NCBI RefSeq assembly: GCF_015690345.1
Contig: NZ_JADPUN010000102.1
Location: 1-46,820 of the forward strand
DNA from: Plantactinospora alkalitolerans
GTDB lineage: Bacteria; Actinomycetota; Actinomycetes; Mycobacteriales; Micromonosporaceae
Direction of reading: 5' to 3'
Length of the DNA: 46,820 nucleotides
A model generated the notes under the pieces. It searched no databases and was not told where the DNA came from. It saw only the letters and a list, made by a program, of their open reading frames with translations. Positions 1 to 46,820 of the stretch are shown here, in pieces. Position numbers and translations under genes: made by a program. Each line of letters opens with the position of its first letter. Within the stretch, counting starts at the first letter, position 1.

Positions 1-944
1 CATTCGAGTCGGACACGGGGCCGGACGCGGGGTCGCTGCGCCACGACGCGCTCTTCTACCGGGACGACGACGACTACGTGACCGGCATCCGCACCTTCGT
101 CGAAACCGGACTCGCCGCCGACGAGCCGGTGCTGATCGCGGTGCCCGGGACCCGGCTGGACCTGCTCCGGACGGCCCTCCATGCCAGCAGCACCGACCTG
201 CGGTTCGTCGACATGGCCCGGGACGGTCGCAACCCCGGGTGGATCATTCCGGGCGTCCTGCACGCCTTCGTCGCCGAGAACGGCCGGGCCCGGGTACGCA
301 TCGTCGGGGAGCCGATCTGGCCGGGCCGGTCGGCAACCGCCTATCCCCGGTGCGTACAGCACGAGGCTCTGATCAACATCGCCCTCGCCGACCGGCCGGT
401 CAGCATCCTCTGTCCGTACGACTCGACCCGGTTGGACGTCGACGCCATCGCCGATGCCGCGAGCACCCATCCCTATCTCGTCAGGGCCGGCGACCGGCAG
501 CCCAGCGCCGGCTACGGCCACCCCGAGAACGTCGTCGACGCCCTGAACCTGCCGTTTCCCGCACCGGAGCCCTCCGCCGCCACGCTGTTCTTCGACGCCT
601 CGGGACTCTCCGAGATACGCGCGATGGTCGCCGCGCTGGCCCGGCGGGCCGGACTGTCGACCGACCGGGTCGAGGACCTGCGGGTCGCGGCGAACGAGAT
701 CGCCACCAACGCCGTCCTGCACTCCGGGCGGCCGGCGATGGTGCGGGCCTGGCTCGACGAGGAGGGCGTGGTCTGCGAGATCACCGGATCCAGCGTGCTC
801 ACCGACCGGCTGGCCGGCCGGATCCCGCCGTCGCCGGTCAGCGACAGCGGTCGGGGCCTGCTCCTGCTGAACTACCTGTGTGACCTGGTGCAGGTGCACA
901 CCGACGACACCTCCACCGCCGTCCGGCTGCACATGTACCTGTGA
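1..944 (+). CDS. MEDS-domain / HATPase_c anti-sigma-type regulator, 5' end cut off
   Basis: The reading frame is open from the window's left edge (frame of base 3), so the gene starts upstream; the GTG at 78 is internal, because the preceding codons (HDALFYRDDDDYV) already belong to the MEDS domain. About 313 residues are visible. The N-terminal two thirds look like an MEDS (DcmR-type sensory) domain. The C-terminal third is a GHKL ATPase of the anti-sigma kinase type, with an N-box AANEIATNAVLHSG and a glycine-rich GRGLLLLNYLCD. Proteins of this type in actinomycetes are thought to act as serine kinases in partner-switching stress control. It may share a network with the SpoIIE-type phosphatase at 2403-4547, but that link is inference. 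It ends in a hairpin facing the antiporter gene. Confidence 0.85.
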   Translation, partial: FESDTGPDAGSLRHDALFYRDDDDYVTGIRTFVETGLAADEPVLIAVPGTRLDLLRTALHASSTDLRFVDMARDGRNPGWIIPGVLHAFVAENGRARVRIVGEPIWPGRSATAYPRCVQHEALINIALADRPVSILCPYDSTRLDVDAIADAASTHPYLVRAGDRQPSAGYGHPENVVDALNLPFPAPEPSAATLFFDASGLSEIRAMVAALARRAGLSTDRVEDLRVAANEIATNAVLHSGRPAMVRAWLDEEGVVCEITGSSVLTDRLAGRIPPSPVSDSGRGLLLLNYLCDLVQVHTDDTSTAVRLHMYL

Positions 945-966
945 CCCGGGCGCTCCCGGCCGGGTC
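943..966. terminator. Short hairpin between convergent genes
   Basis: GACCCGG (943-949) pairs perfectly with CCGGGTC (960-966) across a 10-nt loop. It fills the 22-bp gap between two convergent stop codons and overlaps the stop of the left gene. There is no T-tract, which is common for actinomycete terminators. Confidence 0.45.
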
Positions 967-2271
967 TCACTCCCGAGCCGCCGCGGGTGCACGGCGGGCC
1001 CGGGGCACCCGCGCCCCGGCGGAGTCGTCGGAACTTCCCGGGGCCTCGCCGTCGAGGAGTTGCATCACCGGCGTCGCCGCCACCCCGTGCACGACCACGG
1101 AGACGATCACCGCCAGACCGGCCGTCGCCCACAGCAACTCGGTTCCGGGGAAGGAGGCGTGCGTGGTGGCGTACGCCAGGTAGTAGAACGTCCCGACGCC
1201 GCGGATGCCGAACAGGGCGATCACCCAGCGCTCGGCGGGCCGGCCCGGGGTACCGAGCAGCGACAGCCAGCCGGTCAGTGGACGTACGACGAAGACCAGA
1301 GCCAGGGCCACCGCCACCGCCGGCCAGGTCAGCGGGGCGAGCAGCCCGGTGACCACCGCGCCGCCGAGGAGCAGCAGCAACAACACGGTGAGCAGCCGTT
1401 CGACCTGCTCGGCGAAGTTGTGCAGCACCTGGTGGTACTCGTGCGACCGCTCCGCCGCCCGGATCGCCCGAGCCGTCACGAAGACGGCGATGAAGCCGTA
1501 CCCGCCGACCAGTTCGACCAGGCCGAACGACAGGAAGGTGGCGGCCAGCGCGAGGAAGCCCTCCGAATGCCGGGCCAGCCGCAGGTGTTCCGACCGGGCC
1601 CGGAAGAAGAGCTTGCCGAGCAGCCATCCCACCAGCAGGCCGCCGGCCACCCCGACCACGATCCGGTAGCCGACGTCGATGCTCAGCCACTCGCCCAGCC
1701 AGTTCCCGGGCGCCAGGCCCACCGCGGCGATGGCGATGGCGGCGTAGACGAAGGGGAAGGCGAGCCCGTCGTTGAGTCCCGCCTCGGCGGTCAGGGCGAA
1801 CCGCACCTCGTCCTCGGAATCCTCGACGTCGGTCGGCTCGCCGACCTGCACGTCGGCGGCGAGCACCGGGTCGGTCGGTGCCAGCGCGGCGGCCAGCAGC
1901 AGTGCGGCGGCCGGCACCAGGCTCATCCACCACCAGCCCAGGACCGCGACCACGGCGATGCAGAGCGGCATGGCGATGGCCAGCAGCCGCCAGGCCGATG
2001 ACCACCGGCGACGGCCGAGCGGGCGGTCGATCTTGAGGCCGGCGCCCATCAGCGCCACGATCACCCCGATCTCGGTGAGTTGGGTGGCGATCTCGGCATG
2101 GCGCAGTGGATCCGGTTCCGGCAGACCGAGCGGCAGCAGGAACACGAGCATGCCGAGGCCGAGGAAGGCGATCGGCATGGAGAGCGGCCGACGCTCCAGC
2201 ACCCGGGGGAGGATGCCGGCGAGCAGAGCGCCGAACCCGATCAACGCGTACGCGGTAGCGGAGAGATCCAC
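967..2271 (-). CDS. CPA1-type sodium (cation):proton antiporter
   Basis: A 434-residue polytopic membrane protein with about 12 hydrophobic segments. The signature regions of Na+/H+ exchangers are present: LAPTDPVLAADVQVGEP around residues 130-146 and LTAEAGLNDGLAFPFVYA just after, which carries the conserved acidic residue of the transport site in this superfamily. FGIRGVGTFYYLAYA near residue 370 fits the last core helices. The short charged tail has no RCK/TrkA-C domain. The start is a GTG with an AAAGGG-type ribosome binding site. By family it exchanges Na+ or K+ for H+ across the cytoplasmic membrane; ion preference cannot be read from sequence. Confidence 0.88.
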   Translation of the reverse strand: MDLSATAYALIGFGALLAGILPRVLERRPLSMPIAFLGLGMLVFLLPLGLPEPDPLRHAEIATQLTEIGVIVALMGAGLKIDRPLGRRRWSSAWRLLAIAMPLCIAVVAVLGWWWMSLVPAAALLLAAALAPTDPVLAADVQVGEPTDVEDSEDEVRFALTAEAGLNDGLAFPFVYAAIAIAAVGLAPGNWLGEWLSIDVGYRIVVGVAGGLLVGWLLGKLFFRARSEHLRLARHSEGFLALAATFLSFGLVELVGGYGFIAVFVTARAIRAAERSHEYHQVLHNFAEQVERLLTVLLLLLLGGAVVTGLLAPLTWPAVAVALALVFVVRPLTGWLSLLGTPGRPAERWVIALFGIRGVGTFYYLAYATTHASFPGTELLWATAGLAVIVSVVVHGVAATPVMQLLDGEAPGSSDDSAGARVPRARRAPAAARE

Positions 2272-2402
2272 GCCGCCACCCTTTCCCTGCCGGGCCGGTT
2301 CGCACGCCTCCGGCGCCGGAACAGGTGCTGGGCGACCCCGGTGTCGCGCCGGCCGCCCCGGCCCGATCGTGCATCCCGACCCAGGTCAGCGGCGCGCGGC
2401 GG

Positions 2403-4547
2403 TCAGTCCGATTCCGTCGACCCGGATGGGATCAGCATCTCGAACCAGACCGTGGAGCCGCGGACCGTCGGATCGGTGCCCCAGGCGTCGCTGAGTTGCT
2501 CGATCAGCCCCAGCCCGCGACCCCGGCTGCTGAGTTTCTCGGTCCGGGTCCGGGTCACCGCGCCCCGGGTACCGCTGTCGGCGACCGAGACCAGCAACCG
2601 CTCCGGGCTGAGGTCGATCTCCACCCGGGCGGCGGTGCCGGCGTGCAGCAGCGCGTTGGTGGTCAACTCGCTCGTGCAGAGCACCGCCCCGCTGACCACC
2701 TGCTCGGGCACCGCCCAGAGGGTCAGTTGGGCGCTCATCCAGTGCCGTACCCGGCCGGGCGCGGTCGGTTCCGCCGGAACCTCCATGCTCGCCGACCGGC
2801 TGGGGGTGGTGGCGTGCTCGACGGCGAGCACCGCGACGTCGTCCTCGGTGCTGCCCGGAACCGCGCCGGTGGCCAGCGCGCAGAGGGTACGGGGATCACC
2901 GGTGGCCGCACCGGCCACGGCGGTGGCGAGGAGGTCGAATCCTTCGCTCAGGCTCCGCTGCCGGCGCTCCACGACCCCGTCGCTGAACAGCAGCAGGGTG
3001 TCGCCCGGCGGAAAGTCCACGGTGACAGTCGCCCGCGGCCCGTCGAGCCCGAGCGGCACGCCCGGCGGCACGTCGACGTACCGGACGGCGGCCGGCTGAC
3101 CAGGGGAACCGCGCCGGATCAGTGGCGGGGGATGACCGGCACTGGCGATCGTCAGCCGCTCGCCCCCCGGCTCGATCAGTCCGTAGACCACTGTGACGAA
3201 GAGTTCGTCGCTGTGCGCCTCCGCGCTCAGGCTCGTCACCAGCCGGTCCAACCCGGCCAGCACCTGCGTCGGATCGGGGTCGCTCAGCGCGAGCGCCCGC
3301 AGCGCCGCGCGTACCTGCCCCATCAGGGCGGCGGCCTGTACGTCGTGCCCGGCGACGTCGCCGAGAACCACGGCCAGCCGACCGTCCGGGAGCGCGAACG
3401 CGTCGTAGAAGTCGCCACCTGCCGCGTTGCCGTCGACGCCCGCGTCGTAGCGGGCGGCGATCCGTAGCAGTGGCAGGTCGGGCAGGTGCTCCGGCAACAT
3501 GCTGCGCTGGAGCAGTTGCGCCGTGCCGTGCTGCGTCTCGAACCGCCGGGCCCGCTCGGCGGCCTGGGCCACCAGTTCCGCGGACGCGGTCAACAGGGCG
3601 CGTTCCGGAGGCGGCCAGCGGTGCGGCTGCCGGTACGCGACCGCGAGCCCGCCCCGCAGCGACGGCGTACGCAGTGGGAACGCGGCCAGCGCGCGGATCT
3701 TCTCGTCGTGGCGGTCGACCGCGTTGTGCAGCAGCGGCTGACCGTCGCTGGCGAACATCGGGGTACCGCTGTCGGCCGTGCGCACCAGCGGCGCGCTGGA
3801 ACCCGCGTCGTGCCGACGCCACAACGGGGGAAGGCGTTCGTCGGCCTCGTCCAGCACTTCGCCGCGGAGCCGCCGGACCACCCGCCAGCCGGCGCCGTCG
3901 TCCACGCCGAACTCGGCCTGGTCGGCGCCGAACGTCGACACGGCGCTGCGCAGCGCGACCCGGGCGACGTCGTCGAGGGTGAGCGTGCCGGACAGTGCCG
4001 ACGCCAGCTCGCTGAGGTTCTGCAACCGCTGGGTGACCTGGGTCGTCTCGGCGGTCACGGTGAGTACGCCGATGGTCTGGCCGACCGAGTCCCGGATGGC
4101 GGAGTAGCCCCGGGTGAAGACCGACTGCTCCGACAGCCCGGGCTCCTCCCGGACGATCGGCAGCGGGGCCTCCTTCGCCAGGAAGGCCTCGCCGGTCCGG
4201 TAGACCCGTTCGAGCACGTCGCCGACGCCCGGCACGTGCCACACCTCGTGGAACACCTCGGCCGCGGGTCGGCCGAACGCGCCCGGATGCTTGGCCGCGA
4301 TGAGTTCGGCGAAGCCGTCGTTGTAGATCAGCGCCAGTTCGTCGCCGTACGCCAGGGCCATCGCAACCGGGGCGGAGAGCACCAGGTCGACGACCGCCCG
4401 TACGGCGGGATCCCAGTGCTCCGGGGCACCGAGCGGGGTGTCCAGCCAGCGAAGGCCGGCCGGAGGCGCGACCGTCGGATCGGCGGTCGGCATCGCTCCG
4501 GCCACGGCGGAGGGGAGAGCGGGGATCCGCCCGACCGTGCCTGGCAT
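2403..4547 (-). CDS. PAS-GAF-SpoIIE (PP2C) phosphatase with C-terminal anti-sigma ATPase domain
   Basis: A 714-residue cytoplasmic signalling protein. Residues about 35-165 resemble a PAS sensor (LALIYNDGFAELIAAKHPG), about 170-335 a GAF domain, and about 345-580 a SpoIIE-type PP2C phosphatase with metal-ligand motifs GGDFYDAF and LGDVAGHDVQAAALM, then GHPPPLI and LLLFSDGVVERR. Residues about 590-710 are an HATPase_c anti-sigma kinase domain with SELTTNALLHAG and GRGLGLIEQLSDAWG. Such proteins carry opposing phosphatase and kinase activities for partner-switching control of alternative sigma factors. The start at 4547 is supported by a TAGGCT hexamer at 4554-4559, 6 nt upstream, suggesting a leaderless mRNA. 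No cognate anti-anti-sigma factor lies in the window. Confidence 0.92.
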   Translation of the reverse strand: MPGTVGRIPALPSAVAGAMPTADPTVAPPAGLRWLDTPLGAPEHWDPAVRAVVDLVLSAPVAMALAYGDELALIYNDGFAELIAAKHPGAFGRPAAEVFHEVWHVPGVGDVLERVYRTGEAFLAKEAPLPIVREEPGLSEQSVFTRGYSAIRDSVGQTIGVLTVTAETTQVTQRLQNLSELASALSGTLTLDDVARVALRSAVSTFGADQAEFGVDDGAGWRVVRRLRGEVLDEADERLPPLWRRHDAGSSAPLVRTADSGTPMFASDGQPLLHNAVDRHDEKIRALAAFPLRTPSLRGGLAVAYRQPHRWPPPERALLTASAELVAQAAERARRFETQHGTAQLLQRSMLPEHLPDLPLLRIAARYDAGVDGNAAGGDFYDAFALPDGRLAVVLGDVAGHDVQAAALMGQVRAALRALALSDPDPTQVLAGLDRLVTSLSAEAHSDELFVTVVYGLIEPGGERLTIASAGHPPPLIRRGSPGQPAAVRYVDVPPGVPLGLDGPRATVTVDFPPGDTLLLFSDGVVERRQRSLSEGFDLLATAVAGAATGDPRTLCALATGAVPGSTEDDVAVLAVEHATTPSRSASMEVPAEPTAPGRVRHWMSAQLTLWAVPEQVVSGAVLCTSELTTNALLHAGTAARVEIDLSPERLLVSVADSGTRGAVTRTRTEKLSSRGRGLGLIEQLSDAWGTDPTVRGSTVWFEMLIPSGSTESD

Positions 4548-4553
4548 GTCAGC

Positions 4554-4559
4554 AGCCTA
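4554..4559 (-). promoter_or_regulatory. Candidate -10 element (TAGGCT), leaderless start of the SpoIIE-type gene
   Basis: TAGGCT lies 6 nt before the ATG at 4547, with no ribosome binding site between. No convincing -35 is visible. Confidence 0.4.
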
Positions 4560-4663
4560 ACCGGAACCGCAGAATCCGCCCGCTGGACCATGTCGGAGGA
4601 GCCGCTGGACCGGATCGGAAGAACTGCCGTTGGGCTGCGGCACTGGTCAGCGCCCGGGCTGGC

Positions 4664-4693
4664 GGGCTCGGTCGGGCTCGGTCGGGCTCGGTG
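4664..4693. repeat. 10-bp tandem repeat, 3 copies
   Basis: GGGCTCGGTC occurs three times head to tail (last copy ends in G) inside the 169-bp gap between the small membrane protein gene and the SpoIIE-type gene. I see nothing else in that gap. Confidence 0.7.
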
Positions 4694-4716
4694 GGGCCCG
4701 GTGGTCGCCCGGGTGC

Positions 4717-4929
4717 CTACTCGACCGAGCTGGCGTCGGCCGGGCGACGCCGCAACGCGTCGTCGGCCAGGATCACCGTGGCGACCATCAGGGCGACGCA
4801 GAGGCTGAACAGCCAGGAACCGTCGTCGACCAGCCGGGCGGAGACGGGAGCCTGGAGCGCGGTGAGCACGAAGCCGAGCCAGGCGAGCCGGCGATGCCGC
4901 GTCGAGAGAAAACCAGGAGCCTGATGCAT
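4717..4929 (-). CDS. Small membrane protein, 70 aa, unknown function
   Basis: From the ATG at 4929 it encodes about 70 residues starting MHQAPGFLSTRHRRLAW. It has two hydrophobic stretches (LGFVLTALQAP and LFSLCVALMVATVILA) separated by a short polar turn, then a basic tail DDALRRRPADASSVE. The frame runs further upstream, but the extension is Arg/Pro-rich and reads like non-coding sequence. Codon third positions are GC-rich. It resembles the many short two-helix membrane proteins of actinomycetes; I do not recognise a named family. It is divergent from the MFS gene at 5075. Confidence 0.55.
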   Translation of the reverse strand: MHQAPGFLSTRHRRLAWLGFVLTALQAPVSARLVDDGSWLFSLCVALMVATVILADDALRRRPADASSVE

Positions 4930-5074
4930 CCCGAAATTCTGCCCTGACGGTGGCGCCGACCGCCGTCGCCCGTTCGGACGATTTGTGGGTGACCTGTCCG
5001 CTTGATCCATCTCTGCCGCCACCGGTCCGCATCCCGGTGGAAACCCGACGGCCGCTCCGGCATGATCGATCAGC

Positions 5075-6376
5075 GTGTCCACCACCCCCGCCGCCACCAC
5101 TCCCGGTACCACCCGGACCTCCCTGCTGGTCCTCGCCTACCTGGCCTTCGTCAGTCTCGGCCTTCCCGACGGTCTACTGGGCGTCGGCTGGCCGTCGATC
5201 CGGTCGGACTTCACGGTCTCGACCGAGGCCGTCGGGCTGCTGCTCACCTCGGGCACCGTCGGCTACCTGGTCTCCAGTGTCGTCGCCGGCTTCACCATCG
5301 CCCGGCTCGGCGTCGGTTGGCTGCTGGCCGGCAGTACCGCGCTGGCAAGCCTCGCGCTCACCGGCTACGCCGGCTCGCCGGGCCTGCCCCTGATGGTCGG
5401 CTGCGCGCTGCTGTTGGGACTCGGCTCCGGTGCCATCGACGCGGGGCTCAACGCGTACGCCGCCGGAGCGTTCGGTCCGCGCCACATGAACTGGCTGCAC
5501 GCCTGTTTCGGGCTCGGCGTCGCCATCGGGCCGCTGATCATGACCACGGCCCTCGGTGCCGGCCTGGCCTGGCGCTGGGGGTACGGCATCGTCGCCGCCG
5601 CGCAGGCCGTACTGGCGCTGGCCTTCGTCCTCACCGCCCGGAACTGGGCGCAGCACCGGGCGGTCCCGGACGGTCCGACTCCGACCGACGTTTCCGGCGA
5701 TCCCGGGGTTCCCGATGTTCCCGGCGTTCCCGGCGTTCCCGTCCCACCGGCCGGTCCGGTACGGATCAGGGCCACCCTGGCGCTGCCGGCGGTGTGGTTC
5801 GGCGCGCTGACCTTCGCGGTCTACGTCGCGATCGAGGTTGCTGCCGGGCTCTGGGCGTTCCTGCTGCTCACCGAGAACCGGGGGATGAGCGCGACCGCGG
5901 CGGGCCTGGGCGTGTCGCTCTACTGGGGCAGCCTCTTCGTGGGGCGGGTCGTGCAGGGCCTCTTCGCCAATCGGCTGGGCACCCGGTCGGTGCTGCTGGG
6001 CAGCATGCTCGGGATGGCCGCCGGTTCGGCCCTCGTCGCCGTGCCGGGACCGGCCTGGCTGGCGGTGCTCGGCCTCGCCATCATCGGGTTCGGTGCGGCC
6101 GCGGTCTTTCCGCTGCTCACCCTCACCACGGCCGAGCGGGTGGGCCAGCAGCATGCCGACCGTGCGATCGGGGTGCAGATCGGTGCGGCGGGGTTGGGCG
6201 GAGCGCTGCTACCGGCCGCGCTCGGAGTGCTGATCGGCCGTACCTCGGTCGCGGCGCTCGGACCCGCCCTGGTGGTGGCGTCGCTGGCCATGCTGGCGCT
6301 CTACTGGGCGTCCAACCGGCCCCGCTCAGGTCCAGTGCCGGAACGACCTGGTCAACCGGCCGGGACGACCGGCTGA
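5075..6376 (+). CDS. MFS transporter (12 TM), sugar/drug type
   Basis: A 433-residue protein with about 12 hydrophobic helices in two halves. The first half begins TSLLVLAYLAFVSLGLPDGLLGVGWPS and has the glycine-rich helix LLLGLGSGAIDAGLNAYAAG, which resembles FucP/YfkF-like major facilitator families. The second half has the GRVVQGLFANRLGTRSVL variant of the conserved cytoplasmic loop. The central loop carries a repeated Val-Pro-Gly linker. The GTG start at 5075 follows CATGAT at 5061-5066 by 8 nt, so the transcript may be leaderless. The substrate cannot be told from sequence. Confidence 0.82.
   Translation: MSTTPAATTPGTTRTSLLVLAYLAFVSLGLPDGLLGVGWPSIRSDFTVSTEAVGLLLTSGTVGYLVSSVVAGFTIARLGVGWLLAGSTALASLALTGYAGSPGLPLMVGCALLLGLGSGAIDAGLNAYAAGAFGPRHMNWLHACFGLGVAIGPLIMTTALGAGLAWRWGYGIVAAAQAVLALAFVLTARNWAQHRAVPDGPTPTDVSGDPGVPDVPGVPGVPVPPAGPVRIRATLALPAVWFGALTFAVYVAIEVAAGLWAFLLLTENRGMSATAAGLGVSLYWGSLFVGRVVQGLFANRLGTRSVLLGSMLGMAAGSALVAVPGPAWLAVLGLAIIGFGAAAVFPLLTLTTAERVGQQHADRAIGVQIGAAGLGGALLPAALGVLIGRTSVAALGPALVVASLAMLALYWASNRPRSGPVPERPGQPAGTTG
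5698..5743 (+). repeat. Val-Pro-Gly coding repeat in the MFS central loop
   Basis: A 9-bp unit close to GGCGTTCCC is repeated about four times and encodes a GVP/GVP run between helices 6 and 7. The codons end in T (GTT) more often than in the rest of the gene. Confidence 0.7.
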
Positions 6377-6429
6377 CCAGGTCTGCGGGGCGGCGACGGC
6401 CGACGGGACCTGCCCGGCGGCGTGGGGGA

Positions 6430-6702
6430 TCAGTGTGGTCCCGACCGGCCGGTGGTCGACGGCCGGTACTGGCGCTGGTCGTCCGTGGCCTGGCTGGCGC
6501 GATCCTCGGCCGCCCGAGCGCTGCTGGCCACGTCCTCCTCGGCCGCCTCCGGCCCGTGGCCGAACGCCGACTCCGCACCCGCATCGTTACCGGTCACGTC
6601 GTCGACCTGCCCGTCAGGGGTCGAACTGGACATCGCCCGCTCCAGATCGCGTAGCGGCAACCGCTCCTCGTCCCGCCAGACGTGCCTGTCGTTGTCGGTC
6701 AT
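6430..6702 (-). CDS. Small acidic hydrophilic protein, 90 aa, unknown function
   Basis: From ATG 6702 it begins MTDNDRHVWRDEERLPLRDL and continues as a low-complexity, Asp/Glu/Ala/Ser-rich sequence with no hydrophobic segment, probably disordered. The frame extends to 6798, but that extension overlaps the terminator hairpin at 6765-6800, so the inner ATG is preferred. The ribosome binding site is weak. It follows the SRPBCC gene on the same strand but behind a strong hairpin, so it is probably transcribed separately. I do not recognise the family. Confidence 0.5.
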   Translation of the reverse strand: MTDNDRHVWRDEERLPLRDLERAMSSSTPDGQVDDVTGNDAGAESAFGHGPEAAEEDVASSARAAEDRASQATDDQRQYRPSTTGRSGPH

Positions 6703-6764
6703 GTACCTGCCCCTACCCGCACGGCGGACCGGCAAACGCCGAACGGTGCCGGCGAACCGAACGG

Positions 6765-6800
6765 CGGTGGCCGCCGGAGGAATTCTTCCGGCGGCCACCG
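6765..6800 (-). terminator. Strong intrinsic hairpin after the SRPBCC gene
   Basis: A perfect 14-bp stem (6765-6778 with 6787-6800, CGGTGGCCGCCGGA and its complement) with an 8-nt loop containing GAATTC. It lies 30 nt after the stop of the minus-strand SRPBCC gene. Confidence 0.75.
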
Positions 6801-6829
6801 CAGGGTCTGGTTCGCTTCGCGGGACGGGA

Positions 6830-7291
6830 CTACGGCTGGGGCCGGTCCACCGTGCCGCGCCAGGCGCCGCTCTCGCTACCGCGCCGTTCGATGAACTCCT
6901 TGAACCGGGTCAGGTCGCCGGAGATCCTCCGGTCCACCAGCCCCAGCTTGTCGCCGGCCTTCTCGGCGATCCCGTGCGGCTCGAACTCCATCTGCGCGGT
7001 GACCCGGGTGTGATTCTCGTCGAGCCGGTGGAACGTCACGACCCCGGCCTGCCGGGTGCCGTCGGTGGACGTCCAGGCCACCCGCTCGTCGGGCAACTGT
7101 TCGGTGATCTTCGCGTCGAACTCGCGGTTGACTCCGCCGACCTCGACCTTCCAGTGGGTCATCGTGTCCGAGATCTGCCGGACCTCCGAGACGCCCTCCA
7201 TGAAATGCGGGAACTCCTCGAACTGGGTCCACTGGTCGTATGCGGTCCGGATCGGCACCGCAACATCAACAGACTTGGTCACGCCACTCAT
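6830..7291 (-). CDS. SRPBCC (polyketide cyclase/START-like) protein
   Basis: 153 residues from ATG 7291, beginning MSGVTKSVDVAVPIRTAYDQ, the usual opening of SRPBCC-fold proteins (first strand followed by the 'wxxFxxFPxFM' region, here WTQFEEFPHFMEGV). The beta-grip pattern of alternating strands and the long C-terminal helix (RRISGDLTRFKEFIERRG) are visible. The start is fixed by an AAGGAGG ribosome binding site 7 nt upstream; the longer upstream frame is not needed. Family members bind hydrophobic ligands or act as cyclases; in actinomycetes this subtype is often beside general-stress genes. A specific ligand cannot be named. Confidence 0.85.
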   Translation of the reverse strand: MSGVTKSVDVAVPIRTAYDQWTQFEEFPHFMEGVSEVRQISDTMTHWKVEVGGVNREFDAKITEQLPDERVAWTSTDGTRQAGVVTFHRLDENHTRVTAQMEFEPHGIAEKAGDKLGLVDRRISGDLTRFKEFIERRGSESGAWRGTVDRPQP

Positions 7292-7358
7292 CTGACATCC
7301 TCCTTCTCGTCCGACCGCTCCGCTTCCACGGCCATTCCTCTGGCGAGTCGGTTTCGCG

Positions 7359-7769
7359 TCACCAGCGTTGGGTCTCGTTCGCGTGTCCGAGGGCGGCCCA
7401 CACCTCGGACACGGTCTGGAACTGGGTACCCGGGGGCAGTTGGTCCAGTTGGGCCAGCACCTCGTCCGGAGCCTCGTTTCCCGCCGCACTGCGGCGCAGG
7501 CTCTCCCGGTCGCCCGGCAGCGCCGACAACGGGATGAAGCGGCCCAGCCGACTACGCTGCTCGACCTCCTCGGAGGTCATGCCCTGCGGCGCCCCCGACC
7601 GGGTGTCGTGGCTGGGCGCCCTGGTCGAGGCGGGCTGGTCCTCGCCGGACGGTTCCAGTTCACGCCACTCCTCGGCCCGCCCTCCGGCGGTGCCGTGCAC
7701 CGTGCCCCTCACCTCCCGGTCCATCTCCTCGTCGAGACGCGGGCCGTGCTTACTGTTGCCTCGTTCCAT
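7359..7769 (-). CDS. DUF2795 domain protein
   Basis: 136 residues from ATG 7769 (MERGNSKHGPRLDEEMDREV). The first half is charged and hydrophilic (GTAGGRAEEWRELEPSGEDQ). The C-terminal half, from SRLGRFIPLSALPGDRESL, carries the DUF2795 pattern of small helices with a LAQLDQLPPG turn and TVSEVWAALGH near the end. The function is unknown. The same frame is open far upstream, but the codons there are in the wrong phase for the YihY gene, so the inner ATG is chosen. It lies between SRPBCC and YihY genes on the same strand, in what looks like a stress-associated cluster. Confidence 0.78.
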   Translation of the reverse strand: MERGNSKHGPRLDEEMDREVRGTVHGTAGGRAEEWRELEPSGEDQPASTRAPSHDTRSGAPQGMTSEEVEQRSRLGRFIPLSALPGDRESLRRSAAGNEAPDEVLAQLDQLPPGTQFQTVSEVWAALGHANETQRW

Positions 7770-7864
7770 GCCTATTGCGCTACCCGACGGGGATCGGCCT
7801 AAACCGGTCTCCGGTGCCGCGCACCGTGCCCAGCAGGTCGGGCTCGACGGGCCATCCGACGCAA

Positions 7865-8845
7865 TCAGGAGTCGGTGGGTGACTTCGGCGGCAGCGCCGG
7901 CTGCACCGGGGAGTCGGCACCGCCCTGAAGGGCACGACCACGCTGCAACTCGGCGTTGATCTCGACACCGAGCATCACGGCGCAGTTCGACAGGTACAGC
8001 CAGATCAGGAACGCGATGACCGCACCCAGGCTGCCGTAGGTCACGTCGTACGAGCTGAACCGGGACACGTAGAACCCGAAACCGAAGGACACGACGGCCC
8101 AGGAGACCAGGGCGACCGTGCCGCCGACGGTCAACCAGCGGAACCGGGGCTGCTGCACGTTTGGCGCGATCCAGAACAGCAGCGAGAGCAGCAGCATCAT
8201 GATCGCCACCAGGACGGGCCACTTCGCCACGCTCCAGGCGGTCCGTGGAGCGTCGCCGATGTCCAGCGCGTTGCCGACGGCGTCGGTGACCGGACCGCTG
8301 ATGATGAGCCCGGTGGCCACCACCGCGAGCAGGACCAACGCGATCGCGGACAGGCCCAGTTGCAGCGGACGCAGCCGGTAGAACGGCCGCCCCTCCGCCA
8401 CCCCGTAGATCGCGTTGGAGGCCCGGGTGAACGCGCCGACGTAGCCGGAGGCCGACCAGAGTGCCGCCAGCAGACCGAAGCTCAGCAGGGCCTTCGCCGA
8501 CTCCTGACCCGCGACGACGTCCCGAAGTACGGTGAGCACCGTGTCGTTGGCCACCACCGAACCGGCCCCGACGTCCTTCGCCAGCCCGGCGATCGTGTCG
8601 ATGGTCTGCTCGCCGTTCGAGACGAGGCCGACCAGCGCGACGATCACGATCGCGGACGGAAACAGCGCCAGCACCCCGTAATAGGTCAGCGCGGCGGCCC
8701 AGTCGGCGCAGTTGTCCGACACGAAGTTCCGCACGCTCCGGAACAGCACACCACGCCAGGTCGACCAGTGCAGTTGTCGCAGGTGGCCGGGGAACCGGTG
8801 GTCGCGGTCGCGTACCCCGGGGGCCGGATCCGTGGTCGACGCCAT
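7865..8845 (-). CDS. YihY/BrkB family integral membrane protein
   Basis: 326 residues with about six transmembrane helices. The motif DNCADWAAALTYYGVLALFPS at residues about 44-64 is the hallmark of the YihY/BrkB (UPF0761) family, followed by SASGYVGAFTRASNAIYGVAEG and the C-terminal FSSYDVTYGSLGAVIAFLIWLYL block. Older annotations call it ribonuclease BN, which is known to be wrong for this family; the function is unclear, with suggestions of envelope or transport roles. The start ATG has a GAGGGAG ribosome binding site. It is divergent from the ChaB-type gene. Confidence 0.9.
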   Translation of the reverse strand: MASTTDPAPGVRDRDHRFPGHLRQLHWSTWRGVLFRSVRNFVSDNCADWAAALTYYGVLALFPSAIVIVALVGLVSNGEQTIDTIAGLAKDVGAGSVVANDTVLTVLRDVVAGQESAKALLSFGLLAALWSASGYVGAFTRASNAIYGVAEGRPFYRLRPLQLGLSAIALVLLAVVATGLIISGPVTDAVGNALDIGDAPRTAWSVAKWPVLVAIMMLLLSLLFWIAPNVQQPRFRWLTVGGTVALVSWAVVSFGFGFYVSRFSSYDVTYGSLGAVIAFLIWLYLSNCAVMLGVEINAELQRGRALQGGADSPVQPALPPKSPTDS

Positions 8846-9098
8846 GATGGCTCCCTCGTCGGCGGCGTGTCAGCCGGATGATGTCTGTGCGTGCCGGGGT
8901 GACGCCCGACTCGCGCCTCCGGCGTCGTACGGATCCCTCGGTTCGGCTGGAGTTGCGGTGCCCCGTACCCCGGGCGGGAACCGGACAAACGCCGACACCG
9001 GGCGGCGCGGCCGCCCACGGGTGGGTGCCGGGTTTGCCGTCGGTGGGCCGGGAAACCACACCACTTCAGGCAGCACCGATGGCAGGGGAGGAAGAGTC
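8846..9098. promoter_or_regulatory. Divergent intergenic region (yihY-like / chaB-like)
   Basis: 253 bp between two divergent starts with no supportable ORF. It must hold both promoters. The only elements I can place are the two ribosome binding sites at its edges (GGGGAGGAAGAG before 9099, and GAGGGAG before 8845 on the minus strand). No clear -35/-10 pair or palindrome. Confidence 0.5.
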
Positions 9099-9521
9099 AT
9101 GCCCGGACGCGAGGTTCTGCCGAGCACGCTGCGACGCTCGCCGGAGAAGGCCCAGGACACGTGGGCGAAGACCCATGACTCGGCGGTCGAGACGTACGGC
9201 GAGGGACAGCGATCGCACCGGACGGCGTTCGCCGCGCTCAAGCACTCGTTCGAGAAGGTCGGCGACCACTGGGAGCCGAAGGGCCGGAAGGGCCCGAGTG
9301 ACGCCCAGGCCGCCGGGGGTGGGCCGGCACGCCGCGCACCGACCGCCGGTGGGGTGGACGCCAACGCACCCAAGGAGCACCTGCTCGACGTGGCGAAGCG
9401 GTTGAACGTGCGGGGCCGGTCCCGGATGACCAAGGCCGAACTCGTCGGCGCGATCCAGAAGGCGAACGCCCGGAGCACCGGCGAGAGTCGGGTCCGGGAG
9501 AAGGGCCGAAACCGGCGGTGA
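9099..9521 (+). CDS. ChaB family protein with C-terminal SAP/Rho-N-like module
   Basis: 140 residues from ATG 9099, preceded by GGGGAGGAAGAG. Residues 1-65 match the ChaB fold (MPGREVLPSTLRRSPEKAQ, THDSAVETYGEG, RTAFAALKHSFEKVGDHWEPKG). After a Gly/Ala linker, residues 95-130 (KEHLLDVAKRLNVRGRSRMT, KAELVGAIQKAN) look like a SAP or Rho-N helix-extended-helix nucleic-acid-binding module. Residues around the end are very basic. ChaB was named with the ChaA antiporter, but its molecular role is not settled; the SAP-like module suggests nucleic acid contact. The frame runs further upstream, but that overlaps the divergent promoter region. Confidence 0.85.
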   Translation: MPGREVLPSTLRRSPEKAQDTWAKTHDSAVETYGEGQRSHRTAFAALKHSFEKVGDHWEPKGRKGPSDAQAAGGGPARRAPTAGGVDANAPKEHLLDVAKRLNVRGRSRMTKAELVGAIQKANARSTGESRVREKGRNRR

Positions 9522-9579
9522 TCCGGGGCGGCGGGTCGGGCGGAGCGGTGTCGGCGGTCGACTCACCACCGTGTCGCAC

Positions 9580-11019
9580 TCACCACCGTCCGGACTCACC
9601 GCCCGGCGCGCCGATGTGCACCGCCTTGGTGACGGTCAGCTCGTCCAGCAGCTCCGGGCCGTACCCGAAGCCCTGGCCGCTACCCCCGCGCGGCTCGGCC
9701 GCACCGCCGGGCGCGCCTCCGAAGACCGCGTTGATCTTCACGGTTCCGACCGGCAGCTCCCGCCAGGCGCGTTGTGCGTTGCTCATCGAGGCGGTCAGTA
9801 CGGTTGCCGCCAGGCCGTACCGGGAGTTCGACGCCCGGGAGAGAGCCTCGTCGAACGACTCCACGACCATCACCGGGGCCACCGGTCCGAAGGTCTCCTC
9901 CCGCATCACCAGCATCTGGTCGGTGCACTCGCCGAGCACGGTCGGTGGGTAGAAGGCGCCCGGCCCGTCGGGGACCGCCCCGCCGAGCAGGACCGACGCG
10001 CCGTCCGCCACGGCCGCCCGAACCTGGTTGTCCACGTGGTCCCGGTGCCGCCGGTCGACCAGCGGTCCCATCTCGGTACGCGGATCCCGGCCCGGCCCGA
10101 CCCGCATGGCGCCGGCGGACTGCACCAGCGCACTGAGGAACCGGGTGGCGATGGGCCGGAGGACGTAGATCCGCTCCACCGACACGCAGAGTTGCCCGGA
10201 GTTCGCGAACGCGCCGATCGCGGCCTGCTCGGCGGCCCAACGCGGGTCGACGTCGCCGTCCACGATCAGTGGATCGCTGCCGCCGTTCTCCAACAGCGCC
10301 TTGGCGCCGGTCCGGGCGCAGGCGGCGGCGATGGAACGACCGGTGGCGGTCGAGCCGACGTGGGCGACGACGTCGACATCCTGGCCGGCCAGGATGGCAC
10401 CCACCCCGCCGTCCCCGGTCAGCATCGACAGGACTCCGGACGGCAGGTGCTCGTCGAGCAGTCGGGCGAGCAGGAAACCGCAGGCCGGGCTCCGCTCGCT
10501 CGGCTTGTAGACGACCGCGTTGCCGGTCACCAGGGCGGCACCGAGCAGGCCGCAGGAGACCGCCACCGGATCGTTCCACGGCGTGATGACCGCGACGATT
10601 CCCCGTGGCTGGGGCACCATCAGATCGATCGCCCCGGCGTCACCGGCGAGACTCCGGCCGCCGCGTACCGGACCCAGTTCGGCGTACTGGCGCAGGGTCG
10701 ACACGCCGGCCTCGACCCCGCCCCGGGCGAGCGCCAGAGGTCGTCCCAGCTCGGCGGTCTGGGCCTCGGCGAGCTGGTCGGCGACCGCCTCGATCGCGTC
10801 CGCCATGCGGCGCAGTGCCGCCGCCCGCTCCGCCGGTGCGGTCCGGGCCCAGCCGGGTGCCGCCGACCGGGCCGCCTTGACCGCCGCACCGACCTCCGCC
10901 TCGGTGGCCACCGGCGCCTCGCTGACGGGTGTGCCGTCGACCGGGTCGAGCACGGTCAGCCGCCCCGCGTCGCCGTCCGCGCCCCACACCCCGCCGATCA
11001 GTTGCTGGATCTGGTACAT
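9580..11019 (-). CDS. NAD(P)+-dependent aldehyde dehydrogenase
   Basis: About 479 residues from ATG 11019 (MYQIQQLIGGVWGADGD). Hallmarks of the ALDH superfamily are VAVITPWNDPVAVSCGLLGAAL, the cofactor-contact VVYKPSERSP, HVGSTATGR, the general-base Glu in LLENGGSDPLIV, and the catalytic Cys in ANSGQLCVSVERIYV; EETFGPVAPVMVVESFDEAL follows. ENGGSD replaces the usual ELGGKSP, a mild variation. A GTG at 11067 would add 16 residues, but those codons have fewer GC third positions and no ribosome binding site, so I prefer 11019. The substrate is not predictable. It is divergent from the FAD oxidoreductase gene. Confidence 0.88.
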   Translation of the reverse strand: MYQIQQLIGGVWGADGDAGRLTVLDPVDGTPVSEAPVATEAEVGAAVKAARSAAPGWARTAPAERAAALRRMADAIEAVADQLAEAQTAELGRPLALARGGVEAGVSTLRQYAELGPVRGGRSLAGDAGAIDLMVPQPRGIVAVITPWNDPVAVSCGLLGAALVTGNAVVYKPSERSPACGFLLARLLDEHLPSGVLSMLTGDGGVGAILAGQDVDVVAHVGSTATGRSIAAACARTGAKALLENGGSDPLIVDGDVDPRWAAEQAAIGAFANSGQLCVSVERIYVLRPIATRFLSALVQSAGAMRVGPGRDPRTEMGPLVDRRHRDHVDNQVRAAVADGASVLLGGAVPDGPGAFYPPTVLGECTDQMLVMREETFGPVAPVMVVESFDEALSRASNSRYGLAATVLTASMSNAQRAWRELPVGTVKINAVFGGAPGGAAEPRGGSGQGFGYGPELLDELTVTKAVHIGAPGGESGRW

Positions 11020-11022
11020 GAA

Positions 11023-11056
11023 GGGCAGTTTGCCCGGGACAGGGCCGGCCAAACTA
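11023..11056. promoter_or_regulatory. Nested inverted repeats before the aldehyde dehydrogenase gene
   Basis: GGGCA-GTT-TGCCC (11023-11035) is a perfect 5-bp-arm palindrome directly before the ATG. AGTTTG (11028-11033) is also repeated inverted as CAAACT 17 bp further on. This could be an operator or mRNA hairpin. Confidence 0.3.
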
Positions 11057-11262
11057 TCCCGTTTCACGCTTTCACCGGCGAATAACGGATTCTCCGCGCC
11101 ACTGAAACCTGTGCCGTCCGACCTGATGATGGTGATGCCGTCCTGCCCGGTGATGGTCCGGGCCTGCCACGGCCGCCTACCCCCCGGAGGACAGGTGGGC
11201 TACCGATCGTGCCCCAGGGCGGAGCACTGCCTGGACCATCGGCGGTCAACCGATGGACCCGA

Positions 11263-11268
11263 TAGGGT
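11263..11268 (+). promoter_or_regulatory. Candidate -10 element (TAGGGT), leaderless start of the FAD oxidoreductase
   Basis: TAGGGT is 6 nt before the ATG at 11275, and no ribosome binding site is present. GTCAAC lies upstream but at a short spacing, so the -35 is doubtful. The remaining 200 bp of this divergent gap show nothing I can name. Confidence 0.45.
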
Positions 11269-11274
11269 GCACGG

Positions 11275-12876
11275 ATGGTGACCGTCGGGGACACCGCCGA
11301 CGCGGTCGTCGTCGGCGCGGGACACAACGGGCTGGTCGCGGCGAACCTGCTCGCGGACGCCGGATGGGACGTACTGGTCCTGGAGGCGACCGCCGATCCC
11401 GGTGGTGCCGTGCGGTCGGCCGAGGTGACCGCGCCCGGCTACCTCAGCGACCTGTACAGCGCCTTCTACCCGCTCGGATACGCCTCGCCGGTGTTGCGTG
11501 GGCTGGAGTTGGACGGCTACGGACTGGCCTGGCGGCACGCGCCGGACGTACTGGCCCACCTGTTTCCGGACGATCGGGCCGTGCTGCTGCACCGCGATCC
11601 GGAGGTGACCGCAGCCTCCGTCGAGCGGTTCGGGGCCGGCGACGGCCAGCGTTGGCTGAGCGCGTACGACGAATGGCGGCAGATCTCCGACCCCCTGCTC
11701 GACGCGCTGTTCACGCCCTTTCCACCGGTACGCGGCGGACTCGCCCTGGCCCGCCGGCTGCGTACCGCGGGAACGCTGCGGATGGGCCGTCGCCTGGTCC
11801 TGCCGATCCGCAGACTGGGTGCCGAGATGTTCGCCGGCTCGGGCGCCACCGCCCTGATGGCGGGCTGCGCACTGCACACCGACCTGTCCCCGGACGAGGC
11901 GGGCTCCGGGGTGTACGGCTGGCTGCTGGCGATGCTGGGCCAGCAGGTCGGCTGGCCGGTACCGGTCGGCGGCGCACAACGCATCACAGACGCCCTGGTC
12001 GCCCGGCTACGGGAGCGCGGCGGACGGATCCACTACCGCACCCCGGTCGATCGGATACTGGTCGCCCGGAACCGGGCGATGGGTGCCCGCTCGACGGACG
12101 GCCTACTGTGGCGGGCCCGTCGCGCGGTGCTGGCCGACGTACCGGCCCCGGCACTCTTCCTGGACCTGGTCGGTGCCGCCCGGCTGCCCACCCGGCTGGT
12201 GGAGGATCTGGCGCACTTCCGCTGGGACGGCTCCACGGTCAAAGTGGACTGGGCACTGGCCGGCCCGGTGCCGTGGCGGAATCCCGAGGTGGCCGGCGCC
12301 GGCACGGTCCATCTTGGTGCCGACCTGGACGGACTCAGCCGGTACGCCTCGGCGCTGCACCGGGGCGAACTGCCCGCCGAACCGTTCGTGCTGGCCGGGC
12401 AGCTCAGTGTGGCGGACCCGAGCCGGTCGCCGGCCGGTACGGAGTCACTCTGGGCGTACACCCATCTGCCGTTCCGCCGGCACTGGTCGGCGGAGGAGAT
12501 CGGCGAGCGGGTCGAGGCGGTGGAGGCGGTCCTCGAACAGGCGGCGCCCGGCTTCGGCAAGCTCGTCCGGGGTCGACACGTGGCCGGGCCGGGCGAGCTG
12601 GCGGCCGGCAATCCGAGCCTGGTCGGCGGGGCGCTCGGCGGGGGCACGTCCGCCGCGTACCAACAGCTCTTTCTGCGCCCGGTGCCCGGTCTCGGCCGGG
12701 CGGACACGCCGGTCGACCGGCTGTTCCTGGCCAGCTCGTCGGCGCATCCCGGCGGTGGGGTGCACGGCGGGCCCGGAGCGAATGCCGCACGGGCCGCACT
12801 GGCCCGGGACCGGGCCCTCACGGGCCGGGCGTACGCCGCCGCCCTGGCAGCAGCCCACCGCGCCATCTACTCCTGA
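11275..12876 (+). CDS. FAD-dependent oxidoreductase, phytoene desaturase (CrtI)/PYROXD2-like
   Basis: 533 residues. The N-terminal Rossmann motif ADAVVVGAGHNGLVAANLLA is followed by LVLEATADPGGAVRS, the FAD-binding pattern of the CrtI/amine-oxidase superfamily. The C-terminal FAD motif is RLFLASSSAHPGGGVHGGPG around residues 482-501. In overall length and in the SDLYSAFYPLGYASP region it resembles the PYROXD2-like branch rather than carotenoid desaturases, and no carotenoid genes lie nearby. The substrate is unknown. The gene is single, starts from a probable leaderless promoter, and ends at the strong hairpin at 12882. Confidence 0.82.
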   Translation: MVTVGDTADAVVVGAGHNGLVAANLLADAGWDVLVLEATADPGGAVRSAEVTAPGYLSDLYSAFYPLGYASPVLRGLELDGYGLAWRHAPDVLAHLFPDDRAVLLHRDPEVTAASVERFGAGDGQRWLSAYDEWRQISDPLLDALFTPFPPVRGGLALARRLRTAGTLRMGRRLVLPIRRLGAEMFAGSGATALMAGCALHTDLSPDEAGSGVYGWLLAMLGQQVGWPVPVGGAQRITDALVARLRERGGRIHYRTPVDRILVARNRAMGARSTDGLLWRARRAVLADVPAPALFLDLVGAARLPTRLVEDLAHFRWDGSTVKVDWALAGPVPWRNPEVAGAGTVHLGADLDGLSRYASALHRGELPAEPFVLAGQLSVADPSRSPAGTESLWAYTHLPFRRHWSAEEIGERVEAVEAVLEQAAPGFGKLVRGRHVAGPGELAAGNPSLVGGALGGGTSAAYQQLFLRPVPGLGRADTPVDRLFLASSSAHPGGGVHGGPGANAARAALARDRALTGRAYAAALAAAHRAIYS

Positions 12877-12881
12877 ATGTA

Positions 12882-12929
12882 AGGAAGGGCCCCTTCTTAT
12901 CGCTTTTTGCATAAGAAGGGGCCCTTCCT
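12882..12929. terminator. Perfect 19-bp hairpin, bidirectional terminator and family-wide repeat
   Basis: AGGAAGGGCCCCTTCTTAT (12882-12900) pairs perfectly with 12911-12929 across a 10-nt loop CGCTTTTTGC. It sits between convergent genes, 5 bp after one stop and 10 bp before the other. From memory, near-identical hairpins recur between genes in Micromonospora and Salinispora genomes; that is recollection, not a search. Confidence 0.88.
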
Positions 12930-12939
12930 AACACCTCTG

Positions 12940-14205
12940 TCAGCTCGCCGACTCCTTCGGCACCTTGGGGCGGCGCTTGGTCGTCCGGCTCGCCGGCACG
13001 GTCGTCCGGTCCGCCGCGCCGGACTTGTTCTCCGGGGCCTTCTTGCCCGCGGTCGGGCGCTCCGGAGCGTCCGGGGTCTCCTTCGTCGTCGCCTCGATCG
13101 AGGGAGCGGCGTCCGGGGTCTCCTTCGTCGTCGCCTCGATCGAGGGAGCGGTCGCGGTTGCCTCGGCGAGTGCGGAGGCCGGCGGCGTGACTGTGGCGGA
13201 TTCTTCGGTGACCGTCGGGGCTTCCGCCGTGACCGGCGGCGCGGCATCCGGGACCGCGGTCGCTGCCGTGTCGGGCCGGGTGGTCGCCGGGTCGGCCGGG
13301 GTGGTCAGGGCGTCGGCCGGGCTGGTCGCTGCCGGGTCGGCCGGGGTGGTCGCCGGGTCGGTCGGGGTGGTCGCCGGGTGAGCCGGGATGGCCGCCGGGT
13401 TGGTCGGGCCGCCCCGCAACGTCGCCGACCTGCCGTCCGTCCGGGTGATGTTGCGGTGCCGGCCGCGCAGCTTGAAGGGCATCAGCGCGCTTTCGATCTT
13501 GGTGGCCGTGGTCATCTTCGAGTCGCCCTCCAGGCGTTCCTGGAACCGGATCGGCACCTCCAGGATGGTGTGCCCGAGCTTGGTGGCGAGGTAGTGCATC
13601 TCGACCTGGAAGCTGTATCCGTTGGACTGGACCCGCTCCAGGCCGATGTCGTGGAGGGCGTCGGCACGCCAGATCTTGAAACCGGCGGTCAGGTCCCGGA
13701 TCCGCACCTGGAGCAGCGTGTGGACGTAGAAGTTCGCCCACCCGCTGAGCGCGCGCCGGTAGAACGGCCACGCCTCGTCGAGCTGTCCGCCGGGTACGTA
13801 TCGGGAGCCGATCACGACACCGGCCCGGGTGGACAGCAACGAGCCGAGCATGCCGGGCAGCGCCTCGGGCGGGTGGGACAGGTCGGCGTCCATCTGTGCG
13901 ACGTACTCCGCCCCGCTGTCCAGCGCCCGGCTTATGCCGTCGACGTACGCCCGCCCGAGCCCTTCCTTGCCCGGTCGGTGTACGACCTGGATCCGGTCCG
14001 GGTGCTCGATTGCCAGTTTGTCCGCGATCTCGCCGGTGCCGTCCGGTGAGTTGTCGTCGGCGATCAGGATGCTCAGCCCGGGCAGCGGCAGGGCGAGCAG
14101 CCGCTCGACCAGCACCGGAATGTTCCCCGCTTCGTTGTAGGTCGGAACGACGACGGTCAGGCGAGCGTCCCGCCAGGGGGAGGGCAGCTGTACGGGTTCG
14201 ATCAT
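12940..14205 (-). CDS. GT2 polyprenyl-phosphate mannose synthase-like glycosyltransferase with long repeat tail
   Basis: 421 residues from ATG 14205, with GAGG 9 nt upstream. Residues about 15-250 form a DPM1-like GT2 core: LTVVVPTYNEAGNIP, LIADDNSPDGTGEIAD, the DxD metal site in AQMDADLSHPPEALP, and GSRYVPGG. No transmembrane helices follow, as in soluble polyprenol-monophosphomannose synthases. The known role is transfer of mannose from GDP-mannose to polyprenyl phosphate for later membrane-side glycosylation. Residues about 270-421 are a Pro/Ala/Thr-rich, probably disordered tail with internal repeats, ending very basic (TTKRRPKVPKESAS). The tail is absent from classical members. Divergent from the heptose operon. 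Confidence 0.85.
   Translation of the reverse strand: MIEPVQLPSPWRDARLTVVVPTYNEAGNIPVLVERLLALPLPGLSILIADDNSPDGTGEIADKLAIEHPDRIQVVHRPGKEGLGRAYVDGISRALDSGAEYVAQMDADLSHPPEALPGMLGSLLSTRAGVVIGSRYVPGGQLDEAWPFYRRALSGWANFYVHTLLQVRIRDLTAGFKIWRADALHDIGLERVQSNGYSFQVEMHYLATKLGHTILEVPIRFQERLEGDSKMTTATKIESALMPFKLRGRHRNITRTDGRSATLRGGPTNPAAIPAHPATTPTDPATTPADPAATSPADALTTPADPATTRPDTAATAVPDAAPPVTAEAPTVTEESATVTPPASALAEATATAPSIEATTKETPDAAPSIEATTKETPDAPERPTAGKKAPENKSGAADRTTVPASRTTKRRPKVPKESAS
13067..13150 (-). repeat. 42-bp tandem duplication in the GT2 tail
   Basis: Two essentially identical 42-bp copies (13067-13108, 13109-13150) encode a 14-residue unit, APSIEATTKETPDA. Upstream in the same tail, 13250-13390 holds looser repeats encoding TTPADPA. 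Confidence 0.85.
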
Positions 14206-14508
14206 CGGGGCATCCTCGGTTGGCCGACAGCGGTCAGGGGCAAAGCGTAACTTGACGTAGAGCGCGGGCCACAACACGGGCCGAACGGTGCAAACCAGCC
14301 GTCACCTCGGACGGCACGCCACAACGGCCTCCTCCATCGATCCACCAGCGTTGGCGCAGCGCCCCGGAGCTGCACGGGAGCACCGGGATCGGCCGGATAT
14401 CGGGACGGGCCCGGGGTATGAGGACGAGGATCCGGTGTCGCGGGCGGAAGCGCCGTTCGGTGGGTGACGCCGGGCGTACCCGCCGTGCCCGTCCGCCGGG
14501 CGGAGGTG
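14206..14508. promoter_or_regulatory. Divergent intergenic region before the heptose operon
   Basis: About 300 bp between the GT2 start and the heptose operon. It must carry the operon promoter. I see a GGCGGAGGTG ribosome-binding-like stretch at 14499-14508, but no convincing -35/-10 pair and no long palindrome. The rightmost part may be coding if the fusion gene starts at GTG 14464. Confidence 0.4.
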
Positions 14509-16458
14509 ATGTTTACTCCTCCTGCTCCAGGGAACCCGCCCGCCGTGCGAAACGACCAGGTCGACCCGCATCAGTGCAGGTCAGGGGCACCGCACGGTGG
14601 CCCGGCCGGGGTGTGGGCCAGACCCGGTCTGTTCGACGCGGTGCTCTTCGACCGGGACGGCACCCTGGTGTACGACGTGCCGTACAACGGTGACCCGGCC
14701 CGGGTCTGCGCCATGCCGGGCGCGGCAGAGGCCCTGGACCGGCTCCGGGCCGCCGGCCTGCGCCTGGGTGTGGTGACCAACCAGTCCGGCATCGCACGCG
14801 GCCGGTTCACCGCCGCCGATCTGGCCCGGGTCAACGCCCGGGTCGACGAGATCCTGGGTCCGTTCGACACCTGGCAGGTGTGTCCGCACGCGGAGCCGGA
14901 CCCCGGCGCGGAGTCGTGCCGTTGCCGCAAGCCCGCTCCCGGACTGATCCGGGACGCGGCCCGGGCGCTGCGTACCGATCCCACCCGGTGCATCGTGGTC
15001 GGCGACATCGGTACCGACATGACGGCGGCCGGCGCGGCCGGGGCCAGCGGAATACTTGTCCCCACGCCCGTCACCCGGGCCGACGAGGTGGCGGCGGCAC
15101 CGGCGGTCGCCGGAACTCTACTGGACGCGGTCGACCTGATCCTCCACCGTCACCGATTGGCCGACACCGCTCGACCCGGGGACGTCCCACGGGGGCGCCC
15201 CCGCTGTGTGCTCGTCGCCCGACCGGATTCGGCCGGGGACGTGCTGGTCACCGGCCCGGCGATCCGGGCGGTGGCGGCCGGGGCGGACCGGGTGGTGATG
15301 CTCTGCGGACCGCGTGGCCGGGCCGCCGCCGAACTGCTGCCCGGCATCGACGAACTGATCGAGTGGCGGCTGCCCTGGATCGACCCACAACCGGACCGGA
15401 TCGACCGGGCCGAAGTGGACCGGTTGACGGCTCGACTGGCCGGAGTCGGCGCGGACGAGGCCGTGCTGTTCACCTCGTTCCACCAGTCCGCACTGCCGCT
15501 CGCGCTGGTGCTGAGGATGGCCGGAGTGGGGCGGATCTCGGCGATCAGCGACGACTATCCCGGATCGCTGCTCGACGTACGGCACCGGGTACCACCCGGT
15601 ATCCCGGAGACCGAGCGGGCGCTGTCGCTCGCCGCGGCGGCGGGATTCCAGCTACCTTTCGGCGACGAGCCGGTGCTCCGGCTGCGGCGGGCCGACGCTC
15701 CGCCAGTCGTCCGAGCCGGCGGACCGTACGCCGAGCCGGCCGGCGACGAACTGCCCGAGCCGGGCTACGTGGTGGTGCATCCCGGCTCGTCGGTGCCGGC
15801 CCGGGCCTGCCCACCCGAACTTTGCGCGGATTTCGTCCGGGCACTGGCCGCCGCCGGGCACCGGGTGGTGGTCACCGGCGGACCCGGCGAGGGGGCGTTG
15901 ACCGCGCAGGTCGCCGGCCGTACCGGAATCGACCTCGGCGGGCAGACCTCGCTGACCGGGCTGGCCGGGATCATCGCGCGGGCCGGCTGTCTGGTGGTCG
16001 GCAACACCGGCCCGGCACACCTGGCCGCCGCACTGGGCATCCCGGTGGTCAGCCTCTTCGCCCCGACGGTCCCGTTCGGACAATGGGGGCCGTACCGGGT
16101 GCCCACCGTACGCCTCGGCGACGCCGACGCCGGCTGCCGGGACAGCCGGGCCAGCGCCTGTCCGGTGCCCGATCATCCGTGCCTGTCCGAGATCGATCCG
16201 CGTCAGGTGGTCGAGGCGGTCCGGTTGCTCCGTCGCGGCGCACCCGCCGCTGGTCCTGCTCCTACTTCCGGCGCTGGTCCTGCTCCTGCTTCTGCCGCTG
16301 GTCCCGCCGCTGCTTCTGCCGCTGGTCCTGCTCCTACTTCTGCCGCAGCTTCTGCCGCTGGTCACTCGACCCCGGCTCTGACCGGCAGCGGCACCTCGGG
16401 CGGCCTGGTGGTACCCGTCGGGCCGACCCGGTCCGACGTCCGGGAGGTCCGACCGTGA
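14509..16458 (+). CDS. Fusion: GmhB-type heptose bisphosphate phosphatase + GT9 heptosyltransferase-like domain
   Basis: About 649 residues. The first domain (about 40-230) is a HAD phosphatase with FDAVLFDRDGTLV, VTNQSGIARGRF, a GmhB-like zinc site (CPHAEPDPG then SCRCRKPAPG) and VVGDIGTDM. The second (about 235-580) is GT9-like: HPGSSVPARACP, VVTGGPGEG and VVGNTGPAHLAAALGIPVVS. GmhB makes heptose 1-phosphate from the 1,7-bisphosphate; GT9 enzymes transfer heptose from ADP-heptose. The tail is an octapeptide repeat. The start is uncertain: GTG 14464, ATG 14509 (GGAGG only 2 nt away), GTG 14545 and GTG 14611 are all in frame, and the HAD domain begins near 14632. First gene of an overlapping operon. 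Confidence 0.85.
   Translation: MFTPPAPGNPPAVRNDQVDPHQCRSGAPHGGPAGVWARPGLFDAVLFDRDGTLVYDVPYNGDPARVCAMPGAAEALDRLRAAGLRLGVVTNQSGIARGRFTAADLARVNARVDEILGPFDTWQVCPHAEPDPGAESCRCRKPAPGLIRDAARALRTDPTRCIVVGDIGTDMTAAGAAGASGILVPTPVTRADEVAAAPAVAGTLLDAVDLILHRHRLADTARPGDVPRGRPRCVLVARPDSAGDVLVTGPAIRAVAAGADRVVMLCGPRGRAAAELLPGIDELIEWRLPWIDPQPDRIDRAEVDRLTARLAGVGADEAVLFTSFHQSALPLALVLRMAGVGRISAISDDYPGSLLDVRHRVPPGIPETERALSLAAAAGFQLPFGDEPVLRLRRADAPPVVRAGGPYAEPAGDELPEPGYVVVHPGSSVPARACPPELCADFVRALAAAGHRVVVTGGPGEGALTAQVAGRTGIDLGGQTSLTGLAGIIARAGCLVVGNTGPAHLAAALGIPVVSLFAPTVPFGQWGPYRVPTVRLGDADAGCRDSRASACPVPDHPCLSEIDPRQVVEAVRLLRRGAPAAGPAPTSGAGPAPASAAGPAAASAAGPAPTSAAASAAGHSTPALTGSGTSGGLVVPVGPTRSDVREVRP
16246..16365 (+). 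repeat. 24-bp coding repeat, octapeptide (A/G)AGPAPTS tail of the GmhB-GT9 fusion
   Basis: Four 24-bp units (16246, 16270, 16294, 16318) and two partial ones encode GPAPTS-type octapeptides. Nearly every codon ends in T (GCT, GGT, CCT, ACT, TCT), unlike the rest of the gene, which is almost all G/C-ending. Confidence 0.85.
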
Positions 16459-17432
16459 ACATCCTGCTCTGGCACGTGCACGGATCATGGACCACCGCAT
16501 TCGTGCACGGCAAGCACCGGTACCTCGTCCCGGTGACCCCGGACCGCGGCCCGTACGGGCTGGGGCGGGCACGCACCTACCAGTGGCCGGACACCGTCGA
16601 CGAGGTGTCCCCGGAGAAGCTGGCCGACGCGGACGTCGACCTGGTGATCCTGCAACGGCCCGAGGAACTCGACCTCGCGTCCGAGTGGCTGGGCCGGCGG
16701 GTCGGCGGGGACGTACCGGCGATCTTCGTCGAGCACAACACGCCGAAACAGGGGGACGTGCCGAACAGCCGGCACCCGATGGCGGACCGCGACGATCTGC
16801 TGATCGCACACGTCACACACTTCAACGCGCTGTACTGGGACACCGGCGGGACCCGGACGGCCGTGGTAGAGCACGGAATCGTGGCACCGACCGCGCACTA
16901 CACCGGCGAACTGGATCGGCTCGCGGTGGTGGTCAACGAGCCGGTCCGCCGGTGGCGGGTGACCGGGACCGATCTGTTGCCCCGGTTCGCCGAGATCGCT
17001 CCGCTCGACGTCTTCGGGATGGGTGTGGCCGGGCTGCCGGACCGGCTGGGACTGCCGGCCGACCGGATGACCGTCTACGACGACCTGCCGCAGAGCCGGA
17101 TGCAGGCGGAGATCGGGCGGCGGCGGGCGTACCTGCACCTGTGCCGGTGGACCTCGCTGGGGCTGAGCCTGATCGAGGCGATGGCAATGGGCATGCCGGT
17201 GGTCGTGCTCGCCGCGACCGAGGCCGTCGCGGCCGTACCGCCGGACGCCGGGGCGCTGTCCACCCGGATCGACACCCTGACCGATGCCGCCCGACGGCTT
17301 CTCGAGGAGCCGGCGACGGCCCGCCGGCTCGGTGCCCGGGCCCGCGAGGCGGCGCAGGCCCGCTACGGCCTGGATCGGTTCCTGACGGACTGGGATCGGT
17401 TGCTGGAGGAGGAACTATGCGCGTCGCGATGA
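16455..17432 (+). CDS. GT4-type glycosyltransferase of the heptose operon
   Basis: 325 residues from GTG 16455, whose GTGA overlaps the stop of the fusion gene. It opens VNILLWHVHGSWTTAFVHGKH, like the first strand and acceptor loop of a GT-B enzyme. The C-terminal half has the donor-site region CRWTSLGLSLIEAMAMGMPVVV, which matches the E-x7-E motif area of GT4. The shorter-than-usual length (GT4 is often 370-420) reflects a compact N-terminal domain. It presumably adds a hexose or heptose to the glycan built by this operon; donor and acceptor are unknown. Confidence 0.8.
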   Translation: MNILLWHVHGSWTTAFVHGKHRYLVPVTPDRGPYGLGRARTYQWPDTVDEVSPEKLADADVDLVILQRPEELDLASEWLGRRVGGDVPAIFVEHNTPKQGDVPNSRHPMADRDDLLIAHVTHFNALYWDTGGTRTAVVEHGIVAPTAHYTGELDRLAVVVNEPVRRWRVTGTDLLPRFAEIAPLDVFGMGVAGLPDRLGLPADRMTVYDDLPQSRMQAEIGRRRAYLHLCRWTSLGLSLIEAMAMGMPVVVLAATEAVAAVPPDAGALSTRIDTLTDAARRLLEEPATARRLGARAREAAQARYGLDRFLTDWDRLLEEELCASR

Positions 17433-18634
17433 TCTCCGAGCACGCCAGCCCGCTCGCCGTGCTCGGCGGCGAGGACGCCGGTGGCCAGAACACCCACGTG
17501 GCCGAACTCTCCGCCGCACTCGCCGATGCCGGACACGACGTCCGGGTCTACACCCGGCGGGACAACTCGGCCGGGCCGACGGCGGTACGGATGCGCGACG
17601 GCGTCGAGGTGGTGCACGTACCCGCCGGGCCGCCGGAGCCGATCGCCAAGGACGAGATGTTGCCGTACATGAAGGACTTCAGCCGGTGGCTGGTCGCACA
17701 GTGGCGCGGCGACGGCTGGGTGCCCGACGTGGCCCACGCGCACTTCTGGATGAGCGGGCTGGCCGGGATCGCCGCCGGTCGGCAGACCGGAATTCCGGTC
17801 GTGCAGACCTACCACGCGCTGGGCACCGTCAAGCGGCGGCACCAGGGCGCGATGGACACCAGCCCGGCCCGCCGGGTCGGCTACGAACGGGCCCTGGGCC
17901 GGGCCGTGGACCGGGTCATCGCGCAGAGTCAGGACGAGGTCCGGGAACTGGTCCGGATGGGTGTGCCCCAGTCCCGGATGACGGTGATCCCGTCCGGGGT
18001 CAACGACGAGACCTTCTCACCCGACGGCCCGGCCGTGCCCCGGGTACCGGGTCGGCCCCGGATCCTGACCGTGGGCCGGCTGGTGGAGCGCAAGGGCTAC
18101 CAGGACCTGATCCGGGCCATGCCGATGATCCCGGACGCCGAGTGCGTGGTGGTCGGCGGACCGCCGGCCGGCGAGGTCGACGACGACCCACAGGTGCGAC
18201 GGCTACGGGCGCTGGCCGAGGAGGTCGGGGTGGCCGACCGAGTACGGCTGATCGGCGCCGTGCCGCGCGAGGAGATGCCCTACTGGTACCGCTCCGCCGA
18301 CGTGCTCGTCGCCGCTCCCTGGTACGAACCGTTCGGGCTCACCCCACTGGAGGCGATGGCGTGCGGAGTGCCGGTGATCGGCACCGCGGTCGGCGGGCTC
18401 ACCGACACGGTGGTGGACGGCAGCACCGGCGACCTGGTGCCGCCCCGCGATCCCACCGCGCTGGGCACCGCCGTCCGGGACCTGCTGGCCGACCGGGTAC
18501 GCCGGTTCGCGTACGCCGGTGCGGCCCTCGACCGGGCCCGGCGGTGGTACTCGTGGACCCGTACCGCCGACCAGATCGCCGCCGTCTACGCGACAGTCAG
18601 CGAGGTACGACGGCCGAGCGGGGTGGTCGCCTGA
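17417..18634 (+). CDS. GT4 glycosyltransferase
   Basis: 405 residues from ATG 17417, preceded by an excellent GGAGGAGGAACT ribosome binding site and overlapping the previous gene by 16 nt. A full GT4 layout is visible: VAMISEHASPLAVLGGEDAG with the GGE loop, HAHFWMSGL, VIPSGVNDETFSP, LTVGRLVERKGYQDLI, and EPFGLTPLEAMACGVPVIG with the two catalytic-region Glu. It resembles MshA/sucrose-synthase-like actinobacterial GT4 enzymes, which retain anomeric configuration and usually use UDP- or GDP-sugars. Its place in the operon suggests work on the same glycan as the GT9 domains. Confidence 0.88.
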   Translation: MRVAMISEHASPLAVLGGEDAGGQNTHVAELSAALADAGHDVRVYTRRDNSAGPTAVRMRDGVEVVHVPAGPPEPIAKDEMLPYMKDFSRWLVAQWRGDGWVPDVAHAHFWMSGLAGIAAGRQTGIPVVQTYHALGTVKRRHQGAMDTSPARRVGYERALGRAVDRVIAQSQDEVRELVRMGVPQSRMTVIPSGVNDETFSPDGPAVPRVPGRPRILTVGRLVERKGYQDLIRAMPMIPDAECVVVGGPPAGEVDDDPQVRRLRALAEEVGVADRVRLIGAVPREEMPYWYRSADVLVAAPWYEPFGLTPLEAMACGVPVIGTAVGGLTDTVVDGSTGDLVPPRDPTALGTAVRDLLADRVRRFAYAGAALDRARRWYSWTRTADQIAAVYATVSEVRRPSGVVA

Positions 18635-19407
18635 TGACCGGATCGACGGACGTGCTGGACAGCCACCTCGCCGGACTCGCCTCCGCGCTGCTGCCGTACC
18701 GGACGGAGGCGGGTCGGCTCGACCGCTGGGGCGACGAACTGGCCCGACTGCTCGCCGGGGGCGGCCGGCTGCTGGTCGCCGGCAACGGCGGCAGCGCGGC
18801 CGAGGCACAGCACCTGGCGGCCGAACTGGTCGGCAAGTTGTGCGACGACCGGGCACCGTTGTCCGCGATCGCGCTCTGCGCCGAGACCTCGTCGCTGACC
18901 GCGATCGGCAACGACTACGGCTTCGACGAGGTCTTCGCCCGGCAGGTACGGGCACACGGGCGATCCGGAGACATCCTGCTGCTGCTCTCCACGAGTGGCC
19001 GCAGCGCGAACCTGGTCCGGGCGGCGCGCGCCGGCCGGGAACTCGGGATGCGGTGCTGGGCGTTCACCGGCCCGACCCCGAACCCGCTCGCCGACGCCTG
19101 CACCGAGGTCCTTGCGGTGCCGTCGCAGGACAGCCAGGTCGTACAGGAGTTGCACCTGGTCTCGGCGCACGTGCTCTGTGCCTACGTCGACGCGTACCTG
19201 CCGGTGCTGTTCGGGCCGGCCGGCGGGTACGGCACCGGCCAGCGCCTGCCCGCCGCCACCCCGTACGCCGACTCGGCTCCGGCCCGTCCCGGATCCGCTC
19301 CGGCGCACTCCACCACCGGGCAGGTACGACCGTCCGGTGTCGAGGACGAACTCGTGCTGCGGGTGCCGGGAACCCTGGACCTTCACCGGGGCGAGGAGGG
19401 GCCGTGA
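18634..19407 (+). CDS. gmhA: Phosphoheptose isomerase-like SIS protein
   Basis: 257 residues from ATG 18634 (TGATG, one-base overlap with the gene before). Residues about 30-195 are a SIS domain with VAGNGGSAAEAQHLAAELVG, LSTSGRSANLVRAARAGRE and QVVQELHLVSAHVLCAYVD, matching GmhA: the conserved Ser/Thr of the phosphate cradle and the QE(x)H helix are present. GmhA isomerises sedoheptulose 7-phosphate to D-glycero-D-manno-heptose 7-phosphate. About 55 extra residues at the C-terminus are Pro/Ala/Ser-rich, then hydrophilic; classical GmhA is about 190-200 residues. The neighbours supply the next steps of ADP-heptose synthesis. Confidence 0.88.
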   Translation: MTGSTDVLDSHLAGLASALLPYRTEAGRLDRWGDELARLLAGGGRLLVAGNGGSAAEAQHLAAELVGKLCDDRAPLSAIALCAETSSLTAIGNDYGFDEVFARQVRAHGRSGDILLLLSTSGRSANLVRAARAGRELGMRCWAFTGPTPNPLADACTEVLAVPSQDSQVVQELHLVSAHVLCAYVDAYLPVLFGPAGGYGTGQRLPAATPYADSAPARPGSAPAHSTTGQVRPSGVEDELVLRVPGTLDLHRGEEGP

Positions 19408-21107
19408 CCAGAAAACTGGTGGTCGTGGGCGACACGCTGCTCGATCGGGACGTGGAGGGCGTGGTGAACCGGCTCTGCCCGGACTCACCGGTCCCGGTGC
19501 TGGACGAGAACAACAGCGTCGACCGACCCGGTGGGGCGGGTTTGGCAGCGCTCTTCGCCGTCGGACGGGGATTCGAGGTCGCCCTCGTCACGGCGTTGGC
19601 CGACGACGAGGGGGGAGCGCGGCTGAGTTCCCTGCTCACCGCAGCCGGGGTGCAGATATACGGGCTTCCGCTGCCCGGTGCCACCCCGGAGAAGATCCGG
19701 CTGCGGACCCGGGGGCGGGTGCTGCTGCGTCACGACCGGGGTGGACCGGCCGGGCCGCCCGGTGAGCCGAGCGACGCCGTACTGGAGTTGCTGGCCGGTG
19801 CGGCGGGGATCCTGGTCAGCGACTACGGGCGGGGAGTGGCTCGGCTGCCGGCCCTGCGGGTGGCGCTGGCGAACACCACCGCACCGATCGTCTGGGATCC
19901 ACATCCGCGGGGACCGGCAGCGGTTCCCGGCGTACGACTGGCCACCCCGAACGAGGTGGAGGCGCGGGAACTGGCCGGGCTGGCGAGCGGTGGCTCGCGG
20001 CTGGCGATCGCCTCGCGGTGCGCCCAGGCCCTGCGCCAGCGGTGGCGGGTCGGTGCGGTGGCGGTGACCCTGGGCGGCGAGGGCGCCCTGCTCTCGCACG
20101 CCGGCGCCACGCCGCTGGCGGTCGCCTCGCCGACCTGCGCCGACGGTGACACCTGCGGTGCCGGTGACCGGTTCGCCGCCGCGGCGACCCTGGCGCTTGC
20201 GGACGGGGCGCTGGTCTCCGAGGCCGTGCAGCAGGCGGTGGCCGAGGCTTCCGGGTACGTGGCCGACGGTGGCGTCGCGACCGCCGTGCCCGCCGCCTCG
20301 GTGGCGGGACCGGTGCACCCGGCCGGCAAGGCGTCCAGGTCGACACCAGCGGTGGGCAGGCCGGCACCCGGATCGACACCAGCGGTCGGCGGGTCGGCAC
20401 CCGGGCCGGTACGAACGGCGCCCGGGTCGGTGCCAGCGGTCGGCGGGTCGGCCCCCGGGCCGGTACGAGCGGCCGGTGAGGCGCCCTCGTCGGCCGGCAC
20501 GATCCGGCCCGGTTCGGCGGGCCGCACCCGGTCCGGAGCATCCGGGCAGGGACGGACCCGTGTCCAGGACCGGTCCGGTGCGCCGGTCACGGCGGTGGGC
20601 TGGAGTGACCGGATCGGCGCTCGGGCCGCCGGTGACGTGGTCGCCCGGGTCCGGGCCGCCGGCGGCACGGTCGTGGCGACGGGCGGCTGTTTCGACCTGC
20701 TGCACGCCGGTCACGTGGCGACGCTTGAGGCGGCCCGGCAACTCGGGGACTGCCTGGTGGTGTGCGTCAACTCCGACGACAGCGTGACCGGGCTGAAGGG
20801 GCCGGACCGGCCGTTGGTCCGGCACGCCGACCGGGCCCGCCTGTTGGCCGCCCTCGGCTGCGTGGACGCCGTACTGATCTTCGACGAGTCGACCCCGCAC
20901 GCGGCGTTGTCCTGGCTGCGCCCGGACGTCTGGGTCAAGGGCGGCGACTACGGCACCGGTGCGGACGGGCCGGACCTGCCGGAGGCGGAGATCCTGCACC
21001 GCTGGGGTGGGAACACCGTGGTGGTGCCGTACCTGGACGGCCGCTCGACCAGCGAGATGATCGCCGCTGCCCGGGCCGGTGGCCGACCGGGAGGACGGGC
21101 CCGGTGA
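19404..21107 (+). CDS. hldE: Bifunctional heptose 7-phosphate kinase / heptose 1-phosphate adenylyltransferase
   Basis: 567 residues from GTG 19404 (GTGA overlap with gmhA). The N-terminal PfkB-type kinase (about 1-300) has LVVVGDTLLDRDVEG, RPGGAGLAAL and the catalytic DTCGAGDRFAAA motif. The C-terminal nucleotidyltransferase (about 415-560) has ATGGCFDLLHAGHVATLE with the HxGH motif and VWVKGGDYGTGADG. Between them is a linker of about 110 residues with VGGSAPG repeats, much longer than in enterobacterial HldE (about 477 residues total). The enzyme phosphorylates heptose 7-phosphate at C1, and after GmhB action makes ADP-heptose. Confidence 0.92.
   Translation: MTRKLVVVGDTLLDRDVEGVVNRLCPDSPVPVLDENNSVDRPGGAGLAALFAVGRGFEVALVTALADDEGGARLSSLLTAAGVQIYGLPLPGATPEKIRLRTRGRVLLRHDRGGPAGPPGEPSDAVLELLAGAAGILVSDYGRGVARLPALRVALANTTAPIVWDPHPRGPAAVPGVRLATPNEVEARELAGLASGGSRLAIASRCAQALRQRWRVGAVAVTLGGEGALLSHAGATPLAVASPTCADGDTCGAGDRFAAAATLALADGALVSEAVQQAVAEASGYVADGGVATAVPAASVAGPVHPAGKASRSTPAVGRPAPGSTPAVGGSAPGPVRTAPGSVPAVGGSAPGPVRAAGEAPSSAGTIRPGSAGRTRSGASGQGRTRVQDRSGAPVTAVGWSDRIGARAAGDVVARVRAAGGTVVATGGCFDLLHAGHVATLEAARQLGDCLVVCVNSDDSVTGLKGPDRPLVRHADRARLLAALGCVDAVLIFDESTPHAALSWLRPDVWVKGGDYGTGADGPDLPEAEILHRWGGNTVVVPYLDGRSTSEMIAAARAGGRPGGRAR
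20340..20477 (+). repeat. Imperfect coding repeat in the HldE linker
   Basis: Three units starting 20340, 20373 and 20427 encode S(T/V)PAVG(G/R)(S/P)APG, the last two extended by PVR(T/A)A. The codons keep the GC-rich bias of the gene. Confidence 0.8.
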
Positions 21108-21823
21108 GCGCCGGGAGGACGGCTGCCGACGATCTCCTGGCCTCCGGCGGCGCGGTGCTGATCAGCGGTGGCGCCAGTGGGCTCGGCGCGGCGGTGGCGA
21201 GCGCGGTCGCCGGGGTGGGCGGTCGGCCGTACGTACTGGACCGGCAGGCCCCGACCGCCGGGGTGCCGTGGCTCGAATGCGACCTGGCCGACACCCGCGC
21301 CGCCGAGGCGGCCACCCGGGAACTCGCCGAGCAGGCGGGCGGACTGGTCGGCGTGGTCACCGCCGCCGGTGTCGACGTACCGGGGCGGCTGGGCGACGTA
21401 CCGGCACAGACCTGGGAGCGGGTCGTCACGATCGACCTGCTGGCCACCGCGGCGGTGATCCGGGCCGCGCTGCCGTACCTGGAGCGCTCGGGCGGCACGG
21501 TGGTGACCGTGGCCTCGACCCTCGGCGTGAAGGCGGTCGGGGACGCGACCGCCTACTGTGCCGCCAAGTTCGGCGTGGTGGGCTTCACCCGGGCCCTCGC
21601 CGCCGAGCTGGCCGGCGTGGTCGGGGTGACACTGCTGGTTCCGGGCGGCATGCGTACGGCATTCTTCGACGAGCGCGATCCGCAGTACCGTCCCGGGGCC
21701 GACGCCGTACTCAACGAGCCGGCCGACGTTGCCTCGGCCGTACTGTTCGCGCTGCGCCAGCCGGCCGGATGCGCGATCCGGGAGATGGTGGTCTGCGCCG
21801 ACCGGGAATCGTCGTACCCGTGA
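21104..21823 (+). CDS. Classical SDR oxidoreductase in the heptose operon
   Basis: 239 residues from GTG 21104 (GTGA overlap with hldE). The cofactor loop is LISGGASGLGAAVASAVAG (TGxxxGxG variant), with VTAAGVDVP in the NAG position, and a catalytic Ser in VASTLGVKAVG with YCAAK giving the Tyr and Lys. Length and motifs fit a classical FabG-like SDR, not an extended SDR of the HldD (ADP-heptose 6-epimerase) type, which is about 310 residues. It may oxidise or epimerise the sugar or nucleotide sugar made by its neighbours, but that is inference. Confidence 0.85.
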   Translation: MSAGRTAADDLLASGGAVLISGGASGLGAAVASAVAGVGGRPYVLDRQAPTAGVPWLECDLADTRAAEAATRELAEQAGGLVGVVTAAGVDVPGRLGDVPAQTWERVVTIDLLATAAVIRAALPYLERSGGTVVTVASTLGVKAVGDATAYCAAKFGVVGFTRALAAELAGVVGVTLLVPGGMRTAFFDERDPQYRPGADAVLNEPADVASAVLFALRQPAGCAIREMVVCADRESSYP

Positions 21824-22863
21824 TCCTGGTGCTGCGTGCGCTCGGGGTGGGCGACCTGGCGACAGCGGTCCCGGCGCTGCGCGGGTTGCGCGCCGCGTTC
21901 CCCGGACACACCCTGTCGATTGCCGCGCCGGACTGGCTGACCCCGCTGGCGGAGCTGATCGGCGACGTCGACAACGTCATTCCCGCCAACGGGCTGGACC
22001 CGGTCGACTGGGCCGGGCCGGCACCGTACTGGGCGGTCAACCTGCACGGGCGGGGGCCGCAGTCGCACCGGCTGCTCGGCTCCGCCGACCCGGAACGCCT
22101 CTGCGCCTTCCAGTGTTCCGAGGCCGGGCATCTCGACGGTCCACAGTGGCGACAGGACGAGCACGAGGTGCATCGCTGGTGCCGCATGCTGACCTGGTAC
22201 GGCGTTCCGGCCGATCCGGACGACCTGGACCTGCGCCGCCCGGCACCCCGTCGGGTACCGGTCGGGGTGAGCGTGCTGCATCCGGGCGGCAAGGGCACCG
22301 CGCGCCGTTGGTCCCCGGGCCGGTTCGCCTCGCTGGCCCGGGAACTGGCCCGGACCGGGCATCGGGTGGTGGTGACGGGCTCGCCGGACGAGCGGGATCT
22401 GGCGGAGCGGATCGTGGCCGGCGCCGGCCTGCCGAACACGGCGGTGCTCGCCGGTCGACTCGACCTGGTGGAGATGGCTGCCGTGGTGGGGCACGCCCGC
22501 CTGGTGGTCAGTACGGACACCGGAATCGCCCACCTGGCGACCGCCTACCGGGTCCCCTCCGTCGTTCTGTTCGGGCCCGTCCGACCGGAGTTCTGGGGGC
22601 CGCCACCGGACCGCCCCTGGCACCGGGCGCTGCACGCCAGCGTCACCCCGGCCCGGTCGGCACCGGCGTCGGTCATTGCCGGTGCCGATCCCGCAAGGGC
22701 CGGGATGCACCCTGCCGTTTCGGCCGGGCCGGCGTCGGTCGTCGCGGGTGCGGACCTGGCCGGGATGCACCCTTCGTTGGCGGCGATCGAGGTGGACGAG
22801 GTGTTGACGGTGGTGGGTGAGGTGGAGCGGGCGGGACGGAGCTGCGGTGCGGCTACGACGTAG
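21820..22863 (+). CDS. GT9 heptosyltransferase-like glycosyltransferase
   Basis: 347 residues from GTG 21820 (GTGA overlap with the SDR). The start is typical of GT9: ILVLRALGVGDLATAVPALR. Further motifs are SVLHPGGKGTARRWSPGRFA, RVVVTGSPDERDLAE and the donor-site LVVSTDTGIAHLATAYRVPS. The final 60 residues are Ala/Gly/Met-rich with two HP(A/S) repeats (AGMHP). LPS heptosyltransferases (WaaC, WaaF, WaaQ) belong here and use ADP-heptose. The acceptor in this Gram-positive is unknown; a cell-surface glycan or a secreted glycoside are the options. Confidence 0.88.
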   Translation: MILVLRALGVGDLATAVPALRGLRAAFPGHTLSIAAPDWLTPLAELIGDVDNVIPANGLDPVDWAGPAPYWAVNLHGRGPQSHRLLGSADPERLCAFQCSEAGHLDGPQWRQDEHEVHRWCRMLTWYGVPADPDDLDLRRPAPRRVPVGVSVLHPGGKGTARRWSPGRFASLARELARTGHRVVVTGSPDERDLAERIVAGAGLPNTAVLAGRLDLVEMAAVVGHARLVVSTDTGIAHLATAYRVPSVVLFGPVRPEFWGPPPDRPWHRALHASVTPARSAPASVIAGADPARAGMHPAVSAGPASVVAGADLAGMHPSLAAIEVDEVLTVVGEVERAGRSCGAATT

Positions 22864-23833
22864 TGACCTGTCGGCACCGGGGTACGGGCGGCGTCGGCAC
22901 GGTCGCGGCGTGGTCTTCCTGGACACGGAAGGCCGGCCGATCCGGGACCGGGAAGAGCTGACCCGGCTCCGTGACCTGGTCATTCCCCCTGCCTGGAAAG
23001 ACGTCTGGATCTGTCCGCATCCGGCGGGGCACGTCCAGGCGGTCGGCACCGACGCGGCCGGGCGGCGGCAGTACCTCTACCACCCGACCTGGCGGCTCCG
23101 GCGGGACCAGGCGAAGTTCGACCACGTACTGGAGGTGGCCACCCGGCTGCCGATCCTGCGCGAACGGATCGGTGCGGACCTGGCCGGGCGGGGCCTGGGC
23201 CGACCCCGGGTGCTGGCGACCGTGGCCAGCCTGCTGGACATGGGGACCTTCCGGATCGGCAGCGACCAGTACGCGGCCGGCGACGACCCGACGTTCGGGG
23301 TGGCCACGCTGCGTCCCGAGCACACCCGGACCCGTCAGGGCGCGGTGGTGTTCGAGTTCCCGGCCAAGGGTGGGATCGCGCAGGTGCGGCGGATCGACGA
23401 CGCCCAGGTCTGCCGGGTACTGCGTGACCTGCGTCGGCGTCGGCGCACCGCGCAGCGGCTGTTCGGCTACTGGGACGGCCGGTGTTGGCGGGACGTCCGG
23501 AGCGACGAGGTCAACGACTACCTGCGGAGGGCGAGCGGGGGTGAGATGACGGCCAAGGACTTTCGTACCTGGCACGCCACCGTGCTGGCCGCCACCTGGT
23601 TGGCGCGCAGCGACCCACAACGTTCAACCAGCGGGCGGCGACGTACGGTGGCGGCGGCGATGCGCGAGGTGGCCGGGCTGCTGGGCAACACGCCGACCGT
23701 GGCCCGGGCCTCCTACGTGCATCCGAGGATCGTCGACCTCTACCACGACGGCGTGGTCCTCGACGCGGCCCCGGACCCGGACCGGCGCAACGCCGAGGCC
23801 GCCGTGCTGGAACTGCTGCGAACGAAACGGTGA
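22847..23833 (+). CDS. DNA topoisomerase IB (poxvirus/eukaryote-like)
   Basis: 328 residues from GTG 22847 (VRLRRSDLSAPGYGRRRHGRG), overlapping the GT9 gene by 17 nt. A start at 22817 is possible but adds residues atypical for the family. Type IB features are IPPAWKDVWICP, HPTWRLRRDQAKFDHV, an Arg-Lys-type core (RIGSDQYA ... TLRPEHTRTR, FPAKGG), SGGEMTAKDFRTWHATVLAA and the C-terminal ASYVHPRIVDLY with the nucleophilic Tyr. It relaxes supercoils through a 3'-phosphotyrosyl link. The domain is widespread in actinobacteria, but its place at the end of a glycan operon is odd. It probably reads from the upstream transcript. Confidence 0.92.
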   Translation: MRLRRSDLSAPGYGRRRHGRGVVFLDTEGRPIRDREELTRLRDLVIPPAWKDVWICPHPAGHVQAVGTDAAGRRQYLYHPTWRLRRDQAKFDHVLEVATRLPILRERIGADLAGRGLGRPRVLATVASLLDMGTFRIGSDQYAAGDDPTFGVATLRPEHTRTRQGAVVFEFPAKGGIAQVRRIDDAQVCRVLRDLRRRRRTAQRLFGYWDGRCWRDVRSDEVNDYLRRASGGEMTAKDFRTWHATVLAATWLARSDPQRSTSGRRRTVAAAMREVAGLLGNTPTVARASYVHPRIVDLYHDGVVLDAAPDPDRRNAEAAVLELLRTKR

Positions 23834-23837
23834 CGGA

Positions 23838-23860
23838 CCGCGGCGTGGATCACGACGCGG
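23838..23860. terminator. Hairpin between convergent genes
   Basis: CCGCGGCGT (23838-23846) pairs with 23852-23860 with one mismatch and a 5-nt loop, in the 48-bp gap between the topoisomerase and the next minus-strand gene. Confidence 0.45.
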
Positions 23861-23881
23861 CCCGGCCGCCGGCTGCTGATT

Positions 23882-24388
23882 TCAGTCGTTGAGTACGTGG
23901 GCCAGTTCGTCGCGGAACCGGCGCTCGGACTCGGTCACCTCGTCGCCGCCGAGGCCCAGCAGGCCACCGGTCGACGCCGCGGTCACCACATGCTCGGCGA
24001 TCGAGAGCAGCCAGTGCCGGTACGCCCCGGCCTCGCCCTCGGTAACCCGGTTGGTGAGCAGCGTGGACGCCTTCGCGGCCCGGTCGAGCACGTCGGCGAT
24101 CAGCGCCCTCGGGTCGGCCGGCTCGATCACCGGCAGTTCCTCGCCCGCCTCCGGGTCGCCGACCCTGGCGATGAGTTCACCGGCGACGGCGGCCACGAGC
24201 GGACTGGCCGATTCGCGGCCGCCGGCGATCGACTCCAGCCCGGCGGCGTTCTCGGTCCTGGTCCGGCGGCTGCCGTCCGATTCCGCGGCACTGGCCGCGG
24301 TCAGCACCGACTGCGGCAAACCGACGAGCAGACCCCACTCGTCGTCGGAAAAACCGAACTCGCTCGCATACAGCGGTTGCTCGGTCAC
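23882..24388 (-). CDS. Conserved protein of unknown function, 168 aa
   Basis: A GTG start at 24388 with GGGAGG upstream. The N-terminal FGFSDDEWGLLVGLPQSVLTAA and C-terminal ASTGGLLGLGGDEVTESERRF match a pattern I remember from a family of uncharacterised actinobacterial and cyanobacterial proteins (an 'FTxEEWxLLxxLP' opening and a 'GGxLGIGGExVTxxE' ending). The middle is helical with a likely charged amphipathic character. No enzyme motif, membrane segment or signal peptide. It is followed by the convergent topoisomerase and lies downstream of the RecQ-type gene, 131 bp apart on the same strand. Confidence 0.75.
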   Translation of the reverse strand: MTEQPLYASEFGFSDDEWGLLVGLPQSVLTAASAAESDGSRRTRTENAAGLESIAGGRESASPLVAAVAGELIARVGDPEAGEELPVIEPADPRALIADVLDRAAKASTLLTNRVTEGEAGAYRHWLLSIAEHVVTAASTGGLLGLGGDEVTESERRFRDELAHVLND

Positions 24389-24519
24389 GGCAACCTCCCT
24401 TCACAGATGGCAAACCATCACATCCCACGGCACGGCGTGCCGCACCGCAAACCGAATCGCCGGAGGCGACCCGGACAACCTCGGCGGACGACGTGGGTCG
24501 TACGCCCGCACACCGTAGA

Positions 24520-26187
24520 TCAGTCGGTCGCCGGGGCGAGCAGGCCCTGCTCGCTGACCACCGGTACGGAGAGGGTCTTGTACCCCACCTCGTCGAAGAG
24601 CACCGTCATCTTGTCCGCCTCGTAGCCGAGCACCAGTCCGGAGCCCCACTCCTGGTGTCGTACCGAGCTGTGCACGGGGAACGGTGTGTCGTCCGGGTCG
24701 CGCCCGGCGGCGGCCGTCGTTCCGTCGCCCGGAACAGCGTCGCCGGCGTGGCAGTTGTCGCAGTGTCCGCACGGCCGGGTCATCTGCTCACCGAAGTACG
24801 CGAGCAGGGTCTGTCCCCGGCAACTCCGGGTCTCCGCGAATGCGCGCATCATGTCGGTCCGGGACCGTTGGACGGTCTGCTGCCGTTCCGCCTCGGCGAG
24901 CGCCGCCGTGGCCGCGTCGACCGGTTCCGGGGCGTACGGCGGGCTGCCGAGCCGGTGGTTGGGCAGGGTGCTCGCCGCGCCGACCTGTTCGAGGAGTGCG
25001 ACGAGTTGTCCGAGCTTGCGGGCGCCGAGGCCGGTGCGCTCGCGCAGCGCGGTCCGGGTGAGCGGGCCGCTGCGGAGCAGGGCGGCGAGGTCACGCAGCT
25101 CGTCGGGGTCCGGGGTGCCGCCGGTGAAGTAGCGGCGGAGGCCGACGTCCTCGGCCCGCCACAGCAGCAGCGCCCGGGCCTGCTCGCCGTCCCGACCGGC
25201 CCGGCCGATCTCCTGCAGATAGCTGTCCGGCGCGTCGGGCAGCGCCAGATGTACCACCCAGCGGATGTTCGGCTTGTCGATGCCCATCCCGAAGGCCGAG
25301 GTGGCGACCATCACCGGCACCCGGTCGGCCATGAACCGCTCGTGTCGTTCCTCGCGGGCGCCGGCCGGCATCCCGCCGTGGTAGAACTCCGCCTCGAAGC
25401 CGGCGGTGGTGAGCCGGTCGGCGAGTTCCTCGGCGGCCCGCCGGGTCGGTACGTAGATGATCCCGGGGCGCTCGTCGGCCCGGAGCACCGTGACCAGTCG
25501 TCGCCACCGGTAGTCCTCGGTGGCACAGTTCGCCACCTCCAGGAACAGGTTCGCGCGGTCCAGCCCCGACACGACGACCCGGGGCTTCTGCAGCCCGAGC
25601 CGGGCGATGATGTCGTCGCGGACCGGTGGCGAGGCGGTGGCGGTCAGCGCGACCACCGGTGGCCGACCCAGTCCTCGGATGAGATGCCCGAGCGCCAGGT
25701 AGTCGGGACGGAAGTCGTGCCCCCAGGCGGAGATGCAGTGTGCCTCGTCGACCGCGACCAGGGCCGGGCGCAGTGCGCGTACCTCGGTGAGCCGGTCCGG
25801 ATTGCTGAGCTGCTCCGGCGTGGTGAACAGGAACCGTGCCCGACCCTGCCGGATGTCGGCCAGCGCGGCGGCCTGCTGGCTGGGGCTTTCGGCCGAGCTG
25901 ATCCGGACCGCGCGCAGCTCCGGCCGACCGCGTTCGTTGAGCGCGGCTATCTGGTCCTGTTGCAGGGCCAGCAGTGGGGAGATCACCACGGTCGGTCCGG
26001 GCAGCAGTGTCGCGGGCACCTGGTAGACGGCGGACTTGCCGGCTCCGGTCGGCAGCACCACGAGGGTGTCCCGGCGTTTCATCACCGCCCGCATGGCGGT
26101 GAGCTGGTCGGGGCGCAGCGAGCGCCAGCCGAACCGGTGCCGGGCGGCCCGGCGGAGTCGGGTGGCGTGCAGAGGTGGCAGCTTCAT
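24520..26187 (-). CDS. RecQ-type ATP-dependent DNA helicase
   Basis: 555 residues from ATG 26187. Superfamily 2 motifs in order: FGWRSLRPDQLTAM (motif 0), VLPTGAGKSAVYQVPA (Walker A), the DEAH box in VAVDEAHCISAWGHDFRPDY, ALTATASPPVRDDI, GIIYVPTRRAAEEL, and GMGIDKPNIRWVVHL with QEIGRAGRDGE. A zinc-type cluster SCRGQTLLAYFGEQ then RPCGHCDNC follows, as in RecQ. The C-terminus is short and unlike HRDC. An in-frame ATG at 26268 would add 27 residues, but codon phase there favours the small upstream ORF (86 percent versus 70 percent GC third bases), so the inner start is used. Confidence 0.92.
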   Translation of the reverse strand: MKLPPLHATRLRRAARHRFGWRSLRPDQLTAMRAVMKRRDTLVVLPTGAGKSAVYQVPATLLPGPTVVISPLLALQQDQIAALNERGRPELRAVRISSAESPSQQAAALADIRQGRARFLFTTPEQLSNPDRLTEVRALRPALVAVDEAHCISAWGHDFRPDYLALGHLIRGLGRPPVVALTATASPPVRDDIIARLGLQKPRVVVSGLDRANLFLEVANCATEDYRWRRLVTVLRADERPGIIYVPTRRAAEELADRLTTAGFEAEFYHGGMPAGAREERHERFMADRVPVMVATSAFGMGIDKPNIRWVVHLALPDAPDSYLQEIGRAGRDGEQARALLLWRAEDVGLRRYFTGGTPDPDELRDLAALLRSGPLTRTALRERTGLGARKLGQLVALLEQVGAASTLPNHRLGSPPYAPEPVDAATAALAEAERQQTVQRSRTDMMRAFAETRSCRGQTLLAYFGEQMTRPCGHCDNCHAGDAVPGDGTTAAAGRDPDDTPFPVHSSVRHQEWGSGLVLGYEADKMTVLFDEVGYKTLSVPVVSEQGLLAPATD

Positions 26188-26291
26188 CGGAGGCCGGAGG
26201 TACCCCCGGTGCGGGAAACCGAAACCGCGCGGCGGAGCCAGGCGTCCTCGGAGGCGTAGTCGAACCATCTGACGGCCACCCCGTCGTCCAC
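26184..26291 (-). CDS. Possible small ORF coupled to the RecQ-type gene, about 35 aa or longer
   Basis: An open frame whose TGA overlaps the ATG of the helicase gene (ATGA) encodes VAVRWFDYASEDAWLRRAV. About 30 of 35 codons end in G or C, better than the competing frame. The start is not clear: GTG 26291 is the first candidate without a good ribosome binding site, and the frame stays open upstream to the permease stop and beyond (GGDLLVDCVCVDDG). It could be the 3' end of a decayed gene. Confidence 0.35.
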   Translation of the reverse strand: MDDGVAVRWFDYASEDAWLRRAVSVSRTGGTSGLR

Positions 26292-26350
26292 GCAGACACA
26301 GTCGACGAGGAGATCGCCGCCGGCTCCGCCCGCCCCCGCCGGTGGGTCAC

Positions 26351-27307
26351 TCAGACGAGATGGCGGCTGACCCGCCACCGGATGACCAGCGCCATCGCTC
26401 CCGCTGCCGTCAGGAGTATCCCCATCTCGATCAGTTGGAACCAGGGGTAGCGGTCGGTGGGGTGGTAGACGATCCGTTGCCGCAGGCCGGTGCGGTCCAG
26501 GCACTGCGGGCTCGGGAACGTGTTGGCCGGGTCGGCACACACCGTGCCGGCCGCCGAGGGACTCAGCTCACGACCTGTCCGGTCCAGGTAGGAGACGCTG
26601 AACAGCCAGCCCCGTGGGTCGTTGCTGGGCGCTTCGCCCTGGATCATGGCAGAGCCGCCGACGAGTCTCTCGGCCGGCGGCAGGTAGTGCGGGCGCAGGA
26701 ACAGCAGTCCGGCGAAGACCAGTGGCAACGCGACCAGCGTGACGGCGATGGCGGCGGTCGTACGGCGCAGCAGCCCGAGGGTGGCGCCGGTGAGCAGCGC
26801 GAACACCCAGGTCGCCGCGGGTACGGCCCCGGCCTGGCTGAACAGGCGATCGTCCCCGAACGGTTCGTTCGCGCCCTGCTGTGACCAGCTCACCACCGCG
26901 CCGGTGACCGTGCCGAGGAGCGCGGCCGCGCCGGAGAGGATGCCGAGCTTGACGGCCAGCCACCGGCGCCGGCTCACGGTCTGGGTGAAGGTCAGCCGGT
27001 ACGTGCCCTGCTCCAGCTCGCGGGAGATCAGCGGCGCGCCCCAGAACATGCCGACGGCCAGGGGAAGGAGGTTGCCGAACGTCACCACGTTGATCATCGA
27101 GCTATGGACGTCGTTCACGGTGCTGCTGGCGCTCTCGCAGGACGGGGACGGGAGTCCGGCGCCGCTGCCGGACGAGCACGCGTCCAGTACCTGCGACGCC
27201 TGGTGCGCCTGCAGTCCCGCGTACACCAGGTAACCGCAGTAGACGGCCACCACCACCGCGACACCGATCAGTTGCCAGCGGTGCTGGCGCCAGGTCAGCC
27301 AGAGCAT
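26351..27307 (-). CDS. ABC-2-type transporter permease
   Basis: 318 residues from ATG 27307 with an AAAGGGA ribosome binding site. It begins MLWLTWRQHRWQLIGVAVVV, typical of the permease partner of actinobacterial YtrA-regulated ABC systems. About six hydrophobic segments are visible, with a large extracytoplasmic loop between the first two (residues about 35-85, containing a Cys pair) and another before the last. It forms the exporter with the ATPase encoded just upstream. Such systems have been linked to cell-wall antibiotic or envelope stress responses, but the substrate is unknown. Confidence 0.85.
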   Translation of the reverse strand: MLWLTWRQHRWQLIGVAVVVAVYCGYLVYAGLQAHQASQVLDACSSGSGAGLPSPSCESASSTVNDVHSSMINVVTFGNLLPLAVGMFWGAPLISRELEQGTYRLTFTQTVSRRRWLAVKLGILSGAAALLGTVTGAVVSWSQQGANEPFGDDRLFSQAGAVPAATWVFALLTGATLGLLRRTTAAIAVTLVALPLVFAGLLFLRPHYLPPAERLVGGSAMIQGEAPSNDPRGWLFSVSYLDRTGRELSPSAAGTVCADPANTFPSPQCLDRTGLRQRIVYHPTDRYPWFQLIEMGILLTAAGAMALVIRWRVSRHLV

Positions 27308-27353
27308 GGACAGTCCCTTTCGGAGGTGTGGGATCGGGGATCGAAGATCCGGT

Positions 27354-28241
27354 TCAGCGCACCGAGGTCGGGCCGGGCAGGGCGCTGGACGCGGGTTGGC
27401 GCAGGTAGCACAGGACAAGCTCGTCCAGGCTGACCTCGTTCACGGTCCAGACCGGGGCGAGGCGGTGTGCGCCGATCCGGGCCAGCACGGACGCCTGTCG
27501 TCCGTTGACGGTGTGGGCGACCACCGGCAGTCGCGGCGGCAGGCTGTCGAGTGCCTCTCGTGGACCGGTGAGCAGGCGGTGGGTGGCCAGCAGTTCGTCG
27601 ATGTCGCCGCTGACCTGTACCCGTCCCTGGTTGATGGTCACCAGCCAGTCACACGTGTCGACCAGGTCCGAGATGATGTGCGAGGAGAGCACCACCGTCA
27701 TGCCCGCCTCGGCGACGCTCTCCATCAACAGCGCCATCACGTCGTGCCGGGCGACCGGGTCGAGGCTGGCCAGCGGCTCGTCGAGCAACAGCAGCCGAGG
27801 GCGCTTGGCGAGGGCGAGCACGAGCGCGACCTGGGCCCGTTGGCCGCCGGACAGGCGTCCGGCCGGAACGTCGCTGGGCAGCCGTAGCCTGCTCAGCCTC
27901 TCGCGGGCCCACCGGTCGTCCCAACCGGGATTGAGCCGGCGGCCGAAGGTCAGCAACTCGGCGACGGTGAATGTGGGATACAGCGCGGTTTCCTGTGCCA
28001 TGTACGAGATCCGGGCGAGCGCCGCCGGCCGGTCGTCCAGTGGTTCTCCGAAGATCCGCAGGGTGCCCTCGGAGGGCTGTAGCAGCCCTGCGGCCAGGTT
28101 CAGCAGGGTGCTCTTGCCCGCCCCGTTCGGGCCGACCAGGGCGATCACCCGGCCTTCCGGCAGCGCAAGCGTGCATCCCCGCAGCGCCCAGGTGCGCCTG
28201 TACCGCCGGCCCAGGTCACGCGACTCGATGGCGGGCGTCAT
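27354..28241 (-). CDS. ABC transporter ATP-binding protein
   Basis: 295 residues from ATG 28241; ATGA overlaps the GntR stop. Walker A is ALVGPNGAGKSTLLNLAAG, the Q-loop is in ISYMAQETALYPTF, the signature is RLSGGQRAQVALVLALA, Walker B is LLLLDEPLASLDPVARHD, and the H-loop is VVLSSHIISDL. Spacing and the C-terminal 75 residues fit drug/peptide-export type ABC-2 ATPases. It pairs with the downstream permease. The whole unit is under the GntR regulator encoded first in the operon. Confidence 0.93.
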   Translation of the reverse strand: MTPAIESRDLGRRYRRTWALRGCTLALPEGRVIALVGPNGAGKSTLLNLAAGLLQPSEGTLRIFGEPLDDRPAALARISYMAQETALYPTFTVAELLTFGRRLNPGWDDRWARERLSRLRLPSDVPAGRLSGGQRAQVALVLALAKRPRLLLLDEPLASLDPVARHDVMALLMESVAEAGMTVVLSSHIISDLVDTCDWLVTINQGRVQVSGDIDELLATHRLLTGPREALDSLPPRLPVVAHTVNGRQASVLARIGAHRLAPVWTVNEVSLDELVLCYLRQPASSALPGPTSVR

Positions 28242-28636
28242 GCGGCGCCCTCCCGGGCCGTGTCCCGCAGGGCGGCCGCGAACAGCGCCTCGATGTCCTC
28301 GCGGGCCAGGCCGGCCCCGTACGCGGAGCGCATCCATCCGGCCAGCTGGCGCCGCAGGCGTGCCTGGTCGGCCGGTGAGGACTGTCCCAGGCTCCGCTCG
28401 ATGAAGGTGCCGAGGCCGGGCCGTCCGCTGACCAGTCCCTCCCGTTCCAGCTCGCGGTAGGCCTTCAGCACGGTGTTCGGATTGATCGCGAGTGCGGCTA
28501 CCACCTCCGCCGCCGTCGGTAACCGGTCGCCGGGCTGCAGGAGTCCGAGTCGCAGGGCGTGCTTGACCTGCTGCACGAGTTGCAGGTACGTCGAGACGCC
28601 CGACCGGGCGTCGAGACGGAAGTCGATCACCGCCAT
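28238..28636 (-). CDS. GntR family regulator, YtrA subfamily
   Basis: 132 residues from ATG 28636, with AAAGGGGG directly upstream (no gap), so a TTG at 28654 with 6 extra residues cannot be excluded. The winged helix is FRLDARSGVSTYLQLVQQVK, LLQPGDRLPTAAEVVAALAI and NPNTVLKAYRELEREGLVSG. The short C-terminal helical part (about 50 residues) lacks a ligand pocket, as in YtrA members. It is the first gene of the operon with the ABC ATPase and permease, and it probably represses its own promoter through the palindrome at 28645-28660. Confidence 0.92.
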   Translation of the reverse strand: MAVIDFRLDARSGVSTYLQLVQQVKHALRLGLLQPGDRLPTAAEVVAALAINPNTVLKAYRELEREGLVSGRPGLGTFIERSLGQSSPADQARLRRQLAGWMRSAYGAGLAREDIEALFAAALRDTAREGAA

Positions 28637-28644
28637 CCCCCTTT

Positions 28645-28660
28645 CACTAATCAAGTAGTG
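28645..28660 (-). promoter_or_regulatory. Candidate operator of the GntR/YtrA regulator
   Basis: CACTA-6 bp-TAGTG palindrome, placed just after the -10 box, so over the transcription start. YtrA-type regulators bind TACTA/TAGTA-like palindromes of similar layout. Confidence 0.55.
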
Positions 28661-28662
28661 GA

Positions 28663-28691
28663 ATACTGGAGCCTGTGCGGTCCAAAGTCAA
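28663..28691 (-). promoter_or_regulatory. Promoter of the gntR-ABC operon
   Basis: TTGACT (28686-28691) and CAGTAT (28663-28668) on the minus strand, 17 bp apart. The -35 matches the consensus at five of six positions. The operator follows directly. Confidence 0.6.
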
Positions 28692-28784
28692 CCGGGCGGC
28701 GGAGAGGTGGGCGCTGTCCTCCCCGGACCGGATCGGCCTCGCCCGTGGCGGGCGTGACCCGATCCGGCCGTCCGGCGTCGTTGT

Positions 28785-28790
28785 TAGGGT
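28785..28790 (+). promoter_or_regulatory. Possible -10 element before the SARP regulator
   Basis: TAGGGT lies about 82 nt before the leader ORF. No matching -35 is clear. Confidence 0.25.
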
Positions 28791-28871
28791 GGTTCTGCCG
28801 GCAACGCCCCACCTGCTCCACCACGCGAACCGTCCCACTCCGTCGCACCAACCCGTTCCTCCAGGAGGATC

Positions 28872-28925
28872 ATGCGACCGTCGACGCCGCCGCGTGCCGC
28901 GCCCGCGACCGACCGAACGCGATGA
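28872..28925 (+). CDS. Short leader ORF (17 aa) coupled to the SARP gene
   Basis: ATG 28872 follows AGGAGG with a 3-nt gap. It encodes 17 residues, MRPSTPPRAAPATDRTR, and its TGA overlaps the ATG of the SARP gene (ATGA at 28922). The SARP gene itself has no ribosome binding site, so its translation may depend on this ORF. The peptide is Pro/Arg-rich and may be unimportant in itself. Confidence 0.5.
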   Translation: MRPSTPPRAAPATDRTR

Positions 28926-31900
28926 GCGTCTCGCTGCCTGCCGGCGAACTGGAGATAGGCGTACTCGGGCCGCTCGAGGTCATGGTCGGCGGCAACCCGG
29001 TGGACCTCGGCGGCCCACGGCAACAGGTCGTGCTGGCGGTCCTCGCGCTGGAGGCGAACCGGCCGGTCCCGGTCAGCCGGCTGATGGACGCCGTCTACGG
29101 GGCGGATCCACCGTCGACCTCCCGGGTCCAGGTGCAGATCTGCGTGTCGGTGCTGCGCCGGCTGTTCGCCGCGCACGGCTGTGGGAACGACCTCATCGCC
29201 ACCCGCCCCCAGGGGTACGCGCTCCAGATCCCCGAAACCCGGGTCGACCTGCGGCGCTTCGCGGACCTAGCGGCGCAGGGCCGGCGGCTGCGCGACGAGC
29301 ACCGGCTGGACCGGGCCGTCGAGTACTACCGCCGCGCCCTGGCGCAGTGGCGCGGCCCGGCCCTGGACGGCCTCGTCAGCCCGATGCTCCGGCCGGCGGC
29401 GGACCGGTTGGACGAGCAGCGGATCAGCCTGGTCGAGGATTGTGTCGAGCTGGAGCTGCGCCTGGGCCGGCACCGCGACCTGGTCGCGGAGCTGACCGCG
29501 CTCGTCGAGCAGCATGCCATGCGGGAACGGCTGCACGGGCAACTGATGCTTGCGCTCTACCGGTCGCAGCGGCAGGCCGAGGCGCTGGAGGTCTACCGGC
29601 GGGCCCGACGCACGCTTGTGGACGAACTCGGCATCGAGCCCGGCGCGGAACTCCAGCGCCTCGAACAGGACATCCTCACCGGGAACGCCCGGGTCCGTCC
29701 GCCGGAACCGGCCGAGCCGCCCCCTGCCGAAGCGGTCCGTACCGAGCCGCCCCCTACCGAGGCGGTCGGTGCCGAGTCGCTCCGCAGGGAGTCGGTTCAA
29801 CCGACGGCCATCGGGCCGGTCCCGGCGGTTCCCGCCGCGCCGGGGCTGCTGCCCACCGACATCGCCGACTTCACCGGTCGGACCGACCAGGCCGACACGA
29901 TCGAGCGGCACCTCACCGAGGCGTCGCCGGACCGGGCCCGGTTGGCGGTGCCGGTCCTGGTGGCGAGCGGCATGGCCGGAGTGGGCAAGACGACCCTGGC
30001 GGTACACGTGGGACACCGCCTCGCGAACCGGTACGTCGACGGCCAGCTCTTCATCGACCTGCGCGGACAGACCACCCGGCCGGTGGATCCCAGCCGGGTC
30101 CTGGAGCGTTTCCTCCGGGTCCTGGGGGTACCGGGCACCGGGCTGCCGGAGACGCTCGAGGAACGCGCGGAGATGTACCGCCATCTGCTCTCCGGCCGGC
30201 GGATCCTGGTGGTGCTGGACAACGCCGGCGACGAGGGTCAGGTGCTTCCACTGCTGCCGGGCACCGCCTCCGCCGCCGTCCTGGTCACCAGCCGCAGCCG
30301 GCTGGCCGGGCTGCCCGGCGCCGGTCACGTCGAGGTCGGCCTGCTCGATCCGCTCCACTCCGTCGAGCTGCTGTCCCAGGTGGCCGGTCCGGAGCGGGTG
30401 CGCGCCGAACCGGCCGAAGCCGAGGAACTCGCCGAGCTGTGTGGACATCTGCCGCTCGCGCTACGGGTGGCCGGTGCCCGGCTCGCCACCCGGCCCCAGT
30501 GGACGGTGGGTCAACTCGCCGAGCGGTTGCGCAACGAGACCCGCCGGCTGAACGAACTCAACCATGGCGTACTCGGCATCCGGGCCAGCATCTCGCTTAC
30601 CTACGACAGCCTTCCGGAGCAGGCCCGCCGGCTGTTCCGGCGGCTCGCCCTCCTCGACTTCCCGCACTTCTCCGGCTGGGTCGCCGCGGCACTGCTCGAC
30701 GAGCCCGGTACCGAGGCACAGGACGTGCTCGACGGCATCGCCGACGCACACCTGCTGGAGACCACCGGGTCCGGGCGCGGCGTGCACAGCCAGTACCGGT
30801 TCCACGACCTGATCCGGGCGTTCGCCCGGGAACGGCTCGCCGACGAGGAGCCGGTCGCCGAACACGGGCCCGCGCTGGAGCGGGCGCTCGGGGCTCTGCT
30901 GTTCCTCGCCAGCGCCGCACACCGGACCTGCTACGGCACCGAGCATCGCCACCTGCGCAGCGACGCGCGGCGCTGGCCGGTGCCGGAGCGGCTGACCGGG
31001 CAACTGGTGTCGGAGCCGATCACCTGGCTGGAGCGGGAACGGCTGAGCATGCTGGCCGCGGTACGCCAGGCGGCCGGAGCCGGTCTCGTCGCCCTGTCCT
31101 GGGACCTGGCCCAGCATGCCGTCACGCTGTACGAGATGCGGGGCTACTTCGACGACTGGCGCGAGACCCACGCGATCGCCCTCGACGCCGCCCACCGGGC
31201 CGGGGACCGGCACGGCCAGGCGGTGCTGTCGTACTCGTTCGGGTCGCTGTTCGACGCGCAGCGGCGGTTCACCGAGGCCCGGCCGTTCCTGGACACGGCG
31301 CTCGACCTGTTCCGCTCCACCGGTAACGAGGGCGCGCGGGCCCACGTCCTCCTGCACATCGCGGTCATCGATCGGTTGGCGGGCCGAATCGACGACGCCA
31401 TGACCCGGTGCCGGCAGGCGTTGGCGATCTTCCAGCGTGCCGGCGACCTGGTTCACTCGGCCTTCGCGCTACACAACCTGGCGGCGATCGAACTTCAGAA
31501 CGGGAACCCGGACGGGGCGCACCGGGTGCTGACCGAGGCACTGGAACTCAGCCGGCGTGGCGGCAGCCGCCGGATCGAGGCGCAGGTGCTGCACCGGCTC
31601 GGCGAGACCCACCTGCACCGGGACGAACCAATGCCGGCCGTCGACGCCTACGCGGCGGCGTTGGCCACGGTCGAGGACACCGGTGACCCGATCGGCCGGG
31701 CATTCGCGCTGTGCGGGTTGGGCACCGCGCAACTTCGGACCGGCAACGTGACCGAGTCGGAAAGAACCCTGCACGACGCGCTGCGGGCGGCGACCAGCGT
31801 CGGTGACCGGCTCTGCGAGGCACACGTACTGCTCGTACTGGGCGAGCTCGAACTGGCCCGGGACGAGCCCCGAGCGGCGACGACGTACCTGCGCGGGGCG

Positions 31901-31993
31901 CTGGAGCTGTTTCGGGACATCGGCACGCCCACGTTCGTGTCGAGGACGCTCGAGCTGCTGACCAGGGCCGAGGGCGGCCCGGCCGGTGGATAA
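28922..31993 (+). CDS. AfsR-type SARP regulator: winged helix, BTAD, NB-ARC, TPR
   Basis: 1023 residues. The OmpR-like winged helix comes first (EIGVLGPLEVMVGGNPVDL, AVYGADPPSTSRVQVQICVS), then a BTAD domain to about residue 255 (AMRERLHGQLMLALYRSQRQ, VYRRARRTLVDELGIEPGAE). A Pro/Glu-rich linker leads to an NB-ARC ATPase with Walker A GMAGVGKTTLAVHVG at about 349, Walker B ILVVLDNAGDEGQV and GLPLAL-like CGHLPLALRVAGARLATRP. From about 680 to the end are helical repeats of the TPR type (GDRHGQAVLSYSFGSLFDAQ and later). This is the classic AfsR layout, activating antibiotic or other specialised genes. No biosynthetic cluster is adjacent. Confidence 0.93.
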   Translation: MSVSLPAGELEIGVLGPLEVMVGGNPVDLGGPRQQVVLAVLALEANRPVPVSRLMDAVYGADPPSTSRVQVQICVSVLRRLFAAHGCGNDLIATRPQGYALQIPETRVDLRRFADLAAQGRRLRDEHRLDRAVEYYRRALAQWRGPALDGLVSPMLRPAADRLDEQRISLVEDCVELELRLGRHRDLVAELTALVEQHAMRERLHGQLMLALYRSQRQAEALEVYRRARRTLVDELGIEPGAELQRLEQDILTGNARVRPPEPAEPPPAEAVRTEPPPTEAVGAESLRRESVQPTAIGPVPAVPAAPGLLPTDIADFTGRTDQADTIERHLTEASPDRARLAVPVLVASGMAGVGKTTLAVHVGHRLANRYVDGQLFIDLRGQTTRPVDPSRVLERFLRVLGVPGTGLPETLEERAEMYRHLLSGRRILVVLDNAGDEGQVLPLLPGTASAAVLVTSRSRLAGLPGAGHVEVGLLDPLHSVELLSQVAGPERVRAEPAEAEELAELCGHLPLALRVAGARLATRPQWTVGQLAERLRNETRRLNELNHGVLGIRASISLTYDSLPEQARRLFRRLALLDFPHFSGWVAAALLDEPGTEAQDVLDGIADAHLLETTGSGRGVHSQYRFHDLIRAFARERLADEEPVAEHGPALERALGALLFLASAAHRTCYGTEHRHLRSDARRWPVPERLTGQLVSEPITWLERERLSMLAAVRQAAGAGLVALSWDLAQHAVTLYEMRGYFDDWRETHAIALDAAHRAGDRHGQAVLSYSFGSLFDAQRRFTEARPFLDTALDLFRSTGNEGARAHVLLHIAVIDRLAGRIDDAMTRCRQALAIFQRAGDLVHSAFALHNLAAIELQNGNPDGAHRVLTEALELSRRGGSRRIEAQVLHRLGETHLHRDEPMPAVDAYAAALATVEDTGDPIGRAFALCGLGTAQLRTGNVTESERTLHDALRAATSVGDRLCEAHVLLVLGELELARDEPRAATTYLRGALELFRDIGTPTFVSRTLELLTRAEGGPAGG

Positions 31994-32135
31994 CGAGCCG
32001 AATACCGATCGATAACGCGGCCGGAGAGGCTGTCGATGCAGGCGGGACACGACGACACCGAGCCGCCCGTGACGCGGGCACGGCCGGTTGGGTCGAGTTC
32101 CTCAGGACAGTTTCACCGAAAAGAGGAATCAGGCG

Positions 32136-32744
32136 ATGACAAGCAAGCTGGTGGTCTCCACCTTCCTGTCCCTGGACGGGATCATGCAGGGCCCCGGCGG
32201 GGTCGGCGAGGACGATTCGAACGGCTTCCCGCACGGCGGATGGCTGCCCCCGCTCGTGGACGAGCAGTTCGGCCAGATCATGACCGAGGTGTTCGACCGG
32301 GCGGACGGCATGCTGCTGGGCCGCAGGTCGTACGAGATCCTCTCCGCGCACTGGCCCAACGTGCCGGACGAGGAGGGCGGCGAGAAGATCAACGGTATGG
32401 CGAAGTACGTCGCCACGAGGACGCCGATGACCGCCGGGTGGAACAACACCCGGGTGCTGGTGGGTGAGGCCGCGGAGACGATCGCCGAACTCAAGCAGAG
32501 CACCAACGGCGAGATCCTCGTTCAGGGCAGCAGCAACCTGCTCCGTACGTTGCAGGAGGCCGAGCTGGTCGACGAGTACCAGCTACTGATCTTCCCCGTC
32601 GTCCTCGGCGAGGGGAAGCGGCTCTTCGCCGAGGGGGCCACCCCGGCCGGGCTGAGGCTCACCGAGTCGACCACCACCGGCACCGGCGTCGTGTACGCCA
32701 GCTACGAGTGGGCGGGCAAACCCAGTTACGGCGTAGTCGCCTAG
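32136..32744 (+). CDS. Dihydrofolate reductase / RibD_C family protein
   Basis: 202 residues from ATG 32136, with GAGG at about 9 nt. It begins KLVVSTFLSLDGIMQGPGG, and contains LLGRRSYEILSAHWP, ILVQGSSNLLRTLQEAELVD and FPVVLGEGKRLF, the standard fingerprints of the COG0262 DHFR-like family. These are NADPH-dependent reductases of uncertain substrate; most actinobacterial members are not the folate enzyme, nor RibD. Single gene, 142 bp after the SARP, ended by a strong hairpin. Confidence 0.85.
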   Translation: MTSKLVVSTFLSLDGIMQGPGGVGEDDSNGFPHGGWLPPLVDEQFGQIMTEVFDRADGMLLGRRSYEILSAHWPNVPDEEGGEKINGMAKYVATRTPMTAGWNNTRVLVGEAAETIAELKQSTNGEILVQGSSNLLRTLQEAELVDEYQLLIFPVVLGEGKRLFAEGATPAGLRLTESTTTGTGVVYASYEWAGKPSYGVVA

Positions 32745-32773
32745 CTCGATAGTCGGGAGGGAACGACATCGAC

Positions 32774-32801
32774 GGCCGGGAGGGGGTGGCCCCTCCCGGC
32801 C
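32774..32801 (+). terminator. Strong hairpin after the DHFR-family gene
   Basis: GGCCGGGAGGGG (32774-32785) pairs perfectly with 32790-32801 around a 4-nt loop, 30 nt after the stop. It could serve both convergent genes. Confidence 0.75.
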
Positions 32802-32882
32802 ACCTCCGGCGCGTGGGCGTCGGGTTCGCCGGTCGCCGGCTCGGGTCCGGGTGCACAGGACACGTCCGTGGGCGGTCGCCGA

Positions 32883-33059
32883 CTAGCGGCCGCCGCGGCC
32901 GAACATCGACCGGAGTGCCGCGATCAGCAGCAGGGTGCCGAGGACGGCTCCCACCAACCGGACGCCCGGGATGTCGTACCAGCTCGTGCCCTCGGCGGCG
33001 AGGAGGTGGTACGGCAGCTCGCCGAGGTGCTGCCCGGCTCCGGAGGTACTGGGCTCCAT
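32883..33059 (-). CDS. Small single-helix membrane protein, 58 aa, unknown function
   Basis: ATG 33059 to TAG 32883-32885 encodes 58 residues, beginning MEPSTSGAGQHLGELPYHLL, then SWYDIPGVRLVGAVLGTLLL and ending ALRSMFGRGGR. One clear transmembrane helix (VGAVLGTLLLIAAL) precedes a basic end, so N-out/C-in is likely. GAG-type ribosome binding site. Codon third positions are GC-rich and the frame is clean. It is shorter than common gene-finder cut-offs. Divergent from the nagZ-type gene. Confidence 0.6.
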   Translation of the reverse strand: MEPSTSGAGQHLGELPYHLLAAEGTSWYDIPGVRLVGAVLGTLLLIAALRSMFGRGGR

Positions 33060-33205
33060 CTCTGCACTCTCGCACGTCGGGCCGCGTTCCGGTTAATAGG
33101 AAGGTTTCTTGACTATTTGCTGGGCTGGTGTGACCATGGCAGCACCCGCCGCGACCAGGGCGGTGGTGTTGGCGGTCCACAGTAGATGCGGGGGGAACCG
33201 GCGGG
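33060..33205. promoter_or_regulatory. Divergent promoter region with an AT-rich imperfect palindrome
   Basis: 146 bp between the small membrane gene and the GH3 gene. It holds GGTTAATAGGAAGGTTTCTT (33091-33110), an AT-rich island with GGAA/TTTC half-sites, directly joined to TTGACT (33109-33114), a good -35 for the plus strand; GACCAT at 33132-33137 lies 17 bp further. A similar GTTAATAGGAAA-type element precedes some glycoside hydrolase genes in this family, from memory only. Confidence 0.4.
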
Positions 33206-34723
33206 ATGAGCGGAACGACGGACAACCTGTCCAGCCTGGCGGCGGCGGTACTGCAGCCGGGCTTCGTGGGAACCACCCGACCGCCGGACTGGGTACGCCG
33301 GTGGCTCGGTGAGGGCCTCGGCGGGGTGGTGCTGTTCGCCCGCAACGTGGTGGACGCCGAACAGGTCGGTGCGCTCACCGCCGCCATGCGGGCGGAGAAG
33401 CCGGACGTACTGGTGGCGATCGACGAGGAGGCCGGCGACGTCACCCGGATCGAGTCCGGACCCGGCAGCTCCCGGCCCGGCAACCTGGCGCTCGGTGCGA
33501 TCGACGATCCCGAGCTGACCGAGGCGGTCGCCCGGGACCTCGGGGCGGAACTCGCCGCCGCCGGCATCACCCTGAACTACGCGCCCGACGCCGACGTCAA
33601 CGCCAACCCCGACAACCCGGTCATCGGCGTACGGTCCTTCGGATCCGACCCGGCGCTGGTCGCCCGACACACCGGCGCCTGGGTCCGGGGTCTGCAGTCC
33701 GCCGGGGTGGCCGCCTGTGCCAAACACTTTCCGGGACACGGCGACACCAGCGTCGACTCGCACCTCGACGTACCCCGGATCGGGGTCTCCCGGGCCCGGC
33801 TCGACGGCTGTGAGCTGCCGCCGTTCCGGGCCGCGATCGACGCCGGCGTGCAGGCGGTGATGACCGGTCACCTGCTGGTCCCGGCGATCGACGAGGAGTG
33901 GCCGGCGACCCTGAGCCGGCGGGTGCTGACCGATCTGCTCCGCGACGAGTTGGGCTTCCAGGGGGTCGTGGTCACCGACGCCATCGAGATGCGGGCGGTC
34001 GCCGACCGCTACGGCCTGGCCGGGGCGACGGTGCGGGCCCTGGTCGCCGGAGCGGACGCGATCTGCGTCGGCGGCGAGCACGCGGCCGAGGTGGACGCCC
34101 TGCGGCTGCGGGACGCGATCGTCGAGGCGGTGACCACCGGGGTGCTGCCGGAGGAACGGCTGGTCGAGGCCGCCAAGCGGGTCGGACTGCTGGCCGGGTG
34201 GAGTGCGGCGGCCCGCGCCGAGCTGCCGGCCTGGGCAGGCTCCGTTCCGGACGGTTCCGCACTCGGTCTGGCCGCCGCCCGGCGTGCCGTCCGGCTGACC
34301 GCCGCCACGGGGGCGACCGGTCTGCCGCTGACCGGTCCCGCGCACGTGCTGGAGTTCGAGCCGCCGCGCAACATCGCGATCGGCGCCGAGACCCCGTGGG
34401 GGGTGGGAGCACCACTCGCCGCGCTGCTGCCCGGCACCACCACCGTGCGGCTGGCCGCCGACGATCTCGGCGAGGACGGCGAGGTGCCGGCCGGCGCGCT
34501 GCGGCTGGCGGACGGGCGACCACTGGTGCTGGTCGTACGGGACCTGCACCGGCACGGCTGGATGACCCACGCGGTACGCCGGATCCTGGCGAGCCGTCCG
34601 GAGGCCGTCGTGGTCGAGCTCGGCGTACCGTCGACCGTGGCGGGCCGGGTCCACCTGGCGACGTACGGCGCGTCCCGGGCCGCCGGGCGGGCGGTCGCGG
34701 AGGTGCTCGCCGGACCGTCCTGA
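33206..34723 (+). CDS. nagZ: Glycoside hydrolase family 3, beta-N-acetylhexosaminidase (NagZ-like)
   Basis: 505 residues. The GH3 N-domain shows LVAIDEEAGDVTRI, the NagZ signature ACAKHFPGHGDTSVDSHLDV around residue 173, and the catalytic Asp in VVVTDAIEMRAV near residue 256. After about 350 there is an extra domain of about 150 residues (LEFEPPRNIAIGAETPWGVG ... VLVVRDLHRHGWM), a GH3 C-terminal-like domain that Gram-negative NagZ (about 340 residues) lacks. There is no signal peptide, so it is probably cytoplasmic, releasing N-acetylglucosamine from cell-wall turnover products. The ATG follows a GGGGGG purine run. Confidence 0.88.
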   Translation: MSGTTDNLSSLAAAVLQPGFVGTTRPPDWVRRWLGEGLGGVVLFARNVVDAEQVGALTAAMRAEKPDVLVAIDEEAGDVTRIESGPGSSRPGNLALGAIDDPELTEAVARDLGAELAAAGITLNYAPDADVNANPDNPVIGVRSFGSDPALVARHTGAWVRGLQSAGVAACAKHFPGHGDTSVDSHLDVPRIGVSRARLDGCELPPFRAAIDAGVQAVMTGHLLVPAIDEEWPATLSRRVLTDLLRDELGFQGVVVTDAIEMRAVADRYGLAGATVRALVAGADAICVGGEHAAEVDALRLRDAIVEAVTTGVLPEERLVEAAKRVGLLAGWSAAARAELPAWAGSVPDGSALGLAAARRAVRLTAATGATGLPLTGPAHVLEFEPPRNIAIGAETPWGVGAPLAALLPGTTTVRLAADDLGEDGEVPAGALRLADGRPLVLVVRDLHRHGWMTHAVRRILASRPEAVVVELGVPSTVAGRVHLATYGASRAAGRAVAEVLAGPS

Positions 34724-34795
34724 TCGGACGTTCGCCCGGACGATCCGTACCACCGGGGTCACCATGGGTGCCCCCACGTGTACGCCTAGTCGCGG

Positions 34796-34801
34796 TATCG
34801 T
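34796..34801 (+). promoter_or_regulatory. Candidate -10 element (TATCGT), leaderless start
   Basis: TATCGT sits 7 nt before the GTG at 34809. No ribosome binding site and no clear -35. Confidence 0.4.
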
Positions 34802-34808
34802 TCGTCCG

Positions 34809-35600
34809 GTGACCCCTCGCTGGCAGCGGGCCTCCCTCAAGCCGTCCTGGACCCGGTGGCTACCCTGCGCCTTCGTCTACCTCACCGTCGTTCCCGGGCA
34901 GTCCCGGTTCCGCCGTTCGGCCTGGACCAGCGTGGTGCCCTGGGACAGTTCGGCGTGGTGCGATCCGGGCAGTGTCGACGATTGGGTGGCCCGTGCTCGA
35001 CGGCGTCGCGCCGGACGTGACGCGGACGAGGCCGAACTGCACGCACGCCAGCACTACGCCTGGATGGTGCGGGTACGGGCGACCCGGATCGAACTGTTCG
35101 CCGAGATGTGCCGGCGACGCGGGCTGCCCGTCCCGCACACCGTCGGTGAGCTGCTGCTCTGCCTGGCCGGGTTCGGACTGTTCGAGATGGCCGAGGACGT
35201 TCCCACCGAGACCGGCGACGAGGATCCGTGGGTGCTGCCCCGGCTGGACCGCGACCCGCTGGACGTGCTGCCGCTCTCGATCGAGGAACAGGAGCTGGAG
35301 GTCCGGGCGCAGCGGGACGACCAGGCCGTCCTGGTGGCCATCGAGGTCCGCCGGCTCGCCCTGCGGACCCGACGGCGCTGGCGCCGCCGGGTGGTCAGCA
35401 CCAGCCTGGCCAGCCTGGCCGGCAACGCCGGAGTCACCGTGGAGCAGGCCCGCCGGTCACTCGCCGACCTGGGTGAGATCGCGGATCTGCGGGTGGACGT
35501 CGACCGGGGCGACGACTCTCTGCGCCTCACCGTCCCGTGGCCGGACTTCCGGCTCCGGTTTCCGTTCACCGAGCTACCGGCCCCGGAACACGCGGTCTGA
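34809..35600 (+). CDS. Protein of unknown function, 263 aa (possibly DUF6042-like)
   Basis: GTG 34809 is preferred over an upstream ATG at 34764 because of the TATCGT hexamer just before it. The protein has no signal, membrane helix or enzyme motif. Its first 50 residues are aromatic (WTRWLPCAFVYLTVVPGQS), then come arginine-rich helices, the block LPVPHTVGELLLCLAGFGLF, LPLSIEEQELEVRAQRD and a helix-turn-helix-like C-terminal part (VSTSLASLAGNAGVTVEQAR). The TVGELL...G-L-F block reminds me of DUF6042 proteins, but I would not call it. The stop codon lies in the 14-bp tandem repeat. Confidence 0.7.
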   Translation: MTPRWQRASLKPSWTRWLPCAFVYLTVVPGQSRFRRSAWTSVVPWDSSAWCDPGSVDDWVARARRRRAGRDADEAELHARQHYAWMVRVRATRIELFAEMCRRRGLPVPHTVGELLLCLAGFGLFEMAEDVPTETGDEDPWVLPRLDRDPLDVLPLSIEEQELEVRAQRDDQAVLVAIEVRRLALRTRRRWRRRVVSTSLASLAGNAGVTVEQARRSLADLGEIADLRVDVDRGDDSLRLTVPWPDFRLRFPFTELPAPEHAV

Positions 35601-35661
35601 CCCGTGCGGTCCGACCCGGGCGGTCTGACCCGGGCGGTCTGACCCGGGCGGTCCGACCCGG
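35592..35661. repeat. 14-bp tandem repeat, 5 copies, over a stop codon
   Basis: GCGGTCTGACCCGG (one or two changes per copy) begins at 35592, 35606, 35620, 35634 and 35648. The first copy contains the last codons and stop of the unknown gene; the rest fill the gap to the convergent GSDH gene. Each unit holds CCCGGG-like self-complementary sequence. Confidence 0.9.
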
Positions 35662-35669
35662 GCCGGGCG

Positions 35670-36758
35670 TCACGGCACCAGGCGCAGGATCCGGTCGTCG
35701 CCGTCGTTCGGCGAGCCGCGGCCGTCGCGGTTGGAGGTGAGCACCCACAGCGATCCGTCCGGGGCGGCGGCGACGTGCCGCAGTCGGCCGTACTCGTCCG
35801 TCAGCAGCGCCTCCGGGTCCTGCCCGCCGGCGCCGATCCGGTAGAGCCGCTGGCCGCGCAGGCAGGCCAGCCAGACCCGGTCGCCGACCACCGCGATACC
35901 GCTGGGCGATGCCTCGTCGGTGCCCCAGGTCGCGATCGGCGCGACGTACCGGGAGTCGTCGGAGTCGCCCTCGACCTCCGGCCAGCCGTAGTTGCCGCCG
36001 GCCGAGATCCGGTTGAGTTCGTCGTAGTGGTTCTGCCCGAACTCGGACGCGTACATCGTGCCGGCGGCATCCCAGCCCAGACCCTGCACGTTGCGGTGGC
36101 CGTAGCTGTAGACGAGCGAGCCGAACGGGTTTCCGGGCGCCGGCCGACCGTCCCGGGTCATCCGGAGGATCTTGCCGGCCAGGCTGTCCCGGTCCTGCGA
36201 CGCGTCACGCTGCCCCGCGTCGCCGGTGCCCGCGTAGAGCATCCCGTCGGGTCCGAAGGCCAGCCGTCCACCGTTGTGCGTCCGGCTGCCCCGGGGGATG
36301 CCGGTCAGCAGCGGCTCGGGGCGCTCACCCAGGCGGAGTCGGGCGATCCGGTTGTCCTCGGCCGCCGTGTAGTAGACGTAGACCCAGCGGTCCTGGGCGT
36401 AGTCGGGGGAGACGGCGATGCCGAGCAGTCCACCCTCGCCCGCCGGAGCCGCCTCGTCGATCCGGGCCACCTCGCGGGCGGTCGTGCCGGAGACCCGCAG
36501 GATCCGCCGGGTGTCCCGCTCGGTCACCAGCGCCGATCCGTCGGGCAGGAAGGCCAGCCCCCAGGGCGCGGCCAGGTCGCCGACCACCGTCTCCACCGTG
36601 CCGGCCCGGGCCCGTGGCGCGTCCGAGACCGAGGGGTCGGCGAACCACCCCCGCCACAGCCCGACCCCGACTCCGGCGGCGACCAGCGCCGCCACCACGG
36701 CCACCAGGATGACCAGTCGACCCGTTCGTCCCGTCGTGCGCACCGCCGGCTCCGCCAC
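35670..36758 (-). CDS. Membrane-anchored PQQ-type sugar (glucose/sorbosone) dehydrogenase
   Basis: 362 residues from GTG 36758. Basic start, one hydrophobic helix at about 15-37 (LVILVAVVAALVAAGVGVGL), then an extracytoplasmic six-bladed propeller of the GSDH family: LAAPWGLAFLPDGSALVTER, EGGLLGIAVSPDY, SRTHNGGRLAFGPDGMLYAG with the catalytic-region His, GHRNVQGLGWD and GGNYGWPEVEGD. There is no lipobox Cys, so it is membrane-tethered by the helix. Family members oxidise sugars or other polyols, with PQQ as cofactor in characterised ones. TACCTT 7 nt before the GTG suggests a leaderless mRNA. Confidence 0.87.
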   Translation of the reverse strand: MAEPAVRTTGRTGRLVILVAVVAALVAAGVGVGLWRGWFADPSVSDAPRARAGTVETVVGDLAAPWGLAFLPDGSALVTERDTRRILRVSGTTAREVARIDEAAPAGEGGLLGIAVSPDYAQDRWVYVYYTAAEDNRIARLRLGERPEPLLTGIPRGSRTHNGGRLAFGPDGMLYAGTGDAGQRDASQDRDSLAGKILRMTRDGRPAPGNPFGSLVYSYGHRNVQGLGWDAAGTMYASEFGQNHYDELNRISAGGNYGWPEVEGDSDDSRYVAPIATWGTDEASPSGIAVVGDRVWLACLRGQRLYRIGAGGQDPEALLTDEYGRLRHVAAAPDGSLWVLTSNRDGRGSPNDGDDRILRLVP

Positions 36759-36765
36759 GGGTACG

Positions 36766-36771
36766 AAGGTA
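36766..36771 (-). promoter_or_regulatory. Candidate -10 element (TACCTT), leaderless start of the GSDH-type gene
   Basis: TACCTT is 7 nt before the GTG at 36758, with no ribosome binding site. Confidence 0.4.
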
Positions 36772-36870
36772 GCCGCTGGGTCCGTCGCCCGGTACCGGCG
36801 ACCGTCCCGTACGCCCGCCGGTCGGCGGCAACCGAACCGGATGCGGTGCGGGCGGCCCGGGTGCGGTGCG

Positions 36871-37155
36871 TCAGGCGTCGGCGACCACGGAGGCGTACTC
36901 GGGGTGCCGTTCGATGAAGTGGAGCAGGAAGGGGCAGGTCACCCGTACCCGATCGCCCCGCTCACGGAGCTGGTCGAGGGCGCCCCGAGCCAACGTACTG
37001 CCCACCCCCTGCCCCTCGAACCGGGCGTCGACCTCGGTGTGTACGAGCACGATGGTCCCGGACTCGATCTGGTAGGCGATGTGGCCGGCCAGGCTGTCGT
37101 CGGCGAGGATCTCGAAGCGTCGGCGGGCCGGATTGTCTTCGACGAGGAGGTTCAC
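36871..37155 (-). CDS. Small GNAT-fold N-acetyltransferase (YjdJ-like)
   Basis: 94 residues from GTG 37155, whose GTGA overlaps the stop of the SufS-like gene. It shows the compact PF14542-type pattern: RRFEILADDSLAGHIAYQIE, IVLVHTEVDARFEGQGVGST with the acetyl-CoA pyrophosphate loop, LARGALDQLRERGDRVRVTC and FIERHPEYASVVAD. These are stand-alone, very small acetyltransferases of unknown target. Translational coupling suggests a shared role or assembly with the PLP enzyme. Confidence 0.85.
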   Translation of the reverse strand: MNLLVEDNPARRRFEILADDSLAGHIAYQIESGTIVLVHTEVDARFEGQGVGSTLARGALDQLRERGDRVRVTCPFLLHFIERHPEYASVVADA

Positions 37156-38405
37156 CGGAGCAATTCTCCACCTGTCAGCCCGGCGGCGTGCGGGACCGCG
37201 CCGGTGATCAGCCGGTCGAGTTCGGTCAGCAGCCGGTCGACGTCCGAATCGGTGTTGTAGTGGTAAATACTGGCTCGGACCGCACCGCCCGTGTCCCGTA
37301 GACCCATCGCGGTGAAGTACTCGTACGCGTAGTAGTCGCCGGCCGAGACGCAGACGCCCCGCTCGCCCAGGGCCGAGGCGGTCCGCGCGGGCGACTGGCC
37401 GGCGAGCCGGAACGAGACCGTGGGGCACCGGCGCCGGGCCGCGCCGTAGACGGTCACCCCGGGCAGCCCGGTCAGGCCGGTCAGCAGCCGGTCGAAGAGA
37501 CGTTCCTCGTGCGCGTACGCGGCGGCCATGCCGGCGAGCACCCGGTCCCGGCGGTTGCCAGTCGCGGCCGGATCGAGCCCGGCGAGGTGGTCGACGGCGG
37601 CCCGGACCCCGGCCAGCAGCGGGAAGCTCGGCGTGCCGGCCTCGAACCGTTCGGGAACCCCGTCCGGCGACGGCAGCAGCTTGGCCGGGTGCAGCCCCTC
37701 CCACCGGCCCGGGTCGGCGATCACGGCGGCCAGGTGCGGACCGGACCACTTGTAGGCACTGGTCACGTAGAAGTCGGCACCGAGCGTGGACAGGTCGGTG
37801 CGGCCGTGCGGGGTGGCGTGCACCCCGTCGACGTACACGAGCGCACCGGCCCCGTGTGCGACGGCGGCGATCTCGGCCAGCTCCGGCATGGTTCCGATGG
37901 CGTTGCTGGCGGCGGTGAGGGCGACCAGCCGGGTGCGGGGGCCGACCAACTCGGCGTACTGCGCGGCCGGTAGCTCTCCGGTCTCCGGCTCGAACGCGGC
38001 CCAGCGCACCACCGCGCCGGTTGCCTCGGCCGCCTGTACCCACGGCCGGACGTTGGCGTCGTGGTCGAGTCGGGAGAGCACCACCTCGTCGCCCGGCCGC
38101 CAGTTCCGGCTCAGGGTCCGGGCCACGGTGTAGGTGAGGGCGGTGGCGCTCGGCCCGAAGACCACGCCGTCCGGCGTCCCCCCGACCAGATCGGCGACCG
38201 CCTGGCGGGCCGCCGCGACGAGTTCGCCGGAACGCCGGCCGGGGACGTGCGCGCCGCTCAGGTTGGCCACCGCGGTACGCATGGTGGCCGTCACCGCCTC
38301 GATGACGCCGGCCGCCACCTGTGTGCCGGCAGCCCCGTCGAAGTGCGCGTATTCCTCGGCGAGGGCGGGGTAGGCGGCCCGGACCCGGGCGATGTCGAAC
38401 GGCAT
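37152..38405 (-). CDS. SufS/NifS-like PLP enzyme (cysteine desulfurase-like, TIGR01976 type)
   Basis: 417 residues from ATG 38405. The fold-type-I markers are [19 protein letters not shown] at the start, [12 protein letters not shown] with the ring-stacking His at about 115, [10 protein letters not shown] with the PLP-binding Asp at about 193, and the Schiff-base Lys at about 219 in [13 protein letters not shown]. The region where true cysteine desulfurases have a catalytic Cys reads [15 protein letters not shown], with no Cys in the RxGHHCA position, so sulfur transfer is doubtful. An ATG 12 nt further upstream lies inside the TATGGT hexamer, so the inner start is chosen. Confidence 0.85.
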
Positions 38406-38412
38406 GCCGGGC

Positions 38413-38418
38413 ACCATA
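38413..38418 (-). promoter_or_regulatory. Candidate -10 element (TATGGT), leaderless start of the SufS-like gene
   Basis: TATGGT is 7 nt before ATG 38405 on the minus strand, and no ribosome binding site is present. Confidence 0.4.
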
Positions 38419-38439
38419 ACCGGCGCCCCCGCGTACTCG

Positions 38440-38455
38440 ACAAGATCAGTTGTCT
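38440..38455. promoter_or_regulatory. Inverted repeat in the divergent promoter region
   Basis: GACAA-6 bp-TTGTC, about 20 bp from each candidate -10 box of the two divergent genes. A position suitable for an operator controlling both. Confidence 0.35.
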
Positions 38456-38468
38456 GGATCACCCCCGG

Positions 38469-38474
38469 TACCCT
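38469..38474 (+). promoter_or_regulatory. Candidate -10 element (TACCCT), leaderless start of the lipoprotein gene
   Basis: TACCCT lies 7 nt before GTG 38482. No ribosome binding site. Confidence 0.4.
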
Positions 38475-38481
38475 TGGTCGG

Positions 38482-38844
38482 GTGACGAATCCCCCCGCGT
38501 ACCGCCACCTGACCCCCGTCCGTCGCGCCGCCGGTCTTTTCGCCGGCCTGGCCCTCGGTGCGGCCGTCCTGGCCGGCTGCAGTTCCGAGGGCGCCACCAC
38601 CGACTGCGGGCTGGACGCCTGCACGGTGACCTTCGACCGTGGTGTCGATGCCCAGACGAGCATCCTTGGCGTGGAGGCCAAGCTGATCGGGGTCGACGGC
38701 GACAAGGCGACCATCGAGGTGGGCGGCGAGCAGTTGACGCTCACCGTCGGCCAGCAGGCGACCGAGGTGGGCGGCCTGTACGCCACGGTCCAGAGCGCGG
38801 ACGAGAAGCAGGTGGTGGTCCGGATCGGCCGTAACGCCGGATAG
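38482..38844 (+). CDS. Small lipoprotein, 120 aa, unknown function
   Basis: From GTG 38482 the protein starts VTNPPAYRHLTPVRRAAGLF, with a hydrophobic stretch and a lipobox AAVLAGCSSEG whose Cys is near residue 33. The mature part of about 87 residues has a Cys pair (TDCGLDACTVTF) that could form a disulfide, then a beta-rich sequence (VEAKLIGVDGDKATIEVGGE, QLTLTVGQQ). It is probably exported by Sec and anchored at the outer face of the cytoplasmic membrane. Not a family I can name. Confidence 0.75.
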   Translation: MTNPPAYRHLTPVRRAAGLFAGLALGAAVLAGCSSEGATTDCGLDACTVTFDRGVDAQTSILGVEAKLIGVDGDKATIEVGGEQLTLTVGQQATEVGGLYATVQSADEKQVVVRIGRNAG

Positions 38845-38973
38845 CCGGCAGCCGGAGCCAGGGGCGGTGGTGGCGATCGGCCGGCGCCGCCCCGCCCCCC
38901 GGTCCGCCCCGGCGCACCGGCGGCGGCGGGCCTGGAAGTTTGGAAATCATGCCGATCGGTCATTGACAGGGTC

Positions 38974-39795
38974 ATGTCAGCGACTCATACCGCCGGAGCC
39001 AGCGCAGCCCGCGCAGCCAACAGCAGATCCCTCGAACTTCTGGCCCGGGCCGGCTTTGTCGGTTACGGGCTCGTCCACCTCCTCTTCGCCTGGCTGGCCC
39101 TGCAGATCGCGTTCGGCCGGCCAGCCGACGACGGTGACCAGTCCGGCGCGTTGCGGACCCTTGCCGCCCAACCGCTGGGCACCTTCCTGGTCGGCGCGAT
39201 CGGTGTCGGCCTGCTCGCGATGGCGATCTGGCAGGCCTTCGAGGCCGCGATCGGGCATCAGGAGTACCGGGGGCGGGAGCGGATGGTCGAGCGCCTCACC
39301 TCCGCCGGGCGTACCCTCGTCTACCTCTACTTCGCCTGGACCGCGTACCAGGTGGTCCAGAAGGCCAACTCGTCCAGTGCGGACAAGCAGCAGGCGTTGA
39401 CCGAGCAGCTGATGGGATCCACCGGCGGGCGGCTGCTGGTCGGGCTGGCCGGCCTGGGCCTGGCCGCGCTCGGCGTCGGGCTGATCTGGTACGGCGCCGT
39501 CAAGCGGTTCGAGCGGCATCTGCGGACCGGCGAGATGGATCACCGGATGCGGAACGTCTCCCGTCGGCTCGGCGTCGCCGGCTACATCGCCAAGGGCGTC
39601 GCGTACGGCATCGCCGGGCTGCTGCTGCTGACCGCCGCGATCAACTACGACCCGGACCAGGCCCGGGGGCTGGACGGTGCACTGCACACGCTGCGGGAGC
39701 AGTCGTACGGGGCGATCCTGCTCACCCTGGTCGCGCTCGGCATCGGCGCGTTCGGCGTGTTCTGCTTCGTCCAGGCGAGGTACCGGAAGGTCTAG
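38974..39795 (+). CDS. DUF1206 integral membrane protein
   Basis: 273 residues with six helices arranged as three two-helix repeats, each starting with an aromatic/glycine pattern: LARAGFVGYGLVHLLFAWLA, LTSAGRTLVYLYFAWTAYQV and LGVAGYIAKGVAYGIAGLLL. This triplication is the DUF1206 hallmark. The function is unknown. The N-terminal 20 residues are Ala/Ser-rich and cytoplasmic. No clear ribosome binding site precedes the ATG. Confidence 0.9.
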   Translation: MSATHTAGASAARAANSRSLELLARAGFVGYGLVHLLFAWLALQIAFGRPADDGDQSGALRTLAAQPLGTFLVGAIGVGLLAMAIWQAFEAAIGHQEYRGRERMVERLTSAGRTLVYLYFAWTAYQVVQKANSSSADKQQALTEQLMGSTGGRLLVGLAGLGLAALGVGLIWYGAVKRFERHLRTGEMDHRMRNVSRRLGVAGYIAKGVAYGIAGLLLLTAAINYDPDQARGLDGALHTLREQSYGAILLTLVALGIGAFGVFCFVQARYRKV

Positions 39796-39930
39796 TATCG
39801 ATAGTTCGAGGCTATCTGGGCATTTACCCGCTCTTTACTCCATATCTCCCATACCGATTCACGCCCTGCCGGGCTCGCTCGGGACCATCCCGTGGCGACG
39901 CCCGGCTTCGGCATGAGAGGAGGAACATTG
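39796..39930. other. AT-rich non-coding stretch with two small hairpins
   Basis: 135 bp between DUF1206 and the MscS-type gene. The part 39796-39860 is far more AT-rich than its surroundings. It has GATAG-7 nt-CTATC at 39800-39816 and GGG-6 nt-CCC just after. It may hold a terminator and promoter. No ORF. Confidence 0.55.
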
Positions 39931-41160
39931 GTGGACAGCTATCTGTGGACCATCATCGTCGCGGTCGGCGCGGCGGCGGTCGCGCTGCTCGTCGTGGAGG
40001 TGGTGCACCGGACCGTGCGCCGGCTCGGCCGGCGGTCCATCCTGCTCAGCGAGCTGTCCGAACACTCGCACCGTCCGTTCCAGGTGGCCGCGACCGTACT
40101 GGCCGTGCAGTTCGGTGTCCGGTTCAGCACCGAGTACGGCATCGGCACCGCCTGGCGGCAGACCCTGCTGCACCTCCTCGTCCTCGCCGTCATCGCGACG
40201 ACCGCCTGGCTGGTCGCCTCCCTGCTCGTGGTCAGCGAGGACACCGCGCTGGCCCGGTTCCGGGTCGACGTGCCGGACAACCGGCAGGCCCGGCGGATCA
40301 AGACCCAGATCGTCATGCTGCGCCGGGTCACCATCGCCGTCATCGTGGTGCTGGCCGGCGGCGTGATGCTGATGACCTTCCCCAGCGTCCGGGGCGTCGG
40401 CGCCAGCGTGCTCGCCTCGGCCGGGGTGATCGGCGTGGTCGCCGCACTCGCCGCGCAGAGCGTGCTCGGCAACGTCTTCGCCGGACTGCAACTGGCGTTC
40501 AGCGACGCGGTCCGGCTCGACGACGTGGTGGTGGTCGAGGGGGAGTGGGGGCGGATCGAGGAGCTGACCCTCAGCTACGTGGTGGTGCAGATCTGGGACG
40601 ATCGGCGCCTGATCCTGCCCACCTCGTACTTCACCACGAAGCCGTTTCAGAACTGGACCCGTACCCAGGCCGCCGTGCTCGGTACCGCCGAGTTCGAGGT
40701 CGACTGGTCGGTGCCCGTACAGGCGATGCGGGAGGAACTGCGTCGGCTGGTGGAGGGCACCGAGTTGTGGGACGGGCGGACCTGCGTACTACAGGTCACC
40801 GATGCCGTGGGTGGGATGGTCCGGCTGCGGGCACTGGTCAGTGCCGCCGACGCGCCGAGACTGTGGGACCTGCGCTGCCAGGTGCGCGAGCATCTGGTCG
40901 GCTGGCTGCGCGACCAGCGACCCACGGCGTTGCCCCGGCTGCGTGCCGAGATCGGTGACGCCTCCGGCACCCTGCCCTGGCAGTCGGTCGAGCCCACCTG
41001 GCCGGCACCGGGTCGGCCGGAGCGCCCGTCCGCCGCCTCCCGGTCCGGGCCGCACGAGCCCCCCGACGACGCCCGACTCTTCGGTGGCGACGACGACGGC
41101 GAGGCCCGCAGCCACGACTTCGTCGGCCCCGACGAACCGGTCGACGCCCCGCCGCGCTGA
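39931..41160 (+). CDS. MscS-family mechanosensitive channel
   Basis: 409 residues from GTG 39931, 7 nt after GAGGAGGAACATTG. About four transmembrane helices in the first 200 residues, the last being the pore helix region SVLASAGVIGVVAALAAQSV then LGNVFAGLQLAFSDAVRLDD, the MscS signature. The beta domain follows (VVVVEGEWGRIEELTLSYVV, RRLILPTSYFTTKPFQNW). After the MscS C-domain an extra 60 residues are Pro/Asp-rich and charged, probably disordered. The family releases osmolytes on membrane tension. It is a DUF475-free, small-conductance-type member; regulation is not visible. Confidence 0.9.
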   Translation: MDSYLWTIIVAVGAAAVALLVVEVVHRTVRRLGRRSILLSELSEHSHRPFQVAATVLAVQFGVRFSTEYGIGTAWRQTLLHLLVLAVIATTAWLVASLLVVSEDTALARFRVDVPDNRQARRIKTQIVMLRRVTIAVIVVLAGGVMLMTFPSVRGVGASVLASAGVIGVVAALAAQSVLGNVFAGLQLAFSDAVRLDDVVVVEGEWGRIEELTLSYVVVQIWDDRRLILPTSYFTTKPFQNWTRTQAAVLGTAEFEVDWSVPVQAMREELRRLVEGTELWDGRTCVLQVTDAVGGMVRLRALVSAADAPRLWDLRCQVREHLVGWLRDQRPTALPRLRAEIGDASGTLPWQSVEPTWPAPGRPERPSAASRSGPHEPPDDARLFGGDDDGEARSHDFVGPDEPVDAPPR

Positions 41161-41481
41161 GTCCGCCCGCCGGAAGCGGCGATGCCACCCCGGCGGCGTG
41201 CCCCGGCGGCGTGCCCCGGCGGCGTCGGACCGCCTCGGACCGCCTTGCCCCGCTTGACCTGCCCGATCGGCCGTCATCGGACCGGCAGGTGGCGGACACT
41301 AACGACAACGGAGCCCGACGGTGCGCCCGCCGTGCCGTTCCTCCGGGTGACTGGGCCGTTGCCGGGACGCCGGGGCCTCGGGCGGTGGTCGGTGCGCCCG
41401 TGGGCGTGTCGGGTCCCGACGAACAGGATTGAACGGCGGGCGACCGGGGCATACAGCCCAGGGACCGGGAAGGAGGACACC
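41161..41481. other. Non-coding region with short GC-rich repeats
   Basis: 321 bp without a supportable gene. A 13-bp unit (CGGCGGCGTGCCC) is present three times from 41191, followed by two copies of CGGACCGCCT. The region before 41482 must carry the promoter of the holin-like operon, whose ribosome binding site is AAGGAGG at 41470-41476. I see no clear -35/-10. Confidence 0.6.
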
Positions 41482-41913
41482 ATGGCCGATGTCGTACGTG
41501 ATTCCGCTCGACCCGTTACCGAGCAGTCCACCGCGGAGCTGGTACAGCGCGCGACCGAGCAGCTTTCGCGACTGGTACGCGACGAACTGGCACTGGCCCG
41601 GATCGAGCTGGCCGAGAAGGGTCGGCACGCCGGGATCGGGGTCGGACTCTTCGGCGGCGGCGGCGCGATGGCGCTTTGCGGGCTCGGTGTGCTGGTGGCC
41701 GCGGCTGTGCTGGCCCTCGCCCTGGTGATTCCGGCCTGGGCGGCGGCGCTGGTGGTGGCCGGGGCGCTCTTCCTGATGGCCGGGGTGCTCGCGCTGATCG
41801 GTCGCCGGCAGGTACGCCGGGCGGTACCGCCGATGCCCAGCGCCACGGCCGACAGCGTGCGCGCCGACGTGCGTACGGTGGCGTCGGCGGTTCGGGACAG
41901 GGGACAGGCATGA
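41482..41913 (+). CDS. Phage-holin-like (Phage_holin_3_6/DUF1469) membrane protein
   Basis: 143 residues from ATG 41482, with AAGGAGGACACC upstream. The amphipathic N-terminal helix (TAELVQRATEQLSRLVRDEL) precedes two transmembrane helices (AMALCGLGVLVAAAVLALAL and AALVVAGALFLMAGVLALIG). This is the usual actinobacterial 'phage holin family' protein, a chromosomal membrane protein. It is not evidence of a prophage. Its stop overlaps the next start (ATGA). Confidence 0.85.
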   Translation: MADVVRDSARPVTEQSTAELVQRATEQLSRLVRDELALARIELAEKGRHAGIGVGLFGGGGAMALCGLGVLVAAAVLALALVIPAWAAALVVAGALFLMAGVLALIGRRQVRRAVPPMPSATADSVRADVRTVASAVRDRGQA

Positions 41914-42221
41914 CCCGCAGCAACGGATCCGGCAATCCGGAGGCACTCCGGGCGGAGATCCGGCAGACCCGGGCCGAACTCGGCGAGACGGTGCAGGCGT
42001 TGGCCGCCAAGGCGGACGTGAAGGCCCGGATCAAGGGATCGGCCGCACAGACCCGGGACCGGGTGCGTGAGCGGGCCGGACAGACGACGGCGACAGTCCG
42101 GTCCTCCGTACACGACGCCGGGTCGGTAGCGTTGCGGCATCCGGTGCCGTGGGCCGTGATCGCCGCCGGGGCACTGGCTCTGGCGGTCGTGGTACTGGTG
42201 GCGCGAGGGAGGCGTGGGTGA
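41910..42221 (+). CDS. DUF3618 protein
   Basis: 103 residues from ATG 41910 (ATGA overlap). The opening GNPEALRAEIRQTRAELGET is the DUF3618 signature (an 'EIRxTRxELGxTV' heptad helix), then a basic helix and a single C-terminal transmembrane helix (AVIAAGALALAVVVLVA) with a basic tail. It is typically encoded with holin-like and DUF4235 proteins, as here, and probably lies at the membrane. The role is unknown; a stress or envelope adaptor is a reasonable guess. Confidence 0.85.
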   Translation: MTRSNGSGNPEALRAEIRQTRAELGETVQALAAKADVKARIKGSAAQTRDRVRERAGQTTATVRSSVHDAGSVALRHPVPWAVIAAGALALAVVVLVARGRRG

Positions 42222-42490
42222 GCAGGGCAGTTAGCAAGATTGCCTACCGTCCGGTGGGCATCCTGTTGGGCATGGCGGCCGGTGTGGCTGCCGGCGCGGT
42301 GTTCCGGCAGGTCTGGAAACTCACCGCCGGGGACGGCGAGGCGCCCGACGCGATCGACGAGGACCGGGGCTGGGGCGAGATCCTGGCCGCCGCCGCGTTG
42401 CAGGGAGCCATTTTCGCGGTGGTCCGGGCCGCGGTGGACCGGGGCGGCGCGATCGGGGTCCGTCGAGTCACCGGCCGCTGGCCCGACTGA
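42218..42490 (+). CDS. DUF4235 membrane protein
   Basis: 90 residues from GTG 42218 (GTGA overlap). It begins VSRAVSKIAYRPVGILLGMA, followed by GAVFRQVWKLTAGDGEAPDA, WGEILAAAALQGAIFAVVRA and VDRGGAIGVRRVTGRWP. Two membrane helices and the conserved Trp-Lys motif fit DUF4235. Third gene of the overlapping holin-like/DUF3618/DUF4235 operon. The function is unknown. Confidence 0.85.
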   Translation: MSRAVSKIAYRPVGILLGMAAGVAAGAVFRQVWKLTAGDGEAPDAIDEDRGWGEILAAAALQGAIFAVVRAAVDRGGAIGVRRVTGRWPD

Positions 42491-42569
42491 CCGGACGCGA
42501 CCTCCGCACCGGTGGCGGGCACGGCGGGTACGGGCAGCGGGATGAGCGCCGGCCGGCGACGGTCGTGAG

Positions 42570-42575
42570 TACCCT
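42570..42575 (+). promoter_or_regulatory. Candidate -10 element (TACCCT), leaderless start of the lprG-like gene
   Basis: TACCCT is 6 nt before ATG 42582, and the gap has no ribosome binding site. The 91-bp gap before it holds nothing else I can name. Confidence 0.45.
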
Positions 42576-42581
42576 TCGGGT

Positions 42582-43283
42582 ATGCGTCGACCCTTCGTAC
42601 TCACCGGTGTGCTGAGCCTGCTGTTGGCCGTATCCGTTGGCTGTACCGACCGGGGTGCCGACGGTGACCCGGCCGGTGGCGCCGGAAGCTCCACACCGCT
42701 GCCCGAGGCGGCCGGGCTGCTCCGCTCGGCCGCGACGGAACTGGCCACCGTGAAGACCGCCCGATTCGCCATCACCACCCAGGGCGCGGCCGAATCCCTC
42801 GGGATCAGCGGCGCCGAGGGGGTGATCACCGCGACGGGTGAGGCCCAGGGAAGCGCCCGGATCGAGCAGGGTGGCCTGCCCCTCGAACTCCAGTTCGTGG
42901 TCAAGGACGGCACGTTGCACGTCAACGGGCTCACCGGCGGCTGGCAGAAGCTGCCACTCTCGACCGCGGCGACGATCTACGACCCGACCGCGCTGCTCTC
43001 GCCGGACCGCGGGATCGCCAATCTGGTCAGCAAGTCCAGCGGCGCGACCGAGGCCCGGGAGACCCTCGACGGCGTCGAGACGTACCGGATCAAGGGGACG
43101 CTGCCCGGTTCGGCGCTCGGCTCCCTCGTGCCGGGCGTCAGCGAGGACGTCACCGGCACCCTCTGGATCGGCGCGGACCGGCCGCTGCTGCACCGGGCGC
43201 TGTTCCCGGTGCCGGGTCAGACCGGCACCGTGACGGTCACCTTCTCGGAGTACGACGTGCCGGTCACCATCCGTGTCCCCTGA
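42582..43283 (+). CDS. lprG: LppX/LprAFG-family lipoprotein (LprG-like)
   Basis: 233 residues. Signal peptide and lipobox: [20 protein letters not shown] then the Cys at about 21 (VSVGCTDRG). The mature part shows the LprG pattern: [60 protein letters not shown] and [20 protein letters not shown]. The fold is a half-barrel with a lipid cavity. In mycobacteria LprG carries triacylated glycolipids and triacylglycerol with the P55 transporter; the next gene here is that transporter, overlapping by 11 bp. Confidence 0.88.
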
Positions 43284-44922
43284 CTCCGCCACGCCTGGTG
43301 GAGGACCGGCGGTGTCGTCGGACGGTGGAGTGCCGGCGGTGTTGTCGGACGGTGGCGTGACATCCGCAGCGGCGCCGACCGCTCGCGCGGCGACGTCGGG
43401 TCGGACCGGTAGCCGGGTCGCGATCGGCGTCGGCGGCGCGGCGGTGCTGCTCGCCGCGCTGGACGCGTACGTGGTGGTGACCCTGCTGGTGGAGATACTC
43501 GGCGACCTGCGGGTGCCGGTGAACCGGCTCGAACGGGCCACCCCGGTGGTCACCGGCTATCTGCTGGGATACGTCGCCGGAATGCCGCTGCTGGCCCGAC
43601 TGTCCGATAGGTACGGTCGACGGATCGTCATCGAATGCTGCCTGGCCGGATTCGCCGCCGGTTCGGTGCTGGCCGCCGTCGCGGACACCCTGCCGCTGCT
43701 GGTCGCCGGTCGGGCGTTGCAGGGCCTTGCCGGTGGTGCCCTGCTGCCGGTGACGATGGCCCTGGTCTCCGATCTCGGCACGGCCCGGCGCCGCGCACTG
43801 TCGCTGGGGCTGGTCGGCGCGGCGCAGGAACTGGGCAGCGTGCTCGGTCCGCTCTACGGTGCCGGAATCGCCGCCCTGGTCGGTTGGCGCGGGGTGTTCT
43901 GGGTGAACCTTCCGCTCGCGCTCGCGGCCGCCGTGGTGGTCCGGCTGACCCTGCCGGGTGCGGGCGGGCGGACCGGTGCGGCGCGGCAACGCGTCGACGT
44001 CGTCGGCGGGACGCTGCTGGCCGTCGCCCTCGGGCTGCTCGTGGTCGGCCTCTACAACCCCGATCCGGCGCGGTCTCTGCTGCCCCCTTGGGGACCGGCC
44101 AGCATCGTGGGCGGGGTCGCGGTGTTCGCCGCCTTCCTGTGGTGGCAGGCCCGGTCCCGGACCCGACTGCTGGATCCGACCGGGGTGCGGATGCGGCCCT
44201 TCCTGGTCGCGCTCGGGGTCAGCGGTCTGGCCGGCGCGGCCCTGATGGTGACGCTGGTGGACGTGCAGTTGTTCGCCCAGACGGTGCTCGGCCGGGACGC
44301 GGTGGGCGGCGCGCTGCTGCTCACCCGGTTCCTGGTGGCGCTGCCGGTCGGTGCGGTCGTCGGTGGGCTGCTCGCCCGCCGTCTCGGCGAACGCGGACTG
44401 ACCGTCGGCGGTCTGGCGTTGGCGGTGCTCGGCTACCTGCTGATCGCGGGCTGGCCGGCGGATCCGCTCTCGGCCCGGTACGCGATCGGCCCGATCGGCC
44501 TGTCCCGACTCGATGTCGACCTGGTGCTGGCCGGTTCCGGTCTGGGGCTGGTCATCGCGCCGCTGAGTGCCGCGGTGCTGCGCGCGGTTCCGGCGGTGCA
44601 GCACGGTGTCGCGTCGGCCGCACTGGTGGTGGCCCGGATGATGGGGATGCTGCTGGGTGTCGCCGGGTTGACGGCCTGGGGCCTGTACCGGTTCCAGCGG
44701 CTCACCGCCGACCTGGTGACCCCGTTGCCGTTCGGTGTGGACCGTGCCGAATACCCGCGCAGGGTTGCCGAGTACGCCGACGCCGTACGCACGGCGTTGC
44801 GGGTCGAGTACGCGGAGATATTCACCGGTGCCGCCCTGTTCTGCCTGCTGGGCGCGGTGTTGGCGATGGCACTGGGCGGTCGTGCGGCCTCCGGTGACAC
44901 GTCGCGAAATCCGTCTGCCTGA
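43273..44922 (+). CDS. MFS transporter of the DHA2/P55 type, partner of LprG
   Basis: 549 residues from GTG 43273, inside the end of the lprG-like gene. About 14 helices. After a hydrophilic N-terminus of about 50 residues comes [20 protein letters not shown], then [20 protein letters not shown], which is close to the P55 (Rv1410c) signature. Also [20 protein letters not shown] and a long periplasmic loop before the last helix. In mycobacteria P55 and LprG export lipids to the outer envelope. What is exported in an organism without a mycolate outer membrane is unclear, but lipoglycans or lipids are candidates. Confidence 0.88.
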
Positions 44923-45194
44923 TCCGTTTTTGCCCGGTTGGCGGTGCTGTGACCGCACCGATTCGTCGATGCGTGGGACCCGGTTTCCGGGCTCCTCAGG
45001 TCACATGTCGGAGAATTTCGTCGGCTAGGCTATGCGAAGTTTTTGCGTACGTGGTTTGCTGTTCCACGCTGTTGAGAGATGGCGTGGGTCGAGGGGAAGT
45101 CCTCCTTCGTGGGGGCCACTCAAGGCGCCGCTGCTCGAAAACGGCCAACCGGCCGCACGGCGTGCTCGGCCGCCAGTTTTAGAAGGAGATACAC
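44923..45194 (+). promoter_or_regulatory. Long structured leader of the cold-shock gene
   Basis: A 272-bp gap. TAGGCT at 45026-45031 is a likely -10, giving a leader of about 157 nt. Hairpins: CCACGC (45064-45069)/GCGTGG (45082-45087); CGAGGGG against the local CCTTCG; GGCC-4-GGCC near 45147. CTCCTTC at 45102-45108 is a perfect complement of GAAGGAG (45182-45188), the ribosome binding site. GCGGT-6-ACCGC (44941-44956) may end the upstream transcript. Confidence 0.5.
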
Positions 45195-45398
45195 ATGGCG
45201 CAGGGAACCGTGAAGTGGTTCAACGCAGACAAGGGCTTCGGCTTCATCACCGTCGACGGCGGGGGTGCTGACGTGTTCGTCCACTTCTCGGCCATCCAGA
45301 CCAGCGGCTACCGCACGCTGGAGGAGAACCAGCGGGTGGAGTTCGAGATCGCTCAGGGCCAGAAGGGGCCGCAGGCTGAGCAGGTTCGCCCCATCTGA
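45195..45398 (+). CDS. cspA: Cold-shock domain protein
   Basis: 67 residues, the usual length. RNP1 is KGFGFITV and RNP2 is DVFVHFSAI; the opening is [20 protein letters not shown]. It binds single-stranded RNA/DNA as an RNA chaperone. The ribosome binding site AGAAGGAGA is near perfect, 7 nt before ATG, and sits in a long leader with a complementary sequence upstream. The gene is single and ends at a strong hairpin. Confidence 0.96.
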
Positions 45399-45449
45399 TT
45401 CCGGTGACGGCCGGTCCGCCGGCCTAGAGTGACGATTCCTTTGGATCCA

Positions 45450-45480
45450 CGTCGAGCCCCGCGCCCCGCGGGGCTCGACG
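45450..45480. terminator. Strong bidirectional hairpin after the cold-shock gene
   Basis: CGTCGAGCCCCGC (45450-45462) pairs perfectly with 45468-45480 around a 5-nt loop, between convergent genes. Confidence 0.85.
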
Positions 45481-45491
45481 CGTATCCGGGC

Positions 45492-45695
45492 TCAGGACGG
45501 CGTATGCCTGTTCCGGGCGCGCAGGCCCAGGCCGAGCAGGACCAGCCCGGCCAACGCGACGATCGGCCCGATGACCGCCCAGACCGTCTCGCCGGTCATC
45601 GCACTGCCACCCAACCGACCCAGCCCCTGCAGGGTCCACACGGCGCCGACGACGACGGCCAGTAGGCCGAGCGTGAGCGGAAGCCAGCCCTTCAT
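45492..45695 (-). CDS. Small two-helix membrane protein, 67 aa, unknown function
   Basis: ATG 45695 follows GGAAAGGAGTAGCGG, a good ribosome binding site. MKGWLPLTLGLLAVVVGAVW forms helix one, then LQGLGRLGGSAMTGETVWAV and a second helix (IGPIVALAGLVLLGLGLRAR), with a basic C-terminus. The GG/MTG loop between helices is typical of a family of short actinobacterial membrane proteins. Function unknown. Confidence 0.75.
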   Translation of the reverse strand: MKGWLPLTLGLLAVVVGAVWTLQGLGRLGGSAMTGETVWAVIGPIVALAGLVLLGLGLRARNRHTPS

Positions 45696-45710
45696 CCGCT
45701 ACTCCTTTCC

Positions 45711-45746
45711 ACGACGACCCGATCCGGTACGACGACCCGATCCGGT
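45711..45746. repeat. 18-bp direct repeat, two copies
   Basis: ACGACGACCCGATCCGGT at 45711 and again at 45729, directly head to tail, just upstream of the small membrane protein's ribosome binding site. Confidence 0.85.
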
Positions 45747-45828
45747 ACGCCGTTCTCCCGCTGTCTCAACGATCGCAGCCGATGCGACGCTACGCGCGGC
45801 ACCCGGCTCCCGTCACGGCACCCCGCCG

Positions 45829-45915
45829 GCGGTCGACGGTACGGCGACGGTCGAGCGGTACGGCGACGGTCGAACGGTGGTCGACGGTCGAGCGGTGGTC
45901 TACCGGCGGTCGACG
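45829..45915. repeat. Degenerate CGGTCGA-type repeat
   Basis: The motif GGTCGA(C/A/G)GGT with small variations recurs about seven times in a 222-bp gap (45696-45917) that holds no supportable gene; both repeats of this gap and the promoter of the small membrane gene are what it shows. Confidence 0.6.
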
Positions 45916-45917
45916 GC

Positions 45918-46820
45918 CTACCAGCGGTCGTGCACCGCGGGTCGGATCAGTTCGTCGTAGACGGCGTTCACCGTGGCGGTCGCCTCGGCGGACAGCGGCG
46001 CCAGGTCGGCGGCGGCAACGTTCGCCCGAGCCTGCTCGGCGTTGCGGGCGCCCGGAATCACCACCGTGACACCGGGCTGGTCGAGGATCCAGCGCAGCGC
46101 GAACTGTGCCATCGTGGCGCCCTGCGGCACCAGCGCGCCGAGCCGGCGTACGGCCCGCAGCCCGGTCTCGTAGTCGACCCCGGAGAACGTCTCGCCGACG
46201 TCGAACGCCTCCCCGTGCCGGTTGTAGTTGCGATGGTCGTCGCTCGGGAAGGTGGTGTTCTCGTCGTACCGGCCGGAGAGCAGGCCACTGGCGAGCGGCA
46301 CCCGCGCGATGATGCCGACTCCGGCGGTGGCGGCGGCGGGCAGTACGCGCTCGATCGGCTTGTGCCGCAGTGCGTTGAGGATGATCTGGACACTGGCGAC
46401 GCCGGGCCGGGCGATGGCGGCGAGCGCCTCGTCGGTGGTCTCCACACTGACTCCGTACGCGGCGATGCGTTCCTCGGCCACCAGGGTGTCGAGGGCGTCG
46501 AAGACGGCATCGCTGTGGAACACCGGGGTCGGCGGGCAGTGCAGTTGCACCAGGTCGAGCACGTCCATCCCGAGGTTGGCGCGGGACCGGTCGGTCCAGG
46601 CCCGGAAGTTGTCGAGCACGTACGCGGCCGGAACCTGCGGTACCCGGCGCCCCATCTTGGTGGCCACGGTGAGCGTGGCGTCCGGCCGCTCCTTTCGGAA
46701 CCTGCCGATCAGTTGCTCGCTGCGCCCGTCTCCGTAGACGTCGGCGGTGTCCAGAAAGGTGACTCCGGCGTCGACGGCGGCGGCCAGGATGCCGAGGGCG
46801 TCGGATTCGCTGACCTGACC
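45918..46820 (-). CDS. Aldo/keto reductase, 5' end cut off
   Basis: The frame is open to the right edge of the window, so the gene begins outside; GTG 46667 is internal (VATKMGRR). About 300 residues are visible. AKR motifs: AAAVDAGVTFLDTADVYGDG with the Asp and Tyr of the tetrad, the Lys in TVATKMGRR, the His in LVQLHCPPTPV, and the NADPH-contact TVVIPGARNAEQARANVAAA. This is an NADPH-dependent carbonyl reductase; the substrate is not predictable. Confidence 0.9.
   Translation of the reverse strand, partial: GQVSESDALGILAAAVDAGVTFLDTADVYGDGRSEQLIGRFRKERPDATLTVATKMGRRVPQVPAAYVLDNFRAWTDRSRANLGMDVLDLVQLHCPPTPVFHSDAVFDALDTLVAEERIAAYGVSVETTDEALAAIARPGVASVQIILNALRHKPIERVLPAAATAGVGIIARVPLASGLLSGRYDENTTFPSDDHRNYNRHGEAFDVGETFSGVDYETGLRAVRRLGALVPQGATMAQFALRWILDQPGVTVVIPGARNAEQARANVAAADLAPLSAEATATVNAVYDELIRPAVHDRW

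Follow-up and report, generated by a model that had tools for sequence, protein, structure and literature searches.

A predicted heptose core of the actinobacterial cwg operon type in Plantactinospora alkalitolerans

The pathway to activated seven-carbon sugars is usually associated with Gram-negative bacteria, where ADP-L-glycero-D-manno-heptose is formed by GmhA, HldE, GmhB and HldD, and the transferases WaaC and WaaF act on an LPS acceptor. In vertebrates NDP-heptoses are sensed by ALPK1, and the comparison presented here is relevant to the question of which Gram-positive bacteria might produce them. The closest described relative of the locus considered below is the cwg operon of Streptomyces (S.) coelicolor, the original description of which was reportedly given by Hong in 2002. 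According to the available parts of later accounts, this cluster (SCO6179−SCO6190) harbors a phosphoheptose isomerase (cwgH) and a bifunctional synthase/transferase (cwgI) (PMC5839063); it is induced by vancomycin, depends partly on σE and is regarded as a putative cell-wall glycan operon, its σE promoter being printed at a distance of 147 nt from the start (PMC6767563). The product of cwgE is referred to there as a putative heptosyl transferase (PMC6767563, PMC5882110). The same parts of these accounts give no product structure, only a putative cell-wall glycan, and a mention of heptose was sought and not found in those of PMC6767563. Heptose is likewise derived from sedoheptulose 7-phosphate in a Gram-positive background in the septacidin and hygromycin B pathways of Streptomyces (PMC10221265, in its available text); these are antibiotic pathways, unlike the present locus, and are likened to it by description rather than by genes.

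The stretch of DNA analyzed here (the window) comprises 46,820 nucleotides of Plantactinospora alkalitolerans (contig NZ_JADPUN010000102.1, assembly GCF_015690345.1). It harbors, on the forward strand at 14545−22863, seven genes that overlap by 4, 16, 1, 4, 4 and 4 nt. The first (14545−16458, 637 residues, protein P0001) encodes a GmhB-type phosphatase fused to a GT9 domain and is homologous to cwgD−cwgE. It is followed by a GT4-like glycosyltransferase (GTx, 16455−17432, cwgF homologue), a GT4 glycosyltransferase (17417−18634, cwgG homologue), the sedoheptulose-7-phosphate isomerase GmhA (18634−19407, cwgH homologue), an HldE-type kinase/nucleotidyltransferase (19404−21107, cwgI homologue), a classical SDR (21104−21823) and a second GT9 glycosyltransferase (GT9b, 21820−22863, cwgJ homologue). 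Two genes upstream, a CrtO/CrtI-like FAD oxidoreductase (11275−12876, forward strand) and a divergent GT2 protein resembling polyprenol/dolichol-phosphate-mannose synthases (PPM-like, 12940−14277, reverse strand), stand in the place of cwgB−cwgC in relatives and are candidate members. No Rfam match was obtained in 14200−23000 at E up to 1. The gene content given in the initial annotation is real, i.e., every domain that it named is found at its coordinates with Pfam and NCBIfam; the overlaps are real too, although they span 1−16 nt rather than 1−17 nt, and of its two GT4 enzymes one is clear by domain, while GTx matches only C-terminal group-1 glycosyltransferase families and is GT4-like by predicted structure.

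The domain scans identify the two GT9 domains with Pfam E-values of 2.8e-17 (P0001) and 2.3e-24 (GT9b) and the SDR as adh_short (E 5.9e-31). The GmhB-like HAD domain of P0001 scores 112.4 bits with PRK08942 and 77.6 bits with TIGR00213, and HldE scores 167.1 bits with rfaE_dom_II and 113.1 bits with rfaE_dom_I. GmhA reaches about 150.9−152.4 bits with TIGR00441 (cut-off 209.45) and is the only strong match to this model in the genome, the next best having 24.8 bits. None of the operon's proteins reaches an NCBIfam heptose equivalog cut-off, which marks them as divergent members. Among solved structures, a sequence search with the HldE kinase domain gives HldA as the top match (4e84, E 5e-19), and the nucleotidyltransferase domain matches 5x9q, deposited as a putative cytidylyltransferase (E 7.6e-34). 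GmhA matches the phosphoheptose isomerase 2xbl (E 1.6e-42), the GmhB domain matches GmhB 4pnh and 2gmw, ranked behind the unnamed protein 2o2x, GT9b matches WaaF 1psw, and the other GT9 domain (GT9a) matches 3tov. The predicted structure of GTx (mean pLDDT 88.2) has BshA among its top PDB matches (TMq ∼0.7) and also matches other GT4-type enzymes; protein O-glycosyltransferases are listed by the fold search as well.

Among 392 Streptomyces genomes, a single one contains the published 29-base cwg promoter string exactly, and three more contain it with one mismatch. In the genome with the exact match the string is followed by a GTG start at 147 nt, in agreement with the printed distance, and the 12 genes there encode an extended SDR, a carbamoyltransferase, a GT2, GmhB, a GT9 and GTx (cwgA−F), and then a GT4, GmhA, HldE, a GT9 and two GT2s (cwgG−L), with GmhA and HldE at the places reported for cwgH and cwgI. 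In the window, the genes follow the order of cwgD−J of this operon at 51−63% identity (cwgD/E 59/56%, F 62%, G 54%, H 62%, I 51/63%, J 54%). A tblastn search with all twelve cwg proteins returned D−J only, i.e., the window lacks a match to cwgA (extended SDR), cwgB (NodU-type carbamoyltransferase), cwgC, cwgK and cwgL (GT2); nor is there a close cwgB elsewhere in the genome, where the best matches show 32−42% identity compared to 67−77% in related loci. Seven of the twelve S. coelicolor genes are shared in order (D and E in fused form, F, G, H, I and J), while a classical SDR that is absent from the operons of S. coelicolor, S. curacoi and Nocardioides is inserted between the cwgI and cwgJ homologues, and the promoter-like element is a different one. 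The window does not contain the full cwgA−L set in order; it contains a colinear and homologous D−J core, and, judged from its sequence, the operon is a shortened version of cwg, namely its heptose core. The suspicion in the initial annotation that relatives exist in Streptomyces is borne out by this synteny; the remark that no product had been assigned holds for product structure in the available accounts, but not as a claim to orphan status, as the operon type had already been described in Streptomyces. HisB-type bifunctional proteins share a GmhB-like phosphatase domain, and for this reason we regard the published label of cwgD as a naming artefact. In the available part of PMC5839063 this gene (SCO6182) is called a putative dehydratase and not a phosphatase.

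For comparison with closer relatives we used 80 loci from named genomes, namely the top-ranking 80 among 517 confirmed relatives of the HldE encoded in the window, so that all counts describe close relatives rather than prevalence. These loci were selected by their HldE match, many are interrupted by contig ends, and genes were called with our own codon-based script rather than taken from annotation. With S. coelicolor-type queries, homologues of cwgA are found in 4 of the 80 loci, of B and C in 41 each, D in 66, E in 68, F and G in 73 each, H in 76, I in 80, J in 77, K in 9 and L in 11, and the order of the core is kept over several families. In Micromonosporaceae the core occurs in two layouts at one and the same locus. 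In Actinoplanes and relatives, an aldehyde dehydrogenase (ALDH) gene is followed by cwgB, cwgC, the core and a TopIB gene. In the window and many Micromonospora, the core, including the SDR, and the ALDH−TopIB setting are shared with such cwgB−cwgC loci (e.g., Actinoplanes/Paractinoplanes L045; for the core and SDR also Micromonospora L041), but the FAD oxidoreductase and PPM-like genes stand before the core instead. Plantactinospora mayteni has this second layout up to its contig end, and some Micromonospora, such as M. mirobrigensis (L012 and L041), carry an extra cwgB−cwgC copy elsewhere.

A FastTree phylogeny of five segments, built from the 64 of 81 loci in which all five are present plus the window, places the window layout inside Micromonosporaceae, in a clade of 24 leaves with support 0.999. 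Because of this nested position, the absence of cwgB−cwgC at the window locus looks derived, with the exception of L041, which is of the cwgB−cwgC type and yet sits in this clade beside L012 of the same genome; our guess is that it was placed there by recombination. Three further members of the clade (L013, L014 and L021) are cut on their upstream side, and one locus labelled as FAD/PPM type (L069), which has the FAD gene without the PPM-like gene, falls outside.

The second layout calls for a separate start of the core before the cwgD homologue. The initial annotation let the first gene begin at ATG 14509, but the start of the phosphatase−GT9 gene that is conserved in frame among relatives is GTG 14545; the gene probably begins there and not at the ATG. 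An element GTTTAC-N13-GGGAAC is found at 14511−14535 on the forward strand, 9 nt before this GTG; its hexamers resemble σB/SigF-type promoters, and the short distance suggests a leaderless message from GTG 14545. In the window and the 80 loci (3.07 Mb, both strands) the element occurs 24 times, each time in frame at the phosphatase−GT9 start, a count that is descriptive only, since the element was spotted by eye beforehand. Of the 24 anchored sequences of the window-layout group, the window included, 22 have it ahead of the phosphatase frame (the misses are L014, at a contig end, and L069), as do two of 42 other anchored loci, both from Phytohabitans (L040 and L077); its variants are a spacer of 14 (L019) and a distance of 8 to the gene start (L011). 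A wider form of the element has four sites in the whole genome and none in the reversed control. Besides the site at this operon, one falls inside the terminal part of a predicted gene, another in a region devoid of gene predictions, and the third some 50 nt upstream of an ATG at which the script called no gene. GGGAAC could also serve as an ECF-type −35 hexamer. Of the σE consensus (AAC ... TC) the AAC is kept, but the TC is not, the sequence 17 nt after GGGAAC being CGACCA; one σE-type pattern searched over the window matched once, near 14144 inside the divergent gene, and gave no fitting site, so that the stress control described in S. coelicolor is not transferable to this operon. A change of promoter type in the window clade is probable on these sequence grounds.

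The four activities of the Gram-negative route, i.e., GmhA, HldE kinase, GmhB and HldE nucleotidyltransferase, are all present by domain and with catalytic motifs, together with GT9 transferases, which supports the proposal of the initial annotation that a D,D-heptose nucleotide is made from sedoheptulose 7-phosphate. Differences to the Gram-negative system are the lack of HldD and of an LPS acceptor, the fusion of GmhB to GT9 and a changed GGxxN site. The absence of HldD, noted already from the operon, holds for the assembly (96% complete), in which the best of all 39 candidates scored reaches 108.5 bits with TIGR02197 (cut-off 274.6). The search is able to find HldD, as seen from its detection in one of 150 family genomes (with up to 13 candidates per genome scored among the matches listed); in that genome HldD belongs to a different locus, which has GmhA-like and nucleotidyltransferase genes of its own. 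The operon SDR, a classical one (adh_short), is ruled out as a disguised HldD, and S. coelicolor cwgA fits a dTDP-glucose dehydratase model (146.4 bits) better than HldD (66.9 bits, cut-off 274.6).

Motif counts refer to loci whose match spans the site, out of 81 (the 80 loci and the S. coelicolor-type operon, the window excluded). The kinase GAGD motif is present in 75 of 75 relatives, GmhA QExH in 75 of 77, GmhB CxCRKP in 67 of 67 with DRDGT in 65 and DRDDT in two, and the Asp of the GT9b DTG motif in 78 of 78. Two substitutions are family-wide. Where GT9b and WaaF carry Asp, GT9a carries Asn (69 of 70), and Leu replaces the Asn of the kinase GGxxN site (76 of 76; GGAGL in the window). This Asn, which is presumably a substrate-site residue of PfkB-type heptose kinases, is kept in HldA 4e84 and in a second HldE of the same genome. 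The pathway thus appears from its motifs to be intact in outline, with substrates that may differ from the LPS paradigm. In the nucleotidyltransferase, the first position of the (F/L)XXGRSTT motif is mostly Tyr in relatives instead of Phe/Leu (YLDGRSTS in the window), and the STTR5-type position is Arg in 68, His in four and Tyr in one of 73. According to commentary on their 2024 work, Tang et al. tied this Arg to the use of CTP and UTP. Given the Arg in 68 of 73 relatives, although the first motif position departs from Phe/Leu, the ADP-heptose of the initial annotation is better widened to NDP-heptose, with CTP and UTP as possible substrates besides ATP.

The best reading of these data is that NDP-D-glycero-D-manno-heptose would be made and then put on an envelope glycoconjugate. 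From sedoheptulose 7-phosphate and GmhA, the HldE kinase domain would yield the 1,7-bisphosphate, the GmhB domain would remove the 7-phosphate, and the nucleotidyltransferase would form ADP-heptose, perhaps also CDP- or UDP-heptose; because there is no HldD, the sugar would stay D,D. GT9b, and perhaps GT9a, would add the heptose to a cell-envelope acceptor, and the two GT4-type enzymes would add other sugars. With a probability of roughly two in three, we take the operon to represent the heptose core that is conserved in the cwg system of actinobacteria, with heptose attached to such an acceptor. In the window clade the carbamoyltransferase module (cwgB, cwgC) would have gone from the locus and the core would have acquired its own putative promoter before cwgD.

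It is unlikely that the kinase and/or GT9a use a sugar other than D-glycero-D-manno-heptose. The uniform Leu and Asn substitutions could mark a specialised branch, all the more as the kinase Asn is retained in the genome's second HldE and both HldE types lie close together in Actinomycetospora (L036). However, the cwg-type HldE is conserved together with GmhA and GmhB, both of which have canonical motifs, and this combination makes little sense unless heptose 7-phosphate and the 1,7-bisphosphate are formed. In addition, the nucleotidyltransferase domain gives a good HldE score.

The initial annotation had left open a surface glycan or a small molecule. Identification as the cwg core lends the surface glycan prior support, from envelope-stress control described in S. 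coelicolor only, and makes the small molecule less likely. A diffusible, heptose-containing specialised metabolite like septacidin or hygromycin B, although actinomycetes do make such antibiotics from sedoheptulose 7-phosphate (PMC10221265, available text), is improbable. The operon contains no flippase, polymerase or ligase gene; this would be unexpected if a glycan were exported and would suit a metabolite, but a Pfam scan of 11 window proteins revealed no assembly-line or resistance gene, the core order is kept over families and at one ALDH−TopIB locus in many Micromonosporaceae, unlike sporadic clusters, and the S. coelicolor orthologue is under envelope-stress control (PMC6767563, available text). 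A bleomycin sugar cassette was dropped as a relative, as the paper found on it gave no link to heptose, and for heptose in Rhodococcus polymers a single mention of gmhD was all that came up. That the NDP-heptose glycosylates proteins instead of a wall glycan is very unlikely, since the PPM-like neighbor, the up-regulation of cwgE in an S. coelicolor ppm1 mutant (PMC5882110, available text) and the protein O-glycosyltransferases in the GTx fold search are set against several different glycosyltransferases suggesting an oligosaccharide, the generic GT-B nature of those fold matches and scanned neighbors that point to no substrate protein.

As a predicted cell-envelope heptose core, the locus adds to the known operon type the FAD/PPM layout, the probable GTG 14545 start with its conserved element, the kinase Leu in cwg-type HldE and the second HldE. 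The clade comparison makes the heptose genes the constant core of a cell-wall glycan operon with an unsolved product, and isolating them in this way puts forward D-glycero-D-manno-heptose as a sugar of the cwg glycan that can be tested for. For the window clade it indicates module loss and that the type of promoter has probably changed, and for the cwg-type HldE it points to a specialised kinase. It is possible, as a more tentative extension, that heptose glycosylation is a widespread and old envelope trait of actinomycetes with swapped modules and sigma control, in which two HldE enzymes split one GmhA-made pool between two glycans. In this scenario the near-constant core consists of GmhB, two GT9 and two GT4-type enzymes, GmhA and the specialised HldE, and the modules swapped between clades are carbamoylation, the GT2s and the SDR. 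The genome has two HldE matches, that of the window (171 bits) and one on another contig (206.7 bits; cut-off 181.5) that adjoins a GT2 gene, with a GT9 gene nearby; the latter was missing from the initial annotation, and the operon is not the sole HldE locus. A match to rfaE domain II at 1e-30 is found in 89 of the 150 family genomes, a count that takes both HldE types together.

The genome that harbors the window operon also encodes a second HldE, which is found together with a GT2 gene on contig C380 (L092 8267-11211) and matches rfaE domain II at 202.5 bits. The kinase site of this HldE reads GGAAN, a motif also present in the second-HldE copies of P. mayteni, M. mirobrigensis and Actinomycetospora; the GT2 gene follows it, and a GT9 gene is located nearby on the opposite strand (L092 15715-16821). 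In Actinomycetospora a single locus (L036 9884-15095) harbors the cwg-type HldE, an SDR and then the second HldE type with its GT2.

The locus L122 of G501 is a separate heptose locus, found in one family genome, where a row of genes (5000-8965) runs from a kinase-like gene (assigned by eye) through a nucleotidyltransferase and HldD (375.3 bits) to a GmhA-like gene, with transporter-like genes, also assigned by eye, close to this row.

In the window, the operon-encoded HldE is composed of 567 aa; the cwgI of the S. coelicolor-type operon is 463 aa long. Ala/Pro/Gly-rich repetitive stretches, identified by eye at 16240-16410, 20310-20580 and 22650-22790, lie at the ends of domains and within the linker of HldE.

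A polyprenol-phosphate-mannose-synthase-like gene (window 12940-14277) is divergent from the operon; in a S. coelicolor ppm1 mutant, cwgE is up-regulated, according to PMC5882110. The aldehyde dehydrogenase gene at window 9580-11067 is one that many relatives also keep next to their cwg-type loci, and this holds for both layouts, as seen from the gene strings of related loci.
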